Below are positions 1 to 64,000 of a stretch of DNA of 64,000 nucleotides, piece after piece. This DNA is from Limnohabitans sp. Hippo3. GTDB taxonomy: Bacteria > Pseudomonadota > Gammaproteobacteria > Burkholderiales > Burkholderiaceae_C. The DNA is taken from positions 1 through 64,000 of the forward strand of contig NZ_NESF01000005.1 in NCBI RefSeq assembly GCF_003063665.1. Direction: 5' to 3'. Below the pieces are notes generated by a model. It ran no database searches. It saw nothing but the letters and a program-made list of their open reading frames with translations, and was not told the origin of the DNA. Position 1 is the first letter of the stretch. Each line of letters starts with the position of its first letter. A program made the position numbers and the translations under genes.

Positions 1-77
1 TCGCCTCGGTGTTCGAGCACCATGCGGACAGCGCGTTCGCGCACCTCGGGTGAAAAACGGTTTGATTTCTTGCTCAT
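1..77 (-). CDS. IS3-family transposase OrfA, N-terminal fragment (runs off the window)
   Basis: Translating the minus strand from the ATG at 77 gives MSKKSNRFSPEVRERAVRMV, then LEHRGE, before the window ends. This is the typical start of the helix-turn-helix OrfA protein of IS3-family elements, which binds the terminal repeats and is normally joined to the DDE-integrase OrfB by programmed frameshifting. Only about 25 residues are visible, so group assignment within IS3 and intactness cannot be judged. Confidence 0.8.
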   Translation of the reverse strand, partial: MSKKSNRFSPEVRERAVRMVLEHRG

Positions 78-127
78 GGCTCCATCTTCTCAAAGTGTGG
101 AGCCTCCTCAAAATCCGGGGCGATTCA
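1..127 (-). mobile_element. End of an IS3-family insertion sequence, cut by window start
   Basis: Read on the minus strand, the element begins at base 127 with TGAATCGCCCCGG, a TG-start GC-rich terminal repeat of the kind seen at IS3-family ends. About 50 bases of leader and then a transposase OrfA start codon follow. Only this end lies in the window, so the other terminal repeat and the target duplication cannot be checked. The tip falls inside the reading frame of a YefM-type antitoxin gene. Confidence 0.8.
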
Positions 128-210
128 CGCCTGCCAATGCGCGTCGCCTGCTGGCGTCTGTCGCGCAGCTCAATGCGGGGCAGGCTGTTGAGCGTGAGTT
201 GCTCAAGTGA
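128..210 (+). pseudogene. YefM-type antitoxin remnant, C-terminal part only
   Basis: The frame ending at 210 encodes TPANARRLLASVAQLNAGQA plus VERELLK. This resembles the C-terminal end of E. coli YefM ([20 protein letters not shown] and onward). The N-terminal DNA-binding and dimerisation part is missing because the IS3 element is inserted upstream. In the YefM family the C-terminal tail is the part that wraps and neutralises YoeB. The frame stays open into the IS end, with ATG codons at 76 and 22, so a hybrid peptide of 44 or 62 residues carrying the antitoxin tail is possible. The stop codon overlaps the GTG start of yoeB, as expected for a coupled toxin-antitoxin pair. Confidence 0.75.
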
Positions 211-461
211 AACTGGTGTTTGCCGAGCTGGCCTGGGAGGACTATCTCTACTGGCAAAAGCAAGATCGCAAGCTGGTGGAGCGCATCAACAAGCTGATTG
301 AAGCCGCATCCCGTGACCCCTATGTGGGCATAGGCAAGCCCGAGCCTTTAAAACACGCACTCTCTGGTTTTTGGTCGCGCCGTATTGATGACGAGCACCG
401 CATGGTGTACCGCGTCACGGGCGATCAGCTGGAGATTGCCCAACTCAGGTTCCACTACTGA
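207..461 (+). CDS. yoeB: YoeB-family mRNA interferase toxin
   Basis: This 84-residue protein is full length for YoeB, a ribosome-dependent endoribonuclease that cuts mRNA in the A site. It keeps the catalytic set known from E. coli YoeB: E46, R65, H83 and the terminal Y84, with the motif KPEPLKHALSGFWSRRI at 44-60. The GTG start at 207 overlaps the stop of the antitoxin remnant. The toxin therefore looks intact while its antitoxin is broken by an insertion. Either expression is lost with the promoter, a hybrid antitoxin tail is made, or a second antitoxin acts in trans. hisI starts only 15 bases downstream. Confidence 0.9.
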   Translation: MKLVFAELAWEDYLYWQKQDRKLVERINKLIEAASRDPYVGIGKPEPLKHALSGFWSRRIDDEHRMVYRVTGDQLEIAQLRFHY

Positions 462-476
462 GTAAGATCACCCCCT

Positions 477-866
477 ATGAACTGGCTCGACAAAATCAAA
501 TGGGACGACAAAGGCCTGGTGCCTGTGATCGCCCAGGAACAAGGCTCCGGCGACGTGTTGATGTTCGCCTGGATGAACCGCGAGGCGCTGCAAAAGACCG
601 TCGAGCTCAAGCGGGCGGTGTATTTCAGCCGTTCGCGCAACAAGCTGTGGTTCAAGGGCGAAGAGTCCGGTCATGTGCAGACGGTGCACGACATCCGCAT
701 TGATTGCGACAACGACGTGGTGCTGCTCAAAATCACCCAGCTGGGGCATGAGCCGGGCATTGCCTGCCACACGGGCCGCCACAGCTGCTTTTTCCAGAGC
801 CTGCAAGCCGATGAATGGCAGGCGGCCGATCCGGTCCTGAAGGACCCCGAAACCATTTACAAGTGA
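477..866 (+). CDS. hisI: Phosphoribosyl-AMP cyclohydrolase
   Basis: HisI opens the purine ring of phosphoribosyl-AMP, the third step of histidine synthesis, in the cytoplasm. The 129-residue protein carries the family motifs [30 protein letters not shown] (metal-binding aspartates) and [10 protein letters not shown] (zinc cysteines). It is the stand-alone form; the HisE activity is encoded by the next gene, 14 bases on. In related genomes hisI usually follows hisF. Here the sequence directly upstream is a toxin-antitoxin remnant with an IS element. Confidence 0.95.
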
Positions 867-880
867 GCGCCCCAAAGCCT

Positions 881-1249
881 ATGACCAACCAGGACATCCT
901 TGACCGCCTCGCGGCCGTGGTCGAAAGCCGCAAGCCCGCCAATGGTGGCGACCCCGATAAGAGCTACGTGGCCCGTCTGCTGCACAAAGGGCCGGACGCC
1001 TTTTTGAAGAAAATCGGCGAAGAAGCCACCGAGACCGTGATGGCCGCCAAGGACGTGGACCACGGGGGGGATGTGAACAAGCTGGTCTATGAAGTGGCCG
1101 ACCTGTGGTTTCACAGCATGATTGCGCTGGCGCACTATGGCCTGACGCCCGCCGACGTGGTCAACGAGCTGGCCCGCCGCGAGGGGCTGAGCGGCCTCGA
1201 AGAAAAAGCCTTGCGCAAGGTGCAAGAGCGTGAACGCCTGGGCGAATGA
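881..1249 (+). CDS. hisE: Phosphoribosyl-ATP pyrophosphohydrolase
   Basis: HisE removes pyrophosphate from phosphoribosyl-ATP, the second step of histidine synthesis. The 122-residue all-alpha protein shows the MazG-like metal-binding signature [14 protein letters not shown] followed by YEVADLWFH. The start at 881 ([10 protein letters not shown]) was chosen over an upstream in-frame ATG at 815, which would overlap hisI by 52 bases. It follows hisI closely and precedes a small membrane protein by 3 bases, so these genes are probably co-transcribed. Confidence 0.95.
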
Positions 1250-1252
1250 GCC

Positions 1253-1615
1253 ATGAATGAGCAACCGCTGGACGACAGCACCCACACCATCAGCTGGGTC
1301 AGCTACATCCTGCACCTGATCGTGGCGGTCAGTGCCGTCATTCCAGGGGCGCAGATGGGCCCGGCTTTGTTGATCGTGGCGCTGATCATCGATCTGGTCA
1401 AAAAAGGCGATGCCCCAGGCTGGGAGGGCACGCATTTCAGCTACCGCATCCGCACCGTGATCTGGGCGGCTTTGCTGTATTTGCTGACCTTGCCACTCTG
1501 GTTTTTCTTTGTTTTTCCGGGCTGGCTGGCCTGGGTGGCCATTTCCATCTGGTTTTTGTACCGCATTGTGCTGGGCATGGTGCGTCTGAACGGGCAGCGC
1601 CCCGTGACCGATTGA
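1253..1615 (+). CDS. DUF4870-like small membrane protein
   Basis: This 120-residue protein has about three hydrophobic segments (roughly residues 15-50, 70-90 and 92-110), with charged stretches such as DLVKKGDAPGWEGTHFSYRIR between them. The pattern fits the DUF4870 family of inner-membrane proteins, whose function is unknown. It sits between hisE and a HIT hydrolase gene in what appears to be one transcription unit. No catalytic motif is visible. Confidence 0.7.
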   Translation: MNEQPLDDSTHTISWVSYILHLIVAVSAVIPGAQMGPALLIVALIIDLVKKGDAPGWEGTHFSYRIRTVIWAALLYLLTLPLWFFFVFPGWLAWVAISIWFLYRIVLGMVRLNGQRPVTD

Positions 1616-1645
1616 TTCTTTGTTGACCTTCAAGCTGAAGTAGCC

Positions 1646-2002
1646 ATGACCGACGCCAACTGTATTTTTTGCAAAATCATCGCGGGCCAGATTCCCTCGC
1701 GCAAGGTGTACGAAGACGAGCAGGTCTTCGCCTTCCATGACATTGCCCCTTGGGCACCCGTGCATTTCCTGATCATCCCCAAGCTGCACATCCCGTCGAT
1801 GGCGCAGTTGGCACCGGAGCACGCCGCTTTGATGGGCCACATGATGACCCTGGCCCCCAAACTGGCCTTGCAGGAGGGCTGCAACCCTTACCCGGACGGA
1901 GGGTTCCGGATCGTGGTCAACAACGGCACCGAGGGCGGTCAGGAAGTGCACCATCTGCACATGCACGTCATGGGCGGCCCGCGTCCCTGGCTGCGGGGTT
2001 GA
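1646..2002 (+). CDS. HIT-family (HinT-type) purine nucleoside phosphoramidase
   Basis: The 118-residue protein has the histidine triad near its C-terminus (residues 103-109, HLHMHVM), with H105 in the catalytic position. It also has an N-terminal CIFCKIIAGQIPS segment typical of bacterial HinT. HinT proteins hydrolyse adenosine phosphoramidates and acyl-adenylates in the cytosol. The position between the his genes and tatABC is common in Burkholderiales. The physiological substrate is not evident from context. Confidence 0.9.
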   Translation: MTDANCIFCKIIAGQIPSRKVYEDEQVFAFHDIAPWAPVHFLIIPKLHIPSMAQLAPEHAALMGHMMTLAPKLALQEGCNPYPDGGFRIVVNNGTEGGQEVHHLHMHVMGGPRPWLRG

Positions 2003-2111
2003 TATCCGCTTGAAAACAAGCGCCCGGACCTCAATTCCTTGCTGGCGCAAGGCAGATCCGTTTCGGGGTGCGACACCCCTTAGAATCCAGCAACAACGTT
2101 AGGAGATATCC

Positions 2112-2351
2112 ATGGGTTCCTTTTCCATTTGGCACTGGTTGATCGTGCTGTTGATCGTGGTCATGGTGTTTGGCACCAAAAAGCTCAAAAACATGGGCTC
2201 TGACTTGGGTGGCGCGGTCAAGGGCTTCAAAGACGGCATGAAAGACGGTGGCACCAAGCCCGAAGAGTCTGCACCCGCCGCAGGCCAGGTGGCTTCTTCG
2301 GCTTCCACCGAAAAAACCACCATCGATGTCGAAGCCAAGACCAAGTCTTGA
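2112..2351 (+). CDS. tatA: Sec-independent protein translocase subunit TatA
   Basis: TatA forms the size-variable pore of the twin-arginine pathway, which exports folded proteins. The 79-residue protein has one N-terminal transmembrane helix ([20 protein letters not shown]), the [14 protein letters not shown] amphipathic helix and an acidic, alanine-rich tail. A good ribosome site (AGGAG at 2100-2104) precedes the ATG. It leads the tatA-tatB-tatC unit. Likely Tat clients nearby include the flavocytochrome subunit at 28379 and the SoxYZ fusion at 29659. Confidence 0.95.
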
Positions 2352-2377
2352 GCATTTGAACGAGCGAACGCTGCACT

Positions 2378-2845
2378 GTGCTTGACTTAGGCATTTCCAA
2401 AATGGCGCTGATCGGCGTCGTGGCCTTGATCGTGATCGGCCCCGAAAAGCTGCCCAAGGTGGCCCGGACCATGGGTGCCTTGCTGGGCAAGGCGCAGCGC
2501 TATGTGGCCGACGTCAAGGCCGAGGTCAACCGGTCCATGGACCTGGAAGAGCTCAAAAAAATGAAAGAGTCGATGGAGACAGCTGCCCGCGATGTCGAGC
2601 AGACGGTCCAGACCACCGCCTCGGATTTTGAAAAAGACTGGGCCGACACGACAGCAGGTTTGACCCATGACCTGCCTGAACTTGACACCCCACCGCCCGA
2701 GTACAAACGCCCTGAGAAAAACTGGCGTCTCAAGCGCGGCGCTGTGCCCCAGTGGTACAAAGCGCGTTCGGGTGTACGCACCAAGGCCCTCTCGGGGGCG
2801 GCGCGGGTGGCGCGTTACCGCCCCAAGTCCCTCCATTCCCAGTGA
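2378..2845 (+). CDS. tatB: Sec-independent protein translocase subunit TatB
   Basis: TatB pairs with TatC to recognise twin-arginine signal peptides. The 155-residue protein starts at a GTG codon ([20 protein letters not shown]) with one membrane helix and the conserved GPEKLP hinge. A long charged helix and a basic C-terminal tail follow. The GTG start is preferred because no in-frame ATG precedes the conserved first helix. It lies 26 bases after tatA and 42 bases before tatC. Confidence 0.95.
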
Positions 2846-2887
2846 TGGCCCTGCACCTCGGGTGCCGGCTGTCCAACCCACTTCGCC

Positions 2888-3676
2888 ATGTCTGACTCTC
2901 CTTCCAAGCCCGAAGACGAACTTGCTGGTTCCGAGCAACCGTTCGTCGCGCACCTGATTGAGCTGCGCGACCGATTGATCTGGGCGGTGGCAGCGATCGC
3001 GGTGGCCGCTGCTGCCTTGGCGATTTACCCGGGCCCTGGCGAGCTGTACGACATCCTGGCCGCGCCCTTGATTGTCCATTTGCCCAAAGGCGCGACCTTG
3101 ATCGCCACCTCGGTGATTTCGCCCTTCATGGTGCCGCTCAAGATCCTGTTGATGACGGCCTTCCTGATCGCCTTGCCCATGGTGCTGTACCAGATGTGGG
3201 CCTTCATTGCGCCTGGCCTCTACGCCCATGAGAAAAAACTGGTGATGCCGCTGGTCGTGTCCAGCACCTTGCTGTTTTTCATTGGGGTGGCCTTTTGCTA
3301 CTTCTTTGTGTTCGGTCAGGTGTTCAGTTTCATCCAGAGCTTTGCCCCGAAAAGCATCACGGCAGCCCCTGACATCGAGGCCTACCTCAGCTTTGTGCTG
3401 ACCATGTTCCTGGCTTTTGGTCTGGCTTTCGAGGTGCCTGTGGCGGTGGTGGTGTTGGCCCGCATGGGCGTGGTCAGCATTCAAAAACTCAAGGATTTCA
3501 GGGGCTACTTTGTGGTGCTGGCCTTTGTGATTGCGGCGGTGGTCACACCGCCCGATGTGGTGTCTCAGCTGGCGCTGGCCATCCCCATGTGCTTGTTGTA
3601 TGAATTGGGCATTTGGGCTGCGCAGATTTTCATCAAGCACACCCAAGCGCCCCAAGAGCCGGATACGGCGGCCTGA
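2888..3676 (+). CDS. tatC: Sec-independent protein translocase subunit TatC
   Basis: TatC is the multispanning signal-peptide receptor of the Tat complex. The 262-residue protein has six predicted membrane segments. The cytoplasmic N-terminal region contains FVAHLIELRDRLIWA and a later loop contains FIAPGLYAHEKK, both family signatures. It ends the tatABC unit and is followed by a strong bidirectional terminator shared with the convergent protease gene. Confidence 0.95.
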   Translation: MSDSPSKPEDELAGSEQPFVAHLIELRDRLIWAVAAIAVAAAALAIYPGPGELYDILAAPLIVHLPKGATLIATSVISPFMVPLKILLMTAFLIALPMVLYQMWAFIAPGLYAHEKKLVMPLVVSSTLLFFIGVAFCYFFVFGQVFSFIQSFAPKSITAAPDIEAYLSFVLTMFLAFGLAFEVPVAVVVLARMGVVSIQKLKDFRGYFVVLAFVIAAVVTPPDVVSQLALAIPMCLLYELGIWAAQIFIKHTQAPQEPDTAA

Positions 3677-3700
3677 TCGCTTGCTGGTTTGCCCAAACAA

Positions 3701-3724
3701 AAAAGAGGCCCTCGGGCCTCTTTT
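3701..3724. terminator. Bidirectional intrinsic terminator between tatC and the protease gene
   Basis: A perfect 10-base-pair stem (AAAAGAGGCC / GGCCTCTTTT) with the loop CTCG lies between two convergent genes. The stem ends provide a T run in both directions, so it can serve tatC on the plus strand and the DegS-like gene on the minus strand. Confidence 0.85.
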
Positions 3725-3760
3725 GCATGTTGAGTCGGTGAGTCAGCGTTGCTGAAATTC

Positions 3761-4915
<1,155 letters not shown>

Positions 4916-4997
4916 GGTGTCAGATTGTCCTTGATTCGTTGCCTGTGCACAGGTGCCTTGCGCCACAATAGTCCACCCAGACAGAAAGCCTTTCGCC

Positions 4998-5750
4998 ATG
5001 ACCCACGCCAAAATTCTGGGCCAGGCCTTTGACGCCTTGCTCCAACCCGACAAGTTCCGCGATTACGGCCCCAACGGCCTGCAGGTCGAGGGTGACCGCG
5101 ATGTGCATTTGCTCGTCAGTGGGGTGACCGCCAGCCGGGCCTTGATCGAAGCGGCCATTGACGCCCAGGCCGATGCCATCGTGGTGCACCACGGCCTCTT
5201 TTGGCGTGGCCAGGACGGGCGCGTCACGGGCTGGATGCGCGAGCGCCTGCGCTTGTTGCTGACGCACGGCATCCACTTGTTTGCCTACCATCTGCCCCTC
5301 GATGCGCACCCGGAGCTGGGCAACAACGCCCAACTGGCCCGCGTGCTGGGTTTGCAAGCCGATGGCCGCTTTGGCGAGCAAGACCTGGGGTTTGTGGGTG
5401 CGGGGGCGCAAACCTGGTCGGGTGCCCAGGCCTTGGCGGACCATGTGGCGGCAACCCTGGGACGCTCGGTGATTTGCGTGGGCGACAGCGATCGGCCCGT
5501 CAGCCGGGTGGCCTGGTGTACCGGCGGGGCGCAAGGTTATTTCGAAGCGGCCATTGCCCAGGGCGTGGACGCTTTCATCACGGGTGAAATCTCGGAGCCC
5601 CAGGCCCATTTGGCGCGTGAAACCGGGGTGGCTTTTCTGGCCTGTGGTCACCACGCCACCGAGCGTTATGGTGCGCCGGCCCTGGCCACACATGTGGCGC
5701 AAGCGTTGGGTTTGCAACACCGATTCATCGAGATCGACAACCCGGCGTGA
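4998..5750 (+). CDS. Nif3-like dinuclear metal-centre protein (YbgI family)
   Basis: The start at 4998 (MTHAKILGQAFDALL) gives 250 residues, the usual size for short bacterial Nif3/YbgI proteins. Metal-binding motifs are visible: VHHGLFW, YHLPLDAHPELGNN and GHHATERYG. The family forms hexameric rings with a two-metal site; its true reaction is not settled, and database names such as GTP cyclohydrolase 1 type 2 should be treated with caution. It is divergent from the DegS-like gene and 10 bases before pdxA. Confidence 0.88.
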   Translation: MTHAKILGQAFDALLQPDKFRDYGPNGLQVEGDRDVHLLVSGVTASRALIEAAIDAQADAIVVHHGLFWRGQDGRVTGWMRERLRLLLTHGIHLFAYHLPLDAHPELGNNAQLARVLGLQADGRFGEQDLGFVGAGAQTWSGAQALADHVAATLGRSVICVGDSDRPVSRVAWCTGGAQGYFEAAIAQGVDAFITGEISEPQAHLARETGVAFLACGHHATERYGAPALATHVAQALGLQHRFIEIDNPA

Positions 5751-5760
5751 GGCCCTCTGC

Positions 5761-6837
5761 ATGACGCCCCACAACGACCTGTCAACGGCGCCAATCCAGC
5801 GCCCGATCGTCCTCACACCGGGCGACCCCTGCGGCATTGGCCCTGAAATTGTGGCGCGGGCCTGGTGCCTCGCCCCTGACTTGACCCAGGGCTGTTTTGT
5901 GGCGGGCGATGTCGGCCTGATGCGCCGCGCCATGGCCTTGGTGCAAACGACCCCGACTTTCCCGGTATGCGAGATTGAGTCAGCTGCAGAGGCCCTGCAG
6001 GTGCCGCCACGCTGCCTTCCCGTGTTGCAGGTGGTGCCGCGGGCCCCTGTTTTGCCCTGGGGGCAAATCGATGCCCGTGCCGGGCGGCTCGCTGGCGAAG
6101 CCGTGCTTTGGGCGACCCGTGCGGCCTTGCGGCGTGAGGTGGCGGCCTTGGTCACGGCGCCTTTGCACAAAGAAGCCCTGCACGCCGCCGGGGCTCCCTA
6201 CGACCAGTACCCGGGCCACACCGAGTTGTTGCAAGCCGAAGCGGCCAGACACCAAGGTGTGCCTGTGGCGCAAATGCCTGTGCGCATGATGCTGGCCAAC
6301 GACGAGTTGCGCACGGTGCTGGTGAGTATCCACCTGTCGCTGCGTGAGGCGCTGGCCGCCGTCACGCACGACCGGGTGCTGGAGACCTTGCGCATCACCG
6401 ATGCGTCATTGCGTGTTGTGTTGGGCCGCAGACCGCGCATCGCCGTCGCGGGCGTGAACCCCCATGCGGGCGAGGGCGGTTTGTTTGGCCACGAAGAAAT
6501 CGACATCCTGCAGCCGTGCCTGGCCGTGGCCCGGCAAGAGGGGCTGGATGTGCATGGCCCTTATGCGCCCGATACGGTGTTCATGCGTGCACGTCAGCGG
6601 CCCGATGGGCAACGCGCGTTCGATGCGGTCATCGCCATGTACCACGACCAGGGCTTGATCCCGGTCAAGTACCTGGGGGTAGAGCAGGGCGTGAACGTGA
6701 CCTTGGGGTTGCCGCTCATCCGGACCAGTCCCGACCATGGCACCGCCATGGACTTGGCAGGCCGGGGCTTGGCGGACGCCAACAGCTTGATCCAGGCGCT
6801 GCGCATGGCCCGCCAGATGGCCAGCGCGGCGCCCTGA
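5761..6837 (+). CDS. pdxA: 4-hydroxythreonine-4-phosphate dehydrogenase
   Basis: PdxA oxidises 4-phosphohydroxy-threonine in the DXP-dependent pathway to pyridoxal phosphate. The 358-residue protein has GDPCGIGPEI near the start, TAPLHKEAL, the metal-ligand segment GHTELL, YHDQGLIPVKYLG and RTSPDHGTAMD. It is somewhat longer than E. coli PdxA (329 residues), mainly through an extended N-terminus. The start at 5761 lies 10 bases after the preceding stop. Translation upstream of it would be out-of-frame overlap with the Nif3-like gene. Confidence 0.95.
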   Translation: MTPHNDLSTAPIQRPIVLTPGDPCGIGPEIVARAWCLAPDLTQGCFVAGDVGLMRRAMALVQTTPTFPVCEIESAAEALQVPPRCLPVLQVVPRAPVLPWGQIDARAGRLAGEAVLWATRAALRREVAALVTAPLHKEALHAAGAPYDQYPGHTELLQAEAARHQGVPVAQMPVRMMLANDELRTVLVSIHLSLREALAAVTHDRVLETLRITDASLRVVLGRRPRIAVAGVNPHAGEGGLFGHEEIDILQPCLAVARQEGLDVHGPYAPDTVFMRARQRPDGQRAFDAVIAMYHDQGLIPVKYLGVEQGVNVTLGLPLIRTSPDHGTAMDLAGRGLADANSLIQALRMARQMASAAP

Positions 6838-6849
6838 CCGGGGCTGGTT

Positions 6850-7281
6850 TCAGCCCTTGTTTTTCAGGCTGTCGCGGATTTCACGCAACAGCAAAACGTC
6901 TTCCGGGGTGATGGGGGCAGCGGCTGGCGCTTCCGGTGCGGGCTTGGCGGCGGTCAGCCGGTTCATCTGGCGGATCATCAGAAAGATGATGAAGGCCAGG
7001 ATGATGAAATTCAGCGCCACCGTGAGGAAGCTGCCGTAAGCGAACACGGCACCCAGTTTTTTGGCTTCGACCAAGGACAAACCGGCTGCCTGACCGGCCA
7101 GACCGAGGTAGTAATTGGAGAAGTCCAGCCCGCTAAAGGCCCGGCTGACCAGCGGCATGATCAGGTCGCCAACCACCGAGTCGACGATCTTGCCGAAAGC
7201 GCCGCCAATGATCACGCCGACCGCCAGGTCCATGACGTTGCCTTTTACGGCAAAAGATTTGAATTCCTGAACAAATGACAT
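6850..7281 (-). CDS. mscL: Large-conductance mechanosensitive channel
   Basis: MscL opens under membrane tension and releases solutes on osmotic downshock. The start at 7281 ([20 protein letters not shown]) matches the conserved amphipathic N-terminal helix and gives 143 residues, the normal size. The pore helix [20 protein letters not shown], a second membrane helix ([16 protein letters not shown]) and a C-terminal bundle helix ending in DSLKNKG are present. It is convergent with pdxA and divergent from petA. Confidence 0.95.
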
Positions 7282-7421
7282 CTCTGTAACTCCTGAAAGT
7301 GAAACCGAAGCGGCCGATTGTGAAGCAACATTGTGCGTCCAGAGGTCTTGTAAGTCGGTTGTTTGTTTCACTCCGCTACAATCTCGGGTTGACCCTGATA
7401 ACGACTCGCTAGAGGATTCCC

Positions 7422-8018
7422 ATGAGTGACACCCCAGTCGACAGCAGCAAGAGGACCTGGCTGATTGCCTCCACTTGCGCAGGTGCCGTAGGCGCTGGCT
7501 TTGTGGCCACCCCCTTCGTCAGCAGCTTTCAACCCTCCGAACGAGCCAAAGCGGCTGGTGCGGCTGTAGAAGTGGACATTTCCGCTTTGAACCCGGGCGA
7601 AAAGCTCACCGTCGAATGGCGCGGCAAGCCTGTCTGGATCATGAAGCGCTCGCCCGAGCAGCTCGAATCCCTCAAGAAGATCGAAGGCCAGCTGGCCGAT
7701 CCTGCTTCGGACCGTACCGCTTACCCTACGCCCGAATACGCCAAAAACAGCCATCGCTCCATCAAGCCCGAGATCATGGTGGCCGTCGGTATCTGTACAC
7801 ACCTGGGCTGCTCGCCCGGTGACAAATTTGCGGCTGGCCCCCAGCCTTCCCTGCCGGACGACTGGCAAGGCGGTTTCCTCTGCGCTTGCCACGGCTCCAC
7901 GTTCGACCTCGCTGGCCGCGTCTTCAAGAACAAGCCTGCGCCCGACAACCTCGAAGTGCCTCCGCACATGTACCTGTCCGACACCAAGCTGCTCATTGGT
8001 GAAGACAAGAAGGCCTGA
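7422..8018 (+). CDS. petA: Ubiquinol-cytochrome c reductase Rieske iron-sulfur subunit
   Basis: This is the 2Fe-2S subunit of the bc1 complex, which takes one electron from ubiquinol to cytochrome c1. The 198-residue protein keeps an N-terminal membrane anchor after [11 protein letters not shown]. The cluster ligands are visible as C125/H127 (CTHLGC) and C154/H157 (CACH), with C130 and C156 forming the usual disulfide. It heads the petABC operon and its stop is immediately followed by the petB ribosome site. Confidence 0.96.
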
Positions 8019-8029
8019 TGGAGAACGAC

Positions 8030-9439
8030 ATGGCTGAATTCAAAGAAATTTCCCCGAACGCCCCCGCTGGCGCCAAGTTGCTCAACTGGGTGGACAACCG
8101 CTTCCCGGCTTCCAAGCTGTACAAAGAGCACCTGTCCGAGTACTACGCGCCCAAGAACTTCAACTTCTGGTACTTCTTCGGCTCGCTGGCTTTGCTGGTG
8201 CTGGTGATCCAGATCGTGACCGGTATTTTCCTGGTCATGCACTACAAGCCCGATGCTGCCGTGGCTTTCGCCTCTGTCGAATACATCATGCGCGATGTGC
8301 CTTGGGGCTGGTTGATCCGTTACATGCACTCCACGGGCGCTTCTGCGTTCTTCGTGGTGGTGTACCTGCACATGTTCCGTGGCCTGATCTATGGCAGCTA
8401 CCGCAAGCCGCGTGAGCTGGTCTGGATCTTCGGTTGCGCCATTTTCCTGTGCCTGATGGCCGAAGCCTTCATGGGTTACTTGTTGCCTTGGGGCCAGATG
8501 TCCTACTGGGGCGCCCAGGTGATCGTGAACCTGTTCTCGGCCATTCCTTTCATCGGTCCTGACCTGGCTTTGCTGATCCGTGGCGACTTCGTGGTGGGCG
8601 ATGCCACCCTGAACCGCTTCTTCAGCTTCCACGTGATTGCCGTGCCGCTGGTCTTGTTGGGTCTGGTTGTGGCGCACATCATTGCGTTGCACGAAGTCGG
8701 CTCCAACAACCCCGACGGCGTGGAAATCAAGGGCCCCAACGCCCCCAAGGACGAGAATGGCCATCCCCTGGACGGCATTCCTTTCCACCCCTATTACTCG
8801 GTGCATGACATCATGGGCGTCAGCGTCTTCCTGATGGCGTTCACGGCGATTGTGTTCTTCGCCCCCGAATTCGGTGGTTACTTCCTCGAATACAACAACT
8901 TCATTCCGGCCGATCCGCTGACCACGCCCTTGCACATCGCACCTGTGTGGTATTTCACGCCCTTCTATTCGATGCTGCGTGCCATCACCAGCGAGATGAT
9001 GTACGCCCTGATCGCCTGCGTGGTGATCGGTGCTGTGCTGGCTGTGGCCAAAGGCAAGCTGCCCACTTTGCTCAAGGGCGCTGTGGTCGGTGCCGCTGTG
9101 GTGATCTCTGCCCTGATGCTGGCCATCGACGCCAAATTCTGGGGTGTGGTCGTCATGGGGGGGGCCGTGGTCATTCTGTTCTTCCTGCCATGGCTCGACA
9201 ACAGCCCTGTCAAGTCGATCCGTTACCGTCCTGACTGGCACAAGTACCTGTACGCCGTGTTCGTCATCAACTTCCTGATCCTGGGTTACCTGGGTGTGCA
9301 ACCGCCATCGCCCATCGGTGAGCGCGTGTCTCAAGTGGGTTCCTTGTTCTATTTCGGCTTCTTCTTGTTGATGCCTTGGTGGAGCAAGCTGGGCACGCCC
9401 AAGCCCGTTCCTGACCGCGTGACCTTCACGCCTCACTGA
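8030..9439 (+). CDS. petB: Cytochrome b subunit of the bc1 complex
   Basis: The multispanning subunit binds two b hemes and both quinone sites. It is the full-length fused form (469 residues), not the split b6/IV type. Heme-ligand histidines lie in the second and fourth helices (HSTGASAFFVVVYLHMFRG and FSFHVIAVPLVLLGLVVAH). The ATG at 8030 is preferred over one at 8018 because GGAG at 8020-8023 gives ideal spacing. The Qo-site PEWY motif of many organisms appears here as PEFG. Confidence 0.96.
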   Translation: MAEFKEISPNAPAGAKLLNWVDNRFPASKLYKEHLSEYYAPKNFNFWYFFGSLALLVLVIQIVTGIFLVMHYKPDAAVAFASVEYIMRDVPWGWLIRYMHSTGASAFFVVVYLHMFRGLIYGSYRKPRELVWIFGCAIFLCLMAEAFMGYLLPWGQMSYWGAQVIVNLFSAIPFIGPDLALLIRGDFVVGDATLNRFFSFHVIAVPLVLLGLVVAHIIALHEVGSNNPDGVEIKGPNAPKDENGHPLDGIPFHPYYSVHDIMGVSVFLMAFTAIVFFAPEFGGYFLEYNNFIPADPLTTPLHIAPVWYFTPFYSMLRAITSEMMYALIACVVIGAVLAVAKGKLPTLLKGAVVGAAVVISALMLAIDAKFWGVVVMGGAVVILFFLPWLDNSPVKSIRYRPDWHKYLYAVFVINFLILGYLGVQPPSPIGERVSQVGSLFYFGFFLLMPWWSKLGTPKPVPDRVTFTPH

Positions 9440-9459
9440 GATCACGGAGATTCAAGAAC

Positions 9460-10224
9460 ATGAAAAACATCCAGAAACTCGCGTTGGGCTTTGTGATGGC
9501 CCTCGGTCTGATGGCCGGTGCCCATGCCGCTGGTGGCGGTATCGCCTGGGACAAAGCGCCCAAGAAAACCAACGACCTGGCCGCCTTGCAAAACGGTGCC
9601 AAGCTGTTCGTCAATTACTGCCTGAACTGCCACTCTGCCGCTTTCATGCGTTACAACCGCTTGAAAGACATCGGTTTGACCGAGCAGCAGATCAAGGACA
9701 ACTTGCTGTTCACCACTGAAAAAGTGGGCGACACCATGAAGGCCGCGATCGATCCGGCCCAGGCCAAAGAGTGGTTCGGCAAGAACCCCCCCGATTTGAC
9801 CTTGATGGCCCGTTCGCGCTCTGGCCACGGTGGCACCGGTGCAGATTACCTCTACACCTACTTGCGCACCTACTACCGCGACGAGACCAAGCCCACCGGC
9901 TGGAACAACCTGGCCATGCCCAACGTCGGCATGCCCAACCCCCTGTGGGAGTTGCAAGGTGAGCGCGAGCCGATCTTTGAAGAAAAAGACGAGCACGGCC
10001 ACAAAGTCCAGATCTTCAAAGGTTGGAAGCAGAACAAACCCGGCACCATGACGCCTCTGGAATACGACCAGGCCGTGGGTGACCTGGTGGGTTACATGCA
10101 GTGGATGGCCGAGCCAGCCCAAAACACCCGTGTGCGCATCGGCGTCTGGGTCCTGATTTTCTTGTCGTTCTTCACTTTCATCGCCTGGCGTCTGAATGCC
10201 GCGTTCTGGAAAGACATCAAGTAA
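9460..10224 (+). CDS. petC: Cytochrome c1 subunit of the bc1 complex
   Basis: Cytochrome c1 accepts electrons from the Rieske protein and passes them to soluble c-type cytochromes. The 254-residue protein has a cleavable signal (MKNIQKLALGFVMALGLMAG, then AHA), the heme motif C54-LN-C57-H58, and a C-terminal membrane anchor (GVWVLIFLSFFTFIAWRL). It completes petABC, 20 bases after petB, and is followed by a hairpin terminator before sspA. Confidence 0.95.
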   Translation: MKNIQKLALGFVMALGLMAGAHAAGGGIAWDKAPKKTNDLAALQNGAKLFVNYCLNCHSAAFMRYNRLKDIGLTEQQIKDNLLFTTEKVGDTMKAAIDPAQAKEWFGKNPPDLTLMARSRSGHGGTGADYLYTYLRTYYRDETKPTGWNNLAMPNVGMPNPLWELQGEREPIFEEKDEHGHKVQIFKGWKQNKPGTMTPLEYDQAVGDLVGYMQWMAEPAQNTRVRIGVWVLIFLSFFTFIAWRLNAAFWKDIK

Positions 10225-10260
10225 TTGACGGTTCACCCGGCCGTGCCGCCGGGTCTTGTG

Positions 10261-10295
10261 GAGTGGTGGGTCTTTTTGGCCCCCCACTCTTTTTG
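10261..10295 (+). terminator. Intrinsic terminator after petC
   Basis: GAGTGGTGGG (10261-10270) pairs with CCCCCCACTC (10280-10289) with one mismatch, and a T-rich stretch follows. It separates the bc1 operon from sspA. Some read-through into sspA is plausible because the two blocks are usually neighbours. Confidence 0.65.
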
Positions 10296-10316
10296 ATTTT
10301 TTGAGGAGCCTCCGCC

Positions 10317-10928
10317 ATGATGGTGCTTTATTCCGGAACCACTTGCCCTTTTTCCCACCGTTGCCGTTTTGTGCTGTTCGAAAAAGGCATGGACTTTGAA
10401 ATCCGTGACGTGGACCTCTACAACAAACCCGAAGACATCAATGTGATGAACCCTTACGGGCAGGTGCCGATTCTGGTCGAGCGTGACCTGATCCTGTACG
10501 AGTCGAACATCATCAACGAGTACATCGACGAGCGCTTTCCACACCCCCAGCTGATGCCGGGCGACCCAGTGGACCGTGCCCGTGTGCGCCTGTTCCTGCT
10601 CAATTTCGAGAAAGAACTGTTCACCCATGTCTTGACCCTGGAAAACCGCGCCCTCAAAGGCAACGACAAGGCCCTGGAAAAGGCCCGCTCGCACATCCGC
10701 GACCGTTTGACCCAGCTGGCCCCGGTGTTCCTGAAGAACAAGTTCATGTTGGGCGACAACTTCTCGATGCTGGACGTGGCGATTGCCCCCTTGCTCTGGC
10801 GTCTCGACTATTACGGCATTGAGCTGAGCAAAAACGCAGCGCCTTTGCTCAAGTACGCTGAGCGCATCTTCTCGCGCCCAGCCTACATCGAGGCACTGAC
10901 GCCGTCCGAAAAGGTCATGCGCAAGTAA
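10317..10928 (+). CDS. sspA: Stringent starvation protein A (glutathione S-transferase fold)
   Basis: SspA binds RNA polymerase and supports expression of stress and acid-tolerance genes in Enterobacteria. The 203-residue protein has the thioredoxin-like N-terminal half (MMVLYSGTTCPFSHRCRFVL), NPYGQVPILVERDLILYES and an alpha-helical C-terminal half, so it has the GST fold. GAGGAG just upstream fits either ATG at 10317 or 10320. It lies between petABC and sspB, the standard betaproteobacterial order. Confidence 0.93.
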   Translation: MMVLYSGTTCPFSHRCRFVLFEKGMDFEIRDVDLYNKPEDINVMNPYGQVPILVERDLILYESNIINEYIDERFPHPQLMPGDPVDRARVRLFLLNFEKELFTHVLTLENRALKGNDKALEKARSHIRDRLTQLAPVFLKNKFMLGDNFSMLDVAIAPLLWRLDYYGIELSKNAAPLLKYAERIFSRPAYIEALTPSEKVMRK

Positions 10929-10945
10929 ATTCGGGGAAGTCCACC

Positions 10946-11395
10946 ATGATCAGCAGCACCGAACTGCCTTCCACGCGCCCCTATTTGATTCGGGCCTTGT
11001 ACGACTGGTGCTCCGACAACGGTTTCACGCCTTATGTGGCCGTCAAGGTGGACCATTCGGTGCAGGTGCCGCGTGAATACGTGCAAGGCGGTGAGATTGT
11101 GCTCAACGTCAGCATGGATGCCACCAGTTCGCTCAAATTGGGCAATGAGTTCATTGAATTCAAAGCCCGCTTTGGCGGCAAGCCGCGCGACATCATGGTG
11201 CCCATTCACCGCGTCATGGCCATTTATGCCCGCGAAAACGGGCAAGGCATGGCCTTCCCCGTGAGCGATGACGAATCCAGCTCGGCCCCGGCCTTGTCGG
11301 CAGTGCCTGTGCTGGATGCACCTGTCGGCGAAGGGGATGAGCCCGTGCCGCCGACACCCAGCCCCACACGACCCGCCTTGAAACGGGTCAAGTGA
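10946..11395 (+). CDS. sspB: ClpXP protease specificity-enhancing factor SspB
   Basis: SspB tethers ssrA-tagged proteins to ClpXP. The 149-residue protein begins with the conserved STRPYLIRALYDWCSDNGFTP segment and has the VSMDATSSLKLGNEFIEFKARFGGKPRDI substrate-binding fold in the middle. A flexible proline-rich linker ends in PALKRVK, which matches the short ClpX-binding tail of the family. It is 17 bases downstream of sspA. Confidence 0.94.
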   Translation: MISSTELPSTRPYLIRALYDWCSDNGFTPYVAVKVDHSVQVPREYVQGGEIVLNVSMDATSSLKLGNEFIEFKARFGGKPRDIMVPIHRVMAIYARENGQGMAFPVSDDESSSAPALSAVPVLDAPVGEGDEPVPPTPSPTRPALKRVK

Positions 11396-11453
11396 AAAAA
11401 TTAACGGTGTCAAGCCCGGAGACGGACTCGGATCACGTTAGAATCTAGCCCGT

Positions 11454-11529
11454 GCCGCTTTAGCTCAGTTGGTAGAGCACCCGCCTTGTAAGCGGTAGGT
11501 CGTCAGTTCGAATCCGACAAGCGGCACCA
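11454..11529 (+). tRNA. tRNA-Thr (anticodon TGT)
   Basis: A full cloverleaf is visible: acceptor GCCGCTT (11454-11460) pairs with AAGCGGC (11519-11525), D arm GCTC/GAGC, anticodon loop CTTGTAA with TGT at 11487-11489, and T loop TTCGAAT. The CCA end is encoded. An A:C pair in the T stem also occurs in E. coli tRNA-Thr. Confidence 0.97.
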
Positions 11530-11537
11530 AAAACCTG

Positions 11538-11570
11538 AAAAGGCCCTGATCACAGATCAGGGCCTTTTTC
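11538..11570 (+). terminator. Intrinsic terminator after tRNA-Thr
   Basis: AAAAGGCCCTGATC (11538-11551) and GATCAGGGCCTTTT (11555-11568) form a perfect 14-base-pair stem with the loop ACA and trailing T residues. It follows the tRNA by eight bases. It may also stop transcription from the convergent DUF721 gene. Confidence 0.9.
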
Positions 11571-11605
11571 TTTGGCAAAAAAGCTGGCGATGTCGCGGCA
11601 GCAGC

Positions 11606-11914
11606 TCAGGGCAGGCGGTTTTGCACCTTGATTCGGATGGAGGTCACGCCCAGGCCGTGGGTCGACAAATGGGCCTGCAAGGCAGGCACGAGCTGCCGCA
11701 GTTTGGCGGCCACCGCGTTCGAGCTGACCAGCAGGCACCAGCAGCCGTCCTCGATGGGGCCGGCCTGCACGCTGGCCCGCAGGGGCGCTGGCAGCAAGCT
11801 GCGAATGGCCTGCAAGCGTGCCGAAGACTCGCGCACCAGATCGGCCAATCGGGCGAAAGTCGGCGACTCTTGCGCGGCTTGCTGCAGGGGGATGGCTTGG
11901 TGGCGTCTTTGCAT
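11606..11914 (-). CDS. DUF721 (DciA-like) protein
   Basis: The 102-residue protein belongs to the DUF721 family, some members of which (DciA) help load the replicative helicase DnaB. The visible core is WCLLVSSNAVAAKLRQLVPALQAHL followed by a short basic end (RIKVQNRLP), matching the family's KH-like domain. The position upstream of and divergent from secA is typical in Burkholderiales. Whether this short member acts in replication is not shown here. Confidence 0.75.
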   Translation of the reverse strand: MQRRHQAIPLQQAAQESPTFARLADLVRESSARLQAIRSLLPAPLRASVQAGPIEDGCWCLLVSSNAVAAKLRQLVPALQAHLSTHGLGVTSIRIKVQNRLP

Positions 11915-12139
11915 GGCAGAAGTTGTTCGTGCCCATTATCCGGCAGCCGATAAGGCTGGGTTTGGCTTGCCGAAAACCGGCATGGCCAGAGGCTAAAATC
12001 ATCCAGTTACGCTGGGGCCTCTAGGGACCCGCCGGGGGCGTGGGGGGTATCCCGCAGGCCTGGTTTGTTTTGAACCCTTTTAATTGACAGGATAGACGGT
12101 CTGTTTCTCAGCCCCGTGCTGAAGGTGGATCTTGTAGAC

Positions 12140-14887
12140 ATGGCCATCCCATTCCTCACCAAAATTTTCGGCAGCCGAAACGACCGCCTGCTCAAGCAAT
12201 ACCGCAAAACCGTGGAGCGCATCAACGCTCTGGAAGCCGGTCTGGAAGCGCTTAGCGACGACGAGCTGCGGGGCAAGACCCAAAGTTTTCGCGACCGTTT
12301 TGCTGCAGGCGAAATACTCGATGACCTGTTGCCCGAAGCCTTTGCCGTGGTGCGCGAGGGCTCCAAACGCGTCATGAAGATGCGGCATTTCGATGTGCAG
12401 CTGGCTGGCGGTATCGCTTTGCACAACGGCAAGATTGCCGAGATGCGCACGGGCGAAGGCAAAACCCTGACGTCCACATTGCCTGCTTACCTCAATGCCA
12501 TCGCGGGCAAGGGCGTCCACGTGGTCACCGTGAACGACTACCTGGCCAGCCGCGATGCCCGCTGGATGGGCAAGTTGTTCAACTTTCTGGGTTTGTCGGT
12601 GGGCATCAACCTGGCCCAGATGTCGCGTGAAGAAAAGCAGGCCGCTTACAACTCGGACATCACCTACGGCACCAACAACGAATACGGCTTCGACTACCTG
12701 CGCGACAACATGGTCTATGAAGCGCGTGACCGTGTCCAGCGCACCTTGAATTACGCCATCATCGATGAGGTTGACTCCATCCTGATCGACGAGGCCCGCA
12801 CGCCCCTGATCATCAGCGGACAGGCCGAAGACCACACGGCCACTTACCTGTCGATGAAGCAGGTGGTGCCCTTGCTCACCCGCCAGGAAGGCGAAGCCGA
12901 CCCGCGCACGGGCGAGGGCATCATCACCCCGGGTGACTTCACGGTGGATGAAAAATCGCACCAGGTCTTCCTGACCGAAGACGGCCATGAAAAAGCCGAA
13001 GCGGTGCTGGCCCAGATGGGGCTGATCCCGGAGGGCGCAAGCCTCTACGATCCAGCCAACATCACGCTAATGCACCACCTGAACGCCGCTTTGCGCGCGC
13101 AGCACCTCTACCACCGCGACCAGCACTATGTGGTGCAGGACGGTGAGATCGTCATCGTGGACGAATTCACCGGGCGCTTGATGACTGGCCGCCGCTGGAG
13201 CGATGGCTTGCACCAGGCGGTAGAGGCCAAAGAGGGTGTGCAAATCCAGGCCGAAAACCAGACCCTGGCCTCCATCACGTTCCAGAACTATTTCCGCCTG
13301 TACAACAAGATCGGCGGCATGACCGGCACGGCCGACACCGAGGCTTACGAGTTCCAGGAAATTTACGGTCTGGAGACCGTGGTCATTCCGCCGCACCGCA
13401 AGAGCCAACGCGAAGACCAGCTGGACCGTGTCTACAAGACCTCGCAAGAGCGCTACAACGCGGCCATTGCCGACATCCGTGAATGCCACGAACGCGGTCA
13501 GCCTGTGCTGGTGGGCACCACCTCGATTGAAAATTCCGAGCTGATTTCACAATTGCTCACCCAGGCCAAGTTGCCGCACCAGGTGCTCAACGCCAAGCAA
13601 CATGCCCGCGAGGCCGATATCGTGGCCCAGGCCGGACGCCCCGGCATGATCACGATTGCCACCAATATGGCCGGACGTGGCACCGACATCGTGCTCGGCG
13701 GCAACATCGAAAAAGACATCCAGGCGGTAGAAGCCGACGAGAGCCTGTCCGAAGAGCACCGCCAGGCCCGCGTGAACGCATTGCGCGAGCAGTGGAAAGT
13801 CATGCACGAGCAGGTCAAGGCTTTGGGCGGCTTGCGCATCATCGCCACCGAGCGCCACGAGTCACGCCGCATCGACAACCAGCTGCGTGGCCGATCCGGC
13901 CGCCAGGGTGACCCCGGTTCATCGCGTTTCTATTTGAGCCTGGACGATCCCTTGATGCGCATTTTTGCGGGCGACCGTGTGCGATCCATCATGGACCGTC
14001 TGAAGATGCCCGAGGGCGAAGCCATCGAAGCGGGCATCGTCACGCGCAGCATCGAAAGCGCCCAGCGCAAGGTGGAGTCGCGCAACTTCGACATCCGCAA
14101 GCAATTGCTGGAATACGACGATGTGTCGAACGACCAGCGCAAGGTGATTTACCAGCAGCGCAACGACATTCTCGACGCGCAAGATTTGAACGGGCAGATC
14201 ACCGCCCTGCGTGAAGGCTGTTTCACCGACATGGTGCGCCAATATGTGCCTGCCGAGACGGTCGAGGAGCAATGGGACCTGGCCAGTCTGGAAAAGGTGC
14301 TGGCCGAAGAGTGGTCGCTGCCGCTCAATTTGCGCGAGAAGGTGCAAGCCTCCAACGCCATCACCGACGAAGAAATTCTCGAGACGGTGGTGGCCGCTGC
14401 CAATGCCCATTTCCAGGCCAAACTCGACAGCGTGGGCGCGGACAACTTCACCTCGTTTGAGCGCATGATCTTGCTGCAAAGCATTGACACGCACTGGCGC
14501 GAACACCTGAGTGCGCTGGACTATCTGCGCCAGGGCATCCATTTGCGTGGCTATGCCCAAAAGCAGCCCAAACAGGAATACAAGCGCGAAGCCTTTGAGC
14601 TGTTTGGCCAGTTGCTCGACGCCGTCAAAAACGAAGTCACCCGCACCCTGATGACCGTGCGCATCGACTCGGGCGAGCAGATCGAGCAGGCAGCCCATGA
14701 CATCGAAGAGCGAGCCGAGCACATCAGCAACGTGACCTACAGCGCCCCCGACGAGTCGGGTGAGCCCCAAACCGTGTCAGCCGATTTGGCGGGCATGCAG
14801 CAAGCCTTTGGCCCGGTGGGCCGCAACGAGCCTTGCCCTTGCGGCAGCGGCAAGAAGTACAAGCAGTGCCACGGCAAACTCGCCTGA
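12140..14887 (+). CDS. secA: Preprotein translocase ATPase SecA
   Basis: SecA drives unfolded preproteins through SecYEG. The 915-residue protein is full length. It has Walker A MRTGEGKT (residues 102-109), Walker B/DEAD box [11 protein letters not shown], the second ATPase domain with [11 protein letters not shown] and [13 protein letters not shown], and a C-terminal zinc motif [14 protein letters not shown] that binds SecB. The start [12 protein letters not shown] at 12140 matches the family; an ATG at 12116 would add eight unrelated residues. No secM-like leader gene was found in the 225 bases upstream. Confidence 0.97.
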
Positions 14888-14899
14888 GTGCGATCCACG

Positions 14900-14927
14900 G
14901 ACAAAACGGGCTTCGGCCCGTTTTGTC
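14900..14927 (+). terminator. Intrinsic terminator after secA
   Basis: GACAAAACGGGC (14900-14911) pairs perfectly with GCCCGTTTTGTC (14916-14927) across a stable TTCG tetraloop. It lies between secA and argJ. The T run within the descending arm is four bases long. Confidence 0.8.
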
Positions 14928-14969
14928 CTTGTGCCGTCCGAATACCGACTCTTTTCCCGAAGGATGTTT

Positions 14970-16199
14970 ATGCCCGTGAATTTGCCCCCTCTGGACCCTG
15001 CCCAACTCCAACCCATCGCGGGCGTGCGCATCGGCATTGCCGAAGCAGGCGTGCGCAAAGCCAACCGCAAGGACCTCACGGTGTTCCTGCTGGACGAAGG
15101 TGCCAGCGTGGCGGGGGTGTTCACCCGCAACCGCTTTTGCGCCGCCCCGGTGCAGGTTTGCCGCGAGCATTTGGCTGCGGGCAGCGCGGTGCGTGCTTTG
15201 GTCATCAACACGGGCAATGCCAACGCGGGCACGGGCGCACCGGGCCTGGCCCATGCCCGCCAGACCTGTGACGCGCTGGCCAAGCTGTTGCAATGCACAC
15301 CCGCCCAAGTGCTGCCGTTTTCGACGGGCGTGATCATGGAGCCACTGCCTGTGGACCGCATCGTGGCAGGCTTGCCCGCTGCTTTGGCTGACGCGCAAGC
15401 CGCGCACTGGGCCAAGGCCGCCGAAGGCATCATGACCACCGATACCGTGCCCAAGGCGGCCAGCGTGCAGGTGCAAGTGGGTGGGCGGGCCGTGAGCATC
15501 ACCGGCATCAGCAAGGGCGCGGGCATGATCCGCCCCAACATGGCCACCATGCTCGGCTTTGTGGGCACCGATGCGTGCATCGATCCGGCCCTGTTGCCCG
15601 CGCTGGCCAAACAACTGGCCGACGGCTCGTTCAACCGCATCACCATCGATGGCGACACCTCGACCAACGATTCCTTCATGTTGATCGCCACGCACCAGGC
15701 AGGTCACGCGCCCATCACCTCGCTGGACAGTGCCGATGGCCAAGCCCTGTTCAAAGGCTTGATGCAAGTGGCCCGCCAACTGGCCCATGCCATCGTGCGC
15801 GATGGCGAGGGCGCGACCAAGTTCATCGCCGTGCAGGTCGAAGGCGGCCGCACGGGCGAGGAGTGCCGTCAGGTGGCGTATGCGATTGCGCATTCGCCCT
15901 TGGTTAAAACCGCTTTCTTTGCCAGCGATCCGAACCTGGGCCGCATTCTGGCGGCCGTGGGCTACGCCGGGATCGACGACTTGGACCAAGGCCTGATCGA
16001 GCTGCACCTGGACGATGTGCATGTGGTCTCGCAAGGCGGCCGCCGCGCCGAGTACCGCGAGGAGGACGGTCAGCGCGTCATGAAGGGCAGCGAAATCACC
16101 GTGCGTGTGGGCCTGGGCCGGGGCACCGCCAGCGACACCGTGTGGACCTGCGACCTGAGCCACGAGTACGTCACCATCAACGCGGATTACCGTTCATGA
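14970..16199 (+). CDS. argJ: Bifunctional glutamate N-acetyltransferase / ornithine acetyltransferase
   Basis: ArgJ recycles the acetyl group from N-acetylornithine to glutamate in arginine synthesis. The 409-residue precursor cleaves itself into two chains at the A192-T193 bond in [10 protein letters not shown], which is present. [15 protein letters not shown] and the C-terminal [11 protein letters not shown] are also typical. The ATG at 14970 is favoured because AAGG at 14960-14963 is well spaced for it; the ATG at 14964 abuts that site. Its stop overlaps the next start (ATGA). Confidence 0.95.
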
Positions 16200-17086
16200 A
16201 CGCCTCTTCCAATTCAGCCCTGGACCAGTTGCTGGCCAAAGTCAGCCAGCTGGTGGATCGCATCGAGTCGGTCTTGCCCCAACCCCTGTCGGCCCCCGAC
16301 TGGACGCAGGCCATTGCCTGGCGCTACCGCAAGCGCTCGTCCGGCCACGGCGTGCTCGAACCTGTGCGCCATGTGGCGGCCATGACGCTGAATGACCTGA
16401 AAGAGATCGACGACCAGAAGGAAAAGTTGCAGCGCAACACCGAGCAGTTTGTGCACGGTCGCCCAGCCAACAACGTGCTGCTCACCGGCGCACGCGGCAC
16501 CGGCAAGTCCTCGCTCATCAAGGCTTGCCTCAACACCTATGCACCCCAGGGCCTGCGCCTGATCGAGGTCGACAAAGAAGACCTGACCGATTTGCCCGAC
16601 ATCATCGAGGTGGTGGCGGGCCGCCCCGAAAAGTTCGTGGTCTATTGCGACGACCTGAGCTTTGAAGACGGCGAGCCCGGCTACAAGGCCCTCAAGTCAA
16701 TTCTGGACGGCACCGTTGCGGCTTCGACCCCCAACGTGCTGGTGTACGCCACCAGCAACCGCCGCCACCTGCTGCCCGAGTACATGAGCGAGAACCTCAC
16801 CTACAAGCACACTGAGGACGGCGAGGTTCACCCGGGTGAGGGCGTGGAAGAAAAGATTTCGCTGTCCGAGCGCTTTGGCCTGTGGATCAGTTTCTACCCC
16901 TTCTCGCAAGACGAGTACCTGACCATTGCCGGTCAGTGGCTCAGCGCCTTGGGGGCCACGCCTTCGCAAATCGAGGCCGCACGCCCCGATGCGCTGCTGT
17001 GGGCCCTGGAGCGCGGCTCCCGCAGCGGCCGTGTGGCCTACCAGTTTGCGCGGGACATGATGGGCCGCCAAGCCGATCCCGCATGA
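16196..17086 (+). CDS. DUF815-family AAA ATPase
   Basis: The 296-residue protein has a Walker A motif at residues 98-105 (GARGTGKS) and a Walker B-like [30 protein letters not shown] serves as the sensor-1 region, and a C-terminal lid domain follows. These match the DUF815 ATPase family, whose substrate is unknown. It overlaps the argJ stop by four bases, and its own stop overlaps the Nudix gene start, so argJ, this gene and the Nudix gene form one translationally coupled unit. Confidence 0.88.
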
Positions 17087-17565
17087 GCGCAGGTTTGCTG
17101 GTCGCTGACGGTGAGCGTGCACGCGAGGACCTGAGCGCAGGCCAGGCCGAACGCGCAGTGGTCGATGTGGCGGTGGGTGTTCTGCTGCAGGCCGACGGCC
17201 AGTTTTTGCTGACCTCTCGCCCTGAGGGTAAGGTCTACGCAGGCTATTGGGAATTCCCGGGCGGTAAGCTCGAAGCGGGTGAGTCGGTCGAGCAAGCGCT
17301 GCGCCGCGAGTTGCAGGAAGAGCTGGGCATCACCATCGGTGCCGCGCAGGTCTGGAAAACCCAGATGGTCGATTACCCGCATGCGCTGGTGAGGCTGCAC
17401 TTTTGCAAAGTGTGGGACTGGCAGGGCGAGCTGCAAATGCGCGAAGCGCAATCACACGCTTGGCAAACCTTGCCGGTGGCTGTGACGCCGGTTTTGCCGG
17501 GCACCATTCCCGTGCTGGCTTGGTTAGCCGATGAGCGTGCGTTCACAGGGGCCACCCACGCTTGA
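17083..17565 (+). CDS. mutT: Nudix hydrolase, MutT/8-oxo-dGTP type
   Basis: MutT-type enzymes remove oxidised nucleotides such as 8-oxo-dGTP from the pool. The 160-residue protein carries a complete Nudix box (GKLEAGESVEQALRRELQEE, then LGI, starting at residue 61) preceded by YWEFPGG, as in MutT. An N-terminal extension of about 25 residues precedes the conserved VVDVAVGVLLQ. The ATGA overlap with the upstream ATPase gene fixes the start. It is convergent with yacG. Confidence 0.87.
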   Translation: MSAGLLVADGERAREDLSAGQAERAVVDVAVGVLLQADGQFLLTSRPEGKVYAGYWEFPGGKLEAGESVEQALRRELQEELGITIGAAQVWKTQMVDYPHALVRLHFCKVWDWQGELQMREAQSHAWQTLPVAVTPVLPGTIPVLAWLADERAFTGATHA

Positions 17566-17597
17566 ACGCCGCCTGAATCCCAAGGGGTTCGGTCTGA

Positions 17598-17819
17598 TCA
17601 CTGCAGCCGTGGATCGCCAAAGGGCTCGTCAGGTGGGGTGTCGTCGGGCAGTTTGAACTCTTCGCTGGCCCAGGCCCCCAAATCCACGCCCTTGCAGCGG
17701 GCGCTGCAAAACGGCCGATAGGGGTTGTGGGGGCTGTAAAGGCTGGTGCCTGCGCAGGCGGGGCAGCGTACTTTGCGGGGCGCGAAGTCTTGGGGCTGGT
17801 TCGAGTCGCTCATGCGCAC
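17598..17819 (-). CDS. yacG: DNA gyrase inhibitor / zinc-binding protein YacG
   Basis: The 73-residue protein has the four zinc cysteines of YacG: C19 and C22 (CPAC), then C38 and C42 (CSARC). The conserved VDLGAWASEEFKLP follows. E. coli YacG binds GyrB and blocks DNA binding. The start overlaps the end of zapD by about ten bases; a second ATG at 17813 is equally possible. It ends the pil-coaE-zapD-yacG unit. Confidence 0.92.
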   Translation of the reverse strand: MRMSDSNQPQDFAPRKVRCPACAGTSLYSPHNPYRPFCSARCKGVDLGAWASEEFKLPDDTPPDEPFGDPRLQ

Positions 17820-18565
17820 AAAGCCATCTCAAAGGGCACGTCATCGGTGGTGGCCACCAGTTTGCCATCGCTTTGCTGGCGCATCATGCGGATCACCACC
17901 AACAAACGGTTGCAGCTGATCTCGGGCGTGATGCCCAGCGACGGGTCGATTTTGAGGCGCAGCAGCTGAAAGGTGCGCCCTTGCGGCAGGTTTTGTTGCA
18001 GCTGACCGGCCGTGGCCATGACCTTCTGGCTGCTGCCGGACTCGCGTAGCATTTGCAGCAGCAACTTGACGGCTTGGGCCAGGGGGCCAAACGGTGCGAC
18101 CCATTGGGACAGGTCGTGGGCGCGGCTGCTGGCGTCGTGGTGTTGCCAGGCGTGGTACGCGGGCAGGTCAAATTCGCAGGTGCCGCCGGGCATCACGGCG
18201 CGGCTGCGCAAGGCCATCAGGAAGTCGTTGTCGTTCAGGCTTTGGCCGATCTTGCCGCTGACCTGGTTGAGTGCTTCAAAGTGCTCATCCAGCTGGGCAA
18301 TCACGCCGTCCAGCGCTTTTTCGGAGATGGCGGGGTTGCCCCGGTAGCCGTTGTAGAGCTGTTTTTGGCGTTCCAGGTCTTTGAGCACATCGGATTTGAG
18401 CTCCGAGCGCGAAGCCACCTCGATGATCTCGAACAAAGTGGTCAGCGCAAAGTGGTGGTCCAAGGCCTCGGTGCGGGCCATCAATTGGCCCAGGCGGTTG
18501 AACAGTTGCTGCAGCCGCAGGTAAGTGCGGATGCGTTCGTTGAAGGGGTATTCGTACAGTATCAC
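17810..18565 (-). CDS. zapD: Cell division protein ZapD
   Basis: ZapD crosslinks FtsZ filaments at the division ring. The 251-residue protein begins at a GTG codon with ILYEYPFNERIRTYLRLQQLF, the conserved start of the family. It contains LTTLFEIIEVASRSELKSD and a beta-rich C-terminal half ending in TTDDVPFEMALCA. The GTG start fits because the motif begins directly after it. It lies 22 bases after coaE. Confidence 0.93.
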   Translation of the reverse strand: MILYEYPFNERIRTYLRLQQLFNRLGQLMARTEALDHHFALTTLFEIIEVASRSELKSDVLKDLERQKQLYNGYRGNPAISEKALDGVIAQLDEHFEALNQVSGKIGQSLNDNDFLMALRSRAVMPGGTCEFDLPAYHAWQHHDASSRAHDLSQWVAPFGPLAQAVKLLLQMLRESGSSQKVMATAGQLQQNLPQGRTFQLLRLKIDPSLGITPEISCNRLLVVIRMMRQQSDGKLVATTDDVPFEMALCA

Positions 18566-18587
18566 GCGGCGTCTTCCAGTGCCGCCA

Positions 18588-19205
18588 TCATAGCCCGAAG
18601 TCAGCGGCCACTTGGACCACTTCCACCTCCAATTCGGCCAGACTCAGGCCTTGGTTGAAGATCACCACATCGGCGCAAGCCAGGCGCTGCGCACGGCTCG
18701 CTTGCAGGGACACGATGCGGTCAATTTCTTCGGCGGCCAGGCCGCTGCGGGCCATGACGCGCTGGCGTTGGGTATCGGCGTCGCAGTCCACCACGACCAC
18801 CCGGTCCACCTGTTTGCGCCAGCGTTCGCCCGACTCCACCAGCAAGGGCACATCGAACACCAGCACGCGATGACCGCTTTGCTCAGCGGCTTGCGCTTGC
18901 TCGGCCGTGATCTGGCTCACCAAGGGGTGAATGATGGCTTCGAGCTGTTTTTTGGCTTCGGGATTCTGGAAGACGGTTTCGCGCATGGCTTGTCGGTCCA
19001 TCGCGCCCTGGGCATCGATCATGGCCGACCCGAAGGCCTGCGCAATGGCGGCAATCGCCCGGCCGCCCGGCGCGGTCACGCTGCGCGAAATCGCGTCTGC
19101 ATCGATCACGGCAGCCCCCCGGGTGGCCAGCATGGCAGCCACGGTGCTTTTGCCACTGCCGATGCCGCCCGTCAGGCCAATGCGCCAAATTCGTTGAGTG
19201 TTCAT
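18588..19205 (-). CDS. coaE: Dephospho-CoA kinase
   Basis: CoaE phosphorylates dephospho-CoA in the last step of coenzyme A synthesis. The 205-residue protein has the P-loop GGIGSGKST at residues 13-21, DADAISRSVTAPGG, and VPLLVESGERWRKQVDRVVVVD typical of the family. The start at 19205 overlaps the end of pilD by four bases, so translation is probably coupled. Confidence 0.95.
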   Translation of the reverse strand: MNTQRIWRIGLTGGIGSGKSTVAAMLATRGAAVIDADAISRSVTAPGGRAIAAIAQAFGSAMIDAQGAMDRQAMRETVFQNPEAKKQLEAIIHPLVSQITAEQAQAAEQSGHRVLVFDVPLLVESGERWRKQVDRVVVVDCDADTQRQRVMARSGLAAEEIDRIVSLQASRAQRLACADVVIFNQGLSLAELEVEVVQVAADFGL

Positions 19206-20044
19206 GGTATTACAGCAGGCAAGCCGGGCAGCGGGCCAAAGGCCATGACCCACAGGCCCGCCAAGGCCAAAAAAGGACCAAAAGGAATATAGCCGTCTTC
19301 GGGCATGCGCTGGCGCAGGCGCAAGAGCAGGCCACCTGCCACGCCGGTGATCGATGCGATCAGAACGAGCGACAGCAAAGCGGGCCAGCCCAGCCAGGCA
19401 CCCAGGGCCGCCAGCAGTTTGAAGTCGCCTTGACCCATGCCCTCTTTGCCGGTCACGCCCTTGAACAGCCAAAACACCATCCATAAAAATACATAACCCA
19501 CCACAGCCCCCCACAAGGCTGTGCTCAGGCTGACATGGCTCAGCCCCAGACTGGCGGCGAGCAGACCTGACCACACCAAAGGCTGGGTGATGGCATCGGG
19601 CAGCAAGGTGGTGTCGGCGTCGATGGCGGCCAGTGTGATCAAGGCGCTCGCAAAACCTGCCCAGGCCAAGGCGCTCAAGCTCAAGCCGTACTGGCCGAAG
19701 CTCCACACAAACACGGCGGCCGTGGCCAGCTCGATGGCCGGGTCACGCCAGCCAATGCTGCAGGCGCACTGGCTGCAGCGGCCTTGGAGGCGCAGGTAGC
19801 TGAGGACCGGGATTTTTTCAGTCCACGGCAGCACGTGGCCACACTGGGGGCAATGCGAACCGGGGACGGCGATGTTGTAAGGGCGGACTGCAGGGCTTTC
19901 TGTGCCATCTTCGGCATGGGTGCTGGCAGCCGCCCATTGCGCCTCCAGCATGCGGGGCAAGCGGTGGACGACCACATTCAAAAAGCTGCCCACCACCAGG
20001 CCCAGCAGCGCCGCAGCGCCCCAAAGGAATCCGTCGGCGGCCAT
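19202..20044 (-). CDS. pilD: Type IV prepilin leader peptidase / N-methyltransferase
   Basis: PilD cleaves and N-methylates type IV prepilins and pseudopilins in the inner membrane. The 280-residue protein has a cytoplasmic zinc domain with two CxxC pairs (CPQCGHVLP and CSQCACSIGW). The catalytic aspartates lie in AIDADTTLLPDAIT and GMGQGDFKLLAALG, and about eight membrane helices are present. The start at 20044 (MAADGFLWGAAALLG) begins just before the first helix. It lies 1 base after pilC. Confidence 0.94.
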   Translation of the reverse strand: MAADGFLWGAAALLGLVVGSFLNVVVHRLPRMLEAQWAAASTHAEDGTESPAVRPYNIAVPGSHCPQCGHVLPWTEKIPVLSYLRLQGRCSQCACSIGWRDPAIELATAAVFVWSFGQYGLSLSALAWAGFASALITLAAIDADTTLLPDAITQPLVWSGLLAASLGLSHVSLSTALWGAVVGYVFLWMVFWLFKGVTGKEGMGQGDFKLLAALGAWLGWPALLSLVLIASITGVAGGLLLRLRQRMPEDGYIPFGPFLALAGLWVMAFGPLPGLPAVIP

Positions 20045-20045
20045 C

Positions 20046-21242
20046 TCAGAACACCTGACCCAAGCGAAATATCGGCAAATACATGGCCACGAGAATACCG
20101 CCAATCAGACCGCCCAGCACGACAATGATCAAGGGTTCGAGCAAACTCGACAAACCGTTGACCCGGTCGTCCACTTCGGTTTCCATCAAACCCCCAGCTC
20201 GCGCCAGCAAGCTGTCCATGGCCCCGGTTTCTTCGCCCGTGGCGCACAGCTGGACGATCATGTCTGGAAAGCGCCCGCTGCGGGCCATGCCTTCACTCAG
20301 TCGGCCGCCTTGAACCACCTGTCTTTGCAGCTGTGTTGTCACGCGCTCATACACCGCGTGGTCGCAGGCCTGTGCCACTGGCCCGAGGGCTTCGCTCAGG
20401 GGCACACCAGCCGCCAACAAGGCCGACAGGGTTTGCGCCCAACGTGCGACCACCGCGGTGCCGATCAGTGGCCCCAGCAGCGGCAACTTGAGCAGCCAAC
20501 GGTCGCGCAAGGCCTGGATGCGGGCTTGGGCACGCTGCGGGCGCTGCCAGAGCCAGAAGCCGAGCAGCACAGCCAATGCGGCCAAGGGACCGGCCGAGCT
20601 CAGGCCTTCACTCAGTGCCACCACCATTTGGGTGGCCCAGGGCAAATCGGCCCCGAAGGACTGGAAAACTTCTTCGAACACCGGCACCACGAACACCAAA
20701 ATCAGCACCAGCACCGCGATGGCCACCGCCATGACCACGCAGGGGTACATCAGGGCCGAGCGCACGCGTGAGCGCAGGGCTTCGTTTTTCTCCAGGGTGT
20801 GCGCCAGGCGCTCCACCATGGTGTCCAGGATGCCTGCGGCCTCGCCCGCTTGCACCATGCTGGTGTACAGCCCCGAAAAGTGGCTCGGGTGTCGGGCCAG
20901 GGCCTGGTGCAAGGCCGACCCGGACGCCACATCGTCACGCACCGCTTGCATCACCTCCATCAGGGTCACGGCGTTGAGGCTGCGCGTGAGCATGTCCAGG
21001 GCCTGCAGCAAGGGCACGCCCGCGCGCAACAGCGCCGCCAGCTGCCGTGTCATCAGCGACAGGTCGGCGGGCCGCACGCGGGCAGGGCTTTCCATCCACA
21101 GGCGCTGCACGCGAATGTGCCGCACGCCTTGTCGGCGCAGTTGCGCACGGGCCAGGCCGGCCTCTTGCGCCTGCAGCCGCCCTTGCACCGGGCGGTCTTG
21201 GGCGTCGCGCCCTTGCCAGGCGAAAACAGGGGTTTTGCTCAT
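20046..21242 (-). CDS. pilC: Type IV pilus inner-membrane platform protein PilC
   Basis: PilC (GspF family) is the membrane platform under the pilus ATPase. The 398-residue protein has two repeated GspF domains, each with three membrane-associated segments. Visible signatures are LSLMTRQLAALLRAGVPLLQ and WAQTLSALLAAGVPLSEAL, and GEETGAMDSLLARAGGLMET comes before the last helices. The start at 21242 overlaps the end of pilB by four bases. Confidence 0.94.
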   Translation of the reverse strand: MSKTPVFAWQGRDAQDRPVQGRLQAQEAGLARAQLRRQGVRHIRVQRLWMESPARVRPADLSLMTRQLAALLRAGVPLLQALDMLTRSLNAVTLMEVMQAVRDDVASGSALHQALARHPSHFSGLYTSMVQAGEAAGILDTMVERLAHTLEKNEALRSRVRSALMYPCVVMAVAIAVLVLILVFVVPVFEEVFQSFGADLPWATQMVVALSEGLSSAGPLAALAVLLGFWLWQRPQRAQARIQALRDRWLLKLPLLGPLIGTAVVARWAQTLSALLAAGVPLSEALGPVAQACDHAVYERVTTQLQRQVVQGGRLSEGMARSGRFPDMIVQLCATGEETGAMDSLLARAGGLMETEVDDRVNGLSSLLEPLIIVVLGGLIGGILVAMYLPIFRLGQVF

Positions 21243-22456
21243 GCGCCGTCCCGCGTGTTGGCCAGCACCTCGTCCAGTGAGGTGATGCCTTGCAAGACCT
21301 TGCGCAAACCCGCTGCGCGAAGGCCGATCACGCCTTCGCGCAGGGCCTGTTGGGCCAACACCTGGCTGCCCACTTCTTGCAGGATCAGGGCCTGCATGTC
21401 GGCGCTCACGGGCATGACCTGAAAAATCCCGGTGCGCCCTGAAAATCCTTTGTGGCAATGCGCACAGCCCACGGGTTGCCAGACCTCCACCTCATGGGTG
21501 CTCAGCCAAGCGGGGGGCATGCCTGCTTGCAACAAGACGGCGGTAGGCAGTTTCACGGGCGCCTTGCACAGCGGGCACAGGCAGCGCACCAGGCGCTGCG
21601 CCGTGATCAGGCTGACGCTGGCCGCGATGTTGTAGGGGGCGACGCCCATGTTGCGCAGGCGCACCAGCGTGCCGGGTGCATCGTTCGTGTGCAGGGTGGA
21701 CAACACCAGATGCCCCGTTTGCGCCGCCTGGATGGCGATGTTGGCCGTCTCCAGGTCGCGCACCTCGCCCACCATTAAGACATCCGGGTCTTGCCGCAGA
21801 AAAGCCCGCAAGGCGATGGCAAAGGTCAGGCCGGGTTTGTCTTGCACATTCACCTGGTTGATGCCCTGCAGCTGGATCTCGCAAGGGTCTTCCACTGTGG
21901 CGATGTTCACCTCTGGGGTGTTGAGCCTGTTCAGGCAGGCGTAGAGCGATTGGGTCTTGCCCGAGCCGGTCGGCCCGGTCACCAGCACCATGCCGTGCGG
22001 GCGCTGAATCGCCTCCAGCAAACGGGCCAGGTCCTCTGGCTCGTAGCCCAGCTGGGTCAAATCCAGCTGGACCTGTTCGGCGTCCAGCACCCGGATGACC
22101 AGCTTTTCGCCAAACAAGGTGGGCAAGGTGCTGATGCGCAAATCCAGCTCGCGACCGCTGGCCAGCTGCAGTTTCATGCGACCGTCTTGCGGCAGGCGTT
22201 TTTCGGCGATGTCCAGCCGCGACAGCACCTTGATGCGCGAAGCCAGACGGTCTTTCAGCGCGATGGCTGGGGTGGCCACTTCGCGCAACTCGCCGTCGAT
22301 GCGCATGCGCACCCGGTAATGGTGCTCGTACGGCTCAAAGTGCAAATCCGAGGCTTTCAGTGCAACCGCCTGCTCCAGCAGTTGCTGCACCAAATGCACC
22401 ACAGGCGCGTCGTCGACGGCCCCCGATTTGGGCCGATTGCTGAGGGGCTCCAGCAT
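21239..22456 (-). CDS. pilB: Type IV pilus extension ATPase PilB, unusually short
   Basis: PilB (GspE family) powers pilus assembly. The catalytic core is complete: Walker A GPTGSGKT, Asp box TVEDPCE, Walker B VLMVGEVRD, His box LSTLHTNDA, and a zinc tetracysteine (CLCPLC then CAHC). From the ATG at 22456, backed by GGGAG five bases upstream, the protein is 405 residues. Typical PilB has about 560-580, and the N-terminal MshEN-type domain is absent. A TTG at 22534 would add only 26 residues before an in-frame stop. Either this is a natural short form or the N-terminus has been lost. Confidence 0.85.
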   Translation of the reverse strand: MLEPLSNRPKSGAVDDAPVVHLVQQLLEQAVALKASDLHFEPYEHHYRVRMRIDGELREVATPAIALKDRLASRIKVLSRLDIAEKRLPQDGRMKLQLASGRELDLRISTLPTLFGEKLVIRVLDAEQVQLDLTQLGYEPEDLARLLEAIQRPHGMVLVTGPTGSGKTQSLYACLNRLNTPEVNIATVEDPCEIQLQGINQVNVQDKPGLTFAIALRAFLRQDPDVLMVGEVRDLETANIAIQAAQTGHLVLSTLHTNDAPGTLVRLRNMGVAPYNIAASVSLITAQRLVRCLCPLCKAPVKLPTAVLLQAGMPPAWLSTHEVEVWQPVGCAHCHKGFSGRTGIFQVMPVSADMQALILQEVGSQVLAQQALREGVIGLRAAGLRKVLQGITSLDEVLANTRDGA

Positions 22457-22577
22457 GGCGTCTCCCTGAATACTTTTGTTTTTGGCCAGCGCATCATGAG
22501 CCCCATTGGGCGGTTTGTAAATGCACCGGCTCAAAACCGCGCTGTTTTTTCAGGGCTGCGCCGTCTGGGCGCTTTGC

Positions 22578-23738
22578 TCAGACGAATTTGACCGGCTGGT
22601 ATTGCGGGTCGGTGTGCTCGCAGGCCTCGGCTTTGGCGCAGGGCATCTGGCACAGTTCGCGGTCGGTCGCCGGGCAAGCGCGGTTGAAGGTCACCACATG
22701 GTCCACCTCGGCGCGGATGCCGATCCATTCGCCCAGTTTGTGGTCGTGGTGGCTGGGCACATGGGCCATGAGCAGGTCGCCGCTGGCCAGGCGCAAGGTG
22801 TACAAAAATTCCGAACCCCGGAAGGCCTTGCGGATGATCTGCGCTTTCACCGGGGCATCGTCGTCGTGCACGATGTCGTCGGCCCGCAGCAGCACATCGC
22901 ATTGGCCGCCTTCAAAAGCGCAGGGCAGGGGGCATTCGGCCACGTCGGTCAGCTGGCCAACGGGCGTGTCCACCACCACTTGTCCATTGACTTCGCTCAG
23001 GGTGGCCGGGGTGAAAACGCCGTGGCCAATGAAGTCCGCCACAAATCGGGTGGCCGGGCGGTGGTACAGGCTGTAGGCGTCGTCCCACTGGTGCAGCTGG
23101 CCTTCGTTCATGACGCCGATCACGTCGCCAATCGCAAAGGCTTCGAGCTGGTCGTGTGTGACCAGCAGTGCGGTGGCCTTGGCGGCTTTGAGGATGTTGC
23201 GCACCTCGTGGGCCAGGCGCTCACGCAGGTCGATGTCGAGGTTGGAAAACGGCTCGTCCAGCAGCAGCAGGTCGGGTTTGGGGGCCAGCGCACGGGCCAG
23301 GGCCACGCGTTGCTGCTGGCCGCCCGAGAGCTCGTGCGGGAAGCGTTTTTGCGCACCTTCCAAGCCCACCAGTTTGAGGACTTCGGCCACGCGGGTTTGG
23401 CGCTCGGCCTTGGGCAGGTGTTCCAGCCCAAAGCCCACATTGCGGCCCACGTCCATGTGCGGAAACAGCGCGTAGTCCTGGAACACCATGCCAATGCGTC
23501 GGCGTTCGGCTGGCTCGGTGTGGTTTTTGTTGCTGACCACCCGGCTGGACAGCAAAATCTGCCCGCCCGTGACCGGCTCCAGACCTGCCACCGCCCGCAG
23601 CAAGGTGGTCTTGCCGCAACCCGATGGGCCGATCAACACACCAATGTCACCCGAGCGCAGGCCCAGGTTCACCCCCCGCACGGCAGGCGTGGTGCTGCTG
23701 GGGTATTGGATGTCGAGTTGGCGCAGTTCCAGAAACAT
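22578..23738 (-). CDS. ABC transporter ATP-binding protein, ferric iron type (FbpC-like)
   Basis: The 386-residue ATPase has Walker [10 protein letters not shown], the signature LSGGQQQR and Walker B LLLLDEP, with a C-terminal TOBE-like regulatory region of about 130 residues. The length and ALFPHMDVGRNVGFGLEHLP resemble FbpC/PotA-type importers. It is divergent from a matching two-lobed permease gene. The C-terminus has an extra cysteine-containing stretch (NRACPATDRELCQMPCAKAE) not typical of core ATPases. The substrate is inferred from the permease type and is not proven. Confidence 0.85.
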   Translation of the reverse strand: MFLELRQLDIQYPSSTTPAVRGVNLGLRSGDIGVLIGPSGCGKTTLLRAVAGLEPVTGGQILLSSRVVSNKNHTEPAERRRIGMVFQDYALFPHMDVGRNVGFGLEHLPKAERQTRVAEVLKLVGLEGAQKRFPHELSGGQQQRVALARALAPKPDLLLLDEPFSNLDIDLRERLAHEVRNILKAAKATALLVTHDQLEAFAIGDVIGVMNEGQLHQWDDAYSLYHRPATRFVADFIGHGVFTPATLSEVNGQVVVDTPVGQLTDVAECPLPCAFEGGQCDVLLRADDIVHDDDAPVKAQIIRKAFRGSEFLYTLRLASGDLLMAHVPSHHDHKLGEWIGIRAEVDHVVTFNRACPATDRELCQMPCAKAEACEHTDPQYQPVKFV

Positions 23739-23806
23739 GTTCCGGATTGTAGGCAGGTTGGCTGAAGTCTCGCCTTGGAACTGGCATCGGTGCTGTGCTG
23801 CCATGG

Positions 23807-23828
23807 ACCCCGGGTCTTCGCCCGGGGT
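23807..23828. repeat. REP-like palindrome between the ABC transporter genes
   Basis: ACCCCGGG and CCCGGGGT form a perfect 8-base stem around the loop TCTTCG, preceded by CATGG and followed by GACAGG. The layout resembles scattered extragenic palindromes of Comamonadaceae. It lies between divergent genes, so it is unlikely to be a terminator. Confidence 0.55.
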
Positions 23829-23878
23829 GACAGGCTGGACAAGGGCTTTCAGGGGGCGGCTTCTACAATAGCCCCGAT

Positions 23879-25513
23879 ATGTTGACCTCCTTGGCCCGCC
23901 GTTTATCGGGTCTCCCTTCCTTGCTCTTCGCTTTGCTGGCGCTGGCTTTGGCCTTGCCGGTACTGGCCGTGCTCGGCTCGTGGCTGCAGTGGAGCGGCGA
24001 GAGTGCCAGCATCTTGCGCGAGATGGCCGCCACCGTGCTGCCCGATTACGCACTCACATCGCTGGGCCTGTGCCTGATGGTGGCGGTGGGCGTGACGGTG
24101 TTGGGCCTAGCCACGGCGGCCCTGGTTACCTTGTTTGATTTTCCGGGGCGTGGTGTATTTGAATGGTTACTGCTCTTGCCGCTGGCCATGCCGGCCTATG
24201 TGGTGGCTTATGCCTACACCGACTTTTTGCAGTTCAGTGGTCCGCTGCAGGTGGCCCTGCGCGAGGCGCTGGGCTTGCAGGGGCGCTTGTGGCCCGATGT
24301 GCGCAGCGTCTGGGGTGCGGCCCTCGTGTTCACCTTGTCGCTCTACCCCTATGTGTATTTGCTGGCCCGAACCGCCTTGGTCGAGCGGGCTGCAGGCCTG
24401 ATGGAAGCGGCCCGTCTGTTGGGTGCACCCCTGTCCCGCCGCATCCGCGAAATCGCCTTGCCGCTGGCCCGCCCTGCCGTGGCGGCTGGGGTGGCGTTGG
24501 CGCTCATGGAAACCCTGGCCGACTTTGGCGTGTCTAGCTACTTCGGCATCCAGACCTTCACGGCGGGCATCTACAAAGCCTGGCTGTCCATGGACAACCG
24601 CATCGCTGCGGCGCAACTCGCCACGGTGCTGCTGGCCGTGGTGGTGGTTTTGCTGCAGCTGGAGCAACGTGCTCAAAAGCGCATGCGCTTCAACCAGGGG
24701 CGTGGTTTGCGCCAGGGCTCGGCCGAGGCCCAGCCGGTGCAGTTGCACGGCACGCGCCGCGTGCTGGCGTGGACGGTGTGCAGCGTGCCGGTGCTGCTGG
24801 GCTTTGTGCTGCCGGTGCTCATCATGCTGCGCGCTTTGGTGGGCGAGACGACCGAGATGCCCTGGGAGCGCTTTGGCCAATGGGCCTGGACCAGCTTGCG
24901 CCTGGGCGCGGTGACCGCTGTGCTGGCCGTGGGCGTGGCGCTGGCGCTGGCTTTCAGCGTGCGCACCCGGGCCGACCGCATCAGCCAGGGCGCCATCCAG
25001 CTGGTGGGTTTGGGCTATGCCATTCCCGGTGCGGTGGTGGTGGTGGGTTTGCTTTTGCCGGTGGGCTGGATTCAGCAGACCTGGCCCGCCTCGTCGGCGG
25101 GGGCCTGGATCACGGCCACCTCACTCGGCTTGGTGTGGGCCTATCTGGTGCGCTTTTGCGCTGTTGCGCTGCAGTCGGTGCAAAGTGGTTATGCCCGTAT
25201 TCCAGTCAGTCTGGACGACTCGGCCCGCATGTTGGGCGTGACCGGCTGGGGCCTGATGCGCCGCGTGCACGCGCCGCTGTTGCAGCGCACCACCATGGCG
25301 GCAGCCTTGCTGGTGTTTGTGGACGTGATGAAGGAGCTGCCCGCCACCATGGTGCTGCGACCCTTCAACAGCGACACGCTGGCCGTGGTGGCCTACCAGT
25401 TGGCACGCGACGAGCGATTGGGCGAGGCCGCGCTGCCTTCGCTGGCTTTGGTGCTCGTGGGCTTGATCCCGGTCATCTTGCTCAGCCGGACCTTGCGGCA
25501 AACCCGGACCTGA
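23879..25513 (+). CDS. ABC transporter permease, ferric iron type (FbpB-like, two fused domains)
   Basis: The 544-residue inner-membrane protein contains two permease lobes with about twelve helices. Each has an EAA loop (EAARLLGAPLSRRIREIALP and DSARMLGVTGWGLMRRVHAP). This fused two-lobe layout is typical of FbpB/SfuB iron(III) permeases and related 2-aminoethylphosphonate systems. The ATPase gene is divergent, and no periplasmic binding protein gene is found on either side, so it must be encoded elsewhere. Confidence 0.86.
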   Translation: MLTSLARRLSGLPSLLFALLALALALPVLAVLGSWLQWSGESASILREMAATVLPDYALTSLGLCLMVAVGVTVLGLATAALVTLFDFPGRGVFEWLLLLPLAMPAYVVAYAYTDFLQFSGPLQVALREALGLQGRLWPDVRSVWGAALVFTLSLYPYVYLLARTALVERAAGLMEAARLLGAPLSRRIREIALPLARPAVAAGVALALMETLADFGVSSYFGIQTFTAGIYKAWLSMDNRIAAAQLATVLLAVVVVLLQLEQRAQKRMRFNQGRGLRQGSAEAQPVQLHGTRRVLAWTVCSVPVLLGFVLPVLIMLRALVGETTEMPWERFGQWAWTSLRLGAVTAVLAVGVALALAFSVRTRADRISQGAIQLVGLGYAIPGAVVVVGLLLPVGWIQQTWPASSAGAWITATSLGLVWAYLVRFCAVALQSVQSGYARIPVSLDDSARMLGVTGWGLMRRVHAPLLQRTTMAAALLVFVDVMKELPATMVLRPFNSDTLAVVAYQLARDERLGEAALPSLALVLVGLIPVILLSRTLRQTRT

Positions 25514-25550
25514 AGACACCCGCAGCGGCGCTGGGTTGATCCCGAGCGCT

Positions 25551-26486
25551 TCAGTCCTTTGGTTTCAGCAGAGAACGCTCTTCGAGGATCTGCCGCACGA
25601 TGGCGTGGGCGTGGTCTTCGGTGATGTTGAAAGCCTGGCGCAGGTGTTCGATGGTGCGCCGTTCTTTGGCGCTGACTTGCCCGTCTTTGAGGATTTCTTC
25701 GATTTCCGTGGCGAATTCCAGCTCCTGGGTCCTGACGCGGGTGGCAAAGGCCGAAGCCACGATGCCGGTCAGCAAAGCCACGGTGAAAACCCCTGACAAA
25801 GCGGTGAACGCGCCAATGACTTTGCCCCAGGGTGACAGCGGCGTGACGTCGCCGTAACCCACGGTGGTGACGGTGACGATGGACCACCACATGGCGTCGG
25901 GGATGGTGCCCAACTTGTCAGGCTGCAGGGCGTGCTCGGCGTAGTACATCAGGCAAGAGGTGACCAGAATGGACAAGGCTAGGAGGTACAGCGCCGAAAT
26001 GAAGGCGTCCCTTTCCGCATAAATCGAGGCCATCAGGTCTTCGAGCGCAGTGGAATAGTGCGACAACTTCAGGATGCGCATGACCCGGAGCACCCGCAAA
26101 AACCTTAAATCCACGCCCGGCAGCAAGGTTTGCAAGAAGAAGGGCAAAACGGCGAGCAGGTCGATCAGGCCATGAAAACTCAACATGTAAGCCAGGCGAC
26201 GACGGGAGACGGTTTGTCTGGCATGTCGGGGTTTTTCTGCGGCGGTCCAGATGCGCAGCAGGTACTCCACGCTGAAAAAGACGATGGACAGTGTTTCAAA
26301 GCGGGCCAGTGCCAGCGGGTATTGGGCATCGATGGCGGGCACCGAGGCCAGGATCACGGCCGCCACATTGCCCAGCACCATCAGGGTCAGCACCCATGAG
26401 AACAGCTGGGCAACTTTTTTGTCTTTGTGGCTTTGGAGTTCAAGAATCAGGAACAAGCGGTGTCGGAGCGGGTGGTGTGCGTGCAT
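25551..26486 (-). CDS. Voltage-gated potassium channel-like protein
   Basis: The 311-residue protein has six predicted membrane segments. An arginine-rich S4-like helix (RFLRVLRVMRILK, residues 128-140) and a pore loop with the potassium selectivity filter TVGYGD (residues 208-213) are visible. A C-terminal cytoplasmic coiled region of about 70 residues follows. This is the Kv/KvAP-like layout. It has no obvious operon partner and is convergent with the permease gene. Confidence 0.9.
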   Translation of the reverse strand: MHAHHPLRHRLFLILELQSHKDKKVAQLFSWVLTLMVLGNVAAVILASVPAIDAQYPLALARFETLSIVFFSVEYLLRIWTAAEKPRHARQTVSRRRLAYMLSFHGLIDLLAVLPFFLQTLLPGVDLRFLRVLRVMRILKLSHYSTALEDLMASIYAERDAFISALYLLALSILVTSCLMYYAEHALQPDKLGTIPDAMWWSIVTVTTVGYGDVTPLSPWGKVIGAFTALSGVFTVALLTGIVASAFATRVRTQELEFATEIEEILKDGQVSAKERRTIEHLRQAFNITEDHAHAIVRQILEERSLLKPKD

Positions 26487-26608
26487 GGGTGCATCTTAGA
26501 CAAGAAGCCTTGCGGCAAAGCCAGCCATGAACTGGGCCGATAATTCCATCAGCCATCACCGATGTATTCGGATGGACCCTTGCCCCTGTCACCCCAAGGA
26601 CGATTGCC

Positions 26609-27493
26609 ATGAACCCTTCAGACGCTTTGACCGCCCGACCCGAGGTGCGTGGTTTTTTTGACCCCGGCACCTGGACGGTGACGTATGTGGTCCATGCCCC
26701 GCAGGGCAGGGCGTGCGCCGTCATCGACTCGGTGCTGGACTACGACCCCAAGTCAGGGCGCACGAGCACGGCTTCGGCCGACAAGGTGATCGACTACGTG
26801 CGCAGCCAGGGTTTGCAGGTGGCCTGGATTCTGGAAACCCACGCCCACGCAGACCACCTGAGCGCAGCGCCCTACCTGAAAGCGCAGCTGGGCGGCCAAA
26901 CCGCCATTGGGGCCCACATCTCGGCTGTGCAAAAAGTTTTCAAGGGCGTTTTCAACCTGGAGCCCGACTTTGCGGTGGACGGCCGCCAGTTTGACCGTTT
27001 GCTGGCCGACGGCGAGAGCTTGCCCGTGGGGAGCTTGCAGATACAGGCCATGTCAGTGCCTGGGCACACACCGGCTTGCATGGCCTACCAGGTGGGCGAC
27101 GCCGTGTTCGTCGGCGACACCCTGTTCATGCCCGATGTGGGGTCGGCGCGTTGTGATTTCCCGGGGGGTGATGCGCGGGCCTTGTACACGTCGGTGCAAA
27201 AAATCCTGAGTCTGCCGCCGCAAACCCGCCTGTTCATGTGCCACGATTACCCGCCCGAGGGGCGGGCCGTGCAGTACGAAACCACGGTGGCGGCGCAGCG
27301 TGCGGGCAACATCCACCTGAAAGACGGCACCAGCGAAGCCGACTTTGTGCGCATGCGCACCGCCCGGGATGCCACCTTGGCCATGCCGGTTTTGATCCTG
27401 CCTGCGGTGCAGGTCAACATCCGTGCGGGCGAGATGCCCCCGGCCGAGACCAATGGCGTGGCCTATTTGAAGATACCCCTGAACGCCCTGTGA
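26609..27493 (+). CDS. Metallo-beta-lactamase-fold protein, persulfide dioxygenase-like
   Basis: The 294-residue protein has the metal motif HAHADH at residues 78-83, VPGHTPACMAY, FVGDTLF and MCHDYPPEG, matching the ETHE1/Blh branch of glyoxalase-II-like enzymes. These iron enzymes oxidise glutathione persulfide to sulfite, or act with BigR-type regulators in sulfide detoxification. The next gene is an ArsR regulator, followed by sulfide dehydrogenase and SoxYZ-like genes, which supports a role in sulfur oxidation. Biochemical activity is inferred. Confidence 0.82.
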   Translation: MNPSDALTARPEVRGFFDPGTWTVTYVVHAPQGRACAVIDSVLDYDPKSGRTSTASADKVIDYVRSQGLQVAWILETHAHADHLSAAPYLKAQLGGQTAIGAHISAVQKVFKGVFNLEPDFAVDGRQFDRLLADGESLPVGSLQIQAMSVPGHTPACMAYQVGDAVFVGDTLFMPDVGSARCDFPGGDARALYTSVQKILSLPPQTRLFMCHDYPPEGRAVQYETTVAAQRAGNIHLKDGTSEADFVRMRTARDATLAMPVLILPAVQVNIRAGEMPPAETNGVAYLKIPLNAL

Positions 27494-27572
27494 GCTTTCT
27501 TCAATCCCGGTGAGCGCATGGCCCTTGTGGGAGGGGGCAGGCTCCCCATCGGCGTCATATCTTCATTTGTGC

Positions 27573-27600
27573 ATAAGCAAACAACAAATGATTGGTTTGA
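27573..27600. promoter_or_regulatory. Candidate operator, site 1 of a repeated 28-base sequence
   Basis: The block starts ATAAGCAAACAACAAATGAT and ends TGGTTTGA. It recurs at 38669-38696 with a single base change (C for the first G after ATGATT). CAAAC (27578-27582) and GTTTG (27595-27599) form inverted arms; a wider pair, CATTTGT (27564-27570) and ACAAATG (27584-27590), overlaps it. It lies 78 bases upstream of the ArsR gene that heads the sulfide operon. Confidence 0.6.
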
Positions 27601-27677
27601 AATGGCCACAAACCCCGCCAGAATGCGAAGCTTCCACATTTGAGCACCCGATCCGGGTCCAGGTCGAGCAAAAAACC

Positions 27678-28010
27678 ATGGTCGCAAACCCCGCCCCCCG
27701 CACAGGCCCTGCCCTGGCCGAATCCGATGCGGTCTTTGAAAAGGCCGCCGAGGTGTTTCGTGTCATGTCGGCGCCCATGCGGCTGCGCATCATCAGCGCT
27801 TTGTGCGACGGTGAAAAAAACGTGGGGCAATTGCTGGCCGAGATTGCCACCACCCAGCCCAACATGTCGCAGCACCTGAACACGCTGTTTGTGGCGGGTG
27901 TGCTGGGCAAACGGCGTGAGGGGGTGCAGATTTATTACCGCATCGCCAATGAACAGGTGGTCGCTTTGTGCCGGACCATGTGCTCACAGCTCACTGCGGC
28001 ATTGCATTGA
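27678..28010 (+). CDS. ArsR-family transcriptional regulator of the sulfide/Sox operon
   Basis: The 110-residue winged-helix protein has the DNA-recognition helix TQPNMSQHLNTL and wing REGVQIYYRI. Cysteines C43, C98 and C102 are present; the last two lie in ALCRTMC, a spacing also found in the second ArsR of this island. Thiol-based ArsR sensors (SqrR, BigR, SoxR types) repress sulfide and thiosulfate oxidation genes until persulfide reacts with their cysteines. The cysteine positions here do not match BigR exactly. It leads an operon with the next three genes, and the repeated 28-base site lies upstream. Confidence 0.88.
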   Translation: MVANPAPRTGPALAESDAVFEKAAEVFRVMSAPMRLRIISALCDGEKNVGQLLAEIATTQPNMSQHLNTLFVAGVLGKRREGVQIYYRIANEQVVALCRTMCSQLTAALH

Positions 28011-28054
28011 CACGACAATCCCCCCCCCATTGGGACCATTCCGAAGGAAAAACC

Positions 28055-28366
28055 ATGAAGATTCACCACTTTTTTCTGGCATCGGCCGTCTGGATGGCCG
28101 CAGCTGCGTCGCAGGCGCAGTCTGCCGATGCTGCCCAGGTGCGCAGTTGGGCGGCCTCTTGCGCCGCTTGCCACGGCACCGATGGCCATGCCCAACCCGG
28201 CATGGCCGCTTTGGCCGGTGTGCCCAAGGACTTGATCGTGCAGAAAATGCTCGACTACAAGGCCGGCCGCGTGCCCACCGCCACCCTCATGCACCAACTG
28301 GCCAAGGGCTACTCTGACGAGCAGATCAGCGCCATCGCGGGGTATTTTGCCGCGCAAAAGAAATAA
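28055..28366 (+). CDS. Monoheme cytochrome c, flavocytochrome c (FccA/SoxE-like) subunit
   Basis: The start at 28055, with GAAGGAAAA upstream, gives a 103-residue protein. It has a cleavable signal (MKIHHFFLASAVWMAAAASQ, then AQ) and one heme motif CAACH. The distal methionine is probably in the ATLMHQLAKGYSDEQI region. Directly followed by the flavoprotein gene, it should be the electron-accepting subunit of sulfide dehydrogenase in the periplasm. A run of nine C residues at 28020-28028 lies just upstream. Confidence 0.88.
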   Translation: MKIHHFFLASAVWMAAAASQAQSADAAQVRSWAASCAACHGTDGHAQPGMAALAGVPKDLIVQKMLDYKAGRVPTATLMHQLAKGYSDEQISAIAGYFAAQKK

Positions 28367-28378
28367 GGACACATCGCC

Positions 28379-29653
28379 ATGCAACGTCGTCAATTTTTGC
28401 AGACCGGTTCTGCGCTGGGGGCCATGGGCCTGGTGTCGGGTTGTGCCACCGTGGGGGGTGATAGCGGCCCCAAGGTGGTGGTGATCGGGGGCGGTTACGC
28501 GGGGGCCACGGCCGCCAAGTACATCCGCATGTGGTCCGGACAGAAAATCCAGGTTACCTTGGTCGAGCCCAATGAGGTCTTTGTGTCCTGCCCCATCTCC
28601 AACCTGGTGATCGGCGGCAGCAAGACCATGGCCGACATCACCACGCCCTACGACAACCTGACCAAGCGCCACGGCGTGCAGATCGTCAAGGACCGGGTCA
28701 ACAGCATCGATGCCGACAAGCGCATTGTCAAGCTGGCTGGTGGTGCCGAGTTGACCTATGACCGCCTGATCGTCTCGCCCGGCGTGGACTTCATGTGGGA
28801 AGCGCTGCCCGGCATGAACAAGCCTGGCGCCAAAGACAAGGTCATGCACGCCTGGAAAGCGGGTGCTCAGACCCTCACGCTGCGCAAGCAACTCGAAGCC
28901 ATGCCCGATGGCGGCGTGTTCGCCATGGCGATCCCGCTGGCGCCTTACCGCTGCCCGCCCGGCCCTTACGAGCGGGCCTGCCAGGTGGCCGACTACTTCA
29001 GCAAAGCCAAGCCCAAGAGCAAGGTGCTGATTCTGGACGCCAACGACGACGTGACCTCCAAAGGGGCTTTGTTCAAGAAGGCCTGGGCCGAGCGCTACAA
29101 AGGCATCATCGACTACCGCAGCAAACACCAGCTGAGCGACGTCGATGTGGCAGCCAACACCTTGAAGTTCGAGTTCAACGACGACGTCAAGGCCAATGTG
29201 CTCAACGTCATCCCGGGCATGCGTGCCGGTGACATCGCGGTCAACGCGGGTCTTGCCACGGCCAACAAGCGCTGGTGCGAGGTGGACTTCTTGACCTTCG
29301 AATCCAAGGTCGCCAAAAACGTGCACGTGCTGGGCGACTCGATCCAGATTGCACCGGGCATGCCCAAGTCGGGCCACATGGCCAACCAGCACGGCAAGAC
29401 CTGTGCGGCGGCCGTGGTGGCCTTGCTCACCGACCAGCCGGTGAACACCCTGCCGATCTACAACAACACCTGCTACAGCTTTGTTAGTGCTGAAGAGGTG
29501 GTGCATGTGGCCAGCGTGCACCGTTACGACGCCGCGCAAAAAACCATGCTCACCGTGCCTGGCTCGGGCGGTTTGTCGAGCGCGGCCAATGCCGTCGAAG
29601 GTCACTACGCACTGGCCTGGGCGCGCAACATCTGGGCTGACACCCTGGCCTGA
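28379..29653 (+). CDS. Sulfide dehydrogenase flavoprotein subunit (FccB/SoxF-like)
   Basis: The 424-residue FAD enzyme oxidises sulfide to sulfur and passes electrons to the cytochrome subunit. It has the nucleotide fold VVVIGGGYAGATAA and three cysteines matching known FccB positions. C71 (VSCPISNLVIGG) corresponds to the covalent FAD attachment site; C192 (YRCPPGPYERAC) and C365 (NTCYSFV) correspond to the redox disulfide. The N-terminus combines a twin-arginine signal (RRQFLQTG) with a lipobox-like VSGC at 19-22, so it may be a Tat-exported lipoprotein. Confidence 0.92.
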   Translation: MQRRQFLQTGSALGAMGLVSGCATVGGDSGPKVVVIGGGYAGATAAKYIRMWSGQKIQVTLVEPNEVFVSCPISNLVIGGSKTMADITTPYDNLTKRHGVQIVKDRVNSIDADKRIVKLAGGAELTYDRLIVSPGVDFMWEALPGMNKPGAKDKVMHAWKAGAQTLTLRKQLEAMPDGGVFAMAIPLAPYRCPPGPYERACQVADYFSKAKPKSKVLILDANDDVTSKGALFKKAWAERYKGIIDYRSKHQLSDVDVAANTLKFEFNDDVKANVLNVIPGMRAGDIAVNAGLATANKRWCEVDFLTFESKVAKNVHVLGDSIQIAPGMPKSGHMANQHGKTCAAAVVALLTDQPVNTLPIYNNTCYSFVSAEEVVHVASVHRYDAAQKTMLTVPGSGGLSSAANAVEGHYALAWARNIWADTLA

Positions 29654-29658
29654 CCTGC

Positions 29659-30474
29659 ATGCCGATCCACCACACGCCCGGTCACACCCGCCGCCAGCTG
29701 CTGCAAGGCACTGCTGCAGCGGGCGTGTGCGCGTCGTTGGGGGCATGGCCCACTTTGGCCGTGGCGGCATCGCCCGCTTTCGAGGCCAAAACCTTGGCTC
29801 AGGTGGCCAAGGCCCTGGGGGCGAAATCGGTCATGGCCAGCGCCGATGTGCGCCTGAATACCCTGGATTACGCCGAAAACGGGGCGGCTGTGCCGGTGGA
29901 CATCGGCACATCTTTGCCGGGGGTCGAGCGCATCGCCCTGTTTGTCGAAAAGAACCCCACGCCGCTGATCGCTGTTTTCCAGTCCGGCGAATTGGTCGAC
30001 ACCGTCTTGACCGTGCACACCAAGATGGCCCAGACCTCGGCGGTGTACGCCCTGGTCATCCTGGCTGATGGCCGGGCCCTGTTTGCCAAAAAAGACGTCA
30101 AGGTGGTGCTGGGCAGCTGTGGGGCCGTGTCCGAGACCCCGGACAACGTGGATGCCAAACGCGCCACTGAGCCCACGCGCATCCGGGTGCAAATTCAGGG
30201 CGATTCAGCGCTTGTGCGCATGCGCATGGCCCACGAGATGGAGTCCGGCCAACGCAAGAACGCAGCGGGCAAACTGGTGCCTGCTTGGCATATCGACCAG
30301 GTGACCGTGCAGCTCAACGGCAAACCGGTCCTCACGGCCGACTGGGGCCCGGGTGTTTCGCGCAACCCCTATTTGCAATTCACCCTCAAAAAAGCCAAAG
30401 CGGGCGACAAGCTCACCGTCGGCTGGCGCGACAACAAAGGTGCTCTGCGTTCGGACGACCAGCTGCTGGTTTGA
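29659..30474 (+). CDS. SoxY-SoxZ fusion, sulfur carrier protein
   Basis: The 271-residue protein joins two domains normally made separately. Residues 1-37 form a Tat-type signal (TRRQLLQGTAAAG). Residues 40-156 are a SoxY domain ending in the carrier motif GSCGA, with Cys154 in the position of the SoxY swinging-arm cysteine (usually GGCGG at the very end). Residues 172-271 are a SoxZ domain (MAHEMESGQRKNAAGKLVPA, DWGPGVSRNPYLQF). It follows fccAB-like genes by five bases, without soxAX, soxB or soxCD in the window. A related fused SoxYZ-like family is known near quinoprotein dehydrogenases; none is seen here. Confidence 0.88.
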   Translation: MPIHHTPGHTRRQLLQGTAAAGVCASLGAWPTLAVAASPAFEAKTLAQVAKALGAKSVMASADVRLNTLDYAENGAAVPVDIGTSLPGVERIALFVEKNPTPLIAVFQSGELVDTVLTVHTKMAQTSAVYALVILADGRALFAKKDVKVVLGSCGAVSETPDNVDAKRATEPTRIRVQIQGDSALVRMRMAHEMESGQRKNAAGKLVPAWHIDQVTVQLNGKPVLTADWGPGVSRNPYLQFTLKKAKAGDKLTVGWRDNKGALRSDDQLLV

Positions 30475-30490
30475 TGCGTCTGGCTGCGCG

Positions 30491-30511
30491 CCAACCATGC
30501 GGTTGGTCTTT
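30491..30511 (+). terminator. Weak hairpin after the SoxYZ fusion gene
   Basis: CCAACC (30491-30496) and GGTTGG (30501-30506) form a six-base stem with the loop ATGC, followed by TCTTT. The stem and T run are short, so termination may be partial before the sulfate-binding protein gene. Confidence 0.4.
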
Positions 30512-30620
30512 ATAGATATTTACCGCATTAAGAAATAGAAAAACAGTCGTTTGAGTTTTAACGGATCACTTCCAGAATCCATGCCATCAGCTTTTTGATG
30601 TGTATTTTTGGAGTGACCTC

Positions 30621-31631
30621 ATGACAACCAAACGCCCTGTTCTCAAACTCTTCGCGCTGCTGACCTTGACCTTGTCGGGTTTGACTGTGCAAGCGCAAGC
30701 GCCCATCAGCCTGCTCAACGTGTCTTATGACCCCACACGTGAGCTGTACGTCGAATTCAACAAGGCCTTTGCCGCTCACTGGAAAGCCAAAATTGGCCAA
30801 GACGTGAGCTTCAAGCAGTCGCATGGCGGCTCGGGCAAACAAGCCCGCTCCATCATTGACGGCTTGGACGCCGACGTGGCCACCCTGGCCTTGGCCGGTG
30901 ACACCGACGCCCTGCACAAAAACGGCAACCTGATCCCCAAAGACTGGCAAAAGCGCTTGCCGCACAACAGCTCGCCCTACACCTCGACCATCGTGCTGGT
31001 GGTGCGTGCGGGCAACCCCAAAGGCATCCGCGACTGGGACGACCTGGTCAAGCCGGGCATCAGCGTGATCACACCCAACCCCAAAACATCGGGCGGGGCT
31101 CGCTGGAACTATTTGGCTGCCTGGGAATTTGCCAAGCGCAAATATGGCAATGAAGCCAAGGCCAAAGACTTTGTGACCGCGCTGTATAAAAACGTGCCCG
31201 TGCTCGACACCGGGGCGCGGGGCTCGTCCATCACCTTTGCGCAGCGTGCGCAGGGCGATGTGTTCATCAGCTGGGAAAACGAAGCCAACCTGCTGGAAAA
31301 GGAGTTTGGCAGCAAGATCGACGTGGTCTACCCGTCCATCAGCATCCTGGCCGAACCTGCGGTGACCGTGGTCGACAAAAACGTGGACCGCAAAGGCACC
31401 CGCGCAGTGGCGCAGGCTTATCTGGAATTTCTCTACACCGACGAAGGCCAAGACATCGCTGGCAAAAATTTCTACCGCCCGATCTCGCCCAAGGCCCAGG
31501 CCAAATACGCCAAGCAGTTCCCCAAGCTCAAGCTGTTCACCATCGACCAGGCCTTTGGTGGCTGGGAAAAAGCCGACAAAGCCCACTTTGCCGACGGCGG
31601 CACTTTCGATCAGATTTACAGCAAGAAGTGA
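30621..31631 (+). CDS. Periplasmic sulfate-binding protein (first copy)
   Basis: The start at 30621, with GGAGTGA nearby, gives 336 residues with a signal peptide ending VQAQA. Family segments [40 protein letters not shown] and [17 protein letters not shown] match the Sbp/CysP proteins that bind sulfate or thiosulfate for CysTWA. It is alone between the sulfide operon and a terminator. The only permease genes in reach (39802-41549) lie behind a second paralogue, so the two binding proteins may share one transporter with different ligands. Confidence 0.92.
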
Positions 31632-31672
31632 ACGTGTGTCAGACCGTCCAGCACCGTCTTGACGGTTGACCC

Positions 31673-31707
31673 AAGCCCGCAGGTGTTCGCGCCTTGCGGG
31701 CTTTTTT
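31673..31707 (+). terminator. Intrinsic terminator after the first sulfate-binding protein
   Basis: AAGCCCGCA (31673-31681) pairs with TGCGGGCTT (31695-31703), and the T run continues to 31707. It closes the sulfide/sulfate-binding transcription block before the convergent ArsR gene. Confidence 0.75.
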
Positions 31708-31825
31708 CAGGGGCTTCGGCATCAGCGGTGACCGCTCACCCCAGCGGCATACCGGAAAGCCCACCACAGCCGCCAGGTGAGGCGCCGCACCGACGCCGCA
31801 GCGCGGGGCACTTAGCCTTTCAGGG

Positions 31826-32200
31826 TCAGGACAGCGATGTGAACGCAGCACGCCGTCCGGCCGACTTTTCCATTTGGCGGGCGATGTTGCCGCAGACCAG
31901 GTCGCACAGCGCAAAGATCGAAGGATCGGCGATGCGGTAGTAGGCGCTGGTGCCGCGGCTTTCGCGCTCGACCAGGCCTTGTTGGGTCATCAAGGCCAGG
32001 TGGCGTGAAACGTTGGCGGCGGTGAAGCCACACATCTGGGCCAGCTCGCCCACATTGCGCTCACCCGAGCGCAGGATGTTGAGGATTTGCAAGCGCGTGG
32101 GCTCGGCCAGCACCTGGAAGTAGGCCGCAACTTCCACCAACGCGCCTTCTGGCAACTGTTCCATGGGGGTGCACTCCTGAGGTTGGGGGGATTGTTTCAT
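31826..32200 (-). CDS. ArsR-family transcriptional regulator divergent from the RND operon
   Basis: The 124-residue winged-helix protein has EPTRLQILNILRSGERNVGELA, recognition helix AANVSRHLALM and wing RESRGTSAYYRI. Cysteines are C10, C57, C99 and C103; the last two lie in ALCDLVC, the same ALC-x3-C pattern as the sulfide-operon ArsR. An internal ATG at 32164 would remove the first twelve residues, including C10. Placed back to back with the efflux operon across a 93-base gap, it probably controls both. The gap contains a degenerate copy of the repeated operator. Confidence 0.88.
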   Translation of the reverse strand: MKQSPQPQECTPMEQLPEGALVEVAAYFQVLAEPTRLQILNILRSGERNVGELAQMCGFTAANVSRHLALMTQQGLVERESRGTSAYYRIADPSIFALCDLVCGNIARQMEKSAGRRAAFTSLS

Positions 32201-32235
32201 GGGTGGATGGACCGTGTTGTATTTTTTATTGTATC

Positions 32236-32280
32236 ATTGCAAAATCAAGCAATCAGTTAAATAAGCAAATAACAATCGAT
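32236..32280. promoter_or_regulatory. Candidate operator, degenerate site 3 between ArsR and RND genes
   Basis: ATAAGCAAATAACAATCGAT at 32261-32280 matches 17 of 20 bases of the first 20 bases of sites 1 and 2. Just before it, ATTGC (32236-32240) and GCAAT (32249-32253) form an inverted repeat with an eight-base spacer. Site 2 has GTTTGC-N8-GCAAAC at the same kind of position. Promoters for both divergent genes should fall in this AT-rich 93-base gap. Confidence 0.5.
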
Positions 32281-32293
32281 AAAGGACCAACCC

Positions 32294-33364
32294 ATGCAAC
32301 GCTCCTCCCTGCTGACCTTGGCCATGGGTGTATCCCTTGTCACATCCTTCTGGGGGCAAAGCACGGCCATGGCCGCCGATGCGGCGTCCTTGAAGGTGAT
32401 CGCGGTGCAAAGCAGCGCCGCGGGTCAGGCCGACAGCAGCCTGGATGCCGTGGTCGAGGCGGTCCGCCAGACCACCTTGTCCACCCAGGTGGCCGGTGCG
32501 GTGGTGGCCTTGCGCGTCAAGGCGGGCGATCAGGTCAAGGCCGGGCAGGAGTTGCTGCGCATCGATGCGCGTGCCGCCCAGCAAGGCGTGGTGGGGTCCA
32601 CGGCCCAGGTTGAGGCGGCGCAGGCCCAACTGGCTGTGGCCAGCCAGGAACTGGCACGTCAAAAACAGCTGCTGCAAAAGCAGTACATCAGCCAGGCCGC
32701 TTTTGAGCGTGCACAAGCCCAGTGGGACGCGGCCAAGGCCCAGGTGAAAGCCTTGCAGGCCCAGACCCAGGCCGCACAAACGCAGTCGGGCTTTTTCATC
32801 GTCAACGCGCCCTATGCCGGTGTGGTGAGCGATGTGCAAGTTACTTTGGGTGACATGGCCATGCCGGGCCGAGCCTTGATCACCCTGCACGATCCGTCGG
32901 CTTTGCGCGTCACGGCGGCGGTGCCTCAGGCTATGCTGGCGTCGGTGGGTGCCCAGCCCAAGGCGGTCCGTTATGAACTGCCTGGTGTGGCGGGCCACAG
33001 CACGCCGCAAGTGCCGCAGCAGGTGCAGGTGCTGCCCTCAGTGGACCCGGTCACGCACACCGGTCAGGTCCGTCTGGGTTTGCCCGCTGGCATCGAGGGG
33101 CTGGCCCCGGGCATGTTTGCGCGGGTTTGGTTGCCAGGTGCTGTCAATGGCAAATCTCTGGCGCCGCGCCTGTATTTGCCCGCCAGCGCCATCGTGCGCC
33201 GGGCGGAGATGACGGGGGTCTACGTGATCAATGCCCAGGGACAGCCCAGCCTGCGCCAGGTGCGACTGGGCCAGACCTCGGGTGATCGGGTGGAGGTGCT
33301 CAGCGGCCTGCGTGCAGACGACAAAGTGGCTGCCGAGCCGCAGCTGGCGGCCGCGGTGCGCTGA
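32294..33364 (+). CDS. RND efflux system periplasmic adaptor (membrane fusion protein)
   Basis: The 356-residue protein has a signal peptide (cleavage near AMAADA) and a split biotinyl-lipoyl domain (VAGAVVALRVKAGDQVKAGQELLRID). A long helical hairpin of alternating Q/A residues (about 95-165), a beta-barrel and a C-terminal membrane-proximal domain follow. This is the layout of HlyD/AcrA-type adaptors. It starts the efflux operon and is followed by the pump after 12 bases. The substrate cannot be read from sequence. Confidence 0.9.
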   Translation: MQRSSLLTLAMGVSLVTSFWGQSTAMAADAASLKVIAVQSSAAGQADSSLDAVVEAVRQTTLSTQVAGAVVALRVKAGDQVKAGQELLRIDARAAQQGVVGSTAQVEAAQAQLAVASQELARQKQLLQKQYISQAAFERAQAQWDAAKAQVKALQAQTQAAQTQSGFFIVNAPYAGVVSDVQVTLGDMAMPGRALITLHDPSALRVTAAVPQAMLASVGAQPKAVRYELPGVAGHSTPQVPQQVQVLPSVDPVTHTGQVRLGLPAGIEGLAPGMFARVWLPGAVNGKSLAPRLYLPASAIVRRAEMTGVYVINAQGQPSLRQVRLGQTSGDRVEVLSGLRADDKVAAEPQLAAAVR

Positions 33365-33376
33365 AAGGGCCTGGAC

Positions 33377-36300
33377 ATGAACGGGCCCCACAACATGAAC
33401 ACCTCATTGAGCATTTCCGGCCGCATCGCAGCCCTGTTCCAGAGCGCGCAGATCACGCCGCTCTTGGCCCTGGTGGCTTTGCTGCTGGGCATTTTTGCGG
33501 TGATGGTCACACCGCGTGAAGAGGAACCCCAGATCAACGTGACCATGGCCAATGTGCTGGTGCCTTTCCCGGGTGCGGCCGTGCGCGATGTGGAACAGAT
33601 GGTGGCGGTGCCGGCCGAGCAGGTGCTCTCGCGCATCGTGGGCGTGGAGCACGTCATGTCGGTGTCGCGTCCGGGTGTGGCGGTGCTCACAGTGCAGTTC
33701 AAGGTGGGCGTGCCGCGCTCCGAAGCCCTGGTGCGTTTGCACGACACGATCCGCGACAACGCCGACTGGCTGCCCAAGGGCCTGGGTGTGATGGAGCCCT
33801 TGATCAAACCCAAAGGCGTGGATGATGTGCCCATCGTCACGCTGACCTTGTTCAGCAAGAGCGCCGACACCGGTGCCTACAGCCTGGAGCGCGTGGCGCA
33901 CAGCATGGAGGTCGACCTCAAGCGCGTCAAAGGCACGCAGGACGTGCAGACCCTCGGCGGCCCCGAGCGTGCCGTGCTGGTGCAGATCGAGCCCGAGCGC
34001 ATGGCCGGTTTTGGCATCACGGTGAGCGATCTGCGCATGGCCTTGCAGTCGGCCAACTCGGGGCTGCCCGTGGGCGAGCTGATCGCGGGCAACAAGAGCG
34101 TGAGCATCGAGGCGGGGCCTTTCCTGTCGCAAGTAAGCGATGTGGCCGATCTGGTGGTGGGTGTGCAGGGTGGCCGCCCCGTGTTCCTGAAAGACGTGGC
34201 CAAAGTGGAAGAAGGTCCCTTGCCCGCCACACGCTATGTGACGCATGGACTGGGTCAGGCTGCGGGTGGCGGCGAATACCCCGCTGTGACTTTGGCCATC
34301 ACCAAAAAACCGGGTGAAAACGCCATCGACGTGGCCAATGCGGTGATGGACCGTGTGGCTTCGTTGCGCGGCACGGTGATCCCGGCGGATGTGGAGGTGG
34401 CCGAGACGCGCAACTACGGCGCCACGGCCAATGACAAGGCGCAAAAGCTGATCCAGAAGCTGCTGTTTGCTACCGCCTCGGTGGTGGCGCTGGTGTTCAT
34501 TGCGCTGGGCAAGCGCGAGGCGGCGATCGTGGGCACGGCCGTCATCCTGACGCTCACGGTGACGCTGTTCGCCTCGTGGGCCTGGGGCTTCACGCTCAAC
34601 CGCGTGTCGCTGTTTGCGCTGATTTTTTCCATCGGTATTCTGGTGGATGATGCCATCGTGGTGGTGGAAAACATCCACCGCCACCAGCAGCTGTACCCGG
34701 GTAAGACATTGGCCGAGATCATCCCCGGTGCCGTGGATGAAGTGGGCGGTCCCACGATTTTGGCCACGCTCACCGTGATCGCCGCGCTCTTGCCCATGGC
34801 CTTTGTGAGCGGTTTGATGGGCCCGTACATGAGCCCGATCCCGATCAATGCCAGCATGGGCATGCTGCTGTCCTTGGTCATTGCCTTTGTCGTTACGCCC
34901 TGGCTGGCGCGCATCTGGATGAAGGCCTCGCACGCAGGGGATGCCCACGCCGCGCCGACGGGCCTAGCAGCGAAGCTGGGGCCGCTGTTTGAGCGCGTGT
35001 TCGCGCCCTTGCTGCACAACGAGCAAGGCGGGCGCAACCGAAAGCTGCTGGGCCTGGGCATTGCCGCGCTGATTGCGATTTCGCTGGTGCTGCCGGCCAC
35101 GGGTCTGGTGCTGCTCAAGATGCTGCCCTTCGACAACAAGTCGGAGTTTCAGGTGGTGGTGGACATGCCTGTGGGTACGCCGGTGGAAGAAACCGCCGCC
35201 GTCATGCGCGAGCTGGGTGCCTACTTGGCGCAGCAGCCCGAGGTCACCGATTACCAGGCTTACGCGGGCACCTCGTCGCCGATCAACTTCAATGGTCTGG
35301 TGCGCCAGTACTACCTGCGCTCAGGCGGCGAGGTGGGCGACATGCAGGTCAAGCTGGTGGACAAGAGTCAGCGCAAGGACCAGAGCCACGCGATCGCCAC
35401 GCGCCTGCGCCCGGCCTTGCAGGCCATCGGCCAGCGCCTGGGCGCTAACGTGAAAGTGGTCGAAATGCCCCCCGGCCCGCCCGTGCTGGCCCCCATCGTG
35501 GCCGAAATCTACGGCCCTGACGCCGAAGGCCGTCGCACGGTGGCCAAGGCGGTGCGCACCATCTTCGAAAAGACCGACAACGTGGTGGATGTGGACGATA
35601 GCAGCATTGCCGCCGCTCCCCGCCAACTGCTGCTGGTTGACCGCCGCAAGGCCGCGGCTCTGGGCATCCCACAGCAAGCCATCGTGACCACCTTGCGTGC
35701 GGGCCTGGCCGGAGAGGCTGCGACCTACCTGCATGACGGCAGCAAATACCCCGCTGCGGCCTTGATCCAGTTGCCCGCCGAGCGGCATGGCGACTTGTCG
35801 GCCTTGCTGCAGCTGACGGTGCGCGGCGCATCGGGCAAGCTGGTGCCGATCCGCGAGCTGGTCACCGTGACCGACAGCGAGCGCGAGCAACCCGTGATCC
35901 ACAAAGACCTGCTGCCTGTGAACTTTGTCACTGCCGACATGGCCGGAAAACTGGACAGTCCGCTGTACGGCATGTTCCAGATGCGCAGCGCCATTCAAAA
36001 AATTCAGACGCCCGATGGCCAGGCGCTGACCGAGTACTTCATCAATCAGCCGTCCGACGCCTGGCGCGGCTACGCCCTCAAGTGGGACGGCGAGTGGCAG
36101 ATCACCTACGAGACTTTCCGCGACATGGGCGCGGCCTATGCGGTGGGCCTGGTGCTGATCTATCTGCTGGTGGTGGCGCAGTTTGGCTCTTACCTCACGC
36201 CGCTGATCATCATGGCGCCGATTCCGCTGACCATCATCGGTGTCATGCCCGGGCACGCGCTGCTGCAGTCGCAATACACCGCCACCAGCATGATCGGCAT

Positions 36301-36607
36301 GATCGCGCTGGCCGGCATCATCGTGCGCAACTCCATCTTGCTGGTGGACTTCATCCACCTGCAGGTCAAAGAGGGCGTGCCTTTCAAGCAGGCCATCGTA
36401 CAGTCGGCCATCACCCGTGCCCAGCCCATCATGCTCACGGGCGGTGCGGCCATGCTGGGCGCTTTCTTCATCCTGGACGACCCGATCTTCAACGGTCTGG
36501 CCATCTCGCTGATCTTCGGCATCTTTGTCTCGACCGTCCTCACGCTGGTCGTGATCCCCACGCTCTACTACGCGGCCTACCGCCGTCAGTACGAGAGCAC
36601 CCCTTGA
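33377..36607 (+). CDS. RND-family efflux pump, inner-membrane permease
   Basis: The 1076-residue protein has the RND layout of twelve membrane helices with two large periplasmic loops. The proton-relay aspartates are present in helix four (GILVDDAIVVVENIHRH). A second start at 33395 (MNTSLSISGRIAALFQ) is possible and closer to the first helix. It resembles the hydrophobe/amphiphile pumps more than the metal (CzcA) branch, although the distinction is tentative. With the adaptor upstream and a TolC-like gene downstream it forms a tripartite exporter. Confidence 0.9.
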   Translation: MNGPHNMNTSLSISGRIAALFQSAQITPLLALVALLLGIFAVMVTPREEEPQINVTMANVLVPFPGAAVRDVEQMVAVPAEQVLSRIVGVEHVMSVSRPGVAVLTVQFKVGVPRSEALVRLHDTIRDNADWLPKGLGVMEPLIKPKGVDDVPIVTLTLFSKSADTGAYSLERVAHSMEVDLKRVKGTQDVQTLGGPERAVLVQIEPERMAGFGITVSDLRMALQSANSGLPVGELIAGNKSVSIEAGPFLSQVSDVADLVVGVQGGRPVFLKDVAKVEEGPLPATRYVTHGLGQAAGGGEYPAVTLAITKKPGENAIDVANAVMDRVASLRGTVIPADVEVAETRNYGATANDKAQKLIQKLLFATASVVALVFIALGKREAAIVGTAVILTLTVTLFASWAWGFTLNRVSLFALIFSIGILVDDAIVVVENIHRHQQLYPGKTLAEIIPGAVDEVGGPTILATLTVIAALLPMAFVSGLMGPYMSPIPINASMGMLLSLVIAFVVTPWLARIWMKASHAGDAHAAPTGLAAKLGPLFERVFAPLLHNEQGGRNRKLLGLGIAALIAISLVLPATGLVLLKMLPFDNKSEFQVVVDMPVGTPVEETAAVMRELGAYLAQQPEVTDYQAYAGTSSPINFNGLVRQYYLRSGGEVGDMQVKLVDKSQRKDQSHAIATRLRPALQAIGQRLGANVKVVEMPPGPPVLAPIVAEIYGPDAEGRRTVAKAVRTIFEKTDNVVDVDDSSIAAAPRQLLLVDRRKAAALGIPQQAIVTTLRAGLAGEAATYLHDGSKYPAAALIQLPAERHGDLSALLQLTVRGASGKLVPIRELVTVTDSEREQPVIHKDLLPVNFVTADMAGKLDSPLYGMFQMRSAIQKIQTPDGQALTEYFINQPSDAWRGYALKWDGEWQITYETFRDMGAAYAVGLVLIYLLVVAQFGSYLTPLIIMAPIPLTIIGVMPGHALLQSQYTATSMIGMIALAGIIVRNSILLVDFIHLQVKEGVPFKQAIVQSAITRAQPIMLTGGAAMLGAFFILDDPIFNGLAISLIFGIFVSTVLTLVVIPTLYYAAYRRQYESTP

Positions 36608-36634
36608 GTTTCGTCAACCCTTAGGAGAACTTCC

Positions 36635-36844
36635 ATGAAATCCTGGCAAATCGTCCGCCTCGTCGCAGGCACCTTCATCCTCTTGTCGCTGGCCTTGGGC
36701 ATCGAAGGCAGCCCCATCTTTGTGAGCCCTTGGTGGCTGGCATTCACCGCCTTTGTGGGGTCCAACCTGTTGCAAAGCGCGCTGACGAAGTGGTGCCTGA
36801 TGGAATCCATTCTGCGTAAATTCGGCGTACAACCTGGCTGCTGA
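36635..36844 (+). CDS. DUF2892 small membrane protein
   Basis: The 69-residue protein has two hydrophobic helices (IVRLVAGTFILLSLALGI and WWLAFTAFVGSNLLQSAL). It ends WCLMESILRKFGVQPGC, matching DUF2892. Such domains are attached to or neighbour rhodanese and sulfide-detoxification proteins in many bacteria. Its place inside an RND operon in a sulfur island is therefore suggestive. Two cysteines (C54 and C69) sit in the C-terminal part. Confidence 0.8.
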   Translation: MKSWQIVRLVAGTFILLSLALGIEGSPIFVSPWWLAFTAFVGSNLLQSALTKWCLMESILRKFGVQPGC

Positions 36845-36872
36845 TCTGCCTTCAGCCCAAGCGGAGAATCAC

Positions 36873-38243
36873 ATGAACCCACGCACGCTGCTGGCGGGGG
36901 CTGTGCTGGCGCTGGGCGCCACAGCCACCCCGGCCACCGACCTGTTGCAAGTCTGGCAGGCTGCTCGCCAGCATGACCCGCAAGGCGCGGTCAGTGAAGC
37001 GGGTCGTGCGGCCGGCGCGACACGGCGCGAACAAGCGGCTGCTTTGTGGCGGCCCAACCTGGGTTTGAGCGCCAGCGCGGGCTGGGCCAACGGACAGAGC
37101 CAGATGAATGGGGCGCAGTTTTCTGCGCTCAATTCAGGCCTGTCTGACCAAGCCAATTTCAGCACCTCGATCAACGGCGGAACCGCCACCCGCTGGGCCC
37201 TGAATGCCAGACAGCCGCTGTACAACCCGGAGCGCCGAGCCCAAGCGGCCCAGCTGCAAGTGGCCGCACAGGCCAGCGAGCATGAGTGGCAGCTGAACCA
37301 ACAGGACTGGATGCTGCAGATCACACAGCGTTACATGGATGTGGTGCAGGCCGAACGCCGACTCGCGCTGGTGCTGCAACAACAGCAGGCGGTGAACCAG
37401 GCCCTGACCGAGGCGAAAGACCGCTTTGCCTTGGGTGATGCGCCGATCACCGACACCCACGAAGCTCAGGCGCGTGCGCAGGCTTTGGCGGCCGAGGCCA
37501 TTGCCGCCCGCAATGCGCTGGACATGGCGCGGCAGGTGCTGGCCGATGTGACCGGTTGGGCTGCCGAGAACTTGCAATTGCAAGCCCCGGTTCGCGTGGT
37601 CACGGGGCAGGTCATCGAGCCCTTGGCCACCTGGCTGCAGCGTGCCGAGCACCATAGCCCGGTGCTCAAGCTGCAACAAGCCCAGGCTCAATCGGCGCAG
37701 CAGGACATCGACAAATACCGCGCATCGGCCTCGCCCACGCTGGACCTGGTGGCACAAGCCTCGCGTGAGCGGCTCGGTGGTTCGGGCGACTTCGGCGCAG
37801 CCAGCAACACGCAAAGTCAGCAGATGGTGGGTTTGATGCTGAATCTGCCGCTCTACACCGGTGGCTGGCGCAGCGCCAAGCTGCAAGAGGCCGTGCACCT
37901 GCACGACAAAGCCCGTGCCGAGCTCGAGCGCAGTCGCCAGCAGGTGGCCCAGATGACCCGAGCCGCTTGGCAAGCGGTGCAAAGCGGTCAGGCGCGTCTG
38001 GCCGCGCTCGATGCAGCCCGCACGGCCAGCCAGGCGCGGCTGGACGCGACCCGGCTGGGCCGTCAGGTGGGTGACCGCACCACGCTGGATCTGCTCAACG
38101 CACAAACCGACGCCAGCGCCGCCGAGCTGGCCTGGCTGCAAGGGCAGATCGACACCTTGATGGCGCAGCTGCGTCTGCATGCCATGGCCGGGCAACTCGA
38201 TGTGCCGCAGCTGCAGGCGGTCAACGCGGCCTTGCAGCCCTGA
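36873..38243 (+). CDS. TolC-family outer-membrane efflux protein
   Basis: The 456-residue protein has a signal peptide (MNPRTLLAGAVLALGATATP) and the two repeated helical hairpins of TolC. Recognisable pieces are WALNARQPLYNPERRAQAAQ and MLNLPLYTGGWRSAKLQEAV, which mark the outer-membrane beta strands, and GDRTTLDLLNAQTD near the end. It completes the adaptor-pump-TolC set. The product should form the outer-membrane duct. Confidence 0.9.
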   Translation: MNPRTLLAGAVLALGATATPATDLLQVWQAARQHDPQGAVSEAGRAAGATRREQAAALWRPNLGLSASAGWANGQSQMNGAQFSALNSGLSDQANFSTSINGGTATRWALNARQPLYNPERRAQAAQLQVAAQASEHEWQLNQQDWMLQITQRYMDVVQAERRLALVLQQQQAVNQALTEAKDRFALGDAPITDTHEAQARAQALAAEAIAARNALDMARQVLADVTGWAAENLQLQAPVRVVTGQVIEPLATWLQRAEHHSPVLKLQQAQAQSAQQDIDKYRASASPTLDLVAQASRERLGGSGDFGAASNTQSQQMVGLMLNLPLYTGGWRSAKLQEAVHLHDKARAELERSRQQVAQMTRAAWQAVQSGQARLAALDAARTASQARLDATRLGRQVGDRTTLDLLNAQTDASAAELAWLQGQIDTLMAQLRLHAMAGQLDVPQLQAVNAALQP

Positions 38244-38275
38244 AAATGGGCGCTGTCATTTGGAGAGCAACACAC

Positions 38276-38629
38276 ATGAGCACCTTTGATCACCCCGCAT
38301 TGATCCAGAACATCAGCCAGGCCATGGGTGGCTTGCGCAAGGCGCAGCCCGAGGCGATGCAGGGCTTTGGCCAGCTGGCCAAGTCGGCCATGGCCGAAGG
38401 CGCCATCAGCGAAAAACACAAGGAACTGATGGCCCTGGCGATCGGCATCACCCAGCATTGCTCAGGCTGCATCGGCTTCCATGTCAAGGCTTTGCGCCGT
38501 CTGGGCTGCACACGCCAGGAGCTGGAAGAAATGCTGGCGGTGTGCGTCTACATGGGCGGTGGCCCTGCGCTGATGTACGCGTCCGAGGCCTGGGCGGCCT
38601 GGGATGCATTTGCGCCTGCGCAGGCCTGA
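38276..38629 (+). CDS. AhpD-like carboxymuconolactone decarboxylase-family protein
   Basis: The start at 38276 (MSTFDHPALIQNI) gives 117 residues. The redox motif C62-SG-C65 with H69 in QHCSGCIGFHV matches AhpD-type peroxidase/thiol-disulfide proteins of the carboxymuconolactone decarboxylase superfamily. It is 32 bases after the TolC-like gene and probably the last gene of the efflux operon. A thiol-redox protein fits the sulfur theme of the region, but its substrate is unknown. Confidence 0.87.
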   Translation: MSTFDHPALIQNISQAMGGLRKAQPEAMQGFGQLAKSAMAEGAISEKHKELMALAIGITQHCSGCIGFHVKALRRLGCTRQELEEMLAVCVYMGGGPALMYASEAWAAWDAFAPAQA

Positions 38630-38658
38630 GCCTGAGCTACAGGTGTTTGCCTTTATCT

Positions 38659-38696
38659 GTTTGCAGATATAAGCAAACAACAAATGATTCGTTTGA
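38659..38696. promoter_or_regulatory. Candidate operator, site 2 of the repeated 28-base sequence
   Basis: Bases 38669-38696 match 27 of 28 bases of the sequence at 27573-27600. An inverted repeat GTTTGC (38659-38664) / GCAAAC (38673-38678) with an eight-base spacer overlaps its start, and CAAAC / GTTTG arms (38674-38678, 38691-38695) span it. It lies about 104 bases upstream of the second sulfate-binding protein gene, where a promoter for sbp-cysTWA is expected. Confidence 0.6.
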
Positions 38697-38799
38697 GAAA
38701 GCAGTGGCTGCGCCCACAATCGCAGCCATGACTGGATACGTGCCGATCGTTGCGATGGGCGCGTTCAACAGCCCCTCTGTTTCCCAAATCGAATCCCCC

Positions 38800-39792
38800 A
38801 TGAAAAAACACACCCTCATCGCCTTGGCCGCCACGCTGGCTTTGTCCGGTCTGTCGGCCAGCGCCCAGACCTTGCTCAACGCTTCCTACGACGTGGCCCG
38901 CGAGTTCTACAAGGACTACAACGCCGCTTTTGTGGCGCATTACAAAAAGACCACCGGCAAGGACGTGAAGATCGACCAGGCCCACGGTGGCTCCAGCGCC
39001 CAGGCGCGTGCCGTCAACGACGGCCTGGACGCCGATGTGGTGACCATGAACACCACCACCGATGTGGACTTTCTGGCCAGCACCGGTGTGGTGGCCAAGG
39101 ACTGGACCAAGCGCTTTCCCCACAGCGCGTCGCCCACCACCTCCACCATGCTGTTCCTCACACGCAACGGCAACCCCAAAGGCATCAAGGACTGGGACGA
39201 TCTGGTCAAGCCCGGCATCAAGGTGATCGTGGTCAACCCCAAAACCGGTGGCAATGGCCGCATGGCTTATCTGGCCGCCTGGGGCTATGTGAAGAAGAAG
39301 GGCGGCTCGGACGCCGAGGCGGCTGACTTTGTGAGCAAGCTTTACAAAAACGTGCCGGTGCTGGCCAAGGGCGGGCGCGATGCGACCACCATCTTCCTGC
39401 AGCGCAACATCGGTGATGTGCTGGTGACGTTCGAGTCCGAAGTCGTGTCGGTGGACCGCGAGTTTGGCGAAGGCAAAGTGGATGCGATCCACCCGTCCAT
39501 CAGCATCGTGGCCGAGAACCCGGTCGCCGTGGTCGAGCGCACCGTGGCCAAGAAGGGCACAGGCACCCTGGCCAAGGAGTACCTGGACTACCTGTATTCC
39601 GAAGAAGCGCAGGAGATCGCGGCCAAGCACGCACTGCGCCCGCGTTCGCCAACCGTGCTCAAAAAATACAGCAAGACCTTCAAGCCTTTGCAGTTGTTCA
39701 CCGTGAACGAAGTGTTTGGCTCGCTGGCCGATGCCCAGAAGGTGCACTTCAACGACGGCGGTCAGTTCGACAAGATCTACACCGTCAAATAA
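38800..39792 (+). CDS. sbp: Periplasmic sulfate-binding protein of the cysTWA operon (second copy)
   Basis: The 330-residue protein has a clear signal (MKKHTLIALAATLALSGLSA, then SAQ). It shares the segments [36 protein letters not shown] and NPKTGGNGRMAYLAAWGY with the copy at 30621. No good ribosome site precedes the ATG at 38800; an ATG at 38728 would add a non-signal extension and is less likely. Ten bases separate it from cysT, so this copy is the dedicated binding protein of the ABC importer. Confidence 0.93.
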   Translation: MKKHTLIALAATLALSGLSASAQTLLNASYDVAREFYKDYNAAFVAHYKKTTGKDVKIDQAHGGSSAQARAVNDGLDADVVTMNTTTDVDFLASTGVVAKDWTKRFPHSASPTTSTMLFLTRNGNPKGIKDWDDLVKPGIKVIVVNPKTGGNGRMAYLAAWGYVKKKGGSDAEAADFVSKLYKNVPVLAKGGRDATTIFLQRNIGDVLVTFESEVVSVDREFGEGKVDAIHPSISIVAENPVAVVERTVAKKGTGTLAKEYLDYLYSEEAQEIAAKHALRPRSPTVLKKYSKTFKPLQLFTVNEVFGSLADAQKVHFNDGGQFDKIYTVK

Positions 39793-39801
39793 GTTTCCCC
39801 C

Positions 39802-40665
39802 ATGAGTGCTTTGTCCATCGCGGCACCCGCCCCACGGCGGGCGCCAGCCAAGGTGTTGCCCGGGTTCAACCTGACCCTGGGCTTCACCCTCTTTTACCTC
39901 TGCCTGATCGTGCTGATCCCTTTGTCGGCGCTGGTGTTCAAAACCTTCACCTTGACCTGGGACCAGTTCTGGGCGGCTGTCACAGGCCCCCGGGTCATGG
40001 CGTCTTACCGGCTGACCTTTGGGGCGTCATTGATTGCGGCCTTGGTCAATGTGGTGTTTGGTTTGCTGGTGGCCTGGGTGCTGGTGCGCTATGACTTTTT
40101 TGGCAAAAAGGTGGTCGATGCGCTGGTCGATTTGCCCTTTGCCTTGCCCACGGCGGTGGCGGGCATTTCGCTCACCGCGCTGCTGGCGGGCAATGGCTGG
40201 ATCGGCCAATACCTGGAGCCGCTGGGTGTTGAGCTCGCCTTCAACCCCAATGGCGTGGTGATCGCACTGATCTTCATCGGCTTGCCCTTTGTGGTGCGCA
40301 CGGTGCAGCCGGTGCTGGAAGACACCGAAAAAGAACTCGAAGAAGCCGCGACCTGCTTGGGCGCAACCCGCTGGCAGACTTTCTCGCGGGTGATTTTTCC
40401 GTCGATTGCGCCTGCATTGCTCACGGGTTTTGCCATGGCGTTTGCCCGCGCCATCGGCGAATACGGCTCGGTCATTTTCATCGCGGGCAACATGCCCATG
40501 GTGTCCGAGATCACGCCGCTCATCATCATCGGCAAGCTCGAGCAATACGACTATGCCGGTGCCACCGCCGTGGCCTTGGTCATGCTGATCTTTTCGTTTG
40601 TCTTGCTGCTGGTGATCAACGCCTTGCAGACCTGGCAGCGCCGCCGTTCGGGAGTGTCCTCATGA
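39802..40665 (+). CDS. cysT: Sulfate/thiosulfate ABC transporter permease CysT
   Basis: The 287-residue inner-membrane protein has about six helices and the EAA loop [20 protein letters not shown] that contacts the ATPase. CysT pairs with CysW to form the sulfate channel. The N-terminus has a short basic alanine/proline-rich extension. Its stop overlaps the cysW start (ATGA), so translation is coupled. Confidence 0.95.
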
Positions 40666-41549
40666 GCCAGACCCTTACTTCCAACAAGGTGCAGGCGGGC
40701 ACCACCGAGGCCCGCTGGATCCGTTACAGCCTGATCGGCACCGCGCTGGTTTTCATGTTCCTCTTCCTGGTCTTGCCTTTGGCGGCGGTGTTCACCGAAG
40801 CCTTGCGCAAAGGGCTGGACGCCTACCTGGAAGCGCTCAAGGAGCCAGACGCCTGGTCAGCGATTCGCTTGACGCTGATCACCGCCGCGGTGGCGGTGCC
40901 GCTCAATCTGGTGTTTGGCGTGGCCGCAGCCTGGGCGATTGCCAAGTACGAGTTCAAGGGCAAATCGCTTTTGACCACGCTGGTCGATTTGCCGTTTTCG
41001 GTGTCGCCCGTGGTGGCGGGTTTGATTTACGTGCTGATGTTCGGCGCACAGGGCTGGTTTGGCCCCTGGCTGCTGGCCCACGACATCAAGATCGTGTTTG
41101 CGGTCCCAGGCATCATTTTGGCAACGGTGTTTGTCACATTCCCGTTCATCGCCCGTGAGCTGATCCCGCTCATGCAAGCACAGGGCAGCGATGAAGAGCA
41201 GGCGGCCATTGTGCTGGGCGCTACCGGCTGGCAGACCTTCTGGCGTGTCACTTTGCCCAACATCAAATGGGGGCTGCTGTATGGCGTGATCTTGTGCAAC
41301 GCCCGCGCCATGGGCGAGTTCGGCGCGGTGTCGGTGGTGTCCGGTCACATCCGGGGCCAGACCAACACCATGCCGCTGCATGTGGAAATTTTGTACAACG
41401 AATACCAGTCGGTAGCGGCGTTTGCTGTGGCCTCGCTGCTGGCCTTGCTGGCGCTGGTGACTTTGGCCATCAAGTCGGTCATCGAATGGCGCCACGCGCA
41501 AGAGCTCAAGGCCGCTGCCGACACGCCGCCCGAGCGGCCCATCGCCTGA
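40662..41549 (+). CDS. cysW: Sulfate/thiosulfate ABC transporter permease CysW
   Basis: The 295-residue permease has about six helices and the coupling loop [20 protein letters not shown]. The conserved [21 protein letters not shown] segment is distinctive for CysW. It overlaps cysT by four bases and precedes cysA by 26 bases. Confidence 0.95.
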
Positions 41550-41575
41550 AACCTCCATCGACAACGGTTGAAAAC

Positions 41576-42670
41576 ATGAGCATCGAAATCCGTAACGTCC
41601 ACAAGCAGTTCGGCGACTTCACCGCACTGAACAACGTCAGCCTCGACATCGAATCGGGCGAACTCGTCGCGCTGCTCGGTCCCTCGGGTTGCGGCAAAAC
41701 CACGCTGCTGCGCATCATCGCGGGCCTGGAGACCGCTGACCAGGGCACCATCGCCTTCAGCGGCGAAGACACCACCCATGTGCATGTGCGTGAACGCCAA
41801 GTGGGTTTTGTGTTCCAGCACTACGCCTTGTTCCGCCACATGACGGTGTTTGAAAACGTGGCCTTTGGCCTGCGCGTCAAGCCCCGCAAAGAGCGCCCCA
41901 GCGAGTCCGAAATCCAGCGCAAAGTCCACGAACTGCTGGGCCTGGTGCAGCTCGACTGGCTGGCCGACCGCTACCCCTCGCAGCTGTCGGGCGGACAACG
42001 CCAACGCATTGCGCTGGCCCGCGCATTGGCGGTCGAGCCCAAGGTGTTGTTGCTCGACGAGCCTTTTGGCGCCCTGGATGCCAAGGTGCGCAAGGAGCTG
42101 CGCCGCTGGCTGCGCCGACTGCACGACGAGCTCAACGTCACCAGCATCTTCGTGACGCACGACCAGGAAGAAGCGCTGGAAGTCGCTGACCGCGTGGTGC
42201 TGATGAACAAGGGCAACATCGAGCAGATCGGCTCGCCGCAAGACGTGTGGGACCAACCGGCCAGCCCCTTTGTGTATGGCTTTTTGGGCGATGTGAACCT
42301 GTTCCATGGCCGCGCCCACGAAGGCGAGATGCTGATCGGTGCCGACCAGCACGCCATCCGTCTGGAAAGCCCGGAGCATGGCCAGGTGCAGGACGCCAAG
42401 GCTTTTGCCTATGTGCGACCGCACGATCTGGATGTGACCCGCTATGCCCCGGGCAGCGCCCACACCGGCATTGTGGCCAAGCTCACACGCGCCATCGTCG
42501 TGGGTCCGGTGGCTCGGCTGGAACTAGAGCCTGTGGAAGCGGGCATGTTTGGCCGAGATGCCGTGATCGAGGCGCAGTTGTCGGCCTCGCAGTACCGCCA
42601 GCAGGACTTCAAGGAAGGCGAAACCCTGGTGTTGACACCCCGCAAAGCGCGGGTGTTTGTGGAAGGTTGA
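41576..42670 (+). CDS. cysA: Sulfate/thiosulfate ABC transporter ATP-binding protein CysA
   Basis: The 364-residue ATPase energises CysT-CysW. It has Walker [10 protein letters not shown], signature LSGGQRQR, Walker [16 protein letters not shown], and the CysA-type C-terminal domain ([24 protein letters not shown]). The start at 41576 ([15 protein letters not shown]) follows GGTTGAAAAC. Gene order sbp-cysT-cysW-cysA is the classic sulfate-uptake operon, usually induced by sulfur limitation. Confidence 0.95.
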
Positions 42671-42756
42671 TCGGGCGACTGGGCCCCTTGGCTGAAAAAA
42701 CTGCGAGCATGCGCTGGCGCACAAGGCGAATCCGCGCCATGGGTTAGAGTGCGCCC

Positions 42757-43692
42757 ATGAACCGAAGAGATGTTTTAGGCGGTGTGACGGCTTTGGGGGC
42801 GGCTGCACTGGCGGGACGGCCCGCATGGGCCCAAACCCCCAAAATTTCACGTCTGGTGATCGTGGGCGGGGCCGAAGACCGGCTGCAGGACCGCCTCATC
42901 TTGCGCAAATTCACCGACTATTGCGGTGGCAGCCAGGCCCGCATCCGTGTCATCACCGCGGCCAGCGGTGACCCCGAGGGCGTTTGGCAAAGCTACCAAA
43001 ATGCATTCAGGTCCATCGGGGTGGAAGACGTGCAACGGCTGGCCATCGATGACCGGGACAGTGCCCACGCTGCCTCACTGCAAACCGAGATCTTGCAAGC
43101 CGACGGCATTTTCATGAGCGGCGGCGACCAGTCCAAACTCATGGACACTTTGTGGGACACCCCGGCCTACCAGTCACTGCACCAGTCTTTTCACCTTCAC
43201 CGTTGCTGCATCGGTGGCACCAGTGCAGGTGCAGCGGTCATGTCGCGCCATATGATCGCTCAAGGGCCTGCGGTTTTACGGCCCAGCAAGGAGGCGGTGG
43301 ACACCGACATCGGTCTGGGTTTGTTGTCGCAAGCCGTGGTGGACCAACATTTCTCCGAGCGCAGACGGCTGGCACGTCTGTTGTCCACTTTGGCCATGCG
43401 CCCGGATTTGCTGGGCGTGGGCATCGACGAAGACACTGCTTTGGTGATCGAGCGGGGCGAAGCGATGGAGGTCATCGGCAAAGGCACGGTGACCTTGGTG
43501 GACCCCTCGCAGATGCAGTCGAATGTGAACGAGCTGGAGACTCTGGAGCAGATTGAAATGCTGGGGGTTCAGTTGCATGTGTTGCCGGCCGGTCACCGCT
43601 ACAGCCTGAAAACCCTGGCCAAGACCACACGCTCGGTCCCCTTGCGTCGCGTTATTCAGCGCCTGGTGGCGGTGGGGCCTATTCGGGGTTGA
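42757..43692 (+). CDS. Cyanophycinase-like exported serine peptidase
   Basis: The 311-residue protein belongs to peptidase family S51. It has the nucleophile elbow GGTSAGA with Ser156, the early VGGAED motif and DQSKLMDTLW. A signal peptide with two arginines (MNRRDVLGGVTALGAAALAG, then RPAWAQ) points to export. Cyanophycinases cut the Asp-Arg polymer cyanophycin; exported forms may scavenge external polymer. No cyanophycin synthetase is nearby. It follows cysA by 86 bases and may be transcribed alone. Confidence 0.87.
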   Translation: MNRRDVLGGVTALGAAALAGRPAWAQTPKISRLVIVGGAEDRLQDRLILRKFTDYCGGSQARIRVITAASGDPEGVWQSYQNAFRSIGVEDVQRLAIDDRDSAHAASLQTEILQADGIFMSGGDQSKLMDTLWDTPAYQSLHQSFHLHRCCIGGTSAGAAVMSRHMIAQGPAVLRPSKEAVDTDIGLGLLSQAVVDQHFSERRRLARLLSTLAMRPDLLGVGIDEDTALVIERGEAMEVIGKGTVTLVDPSQMQSNVNELETLEQIEMLGVQLHVLPAGHRYSLKTLAKTTRSVPLRRVIQRLVAVGPIRG

Positions 43693-43717
43693 CTGCGCAC
43701 ACGCGGGGCAATTGGTG

Positions 43718-43792
43718 TGGTGCCCCCGACAGGAATCGAACCTGTATCACTCCCTTAGGAGGGGAGAGTTCTATCCATTGAACTACGGTGGC
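43718..43792 (-). tRNA. tRNA-Arg (anticodon CCT)
   Basis: On the minus strand the cloverleaf reads acceptor GCCACCG with CGGGGGC, D arm GTTC/GAAC, anticodon loop CTCCTAA with CCT (plus-strand AGG at 43757-43759), T arm ACAGG/CCTGT and an encoded CCA. The acceptor stem has an A:G mismatch at position 4-69; all other acceptor pairs are Watson-Crick. Confidence 0.93.
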
Positions 43793-43841
43793 CAACGATT
43801 GATTTTACAAGGCGTAGCGCGGATACCTTTGCGTCGCCGAT

Positions 43842-45026
43842 TTACTTGCTCAACAAACGCATCGCATCTTCCAGTCCCTTGAGGGTCAGTGGGAACATGC
43901 GGTTGCTCATGAGTTGTTGAATGATCGAGATGCTCTGGCGGTATTGCCATACGCCTTGCGGCTCGGGGTTGATCCAGGCGAATTTGGGGAAGGTGTGCGT
44001 GAGGCGCTGCAGCCATTCGGCCCCGGCTTCTTCGTTGTTGTATTCGACGCTGCCGCCTTTTTGCAGGATTTCATAGGGGCTCATGGTCGCGTCCCCGATG
44101 AAGATCAGCTTGTAGTCCTTGTTGTATTTGCGCAGGATGTCCCAGGTCGGGAACTTCTCGGCGTAGCGGCGCTTGTTGTTCTTCCACATGAAGTCATAGA
44201 CGCAGTTGTGGAAGTAATAAAAGTCCAGGTGCTTGAACTCGGCCTTCACAGCCGAGAACATTTCTTCCACCCGCGCAATGTGCTCGTCCATGGTGCCGCC
44301 CACGTCCATGAGCAGCAGCACTTTCACATTGTTGTGGCGCTCAGGGCGCATCAGGATGTCCAGGTACCCCGCATTGGCCGCCGTCTTGCGGATGGTGCCG
44401 TCCAGGTCCAGCTCTTCTTGCGAACCTTCTCGCGCAAAACGGCGCAGTCGGCGCAGCGCCACCTTGATGTTTCGCGTGCCCAACTCCTGCTGGTCGTCGT
44501 AGTCCTTGTAGGCACGCTGATCCCAGACCTTGACGGCGCTCTTGTTGCCGCCCTTGCCGCCAATGCGGATGCCCTGCGGGTTGTAGCCACCGTTGCCAAA
44601 CGGTGAGGTGCCGCCAGTGCCAATCCATTTGTTGCCACCTTCATGGCGCTCTCTCTGTTCTTCGAGGCGCTTCTTGAGCGTCTCCATCAGCTCGTCCCAG
44701 CCCATCTTTTCGATGGCGGCTTTTTGCTCGGGCGTGAGTTCCTTTTGCAGGATTTTTTCCAGCCACTCCAGCGGGACTTCCTTGGTGAAGTCGGTCAGCA
44801 TCTCCACGCCCTTGAAGTAAGCGCCAAAGGCCTTGTCGAACTTGTCGAAGTGCTTTTCGTCCTTGACCATCACCGTGCGCGCCAGGTGGTAGAAGTCGTC
44901 GATGCTGCAGGCGTCTGACGCAGGGCCCACCACATTGGCTTGCAGCGCTTCGAGCAGCGTGAGGTATTCGCGTACGGAGACCGGCAGTTTGGCGGCACGC
45001 AGGGTGTAGAAGAAGTCGATCAGCAT
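43842..45026 (-). CDS. CoxE-like von Willebrand factor A domain protein
   Basis: The start at 45026 (MLIDFFYTLRAAKLPVSVRE) gives 394 residues. An N-terminal helical region is followed by a glycine-rich linker (TGGTSPFGNGGYNPQ) and a C-terminal VWA-like domain with DVGGTMDEHIARVEEMFSA. The MIDAS is degenerate (DVGGT instead of DxSxS). CoxE/VWA proteins work with MoxR-type AAA ATPases in metal-enzyme maturation or stress protein assembly, and such an ATPase is encoded upstream in the same operon. The start overlaps the acetyltransferase gene by seven bases. Confidence 0.88.
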   Translation of the reverse strand: MLIDFFYTLRAAKLPVSVREYLTLLEALQANVVGPASDACSIDDFYHLARTVMVKDEKHFDKFDKAFGAYFKGVEMLTDFTKEVPLEWLEKILQKELTPEQKAAIEKMGWDELMETLKKRLEEQRERHEGGNKWIGTGGTSPFGNGGYNPQGIRIGGKGGNKSAVKVWDQRAYKDYDDQQELGTRNIKVALRRLRRFAREGSQEELDLDGTIRKTAANAGYLDILMRPERHNNVKVLLLMDVGGTMDEHIARVEEMFSAVKAEFKHLDFYYFHNCVYDFMWKNNKRRYAEKFPTWDILRKYNKDYKLIFIGDATMSPYEILQKGGSVEYNNEEAGAEWLQRLTHTFPKFAWINPEPQGVWQYRQSISIIQQLMSNRMFPLTLKGLEDAMRLLSK

Positions 45027-45649
45027 GCGCGGGACTCCTGGGGTCTGGCGCGGCTCAACTGGAAGTCGAGGTGGGCGCGCACATTGGGCCATTCGGTGGC
45101 AATGATGCTGTACACGCAGGTGTCTCTAAGGTTGCCTGCGGCCATCGGATGCGGGTTGATCTGGTGGCTGCGCAGCACGCCGTCGAGTTTGGCACCCAGG
45201 CGCTCGATGGCGCGGCGGCTGGTCTGGTTGAAAAAATGCGTGCGGAACTCGACTGCGATGCAGTGGAGCTGTTCAAAGGCATGGGCCAACAGCAAGCGCT
45301 TGGCTTCGGTATTGAGCGGGGTGCGCTGCACGCTCTGGCGGTACCAGGTCGAGCCGATTTCAACCCGTCGGTTGGCCGCGTCGATGTTCATGTAAGTGGT
45401 CATGCCCACGGCGCGGGCCGATGCGGGGTCGATCACGGCAAAGGGGCACATGCTGCCTGCCGCCTGCAAATTCAGACGACGCTCGATTTCAGCCGCCATG
45501 CCTTCGGGTGATGGAATGGCGGTGTACCAAAGTTGCCAAAGCTCGCCATCGCGCACGGCGTCAAGCAGGTCGTCGTGGTGTGCCATCGACAGTGGCTCCA
45601 GGCGCACGTGCTGGCCTAAAAGCGTGGTGGGCGCGATCCAACGGCTCAT
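45020..45649 (-). CDS. GNAT-family N-acetyltransferase
   Basis: The 209-residue protein resembles RimJ/RimL-type acetyltransferases. It has LLGQHVRLEPLSMAHHDDLL at the start, EIGSTWYRQSVQRTPLNTEA and HAFEQLHCIAVEFRTHFFNQ in the core, and RRAIERLGAKLDGVLRSHQI near the end. The substrate is unknown. It overlaps the small membrane-protein gene upstream by four bases and coxE-like downstream by seven, so it is embedded in the moxR-coxE operon. Confidence 0.85.
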   Translation of the reverse strand: MSRWIAPTTLLGQHVRLEPLSMAHHDDLLDAVRDGELWQLWYTAIPSPEGMAAEIERRLNLQAAGSMCPFAVIDPASARAVGMTTYMNIDAANRRVEIGSTWYRQSVQRTPLNTEAKRLLLAHAFEQLHCIAVEFRTHFFNQTSRRAIERLGAKLDGVLRSHQINPHPMAAGNLRDTCVYSIIATEWPNVRAHLDFQLSRARPQESRAC

Positions 45650-45882
45650 GTGGGCTCGTCTGTGTCTTTGGCTTTTTGTCGGGCACGCCAGTAGCGGGCC
45701 AGGTGCAGGCCTGCGCCACCACCCAGACCCACCAGCAAGATGCCGCCCATGCTGGCGCTGTCATAACCCGCGCTGAAGATGTTCCAGCCGAGTAATTGGC
45801 CTGCCCAATAACCCGCCAAAGAGCCGCCCACGAAACCGACCGCGTCGGAGATGCCTTCCACAAAGGGGTTGGGTGAGGACAT
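45646..45882 (-). CDS. Glycine-rich small membrane protein, function unknown
   Basis: The 78-residue protein has two glycine-rich hydrophobic stretches (VGFVGGSLAGYWAGQLLGW and SMGGILLVGLGGGAGLHLA) and a charged C-terminus (RYWRARQKAKDTDEPT). This indicates two close-packed membrane helices. The family was not recognised. It sits between the MoxR-like and acetyltransferase genes with a 9-base gap and a 4-base overlap, so it belongs to the operon. Confidence 0.7.
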   Translation of the reverse strand: MSSPNPFVEGISDAVGFVGGSLAGYWAGQLLGWNIFSAGYDSASMGGILLVGLGGGAGLHLARYWRARQKAKDTDEPT

Positions 45883-45891
45883 GGCCGTGGC

Positions 45892-46734
45892 TCAGCGGTT
45901 GCGCTGGTTCATGAAGACCAGCTTTTCAAACAGGGTCACGTCCTGCTCGTTCTTGAGCAGAGCGCCCACCAACGGCGGCACCGAGACCTTCTGGTCGGCG
46001 CTTTGCAGGGCTTCGAGCGGGATGTCTTCGGCCACCAGCAATTTCAGCCAGTCCAGCAGTTCGCTGGTGGAGGGCTTTTTCTTCAGACCGGGCAGGCCGC
46101 GCACGTCGTAAAAGGTCTTGAGGGCCAGAGCCAGCAGGTCTTTCTTGAGCGTCGGGAAGTGCACATCCACGATCTGGCGCATGGTGTCCGCTTCGGGGAA
46201 CTTGATGTAGTGGAAGAAGCAGCGGCGCAGGAAGGCGTCGGGCAGTTCTTTTTCGTTGTTGGAAGTGATGAACACCAGTGGGCGGGTTTTGGCCTTGATC
46301 AGCTGGCGCGTCTCGTAGCAATAAAACTCCATGCGGTCGATTTCGCGCAGCAGGTCGTTGGGGAATTCGATGTCGGCCTTGTCGATTTCATCGATCAGGA
46401 TGGCCACCGGCACTTCGGAGGTGAAGGCCTGCCAGAGCACACCCTTGACGATGTAGTTCTCGATGTCCTTGACCTTTTCGTCGCCCAGTTGGCTGTCGCG
46501 CAGACGGCTCACGGCGTCGTATTCGTACAGGCCTTGCTGTGCTTTGGTGGTCGACTTGATGTGCCACTGCAGCAGCGGCAGGCCCAAAGCTTGAGAGACT
46601 TCCTCGGCCAGCATGGTCTTGCCGGTACCGGGCTCGCCTTTCACCAAGAGGGGACGTTTGAGGGTGATGGCGGCGTTGACGGCCAGCATCAGGTCCTGTG
46701 TGGCGACGTAGTTTTCGGTACCTTGGAATTTCAT
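45892..46734 (-). CDS. MoxR-family AAA ATPase
   Basis: The 280-residue ATPase has Walker A GEPGTGKT (residues 33-40), Walker B VAILIDEIDKAD, sensor-1 PLVFITSNNEKELPDAFLRR and a C-terminal lid. MoxR ATPases act as chaperones with VWA-domain partners; the partner is probably the CoxE-like protein three genes on. The gene heads the minus-strand operon and is divergent from the cytochrome c4 gene. Confidence 0.92.
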   Translation of the reverse strand: MKFQGTENYVATQDLMLAVNAAITLKRPLLVKGEPGTGKTMLAEEVSQALGLPLLQWHIKSTTKAQQGLYEYDAVSRLRDSQLGDEKVKDIENYIVKGVLWQAFTSEVPVAILIDEIDKADIEFPNDLLREIDRMEFYCYETRQLIKAKTRPLVFITSNNEKELPDAFLRRCFFHYIKFPEADTMRQIVDVHFPTLKKDLLALALKTFYDVRGLPGLKKKPSTSELLDWLKLLVAEDIPLEALQSADQKVSVPPLVGALLKNEQDVTLFEKLVFMNQRNR

Positions 46735-46840
46735 GGCGGACAGTTCTCAAAAACAGGAATGAAGCTTGTCAGGATTATGAGGGCCAGCCCGATATAATCC
46801 GCAGTTGATTTTTATCAATCATTTGGATTGTGTAAGCAAA

Positions 46841-47500
46841 ATGAACAAGCTGTTGACCTCGATGTTTGCCTTGGCTGTCGCCTCTGTGACCGCTGTTTCC
46901 GTTCAAGCCCAGGAAATCAAGGGCGACGCCAAAGCCGCTGAGCAAAAGATTGCCATGTGCATCGGCTGCCACGGCATCAAGGGCTACCAAGCCAGCTTCC
47001 CCGAGGTGTACCGCGTGCCCATGATCTCGGGCCAAAACGCCAAATACATAGTGTCGGCCCTCAATGCCTACAAAAAAGGCGAACGCAAGCACCCCACCAT
47101 GCGCGGCATTGCCGACAGCCTGAGCGAGCAGGACATGGCCGATCTGGGCGCTTACTACGAGCAGCATGGCAAGACAGAGCCGGTGTCCGTCACCCCCAAA
47201 ACGCCCGATGCGAAAGTGGCTGCCCTGTTGCAAAAGGGCGCTTGCATCTCTTGCCACGGCGACAATTTCGCCAAGCCTGTGGACCCCAGCTACCCTAAGA
47301 TTGCAGGCCAGCACAAAGACTTCCTGTTTGTTGCGCTCAAGTCCTACAAAGTGGAAAACCAGTCGACCTGGGGCCGCAACAATGGCGTGATGGGTGGCAT
47401 TGCCAAGCAATTCACCAACGCCGAACTCAAGGCCATGGCCAATTACATCGGTTCCCTGGAAGGCGACATGAAAGTGGTGCCCCAGTCCAAGTTCCGCTGA
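46841..47500 (+). CDS. Cytochrome c4 (diheme)
   Basis: The start at 46841 (MNKLLTSMFALAVASVTAVS) gives 219 residues with a signal ending VQAQ. Two heme motifs are present, C40-IG-C43-H44 and C135-IS-C138-H139, each in a class I domain with a likely methionine ligand (HPTMRGI, NNGVMGGI). Cytochrome c4 carries electrons from bc1 to terminal oxidases in the periplasm, which fits the bc1 genes in this window. A strong terminator follows. Confidence 0.92.
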   Translation: MNKLLTSMFALAVASVTAVSVQAQEIKGDAKAAEQKIAMCIGCHGIKGYQASFPEVYRVPMISGQNAKYIVSALNAYKKGERKHPTMRGIADSLSEQDMADLGAYYEQHGKTEPVSVTPKTPDAKVAALLQKGACISCHGDNFAKPVDPSYPKIAGQHKDFLFVALKSYKVENQSTWGRNNGVMGGIAKQFTNAELKAMANYIGSLEGDMKVVPQSKFR

Positions 47501-47520
47501 ACCCGGTCCAGCCCCAAGCA

Positions 47521-47548
47521 AAAAGCCAGTCTGACGACTGGCTTTTTT
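47521..47548 (+). terminator. Intrinsic terminator after cytochrome c4
   Basis: AAAAGCCAGTC (47521-47531) pairs perfectly with GACTGGCTTTT (47536-47546) around the loop TGAC, with extra T residues. It separates the cytochrome gene from the convergent grxD. Confidence 0.88.
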
Positions 47549-47622
47549 CATGGTGGCGGGCCGATTTTGCGGCCCACGGTGATGCCCAGGAGGCCGAATG
47601 GCTCGGCCCCCGAAGGCCGGTT

Positions 47623-47946
47623 TCAGGCCTGGCCGTTGATGACCTGTTGCAACTCGCCCGACTCGTACATGTCCATCATGATGTCCGAGCCGCCAATGAA
47701 TTCGCCCTTGATGTAGAGCTGGGGAATGGTGGGCCAGTTGCTGTATTCCTTGATGCCTTGGCGGATTTCGGCATCGTCCAGCACGTTCACGGTCTTGACG
47801 GTCTTGGGGTCGACACCACAGGCCTTCAGGATCTGGATGGCGCGGCCGGAAAAACCGCACATGGGGAAGCTGGCGCTGCCCTTCATGAACAAGGTGATGT
47901 CGTTGCCTTTGACGAGTTCGTCGATGCGTTGCTGGGTATCGCTCAT
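47623..47946 (-). CDS. grxD: Monothiol glutaredoxin Grx4
   Basis: The 107-residue protein has the monothiol active site C30-GFS (SFPMCGFSGRA), with WPTIPQLYIKGEFIGGSDIM for glutathione binding. GrxD carries 2Fe-2S clusters with BolA partners in iron homeostasis. It is the last gene of the hemA-prfA-prmC-grxD block, 39 bases after prmC. Confidence 0.95.
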   Translation of the reverse strand: MSDTQQRIDELVKGNDITLFMKGSASFPMCGFSGRAIQILKACGVDPKTVKTVNVLDDAEIRQGIKEYSNWPTIPQLYIKGEFIGGSDIMMDMYESGELQQVINGQA

Positions 47947-47985
47947 GGTCTTTCCTCCAAATGGGGCCGTTTCGAATGGGATGAA

Positions 47986-48849
47986 TTATCCCTCTGAATG
48001 CCAACACCCTCCGGTGCAGCGTTGTATTCCCGCCAGATCCTGACGCGATTGCACCTGGGCAAAACCAGCCGCCTGCAGCAGGGATTGCACCGCTGCGGAC
48101 TGGTCCCAGCCGTGCTCGAGCAGCAGCCAGCCGCCCCGGGCCAGATAGGCCGGGGCCTGGGCGATGATGCGGCGGATGTCTTCCAGGCCGTCCGCGCCAC
48201 TGGTCAGGGCGCTCAAAGGTTCGTGGGTCAGGGCGGCCAGGTGCGGGTCGTTTTCGGCCACATAGGGCGGGTTGGAGACGATCAGGTCAAAACGGCCCGT
48301 GCGCTGGACATCGACGGCGCACAGCCAGTCGCTCGCCATGAATTGCACGCCCAGATGCAAGCGGGCGGCATTGGCGCGAGCCACTGCCAGCGCGTCTTCG
48401 CTGGCGTCCACGGCCCACACCTTGGCATCGGGGCGGGCGTGTTGCAGCGCCAGGGCCACTGCGCCGCTGCCAGTGCCCAGGTCCAATATGCGTGGCGAAC
48501 GTGTTTCAGGTGCGGATTCAGGCAGACACGCCAGTGCCCATTCCACCAAAGTTTCGGTGTCGGGGCGCGGGTCCAGCACACGAGCGTCCACGGCCAACGT
48601 GAGACCAAAAAAATCCTTGCGCCCGGTGATGTAGGCCACGGGTTCGCCCTGCAGGCGGCGTTGCAGGGCATCTTGCCAGGTGGCGGTTTGCGCTGCCGTC
48701 AAAGTGTCGCCGTCATGGGCCAGTAGCCAGGCGCGGTCGTGCAGTGGGCGTTGCAGGCTGTGCAGCAGCAAAATCTGCGCGTCCACCCGGGCCAATCCCT
48801 GGGTTTGGGCTTGGCGCAGGCTCTCAGCCACAGTGGCGGCGGTGGGCAT
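47986..48849 (-). CDS. prmC: Release factor glutamine methyltransferase
   Basis: PrmC methylates the glutamine of the GGQ motif in release factors. The 287-residue protein has the SAM loop DLGTGSGA (GTGSG at residues 125-129) and the catalytic NPPY at 193-196, behind an N-terminal helical domain that binds the factor. The start at 48849 shares its first base with the prfA stop (TGATG), coupling it to its substrate's gene. Confidence 0.94.
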   Translation of the reverse strand: MPTAATVAESLRQAQTQGLARVDAQILLLHSLQRPLHDRAWLLAHDGDTLTAAQTATWQDALQRRLQGEPVAYITGRKDFFGLTLAVDARVLDPRPDTETLVEWALACLPESAPETRSPRILDLGTGSGAVALALQHARPDAKVWAVDASEDALAVARANAARLHLGVQFMASDWLCAVDVQRTGRFDLIVSNPPYVAENDPHLAALTHEPLSALTSGADGLEDIRRIIAQAPAYLARGGWLLLEHGWDQSAAVQSLLQAAGFAQVQSRQDLAGIQRCTGGCWHSEG

Positions 48850-49949
48850 CAGGCGGTGGCTCCGATTTCCAGCGCGGCCAGCTGCTCGGCCGCTTCGTAG
48901 CTTTGCAGGGCATGGACCACGTCCTGCAAATCGCCCTCCATGATGGTGAGCAGCTTGTACAAAGTCAGGTTGATGCGGTGGTCGGTCAGGCGCCCTTGCG
49001 GAAAGTTGTAGGTGCGGATGCGGTCGGAGCGGTCGCCGCTGCCGATCAGGCTCTTGCGTTCGGCCGCGTCCTTGGCGGCGCGCTCGGCCCGGTCTTTTTC
49101 CTGGATGCGGGCCGTCAGCACCTTCAGCGCTTGCGCCTTGTTGCTGTGCTGGCTGCGGCCGTCCTGGCATTCGGCCACGATGCCGGTGGGCAAGTGGGTG
49201 ATGCGCACCGCCGAGTCGGTTTTGTTGATGTGCTGACCGCCCGCACCGCTGGCGCGGAAAGTGTCGATGCGCAGGTCTGACGGGTTGATCTTGATGGCCT
49301 CGGCTTCGTCCGGCTCGGCCAGCACCGCCACGGTGCAGGCGCTGGTGTGGATGCGGCCTTGGGTTTCGGTGGCGGGCACGCGCTGCACCCGGTGGCCGCC
49401 CGACTCGAACTTGAGTGCGCCATACACGCCATCGCCCGATGTGCTGCCGTCAATGCGCACCACGACTTCCTTGTAGCCGCCCAGCTCGCTCACCGATTCC
49501 GAGATGATCTCGCACCGCCAGCCCTGGCTTTCGGCATAGCGCGTGTACATGCGCAGCAAATCGGCGGCAAACAGGGCCGACTCATCACCGCCAGTGCCTG
49601 CACGGATTTCGACAAACGCCGGGCGGGCGTCGTCCGGGTCTTTGGGCAGCAGCATGCGCTGCAACTCCGCTTCCAATGTTTGCAACTCGGCGCTGGCGCT
49701 GGCCACTTCTTCTTCGGCCATCTCGCGCAGGTCGGCATCATGGAGCATGGCTTGAGCGGCGGCCAGATCGGCGCTGCGCTGCTGAAAGCGGGCAAAGCGC
49801 GAGGCCACGGCGCTGACTTCGGCGTGTTCCCGCGAGAGCTTCAGGAACTGCGTCATGTCGGCCATGATGTCCTCGCGGGACAGCAAGAAGTCCAGCTCGG
49901 TCAGTCGCAGCGCGTAGCGCTCTAGTTGCTGAATCAGAAAGGGTTTCAC
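48849..49949 (-). CDS. prfA: Peptide chain release factor 1
   Basis: RF1 reads UAA and UAG stop codons. The 366-residue protein has the tripeptide PAT (RVPATETQG) in the codon-recognition domain and GAGGQHINK with the catalytic GGQ. The N-terminal coiled region is normal. It is co-oriented with hemA upstream and prmC downstream. Confidence 0.96.
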
Positions 49950-49956
49950 TTCAAGG

Positions 49957-50030
49957 CGTCATGCCCGCGAAGGCGGGCATCGATGTGGGTATGTGGAGGA
50001 AGAGGGATTCCCACCTTTGCGGGAGTGAGA
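49957..50030. repeat. REP-like palindrome pair between hemA and prfA
   Basis: ATGCCCGC (49961-49968) and GCGGGCAT (49973-49980) form a perfect stem with the loop GAAG. A second, degenerate unit, GATTCCCACCTTTGCGGGAG (from 50006), follows in the opposite sense. Such CCCGC/GCGGG repeats are scattered between genes in Burkholderiales. It lies inside a probable operon and may stabilise or process the transcript. Confidence 0.65.
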
Positions 50031-50049
50031 GGGCTTGAGTGACTGGCCG

Positions 50050-51321
50050 CTAACGCTCTTTGCGCAAGAAAACGCGCTGCACGGTGTGCATGGTTTGTTC
50101 GCGGTGTTCCGGGTCTGCGCCGCGCAATTCGGCCAAAGCGCCATGCAGCATTTTCTGGGTCAGGCCTTTGGACAGGGCTTCCATCACGGCGATCGGGTCG
50201 TCGCCCCGGGCCAGCAGCTTGCGGGCACGGCCCAGCTCGGCTTCGCGCCAGGCATCGGCCTGGGTTTGCAGCTGCTGAATCAGCGGGACGGTGTCACGTT
50301 GGCCCAGCCAGTGGTTGAAACTTTGCACCCCGGCATCGATGATGATTTCGGCCTCAGCCACAGCAGCCTGGCGATGCGCCTGGCCCGCCTGCACCACGCT
50401 GGCCAGGTCGTCCACGGTGTAGAGGTAGACGTCTTCGAGCGACTTGACTTCCGGCTCGATGTCACGCGGCACGGCCAGGTCGACCATGAACATGGGGCGG
50501 TATTTGCGTTTTTTCAGGGCCCGCTCGACCGCGCCCAAGCCGATCAGCGGCAAGGTGCTGGCGGTGCAACTGATGACCGCATCGAACTCGTGCAGGCGCT
50601 CGGGCAGGTCGGCCAGGCGCATGACTTCGGCCCCGAAACGGTTGGCCAGCAGTTCGCCCCGGTCCAGGCTGCGGTTGGCGATGGCCATGGCCTTGGGCTG
50701 TTTGGCTGCAAAGTGGGTGGCCACCAACTCGATCATTTCACCCGCACCGACAAACAGCACGCGGATGTCCTTGAGGTCTTCGAACAATTGACTGGCCAGT
50801 CGCACCGAAGCAGCGGCCATGCTGATCGAGTGGGCACCGATTTCGGTGGCGCTGCGCACCTCTTTGGCCACGGCAAAACTGCGTTGGAACAATTGGTTCA
50901 GGGTGCTGCCCAATGCGCCTGCCTGCTCGGCAGCCCGCACGGCGTCCTTGAGTTGGCCCAGAATTTGGGCTTCACCCAGCACCATGGAGTCGAGGCCGCT
51001 GGCCACGCGAAAGGCGTGGCGAGCCGCTTCATTGCCTTCCAGCAAGTAAGTGTGGGCGTGCAATTCGGAGGCGCTCACCCCGCCGGTTTGGGCCAGCCAG
51101 CGCAGGGTGTCGTTGGTGGCGGCCTGGTCGGCAGCGCAATAGATTTCGGTGCGGTTGCAGGTCGACAGGATGGCGGCTTCAGGTTCTTGCGAAATCCGAT
51201 GGGCCAGATCGCGCCGCAGGCCTTGCAGAGTGGGCACCAGTTTGTCCACGGCGAACGCAAACCGACCGCGCAGATCTAGCGGGGCAGTGGTGTGGTTCAA
51301 ACCCAGGGTCCAGACAGCCAT
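50050..51321 (-). CDS. hemA: Glutamyl-tRNA reductase
   Basis: HemA reduces glutamyl-tRNA to glutamate-1-semialdehyde, the first committed step of heme synthesis. The start at 51321 ([20 protein letters not shown]) gives 423 residues. The nucleophile Cys55 ([10 protein letters not shown]), a [10 protein letters not shown] segment, the NADPH-binding [12 protein letters not shown] and a C-terminal dimerisation helix are present. An upstream ATG at 51339 is less likely given the conserved start. Confidence 0.95.
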
Positions 51322-51343
51322 GAAGGTCATTATAGGCACGGTA

Positions 51344-51361
51344 TGTCAACTTTGCTTGACA
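51344..51361. promoter_or_regulatory. Inverted repeat TGTCAA-N6-TTGACA upstream of hemA
   Basis: A perfect inverted repeat (TGTCAA at 51344-51349, TTGACA at 51356-51361) lies between the divergent hemA and a small membrane-protein gene. Each arm reads as a -35 hexamer in one direction. It could be a protein-binding site or overlapping promoters; no well-spaced -10 was found for either. Confidence 0.3.
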
Positions 51362-51458
51362 CAATACGTGGGCCTGGAGCTTGACGCGACTTTCAAGGCA
51401 CAATTTGCCGGGCTTGGACTGCCACAAGGGCAGGGTCACCCGAAGACATCGAGGTTTC

Positions 51459-51734
51459 ATGACGTTTGGCTTGTTGGTGCTGCACCTGTGGGGTTTTGTG
51501 TTGCCCGCCTTGGCCATGGCGCTTTTCATGCCTTGGGCGGGTCGCTGGGTCATGGGCCCCGGTCCCCGTCCAATGCGCCGCCGCATGGCGGTTCACGCTG
51601 TGGGGGGTGTGCTGGTCTTGGTGGCCGGTTTGTGGTGGCATGGCCAGGACGGGAAAATGAGCACCTACATCGCCTTGGTGCTGGTGACCGCCACGCTCGA
51701 ATGGTTTATGCACCGAGGCTGGGCCCGTCGCTGA
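51459..51734 (+). CDS. Small membrane protein, function unknown
   Basis: The start at 51459 gives 91 residues with three hydrophobic helices: MTFGLLVLHLWGFVLPALAM, MAVHAVGGVLVLVAGLWW and MSTYIALVLVTATLEWFMH. A basic loop (RPMRRR) lies between the first two. The family was not recognised. An ATG at 51381 would add 26 residues before the first helix. It is divergent from hemA and 49 bases upstream of a Bug-type binding protein gene. Confidence 0.65.
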   Translation: MTFGLLVLHLWGFVLPALAMALFMPWAGRWVMGPGPRPMRRRMAVHAVGGVLVLVAGLWWHGQDGKMSTYIALVLVTATLEWFMHRGWARR

Positions 51735-51783
51735 AAACCATGCACAGGCTGCACATCGGAAAAATCCATCAAGGGAGATGAAC

Positions 51784-52758
51784 ATGCGAGGAGTGAAACG
51801 CCGCCATTGGCTGGTCTTGGGTGGTCTGGCTTTGGCCTTGGCCGGGGGCAGTGCCTGGGCCTTTCCCACCAAACCCATCCGTGTGGTGATGGGTTTCCCG
51901 GCAGGCGGACCGCTCGACCAGCATGCCCGTTTGCTGACCGATCGGCTGCAAGCCCAGCTGGGGCAGCCCATCCTCATCGATTACAAAGCCGGTGCTGGCG
52001 GCACCGTGGGCGCGCAAGAGGTGATGCGTGCCGCGCCCGATGGCCACACGCTGATGCTGGCCAACACGGGGGTGATGGTCATCAACCCGGCGCTGTACAC
52101 CAAGCTGCCTTACAGCACACTGCGCGACTTTGTGCCAGTGGCCCGCACGGCCATGCAGCCGCTGGCCCTGCTGGTCAACCCCAAAGTGCCGGTGAACAAC
52201 CTGCAGGAATTTGTGGCCTATGCCAAAGCCCGGCCCGGCCAAATCAATTACGGCTCGGCGGGCAACGGCGGCAGCAGCCACCTGGTGCCCGAGATGTTCA
52301 AGTCGGCCACGGGGCTGTTCATGGTGCACATCCCTTACCGGGGCAGCGCACCCGCCTTCACCGACCTGATGGCGGGACAGGTGCAGTTCATGGCCGAGAG
52401 CATTCCGCAGGCCGCGCAGTACCACAAGCAGGGCAAGGTGCGGGCCTTGGCCGTCACCAGCCGCGAGCGCAACCCCGCGCTGCCCGACATCCCCACCGTG
52501 ATGGAAGCCGGGATCAAGAACTTCGAAGTGGTGGGTTTTTACGGTTTTCTGGCCCCGGCCGGTACACCCAAAGACGTGGTAAACAAGCTGAGCGACGCTT
52601 TCAAGGCGGTGATGAACCAGCCTGACATCAAGTCGCGCATGGTCGCGCAGGGGGCCGATCCGGCGTTTTTGGGGGCCGATGACTTTGCGAAATTCCTGAC
52701 GGCCGAAATGCCCCGCTGGGCGGCGGTGGTTCAGAAATCGGGCGCCAAGCTCGATTGA
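51784..52758 (+). CDS. Bug-family tripartite tricarboxylate transporter binding protein
   Basis: The ATG at 51784 is preferred over 51778 because GGGAG at 51773-51777 needs the longer spacing. The 324-residue protein has a signal peptide (VKRRHWLVLGGLALALAGGS, then AWA). The Bug signature segments IRVVMGFPAGGPLDQHARLL, INYGSAGNGGSSHLVPEMFK and MVHIPYRGSAPAFTDLMAGQ are present. These periplasmic proteins bind carboxylates and are greatly expanded in Burkholderiales. No TctAB permease genes are nearby, so it is an orphan receptor. Confidence 0.92.
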   Translation: MRGVKRRHWLVLGGLALALAGGSAWAFPTKPIRVVMGFPAGGPLDQHARLLTDRLQAQLGQPILIDYKAGAGGTVGAQEVMRAAPDGHTLMLANTGVMVINPALYTKLPYSTLRDFVPVARTAMQPLALLVNPKVPVNNLQEFVAYAKARPGQINYGSAGNGGSSHLVPEMFKSATGLFMVHIPYRGSAPAFTDLMAGQVQFMAESIPQAAQYHKQGKVRALAVTSRERNPALPDIPTVMEAGIKNFEVVGFYGFLAPAGTPKDVVNKLSDAFKAVMNQPDIKSRMVAQGADPAFLGADDFAKFLTAEMPRWAAVVQKSGAKLD

Positions 52759-52759
52759 T

Positions 52760-53503
52760 TCAAGCCGGGCTGAACAGGTCCACCTGGTCGGTGATGATGC
52801 CGTCGGTGCCGAGCGCCAGCAGGTGCTGGGCGGCCCAGTCGTCGTTGACGGTGTAGCTCAGGCATTTCAGGCCCGCACCGTGCACTTGGGCCACGGTGGT
52901 GGCGTCCCACAGCGCGAAGTTGGCCACCACGGCCACCGCATCGAGCGCCAAAGCTTTCTCCAACCAGCCTTGCCATAGCGTGTCGACCAGCAGGCCGCGG
53001 GGTAGCTCGGGCGCTGCTTGCTGTGCGGCGGCCAAGGCTTCGGGTTTGAACGAGGTCAAGAGCGGCGGCACTTCGGCCCTCGCCCACAGCCGGGCTGCCA
53101 GACGCGCCACGGCTTCACCTGTGGCCGCTTCGGTGCCCGGTGTGGGTTTGATCTCGATGTTCAGCAGGTAGTGGTTGGCCAGACAAAACCGCGCCAGCGC
53201 TTCGAGGGTGGGCAAGGCTTCGCCCGCAAAGCGGCGTGAATGCCAGCTGCCCGCGTCGAGTTGCGACAAGGCTTGCCAGGGCAGGTCGCCACCGATGCCT
53301 TGGCCATTGGTGGTGCGCTCGAGCGTGGCGTCGTGCATCAAGAACACCACACCGTCGGCACTGAGCTTGGCGTCGCACTCGAACATGCGGTAACCGTGTT
53401 CGGCCCCCATGCGGAAGGCGGCCAGGGTGTTTTCCGGGGCGAGCTTGCCTGCGCCCCGGTGGGCGATCCAGCGCGGGTAGGGCCAGTGTGGGGACATGGG
53501 CAT
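52760..53503 (-). CDS. ugpQ: Glycerophosphodiester phosphodiesterase
   Basis: UgpQ splits glycerophosphodiesters into glycerol-3-phosphate and an alcohol. The 247-residue protein has no signal peptide, as for cytosolic UgpQ. It has the catalytic motifs RWIAHRGAGKLAPENTLAAF and MFECDAKLSADGVVFLMHDA, then LNIEIKP. It lies two bases after ugpC, so it extends the glycerol-3-phosphate uptake operon. Confidence 0.93.
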   Translation of the reverse strand: MPMSPHWPYPRWIAHRGAGKLAPENTLAAFRMGAEHGYRMFECDAKLSADGVVFLMHDATLERTTNGQGIGGDLPWQALSQLDAGSWHSRRFAGEALPTLEALARFCLANHYLLNIEIKPTPGTEAATGEAVARLAARLWARAEVPPLLTSFKPEALAAAQQAAPELPRGLLVDTLWQGWLEKALALDAVAVVANFALWDATTVAQVHGAGLKCLSYTVNDDWAAQHLLALGTDGIITDQVDLFSPA

Positions 53504-53505
53504 GT

Positions 53506-54525
53506 TCAGGCGATGCGTTTTTGGGTTTGCGCGTCAAACCAGTGCAGGCGGTCAGCGCGGGGCGTGGCATGGAAGCTTTGGCCCGCTTGCGGCGGCACCA
53601 CCGATTCTTCCAGCCGCAGCGTCAGGATTTCATCGCCCAGGCGGGCGTGCACCAGGCGCTCGGCGCCCAGCAGTTCCACCGTGTCGGCGGTCAAGGTCCA
53701 GCCCCCCTCGTTTGGCGTGGGTGTGATGTCAAGGTGCTCAGGCCGGATGCCGAGGATGCGGCCTTCGGGTGTGCCCGGTGCGTGCCGCAGCAGGTTCATG
53801 GGCGGCGAGCCAATGAAGCTGGCCACAAAGGTGCTGGCCGGGCGGTTGTAGACCTCTTCGGGCGTGCCAAATTGCTCCATGTGGCCGCCGTTCATCACGA
53901 TCATGCGCTGGGCCAGGGTCATGGCTTCGACCTGGTCGTGCGTCACAAACAGGCTGGTGATGCCGAGTTCACGGTGCAGTTTTTGAATCTCCAGCCGGGT
54001 CTGGGCGCGCAGCTTGGCGTCGAGGTTGGACAGCGGCTCGTCAAACAAAAACACCTGCGGCTGGCGCACGATGGCCCGGCCCATGGCCACGCGCTGGCGC
54101 TGGCCACCGGACAGTTCGCGGGGTTTGCGTTGCAGCAGGTGGGACAGTTCCAGAATACCCGCCGCCTTGTCCACGCGTGCCTTGATTTCCTCCATGGGGC
54201 GTTTGGCGATCTTCAGGCCATAGGCCATGTTGTCGAACACGCTCATGTGGGGGTACAGCGCATAGTTCTGGAACACCATGGCGATGTCGCGCTCGGCGGG
54301 CTCCAGGTCGTTCACCACCCGTTCGCCGATCGAGATGGTGCCGCCCGAGATGTCTTCGAGACCCGCCACCATGCGCAGCAGGGTGGACTTGCCGCAGCCC
54401 GAAGGCCCGACGATGACCACAAATTCGCCATCGGCAATGCTGGCGTTCAGGTCGTGGATGACGGTGTTGGCCTTGGCGCCCGCGCCATAGGTTTTGAGGA
54501 TGTGAGAGAGGGTAATGGCAGCCAT
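53506..54525 (-). CDS. ugpC: sn-Glycerol-3-phosphate ABC transporter ATP-binding protein
   Basis: The 339-residue ATPase has Walker [10 protein letters not shown], signature LSGGQRQR and Walker [17 protein letters not shown], with a MalK-type C-terminal regulatory domain ([13 protein letters not shown]). The start at 54525 ([14 protein letters not shown]) matches the family. It is separated from ugpE by a pair of palindromic repeats and is followed immediately by ugpQ. Confidence 0.93.
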
Positions 54526-54544
54526 AAATTCTTTGATCAGACGA

Positions 54545-54628
54545 GGACAGAGCGCCGCTTCGCAGCGGTCTGTCCCCTGGTTCCTAATTTGACGGGGACA
54601 GAGCAACGCTTCGCATGGGTCTGTCCCC
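54545..54628. repeat. Two tandem palindromic repeats between ugpE and ugpC
   Basis: Unit one (54545-54577) runs from GGACAG to CTGTCCCC with a core CGCTTCGCAGCGG. Unit two (54594-54628) runs from GGGGACAG to CTGTCCCC with a core ACGCTTCGCATGGG. Both share ACAGAGC, CGCTTCGCA and GGTCTGTCCCC, so they are copies of one REP-like element. Hairpins here could lower expression of ugpC relative to the permeases. Confidence 0.7.
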
Positions 54629-54635
54629 GGGGTTA

Positions 54636-55490
54636 TTACTTTTCCGTGTCAACCAGGCCCTTGACGAACCATTTTTGCATCAGGATCACGACCAGCGCTG
54701 GGGGCAGCATGGCCAGGATGGCGGCGGCCATGACCACGTTCCACTCGGTCCAGGACTCGCCCGAAATCAGGCGCTTGATGCCCAGCACCACCGGGTACAT
54801 GTCTTCGCTGGTGGTCACCAGCAGCGGCCACAGGTACTGGTTCCAGCCATAGATGAACTGGATGACAAACAGTGCCGCGATGTTGGTGGCCGACAGGGGC
54901 AGCAACACGTCCTTGAAAAAGCGCATCGGGCCGGCACCGTCCATGCGGGCGGCCTCGACCAGTTCATCGGGGATGGTCAGGAAAAACTGCCGGAACAAAA
55001 AGGTGGCCGTGGCCGAGGCGATCAGCGGCACCGTCAGGCCCGCAAAACTGTTGAGCAGGCCCAAACCGGCCACCACTTCGTAAGTGGGGCTGATCCGCAC
55101 TTCGACCGGCAGCATCAGGGTGACAAAAATCATCCAGAACACCAGATTGCGCAGCGGGAAGCGGAAATACACGATGGCAAAGGCCGACAGCAGCGAGATC
55201 GCGATCTTGCCAATGGCAATGCCCAAGGCGCTGATCAGGCTGATCTGCATCATGGGCCACATGGCGGGCAGGGGGCTGCCTTGTGAATTGGGGCCGCCAA
55301 ACAGGGTCAGGCGGTAGGTTTCCCAAAAGTGGCTGCCCGGCACCAGCGACATGGGCACACTCTGGTTGATCTGCTGGGCGGTTTGGGTAGAGCCGATGAA
55401 AGTCAGGTACAGCGGAAAGGCCACGATGGCCACACCGATGAGCAAGATGACATGCCGCAAAATTTGCAGGCCGGGGCGTCGTTCGATCAT
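54636..55490 (-). CDS. ugpE: sn-Glycerol-3-phosphate ABC transporter permease UgpE
   Basis: The 284-residue protein has six membrane helices and the coupling loop [20 protein letters not shown] typical of sugar-type permeases. [20 protein letters not shown] near the end is characteristic of UgpE. The start at 55490 ([17 protein letters not shown]) precedes the first helix. It is 34 bases after ugpA. Confidence 0.93.
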
Positions 55491-55524
55491 GACAGCCCTC
55501 CGAAGGGAATGTGTGGGTGCAACA

Positions 55525-56406
55525 TCAGTACTGCACTTTCTTCTCGACAAATTTGAACTGCAAGACCGTGAGCGAGACCACGATCACCATCAGCACCACC
55601 GACTGCGCGGCCGAGCTGCCCATGTCCAGCGCCTTGAAACCGTCGTAGTACACCTTGTAGACCAGAATCGCCGTGTCCTTGCCGGGGCCGCCGTGCGTGG
55701 TGGCGTCCACGATGGCGAAGGTGTCAAAGAAAGCGTAGACGATGTTGATCACCAGCAAAAAGAAGGTGGTGGGCGACAGGAGCGGGAACACGATGGTCCA
55801 AAAGCGCTTCCAGGGGCTGGCCCCGTCGATGGCCGCCGCCTCGATGAGCGATTTGGGAATGGACTGCAACCCAGCCAGAAAGAAGAGGAAGTTGTAGGAA
55901 ATCTGCTTCCAGACCGCCGCCATCACGATCAGCGCCATGGCATGGTTGGGGTTGAGCAGGTGGTTCCAGTCGACGCCCACGGCCCGCAGGGCATAACCCA
56001 CCACGCCCATGGGCGAGGCGAACATGAACAGCCACAACACGCCTGCCACCACCGGGGCCACCGCATAGGGCCAGATCAGCAGGGTTTTGTACAGGCCCGC
56101 GCCGCGCCCAACCCGGTCGGCCATCACGGCCAGCAGCAGCGACACCGACAGGCCAGTGACCGCCACCAGAAGGGAAAACACGGCGGTGGTCTTGAACGAG
56201 TCCAGGTAGCCACTGTCGTTCCACAGCCGGTCAAAATTGGCCAGCCCGACGAATTCACGCGAGGCGCCAAAGGCATCTTCCTGCAGCACGCTTTGGTACA
56301 GCGCTTGCCCGGCGGGCCAGAAAAAGAAGACCAGCACGATGCTCAGCTGCGGCGCGATCAGCAGCCAGGGCAGCCAGCGGGATTTGAAACGGACGCGTTT
56401 TTCCAT
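55525..56406 (-). CDS. ugpA: sn-Glycerol-3-phosphate ABC transporter permease UgpA
   Basis: The 293-residue protein has six membrane helices and the coupling loop [20 protein letters not shown]. It begins [20 protein letters not shown] and contains [20 protein letters not shown], as in UgpA. It lies 109 bases after ugpB, with an attenuator-like hairpin in that gap. Confidence 0.93.
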
Positions 56407-56452
56407 AGGTTCTTTGCAAAGCCGGGGTGTGAAGTGTCACGCCAAAATGCGC

Positions 56453-56480
56453 AAAAGCAGAGGCGCTGCCTCTGCTTTTT
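56453..56480 (-). terminator. Hairpin between ugpB and ugpA, probable attenuator
   Basis: AAAAGCAGAGGC (56453-56464) and GCCTCTGCTTTT (56468-56479) form a perfect 12-base stem with a three-base loop. On the transcribed strand it ends in TTTT. Placed after the binding-protein gene, it would let ugpB transcripts outnumber those of the permeases, a common layout in ABC operons. Confidence 0.7.
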
Positions 56481-56515
56481 CAAAGGCCCGCCGCTTCAGA
56501 GGGCGGCCAGGCACA

Positions 56516-57820
56516 TCACTTGTTGGCTTTTTCGAAGCGTTCGAGCTGTTCGTTGCCCCGCTTGATGGCCATGTCCAGGGCTTCTTTGGCCTGCTTTTTG
56601 CCGCTCCACACGCCTTCGAGTTCCTCGTCAATGATGGTGCGGATCTGCACAAAGTTGCCCAGGCGCACGCCACGTGACTTGTCGGTGGTCTTGCGGATCA
56701 TTTGTGTCACCGACACATCGGTGCCTGGGTTCTTTTTGTAGAAGCCCGACTTCTCGGTCACTTCAAACGAAGACTTGGTCACGGGCAGGTAGCCGGTGCG
56801 CTGGTGGCTGGCGGCGGCCACGTTGTCTTTGGACAGGTGGGCGAAGAATTGCGCCACGCCTTTGTACTCAGGGGCTTTCTTGCCGCTCATGACCCACAAG
56901 CTCGCGCCACCGATCACGGTGTTTTGTGGGGCACCGTTCACATCGGGGTAGTAGGGCAGGGTGCCGATGCCGTAGCCGAATTTGCCGTTGCGCACCACGC
57001 TGCCGTAGAGTGCCGAGGAACCGGTAGCCATGGCGCATTCGCCCGACACAAAGGTGGCGTCGGCCGCGTTACCACGGCCTTTGTAGACAAAGAGGCCTTG
57101 TTTGGCCATGTTGGCCAGGTTTTCAATGTGGCGCACGTGCAGCGGGGTGTTGAACGACAGGCGGGCGTCCATGCCGCGCATGCCATTGCCTTTGGTGGCG
57201 AACTCGGTGTTGTGCCACGCCGAGAAGCTTTCCAGCTGCGTCCAGCTGATCCAGCTGGTGGTGAAGGGACACTTGTGGCCGCTGGCTTTCAGCTTGGCCG
57301 CCGCCAAAGCCACTTCAGGCCAGGTGGTGGGTGGTGTGTTGGGGTCAAGGCCTGCGGCCTTGAAGGCGTCCTTGTTGTAGTGGAAGACAGGGGTGGAGCT
57401 GTTGAAAGGGAAGCTCAACATCTGGCCGTTGGGGGCGGTGTAATAACCGGCAACGGCAGGCACATAGGCGTTTTGGTCGAATTTGAGGCCCGCATCGGTC
57501 ATGACCTTGCCCACGGGCACGATGGCGCCCTTGCTGGCCATCATGGTGGCGGTGCCGACTTCGAACACCTGCAGGATGTGGGGCGCATTGCCCGCCCGGT
57601 AGGCGGCGATGGCGGCAGTCATGGATTCGTCGTAGCTGCCCTTGAAGGTCGGCACGATTTTGTAGTCTTTCTGGCTGGCGTTGAAGTCCTTGGCGAGGTC
57701 GTTGACCCATTCGCCCAGGGCACCCCCCATGGAGTGCCACCACTGGATTTCGGTTTGGGCCTGGGCCGACAAGCTGGCCAGGCCCAGAGTCAGGGCGGAC
57801 AGGGTAAGTTTGAGTTTCAT
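56516..57820 (-). CDS. ugpB: sn-Glycerol-3-phosphate periplasmic binding protein UgpB
   Basis: The 434-residue protein has a signal peptide (MKLKLTLSALTLGLASLSAQ, then AQ). Family segments are EIQWWHSMGGALGEWVNDLA, FKGSYDESMTAAIAAYRAGN and VIGGASLWVMSGKKAPEYKG. UgpB captures glycerol-3-phosphate and glycerophosphodiesters. It is the first gene of the operon ugpB-ugpA-ugpE-ugpC-ugpQ. Confidence 0.94.
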   Translation of the reverse strand: MKLKLTLSALTLGLASLSAQAQTEIQWWHSMGGALGEWVNDLAKDFNASQKDYKIVPTFKGSYDESMTAAIAAYRAGNAPHILQVFEVGTATMMASKGAIVPVGKVMTDAGLKFDQNAYVPAVAGYYTAPNGQMLSFPFNSSTPVFHYNKDAFKAAGLDPNTPPTTWPEVALAAAKLKASGHKCPFTTSWISWTQLESFSAWHNTEFATKGNGMRGMDARLSFNTPLHVRHIENLANMAKQGLFVYKGRGNAADATFVSGECAMATGSSALYGSVVRNGKFGYGIGTLPYYPDVNGAPQNTVIGGASLWVMSGKKAPEYKGVAQFFAHLSKDNVAAASHQRTGYLPVTKSSFEVTEKSGFYKKNPGTDVSVTQMIRKTTDKSRGVRLGNFVQIRTIIDEELEGVWSGKKQAKEALDMAIKRGNEQLERFEKANK

Positions 57821-57857
57821 GGCAGTTCCTGAAAAATTGGCTTTGAACGCGGAAAAC

Positions 57858-57874
57858 GACCCTTCGAAAGGGTC
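57858..57874 (-). other. Hairpin in the ugpB leader
   Basis: GACCCTTCGAAAGGGTC forms a compact stem (GACCC / GGGTC, extendable by T:A pairs) about 38-54 bases upstream of the ugpB start. Without a T run it is unlikely to terminate; it may stabilise the messenger 5' end. Confidence 0.4.
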
Positions 57875-57913
57875 ATGTACGTGCGCACACTGTGCCCTTT
57901 GAAGATGACAGAA

Positions 57914-57944
57914 GTATTAAAACGGGGTGAATAAGGGGTGACAA
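57914..57944 (-). promoter_or_regulatory. Candidate Pho box and -10 upstream of ugpB
   Basis: On the minus strand, TTGTCAC (57944-57938), CCCT and TATTCAC (57933-57927) form two imperfect copies of the CTGTCAT half-site with an 11-base period, as in PhoB boxes. TAATAC (57919-57914) follows seven bases later as a possible -10. Phosphate control is known for ugp operons in E. coli. The second half-site is weak. Confidence 0.4.
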
Positions 57945-58102
57945 CCCGGACTTTCCATGAGTCCAGACCCCTGGGTGACAGGTGCCCCCATCCCCTGCGC
58001 GTGTTTGTTGCACTGCGGTAACATTCAGCCTCAGCCGGGTTGACGCCTTTGTCCTGGTCTGGCTGAACGCGTTTTGATCAACGCATTTGACCGCGCCACC
58101 CC

Positions 58103-61100
58103 ATGAATGCACCCACCACGCTCCAACATTTGATGCAGGCCGACGCCGATGCGCCGCGTCTGCGCGAGATCCCTTACAACTACACCAGCTTTTCTGACCG
58201 TGAAATCGTGGTGCGCTTGCTGGGGGAGCCCGCCTGGGATCTGTTGAACCAGCTGCGCCAGGAGCGCGGCACAGGCCGATCGGCCCGCATGCTTTACGAA
58301 GTGCTGGGCGACATCTGGGTGGTCGAGCGCAACCCCTATTTGCAGGACGACCTGCTGGACAACCCCGCTCGCCGCAAACTGCTGGTGGAGGCCTTGCACC
58401 ACCGCTTGGGGGAGGTGCAAAAGCGCCGCACCCCGGGTGTGGACGCTGCCCGCGACGCCCTGGTGGGCCAGTTGCTGGCCATGGCCACCCAGGCCGTGAC
58501 TCAGTTCAGCGAACGCTTCACCCGCATGGCCAAACTGCGCAGCCAGGTGCAAAAGACCCTGGGGCGCCTGACGGCCAAGGACAACATCAAGTTCGATGGC
58601 CTCTCGCGTGTGAGCCATGTGACCGACGCGACCGACTGGCGCGTGGAATACCCCTTTGTGGTGCTGACGCCCGATACCGAGACCGAACTGGCGGGTCTGG
58701 TCAAAGGCTGCATTGATTTGGGCCTGACCATCGTGCCCCGTGGCGGCGGCACGGGTTACACCGGTGGCGCGATCCCGCTGACCTGGAAGAGTGCGGTCAT
58801 CAACACCGAAAAGCTCGAAGCCATGACCGAGGTCGAAATGGTCGACCTGCCCGGTATCGCGCACAAGATCCCGACCATCTGGACCGAAGCCGGTGTGGTG
58901 ACCCAGCGCGTGGCCGATGCGGCCGAGCGTGGCGGTTTTGTTTTTGCGGTGGACCCGACGTCTGCCGAAGCCTCTTGCATTGGCGGCAACATCGCCATGA
59001 ACGCGGGCGGCAAAAAAGCGGTGCTGTGGGGCACGGCGCTCGACAACTTGGCCAGCTGGCGCATGGTCACGCCCGACGCCGAATGGCTGGATGTGGTGCG
59101 CATGGACCACAACATGGGCAAGATCCATGACGCCGAAGTGGCCACTTTTGAGCTGCGTTACTTCAAGGCCGACGGCAAAACCCCGATCCGCACCGAAACC
59201 CTGGTGATCCCGGGCAAGACTTTCCGCAAGGAAGGGTTGGGCAAGGACGTGACCGACAAGTTCTTGAGCGGCCTGCCCGGCGTGCAAAAAGAAGGCTGCG
59301 ATGGCCTCATCACGAGCGCCCGCTGGGTGGTGCACCGCATGCCTACCCACACCCGCACCGTGTGCCTGGAGTTCTTTGGCCATGCCCGCAACGCCGTGCC
59401 GAGCATCGTCGAGATCAAGGACTTCATGTTCGCCGAGCAAAAGCGCACCGGCACCGTGATGGCGGGTCTGGAGCACCTGGACGACCGGTATCTGCGCGCG
59501 GTGGGTTATTCCACCAAATCCAAGCGTGGCGGCTTCCCCAAAATGGTGCTGATCGGTGACATCGCGGGTGACAACGCCGACGACGTGGCCAAAGCGACCA
59601 GCGAGATTGTGCGCATCGCCAACTCGCGCAGCGGCGAAGGTTTCATCGCCATCAGCCCCGAAGCGCGCAAAAAATTCTGGCTTGACCGCAAAAAGACCGC
59701 GGCCATCTCGCGCCACACCAACGCCTTCAAGGTCAACGAAGACGTGGTGATCCCCTTGCCGCGCATGGCCGAATACACCGATGGCATCGAGCGCATCAAC
59801 ATCGAGCTCTCCCTGCGCAACAAGCTCAAACTGTGCCGCGAACTGGAAGATTTTCTGGAGCGGGGCAACTTGCCGCTGGGCAAGCAAGACGACGCCAACG
59901 AGATTGCTTCGGTCGAATTGCTCGAAGACCGCGTGGCGCAAGCCCTGGCGGTGGTGCGCGAGGTGCAGGCGCAGTGGCAAGGCTGGTTGACCGATGTCGA
60001 TGCCTTGTTCCCCCAGCTGCAAGACCACACCCTGCGCGCCAGCTGGAAGACGCAAATCCGTCCGGCATTCCAGAACATTTTTTCGGGATCAGCCTTTTTG
60101 CCGATCCTGAACGAGGTCAACGCCATTCACCAGCGCGTGCTCAAAGGCCGCGTGTGGGTGGCGCTGCACATGCACGCCGGTGACGGCAATGTGCACACCA
60201 ACATCCCGGTCAACTCCGACAACTACGAGATGCTGCAAACCGCGCACGAGGCGGTGGCCCGCATCATGGTGCTGGCGCGCAGCCTTCATGGTGTGATCTC
60301 GGGGGAGCACGGCATCGGCATCACCAAGCTGGAGTTTTTGACCGACGCCGAGTTAGCCAATTTCACCGCCTACAAGGCCAAGGTGGACCCGCAAGGCCGC
60401 TTCAACAAAGGCAAGCTGCTGCGCGGCGCGGCGCTGGCGGGTCTGGGCGACGATGTGCATGCCGCCGATCTGACGCATGCCTACACCCCCAGCTTTGGCT
60501 TGATGGGCCATGAATCGCTGATCATGCAGCAGTCGGACATTGGCGAGATCGCCGCCAGCGTGAAAGACTGCCTGCGCTGCGGCAAGTGCAAGCCGGTGTG
60601 CTCCACCCACGTGCCGCGTGCCAATTTGCTCTACAGCCCACGCAACAAGATTTTGGCGACCTCCTTGCTGGTTGAGGCCTTCCTGTACGAAGAGCAGACC
60701 CGCCGGGGCATCTCGGTCAAGCACTGGCAGGAGTTTGAAGACGTGGCCGACCATTGCACCGTCTGCCACAAGTGCCTGACGCCTTGCCCGGTGAACATCG
60801 ACTTTGGCGATGTGTCGATGAACATGCGCAACCTGCTGCGCAAGATGGGGCAGAAAAGCTTCCGCCCCGGCAATGCTGCGGCCATGTTCATGTTGAATGC
60901 CACCAATCCCGAGACCATCAAGCTGGCCCGCATGGCCATGGTGGGTGTGGGCATGAAGGCGCAGCGCTTTGTGGCCGGTTTGCTCAAGGGCGTGGCCCGC
61001 AAGCAAACCAGTGCGCCACCCGCCACCGTGGGTGCAGCGCCGATCAAAGAGCAGGTGATCCACTTCATCAACAAGAAGATGCCGGGCAACCTGCCCAAGA

Positions 61101-61981
61101 GGACGGCACGCGCGCTGCTGGACATCGAAGACAACGATTACGTGCCCATCATCCGCAACCCGAAAGCCACCACTTCGGAGTCGGAAGCGGTGTTTTATTT
61201 CCCCGGTTGCGGCTCCGAGCGCCTCTTCAGCCAGGTGGGCCTGGCCACGCAGGCCATGCTCTGGCATGTGGGCGTGCAGACCGTGTTGCCACCGGGCTAC
61301 CTGTGCTGCGGCTACCCGCAAAAGGGTTCGGGTCAGTTCGACAAGGCCGAGAAGATCATCACCGACAACCGGGTGCTGTTCCACCGCGTGGCCAACACGC
61401 TCAACTACCTGGACATCAAGACCGTGGTGGTCAGCTGCGGCACCTGCTACGACCAGCTGCAGGGCTACCAGTTCGACAAGATCTTCCCCGGCTGCCGCAT
61501 CATCGACATCCACGAGTTCCTGCTGGAAAAAGGCATGAAGCTCGACGCCGGCGGGGCCTATCTGTACCACGACCCTTGCCACAGTCCCATGAAGCAGCAA
61601 GACCCGATGAAAACGGTCAAGGGTTTGCTGGGCGACCAGGTGCTCAAGTCTGACCGTTGCTGCGGCGAATCGGGCACTTTGGGGGTCACCCGTCCGGACA
61701 TTTCGACGCAGGTGCGTTTCCGCAAGGAAGAAGAGCTGCTCAAGGGCGAGGCCGCCTTGCGTGCCAGCGGCGCTTTGGCCCCGCAAGCCAATGTCAAAGT
61801 GCTGACCAGTTGCCCCAGCTGCCTGCAGGGCCTGTCTCGGTATGGCGACGACATGAAAAACGGCCTGCTCGAAGCCGACTACATCGTGGTCGAAATGGCC
61901 AAACACATCCTGGGTGAAGCCTGGATGCCCGAGTACGTGAGCGCCGCCAATGCGGGCGGCATTGAGCGCGTGCTGGTCTAA
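58103..61981 (+). CDS. DUF3683 FAD/FMN-binding oxidoreductase with Fe-S and CCG domains
   Basis: The 1292-residue protein combines a DUF3683 region (about 1-190), an FAD_binding_4 domain with [15 protein letters not shown] near residue 212, and an FAD-oxidase C-terminal domain ([10 protein letters not shown]). A two-cluster 4Fe-4S ferredoxin-like domain ([11 protein letters not shown] near 823, [13 protein letters not shown] near 885) and two cysteine-rich CCG domains ([36 protein letters not shown]) follow. The layout fuses the roles of a D-lactate/glycolate dehydrogenase flavoprotein and its Fe-S subunit. Substrate and electron acceptor are unknown; it is probably a membrane-peripheral respiratory dehydrogenase. 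Confidence 0.88.
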
Positions 61982-62019
61982 GCCTGCACATCCCGACAGC
62001 AAGATTTCGAAAGCAAAAG

Positions 62020-62439
62020 ATGGCCGGATTGAAAAAAGACATGCCCACGCCCGAGTCGTTGACCGTGCACGGTCAGACCAAGGTGCTGGAAATCGGTTTT
62101 TCTGACGGGGCGCAGTTCCGCATCCCCTTCGAGCTGATGCGCGTGTACTCGCCTTCGGCCGAGGTGCAGGGCCACGGCCCGGGCCAGGAAGTGTTGCAAA
62201 CCGGCAAACGCGAAGTCGGTATCGTCGAGATTGAACCCGTGGGCAACTACGCGGTCAAGCCCACGTTTTCAGACGGTCATGAGTCGGGCCTGTTCACTTG
62301 GGAGTACCTGTACTTTTTGGGCGACCAGCAAGAGGCTTTGTGGAAGCAGTATGAAGACCGTCTGCAAGCGGCGGGCATGAGCCGCGACGCACCCATGGTC
62401 GAAGCCGCAGCCGGTGGCAGTTGCGGCCACAAGCATTGA
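62020..62439 (+). CDS. DUF971 protein
   Basis: The 139-residue protein has the DUF971 domain, related to the N-terminal domain of gamma-butyrobetaine hydroxylase ([40 protein letters not shown]). A histidine/cysteine-bearing tail ends GGSCGHKH, a possible metal-binding end. A role in iron-sulfur cluster handling has been suggested for some members; here it is inferred only from domain type. It precedes ubiE by ten bases. Confidence 0.85.
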
Positions 62440-62449
62440 GGGCATCGGT

Positions 62450-63181
62450 ATGAGCACCACCCATTTCGGTTTCAAAACCGTCGACGAAAAAGAAAAAGCC
62501 AAGCATGTGCGCGGCGTGTTCGACTCGGTCGCGTCCAAATACGACGTGATGAACGACCTGATGTCCATGGGCTTGCACCGGGTGTGGAAGGCTTACACCG
62601 TGCAGGTGGCCAACCTGAAAGAGGGCGATCAGGTGCTGGACATTGCGGGCGGCACGGGCGATTTGTCGATGGCCTTTGCCAAAAAAGTCGGGGCCACCGG
62701 GCGCGTGGTGCACACCGACATCAACGAAGCCATGCTCACCACCGGGCGCGACCGCCTGGTCGACCACGGCCTGGCCCTGCCCACCCTGGTGTGCGATGCC
62801 GAAAAGCTGCCTTTCCCCGACAACCATTTCAACGTGGTCAGCGTGGCTTTTGGCCTGCGCAACATGACGCACAAGGATGTGGCGCTCAAGGAAATGTGCC
62901 GGGTGCTCAAGCCAGGCGGCAAGTTGCTGGTGCTGGAGTTTTCCAAAGTGGCCAAGCCGCTGGAAAAAGCCTACGACTGGTACAGCTTCAAGATCCTGCC
63001 CCGGCTGGGCCAGCTGGTGGCGGGTGACGCCGACAGCTACCGTTACCTGGCCGAATCCATCCGCATGCACCCCGGGCAGGAAGACTTGAAAACCCTTATG
63101 AAAAATGCCGGATTTGGCCATGTGGATTTTCACAATTTGTCGGCCGGGGTGGTAGCCTTGCACATGGGCATCAAGTGCTGA
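62450..63181 (+). CDS. ubiE: Ubiquinone/menaquinone biosynthesis C-methyltransferase UbiE
   Basis: UbiE adds the C-methyl group in ubiquinone synthesis. The start at 62450 ([20 protein letters not shown]) gives 243 residues. It has [21 protein letters not shown], the SAM motif [30 protein letters not shown] and [12 protein letters not shown]-like ending residues. It supplies the quinone used by the bc1 complex. Confidence 0.95.
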
Positions 63182-63219
63182 AGCCCACAAACCGCATTTT
63201 GATTTGAGTTGGAGACACC

Positions 63220-64000
63220 ATGAACAAGTTGATGACACTGATGCTCGCGGGCGTGTTGGCCCTGGGCAGCTTGAACGCCGAGGCTGCTCGCCGCATGGGC
63301 GGTGGCAAGTCCATCGGTCAGCAATCGAATCAGGTCACCAAGCGCGATGCTGCGCCGCAAACGCCCGCGGCTCCCGCTCAAAACGCCGCACCCACCAACG
63401 CCGCCAAGCCTGCTGCCGCGCCCGCAGCGGCTGCGCCCAAGAAGCCTTGGGGTGCCATGTTGGGTGGCTTGGCTGCTGGTTTGGGGTTGGCCTGGCTGGC
63501 CAGCTCGTTGGGCTTGGGTGAAGCCTTTGGCAATATTTTGATGGCCTTGCTGATCGGTGTGGCCGTGATGGCCGTCATCGGCATGATCATGCGGGCCCGC
63601 CGCGGTGGTGCTGCGCAGATGGGCGGCAACAGCGGCCTGGCTTATCAAGGTGCCGGTGCATCGGCCGAAAACCCAGCCACGTTCAAACAATACAGCCCGC
63701 AAAATGTCGGCAACGACGCCTCGGCCCGTCCCTGGGAAGGCCAAAACACCCGTTTCGACAGCTCGGCTGCAGCGCAAACCAGTGGCTCCATGATTGGTGC
63801 GGCATTGGGTGGTTCGCAAAGCTGGGGCATCCCGGCCGGTTTTGACGTGGACGGTTTTGTGACTGCTGCCAAGCGCAACTTTGTGACCCTGCAGGACGCC
63901 TGGGACCGCTCGGACATCAGCGCCTTGCGCTCGATGATGACCGACGCCATGGTGGTGGAAATCCGCAATCAGCTGTCTGAGCGCGAAGCGCAGTTCCCCG
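63220..64000 (+). CDS. Tim44-like domain protein, C-terminal end beyond the window
   Basis: The open frame runs from the ATG at 63220, with GGAGA at 63211-63215, to the window end, giving 260 residues so far. It has a signal-like start (MNKLMTLMLAGVLALGSLNA, then EA) and an alanine/proline-rich low-complexity stretch. Two hydrophobic helices follow (WGAMLGGLAAGLGLAWLASS and ILMALLIGVAVMAVIGMIMR), then the start of a Tim44/Tol-import-type domain (FVTAAKRNFVTLQDAWDRSD). It is 38 bases after ubiE. Its function in bacteria is not known. Confidence 0.82.
   Translation, partial: MNKLMTLMLAGVLALGSLNAEAARRMGGGKSIGQQSNQVTKRDAAPQTPAAPAQNAAPTNAAKPAAAPAAAAPKKPWGAMLGGLAAGLGLAWLASSLGLGEAFGNILMALLIGVAVMAVIGMIMRARRGGAAQMGGNSGLAYQGAGASAENPATFKQYSPQNVGNDASARPWEGQNTRFDSSAAAQTSGSMIGAALGGSQSWGIPAGFDVDGFVTAAKRNFVTLQDAWDRSDISALRSMMTDAMVVEIRNQLSEREAQFP

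Follow-up and report, generated by a model that had tools for sequence, protein, structure and literature searches.

Layout of the locus

The window analysed here is the whole stretch of 64,000 nucleotides from the start of contig NZ_NESF01000005.1, and the genome searched (genus Limnohabitans) comprises 2,990,681 bases in 31 contigs. It carries genes for sulfide oxidation, sulfate uptake and RND efflux, with the following features (strand in brackets; R1 and PWM are the two site models discussed below).

26609..27493 (+) metallo-beta-lactamase-fold protein, persulfide-dioxygenase-like, upstream neighbour (PF00753; NF040641 408.9 bits, below the cut-off of 625)
27556..27599 (+) site 1, putative activator site of CysB type for the ArsR1-cytochrome c-FCSD-SoxYZ operon; core ATA at 27573, GTTTG at 27595-27599; R1 match at 27555-27624 with E 1.4e-14 in the window (itself a row of the model)
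27619..27624 (+) -10-like CAGAAT of the ArsR1 operon, 19 bases from GTTTG
27678..28010 (+) ArsR1, ArsR-family repressor, first gene of the operon (PF01022; NF033788 76.7, above the cut-off of 55)
28055..28366 (+) small cytochrome c (PF00034 23.4 bits, above the cut-off of 21.3)
28379..29653 (+) flavocytochrome c sulfide dehydrogenase flavoprotein, FCSD (PF21706, PF09242)
29659..30474 (+) SoxY-SoxZ fusion (PF13501, PF08770)
30508..30553 (+) diverged site before sbp1; core at 30527, GTTTG at 30549-30553; R1 match at 30508-30580 with E 7e-10 (itself a row of the model)
30573..30578 (+) -10-like CAGAAT of the sbp1 promoter, likewise at 19 bases
30621..31631 (+) sbp1, sulfate-binding protein (TIGR00971 458.1, above the cut-off of 155.5)
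31826..32200 (-) ArsR2, divergent from the RND operon (PF01022; NF033788)
32229..32252 (no strand assigned) TTGTATCATT block that holds a TTGC-N8-GCAA dyad at 32237-32252 and is a candidate operator for ArsR2 at the RND operon; conserved in orthologues
32261..32280 (+) RND copy of the repeat, judged a non-member
32294..33364 (+) RND membrane-fusion protein (PF16576)
33377..36607 (+) RND permease (NF033617 445.6, below the cut-off of 1250)
38652..38695 (+) site 3, putative CysB-type activator site of the sbp2-cysT-cysW-cysA operon; core ATA at 38669, GTTTG at 38691-38695; R1 match at 38650-38723 with E 5e-14 (itself a row of the model)
38715..38720 (+) -10-like CACAAT of the sbp2 promoter, from sequence and geometry
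38800..39792 (+) sbp2, sulfate-binding protein (TIGR00971 383.1, above the cut-off of 155.5)
39802..42670 (+) cysT, cysW, cysA, sulfate ABC transporter (open frames named by order and mutual similarity)

A preliminary description of this DNA had reported a 28-base sequence repeated 11 kb apart with one mismatch, and a recount by direct comparison gives the same result, 27 of 28 bases being identical between 27573-27600 and 38669-38696. The degenerate third copy it mentioned at 32261-32280 also stands as a sequence observation (17 of the first 20 bases, 3 mismatches), as does the intergenic position of all three: site 1 lies between the metallo-beta-lactamase gene and ArsR1, the RND copy in the divergent region that separates ArsR2 from the membrane-fusion gene, 13 bases ahead of the ATG of the latter, and site 3 between an AhpD-like gene and sbp2. 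On searching with the 20-mer and up to 3 mismatches, 3 matches were obtained in the window against 0 expected, a number reached by 0 of 100 dinucleotide shuffles. The same search of the whole genome returned these 3 places and no others (reversed-pattern control 0), so that the dozens of copies named beforehand as a sign of a dispersed repeat were not found. The diverged site before sbp1 had been overlooked; it scores 18.0 with the PWM, from whose training set sbp1 was absent, against -3.3 for the next non-site.

Promoter geometry

The element consists of a TTAT-like box followed by ATA-N7-AAC-N-AA-N2-A-N-T-N-GTTTG, with a full length of about 45 bases, and 19 bases after GTTTG there is a -10-like NANANT at a fixed distance. 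The 28-base repeat is the core of a promoter of fixed geometry, in which the GTTTG end would take the place of the -35 box. The site alignment comprised 48 gapless rows (19 sbp2-class, 8 ArsR1-class, 20 cysI-class and 1 sbp1), which replaced a MAFFT alignment of 8 longer stretches that was gapped and had one row shifted. The -10-like sequence is found in 47 of these 48 sites, including 20 of 20 cysI sites, and it lay outside the PWM. This matrix was trained on 27 sites only, of the sbp2 and ArsR1 classes; the scores of true sites range from 41 to 61 in the training set and from -11.6 to 18 outside it. The E-values of R1 for the four window/cysI sites are inflated because those rows were used to build the model.

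Distribution of the site in the genome and in relatives

Further sites are present in the same genome before sbp1, before the tauE-cysI-cysH-cysD-cysN cluster and before a rhodanese/YeeE pair. In all 20 inspected sulfate-assimilation loci the best PWM match precedes tauE or cysI by 28 to 161 bases; a gapless pattern occurs in 16 of these 20 loci against 0 times in 2,035,190 bases of Markov-resampled sequence. Across the genus the gapless pattern was found at 46 places in 33 of 40 genomes (reversed-pattern control 0 of 40). The rhodanese gene, a target outside the training set, has the site at all 9 loci that were opened, among them the one in this genome. A scan of named genomes of GTDB species yielded at least 120 places. 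Among the matches listed, sulfate uptake or reduction genes lie downstream at 111 of 120 (84 before tauE/cysI and 27 before sbp2, 5 of them with an alpha/beta-hydrolase gene between), 2 are before ArsR1, 7 have no assigned target, and Comamonadaceae account for 94 of 119 records. With stricter filters, the order-wide search with R1 matched 7 of 200 genomes, own included. Of the six others, G132 and G172 have cysI or sbp2 downstream and G226 an sbp1-like gene, and in the remaining three no recognised target gene was found downstream; matches outside Comamonadaceae are few and weak.

The site before orthologous operons was found in congeners for sulfate import and for sulfide oxidation, the latter in 14 of 29 inspected ArsR1-FCSD loci; G028, for instance, has it before ArsR1 and G026 does not. 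Since it was not found in the other 15, sulfide oxidation is not linked to the site throughout the genus. A tree of 27 FCSD proteins, from which a partial row (G002) was left out and in which G030 was scored as site-bearing though locus inspection did not report a site there, requires the site to have appeared or disappeared at least 5 times, and well-supported branches force 2 of these changes. Between the -35 and -10 positions of a few congeners there is a palindrome, GCCAAAATTGGC or GCCAATATTGGC, which is absent from the window. A candidate ArsR1 operator can be seen in the spacer of two loci (L009 and L013) as a perfect 5- or 6-base inverted repeat, weaker in others and not present in the window.

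The RND operon

The third copy is a different element. The RND operon was rejected as a regulon member on the lack of the GTTTG half and of a -10 at the fixed distance, and on the finding that only 1 of 20 orthologous RND promoters matches the copy. Its PWM score is -5.9; the weakest cysI sites score lower with the same matrix but have the full geometry. Against R1 it gives an E-value of 0.93 over 17 of 76 model positions. The TTGTATCATT block, by comparison, is present in 20 of 20 orthologous RND intergenic regions, its TTGC-N8-GCAA dyad in 11 of 20. Hence, of the single regulon proposed beforehand for sulfide oxidation, sulfate import and efflux, the site common to the first two and conserved in congeners remains, and efflux drops out.

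Candidate reader of the site

As the repeat matches the site before the sulfate-assimilation genes of relatives, its likely reader is CysB and not the nearby ArsR proteins. We therefore read the repeat as the promoter-proximal part of an activator site for this LysR-type regulator, with a probability of about 0.8; sequence, geometry, conservation and gene neighbours are observed, the binder and the activation inferred from them. Sulfide oxidation, sulfate uptake and sulfate assimilation probably belong to one regulon, to which efflux does not belong, and we propose that the two window sites are nearly identical because both serve one protein. The genome has one clear copy of the CysB family (G000:C1:467785-468699), which is 42% identical to E. 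coli CysB (E 9.6e-84), exceeds the cut-off of NF009327 (450.5 against 402), stays below that of the equivalog NF009326 (360 against 436) and has CysB as its best PDB matches.

CysB is described as binding upstream of -35, and the centres of its activation sites as lying 50-60 bp upstream of the start (PMC11329422). By our estimate the block here would be centred ~54 bases ahead of the start that the predicted -10 implies; the geometry fits this -10. The enterobacterial sites of cysJIH, cysK and cysP (PMC11329422) resemble ours in their position at -35 or immediately upstream of it, some 50-60 bases ahead of the start (here predicted), in being long and two-part, in serving sulfate uptake and reduction and in having one CysB-family regulator. 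They differ in that a very weak consensus is described for E. coli (PMC11329422), whereas that found here is much stronger and R1 does not score E. coli cys promoters, and in that the targets here reach FCSD and SoxYZ, starting with an ArsR repressor gene. On 54,004 bases of E. coli K-12 with cysP, cysK, cysD, cysJ, sbp and cysB, R1 gave nothing significant: the best E-value, 0.13, is at a non-cys place, and those near cysJ, sbp and cysB (1.1 to 5) are at chance level. Identity with a proven CysB site is for this reason not established.

Other explanations were weighed against CysB. The preliminary description had suggested a dimeric repressor site, that is, an operator for ArsR1 or ArsR2 common to the sulfide, sulfate and efflux operons. 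ArsR genes do adjoin two of the three places, ArsR1 has relatives among the sulfide-responsive repressors (61 bits with the BigR model NF040642, below the cut-off of 155), and the inverted arms are present as described, CAAAC/GTTTG at sites 1 and 3. But the arms are not common to the sites. CAAAC/GTTTG occurs in 17 of 48 aligned sites (sbp2-class 16 of 19, ArsR1-class 1 of 8, cysI-class 0 of 20, sbp1 0 of 1) and TTGC-N8-GCAA in 1 of 48, an sbp2-class site, so a conserved inverted repeat is missing. Nor does an ArsR gene accompany the site everywhere, for sites ahead of cysI and sbp2 remain in genomes that have no ArsR1 or ArsR2 match: 3 of 40 searched genus genomes (G001, G019 and G022) have no ArsR1 or ArsR2 match and keep R1 matches, as do 7 of 8 genomes without an ArsR1 relative of at least 60%, and one weak site (L128, E 0.017) stands before soxYZ with no ArsR1 between. 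Conversely, 15 of 29 ArsR1 loci lack the site, and ArsR2 has a conserved promoter block of its own. The placement relative to -35/-10 is activator-like, and on the genomes without ArsR1/ArsR2 together with the cysI sites in 20 of 20 loci the operator was rejected; we consider it very unlikely.

A recent duplication that copied one promoter before the other, or a dispersed repeat, would account for 27 of 28 identical bases inside one genome; also in its favour, site 1 differs from the congener ArsR1-class consensus at 3 of 27 core positions. The dispersed repeat was rejected on the three copies genome-wide. The likeness stops at the motif: the 19-base spacing and the -10 persist while the spacer letters differ, no flanking homology beyond the element was seen between sites 1 and 3 in the inspected sequences, and in congeners the same operons carry orthologues of each copy, which leaves either explanation with almost no credit. 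That the reader is some other sulfur-assimilation regulator, another LysR protein or an unrelated activator, we hold to be improbable, if less so than the two preceding. CysB is inferred as binder from targets and geometry, and other LysR proteins exist in the genome, as 14 own proteins match E. coli CysB at E up to 0.001. Against this, the next LysR protein reaches only 30% over 257 residues (E 1.6e-23), and the target set of sulfate uptake and cysI-H-D-N is that of CysB in enterobacteria (PMC11329422).

Implications for sulfur metabolism

Under the CysB reading, CysB with its inducer would bind the element when sulfur is short and would turn on sulfate uptake (sbp1, sbp2-cysTWA), sulfate assimilation (tauE-cysI-cysH-cysD-cysN), the rhodanese/YeeE pair and also the ArsR1-cytochrome c-FCSD-SoxYZ operon, the last in the present species and at roughly every second congener locus inspected. 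ArsR1, presumed to repress its own promoter, would add a second brake dependent on sulfide or persulfide. Like BigR, SqrR and YgaV, sulfide/persulfide-responsive members of its superfamily, ArsR1 heads a sulfide-oxidation operon (PMC9774250); a difference is that the 28-base repeat is not tied to ArsR1. The YeeE-family gene that follows the rhodanese gene with the same promoter (own contig C30) recalls the YeeE/TsuA/SoxT sulfur importers (PMC11582611), although its score of 43.5 is far below the equivalog cut-off of 400 for TsuA.

Enterobacterial CysB is antagonised by sulfide and thiosulfate, so that one would not expect a starvation signal to activate an operon for sulfide oxidation. Work on CysB/SsuR in Burkholderia reportedly exists. 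Our literature search, outside which most subscription papers lay, returned no title that concerned a CysB motif in Comamonadaceae or the control of sulfide oxidation by CysB. For part of Limnohabitans we tentatively suggest, at somewhat less than even odds, that the sulfur-starvation regulon has come to include a periplasmic operon for sulfide oxidation, CysB switching it on at sulfur shortage and ArsR1 holding it back until sulfide or persulfide appears, that its role may be sulfur scavenging more than energy gain, and that the wiring was gained or lost several times in the genus.

For sulfur assimilation in Comamonadaceae the element provides a strict promoter code that can be searched for, with four tests independent of the window. 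It also leads one to expect, as can be tested, that sulfide oxidation and sulfur starvation are linked in bacteria that are abundant in fresh water, and the patchy presence of the site would make the genus a natural experiment in promoter rewiring.

Conservation and extent of the element

The 28-base sequences upstream of the ArsR1-cytochrome c-FCSD-SoxYZ operon (27573-27600; FCSD, flavocytochrome c sulfide dehydrogenase flavoprotein) and of sbp2-cysTWA (38669-38696) are identical at 27 of 28 bases, and the copy between ArsR2 and the divergent RND operon (32261-32280) matches at 17 of 20, both as given in the preliminary description. On searching with the first 20 bases at up to three mismatches, three places were found in the window and none in shuffles, and the genome-wide search proposed there returned the same three and no others, which rules out chance and a dispersed repeat. 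The conservation upstream of orthologous operons that it proposed to check was also found. The 20-mer pattern matched in 33 of 60 genomes (own, 26 of 35 congeners, 6 of 24 from other families), and in the 30 loci opened, 25 congeners carry it upstream of sbp2-cysTWA (18) or ArsR1-cytochrome c-FCSD (7); around the match in the 26th congener (L020) and in three loci from other families (L030-L032) none of the window's genes were found.

The element is longer than the repeat. Gapless alignment showed that the sbp2 and ArsR1 classes share ATA, AAC, AA and GTTTG, with a common -10-like sequence 19 bases past GTTTG. A PWM trained on 27 sites of these two classes alone was scanned over 20 sulfate-assimilation loci (own and 19 congeners), where its best match lay 28 to 161 bases 5′ of tauE or cysI in every case. 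It may be noted that the scores are low (-11.6 to 10.2 vs 41 to 61 in training), yet the location is constant, and NANANT, the -10-like sequence outside the PWM, stands at the same distance in 20/20. Of the 48 aligned rows, 47 carry NANANT and 42 an exact GTTTG; most of the other six read GTTGG. In L063 (around 6888) the -10-like sequence of tauE-cysI ends 7 bases before the first tauE ATG, so the message may be leaderless.

The strict gapless pattern ATA-N7-AAC-N-AA-N2-A-N-T-N-GTTTG-N19-NANANT occurs at 46 places in the genus, spread over 33 of the 40 genomes searched (reversed-pattern control 0/40). It is present in 16 of 20 cys loci, with no match in 2,035,190 Markov-resampled bases. With the sequence-only model R1, 39 of the 40 genomes show a match at E ≤ 0.1, and the own genome has five.

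R1 matches in the own genome
Before cysI: E 3.2e-13; row of the model
Before ArsR1: E 6.6e-13; row of the model
Before sbp2: E 2.3e-12; row of the model
Before sbp1 (core at 30527): E 3.3e-8; row of the model
C30:46072, before a two-domain rhodanese and then a YeeE-family gene: E 4.1e-5; new, outside the model

The same rhodanese gene follows the element in 9/9 such loci opened. In the own C30 (L114, 3177-5214) a periplasmic-looking two-domain rhodanese and a YeeE-family transporter share this promoter type, possibly as a thiosulfate or sulfane-sulfur uptake pair. The element is a real, conserved regulatory element, and its regulon probably takes in sulfate assimilation, beyond the preliminary view.

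Spread beyond the genus

A scan over 84,980 species gave at least 119 stretches with at least 120 places. Among the 120 places listed, 84 precede tauE/cysI, 27 sbp2 and 2 ArsR1, and 7 are unassigned; among the 119 records listed, 94 are named Comamonadaceae, 3 Burkholderiaceae, and 18 Burkholderiales, Betaproteobacteria or Proteobacteria without finer placement. The other four bear the names Akkermansia, Singulisphaera, Lishizhenia and Peregrinibacteria. The Akkermansia- and Singulisphaera-named records (L177, CALQKH020000009.1; L199, CALPYQ020000230.1) carry a Limnohabitans-like sbp2, 92% and 88% to the window's respectively, and are therefore probably mis-binned or mislabelled; in the Lishizhenia and Peregrinibacteria records no sulfur gene was found downstream, and these appear to be chance matches. 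Across the order, R1 matched in 7 of 200 genomes, own included.

The RND copy

Inclusion of efflux in the regulon is probably wrong, while the sulfide and sulfate-uptake parts of that idea are supported. Among 20 orthologous ArsR2-RND intergenic regions (L134-L153), the 20-mer at up to three mismatches was present only in the window, AAC-N-AA-N6-GTTTG in 0/20, and for the copy R1 gave E 0.93 over 17 model positions. What these regions share is TTGTAT[CT]ATT (20/20; window block 32229-32252), ATAAGCAA (13/20) and TTGC-N8-GCAA (11/20). The copy forms part of the promoter of ArsR2 and probably represents the operator region. In several Limnohabitans the RND operon lies next to soxYZ or the metallo-beta-lactamase gene, an arrangement suggesting that the exported substrate may be related to sulfur.

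The regulator and control of sulfide oxidation

ArsR, the regulator suggested earlier, is probably not the reader. Three of the 40 genomes (G001, G019, G022) lack any match to ArsR1 or ArsR2 and still keep 2, 2 and 3 R1 matches respectively, which stand before cysI in all three and also before sbp2 in G001 and G022; this rules out both proteins as general readers. In 8 genomes no relative of ArsR1 reaches 60%, and R1 matches persist in 7 of these. The genome encodes one clear CysB orthologue, and the element's place, judged from the predicted -10, fits that of published CysB activation sites (PMC11329422). Against CysB, R1 does not recognise the E. coli cys promoters. On sulfate starvation, CysB with inducer would bind the element and bring in RNA polymerase at a promoter whose -35 is poor. 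An ArsR repressor usually controls the operon that encodes it, so ArsR1 is likely to give a second input at ArsR1-FCSD-SoxYZ. Such an input would agree with the palindromes GCCAAAATTGGC and GCCAATATTGGC, which lie in the -35/-10 spacer of the ArsR1 promoter in some congeners (L009, L013); they are a candidate ArsR1 operator and are absent from the window's ArsR1 promoter.

The gene order ArsR1-(DsrE-like)-cytochrome c-FCSD is widely recurrent. Of 29 ArsR1-FCSD loci, a count that leaves out four further genomes with ArsR1-like proteins, 13 have the element by R1 or pattern and one more (G030) by PWM (16.3, correct spacing; not reported by R1); it was not found at the other 15. On the FCSD tree (27 rows) site presence needs at least 5 changes, 2 of them forced by starred branches. 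Presence and absence cluster on the tree, a count this low arising in 3 to 5 of 500 label shuffles. A weak site (E 0.017) lies directly 5′ of a stand-alone soxYZ in L128 (G061:C50), with no ArsR1 between. Given a site at 14 of 29 loci and the changes on the tree, the predicted control of sulfide oxidation by a CysB-type site is labile within the genus, whereas at cysI such control is steady across the loci that were opened. The element itself belongs to a known kind; the interesting part is its link to sulfide oxidation.
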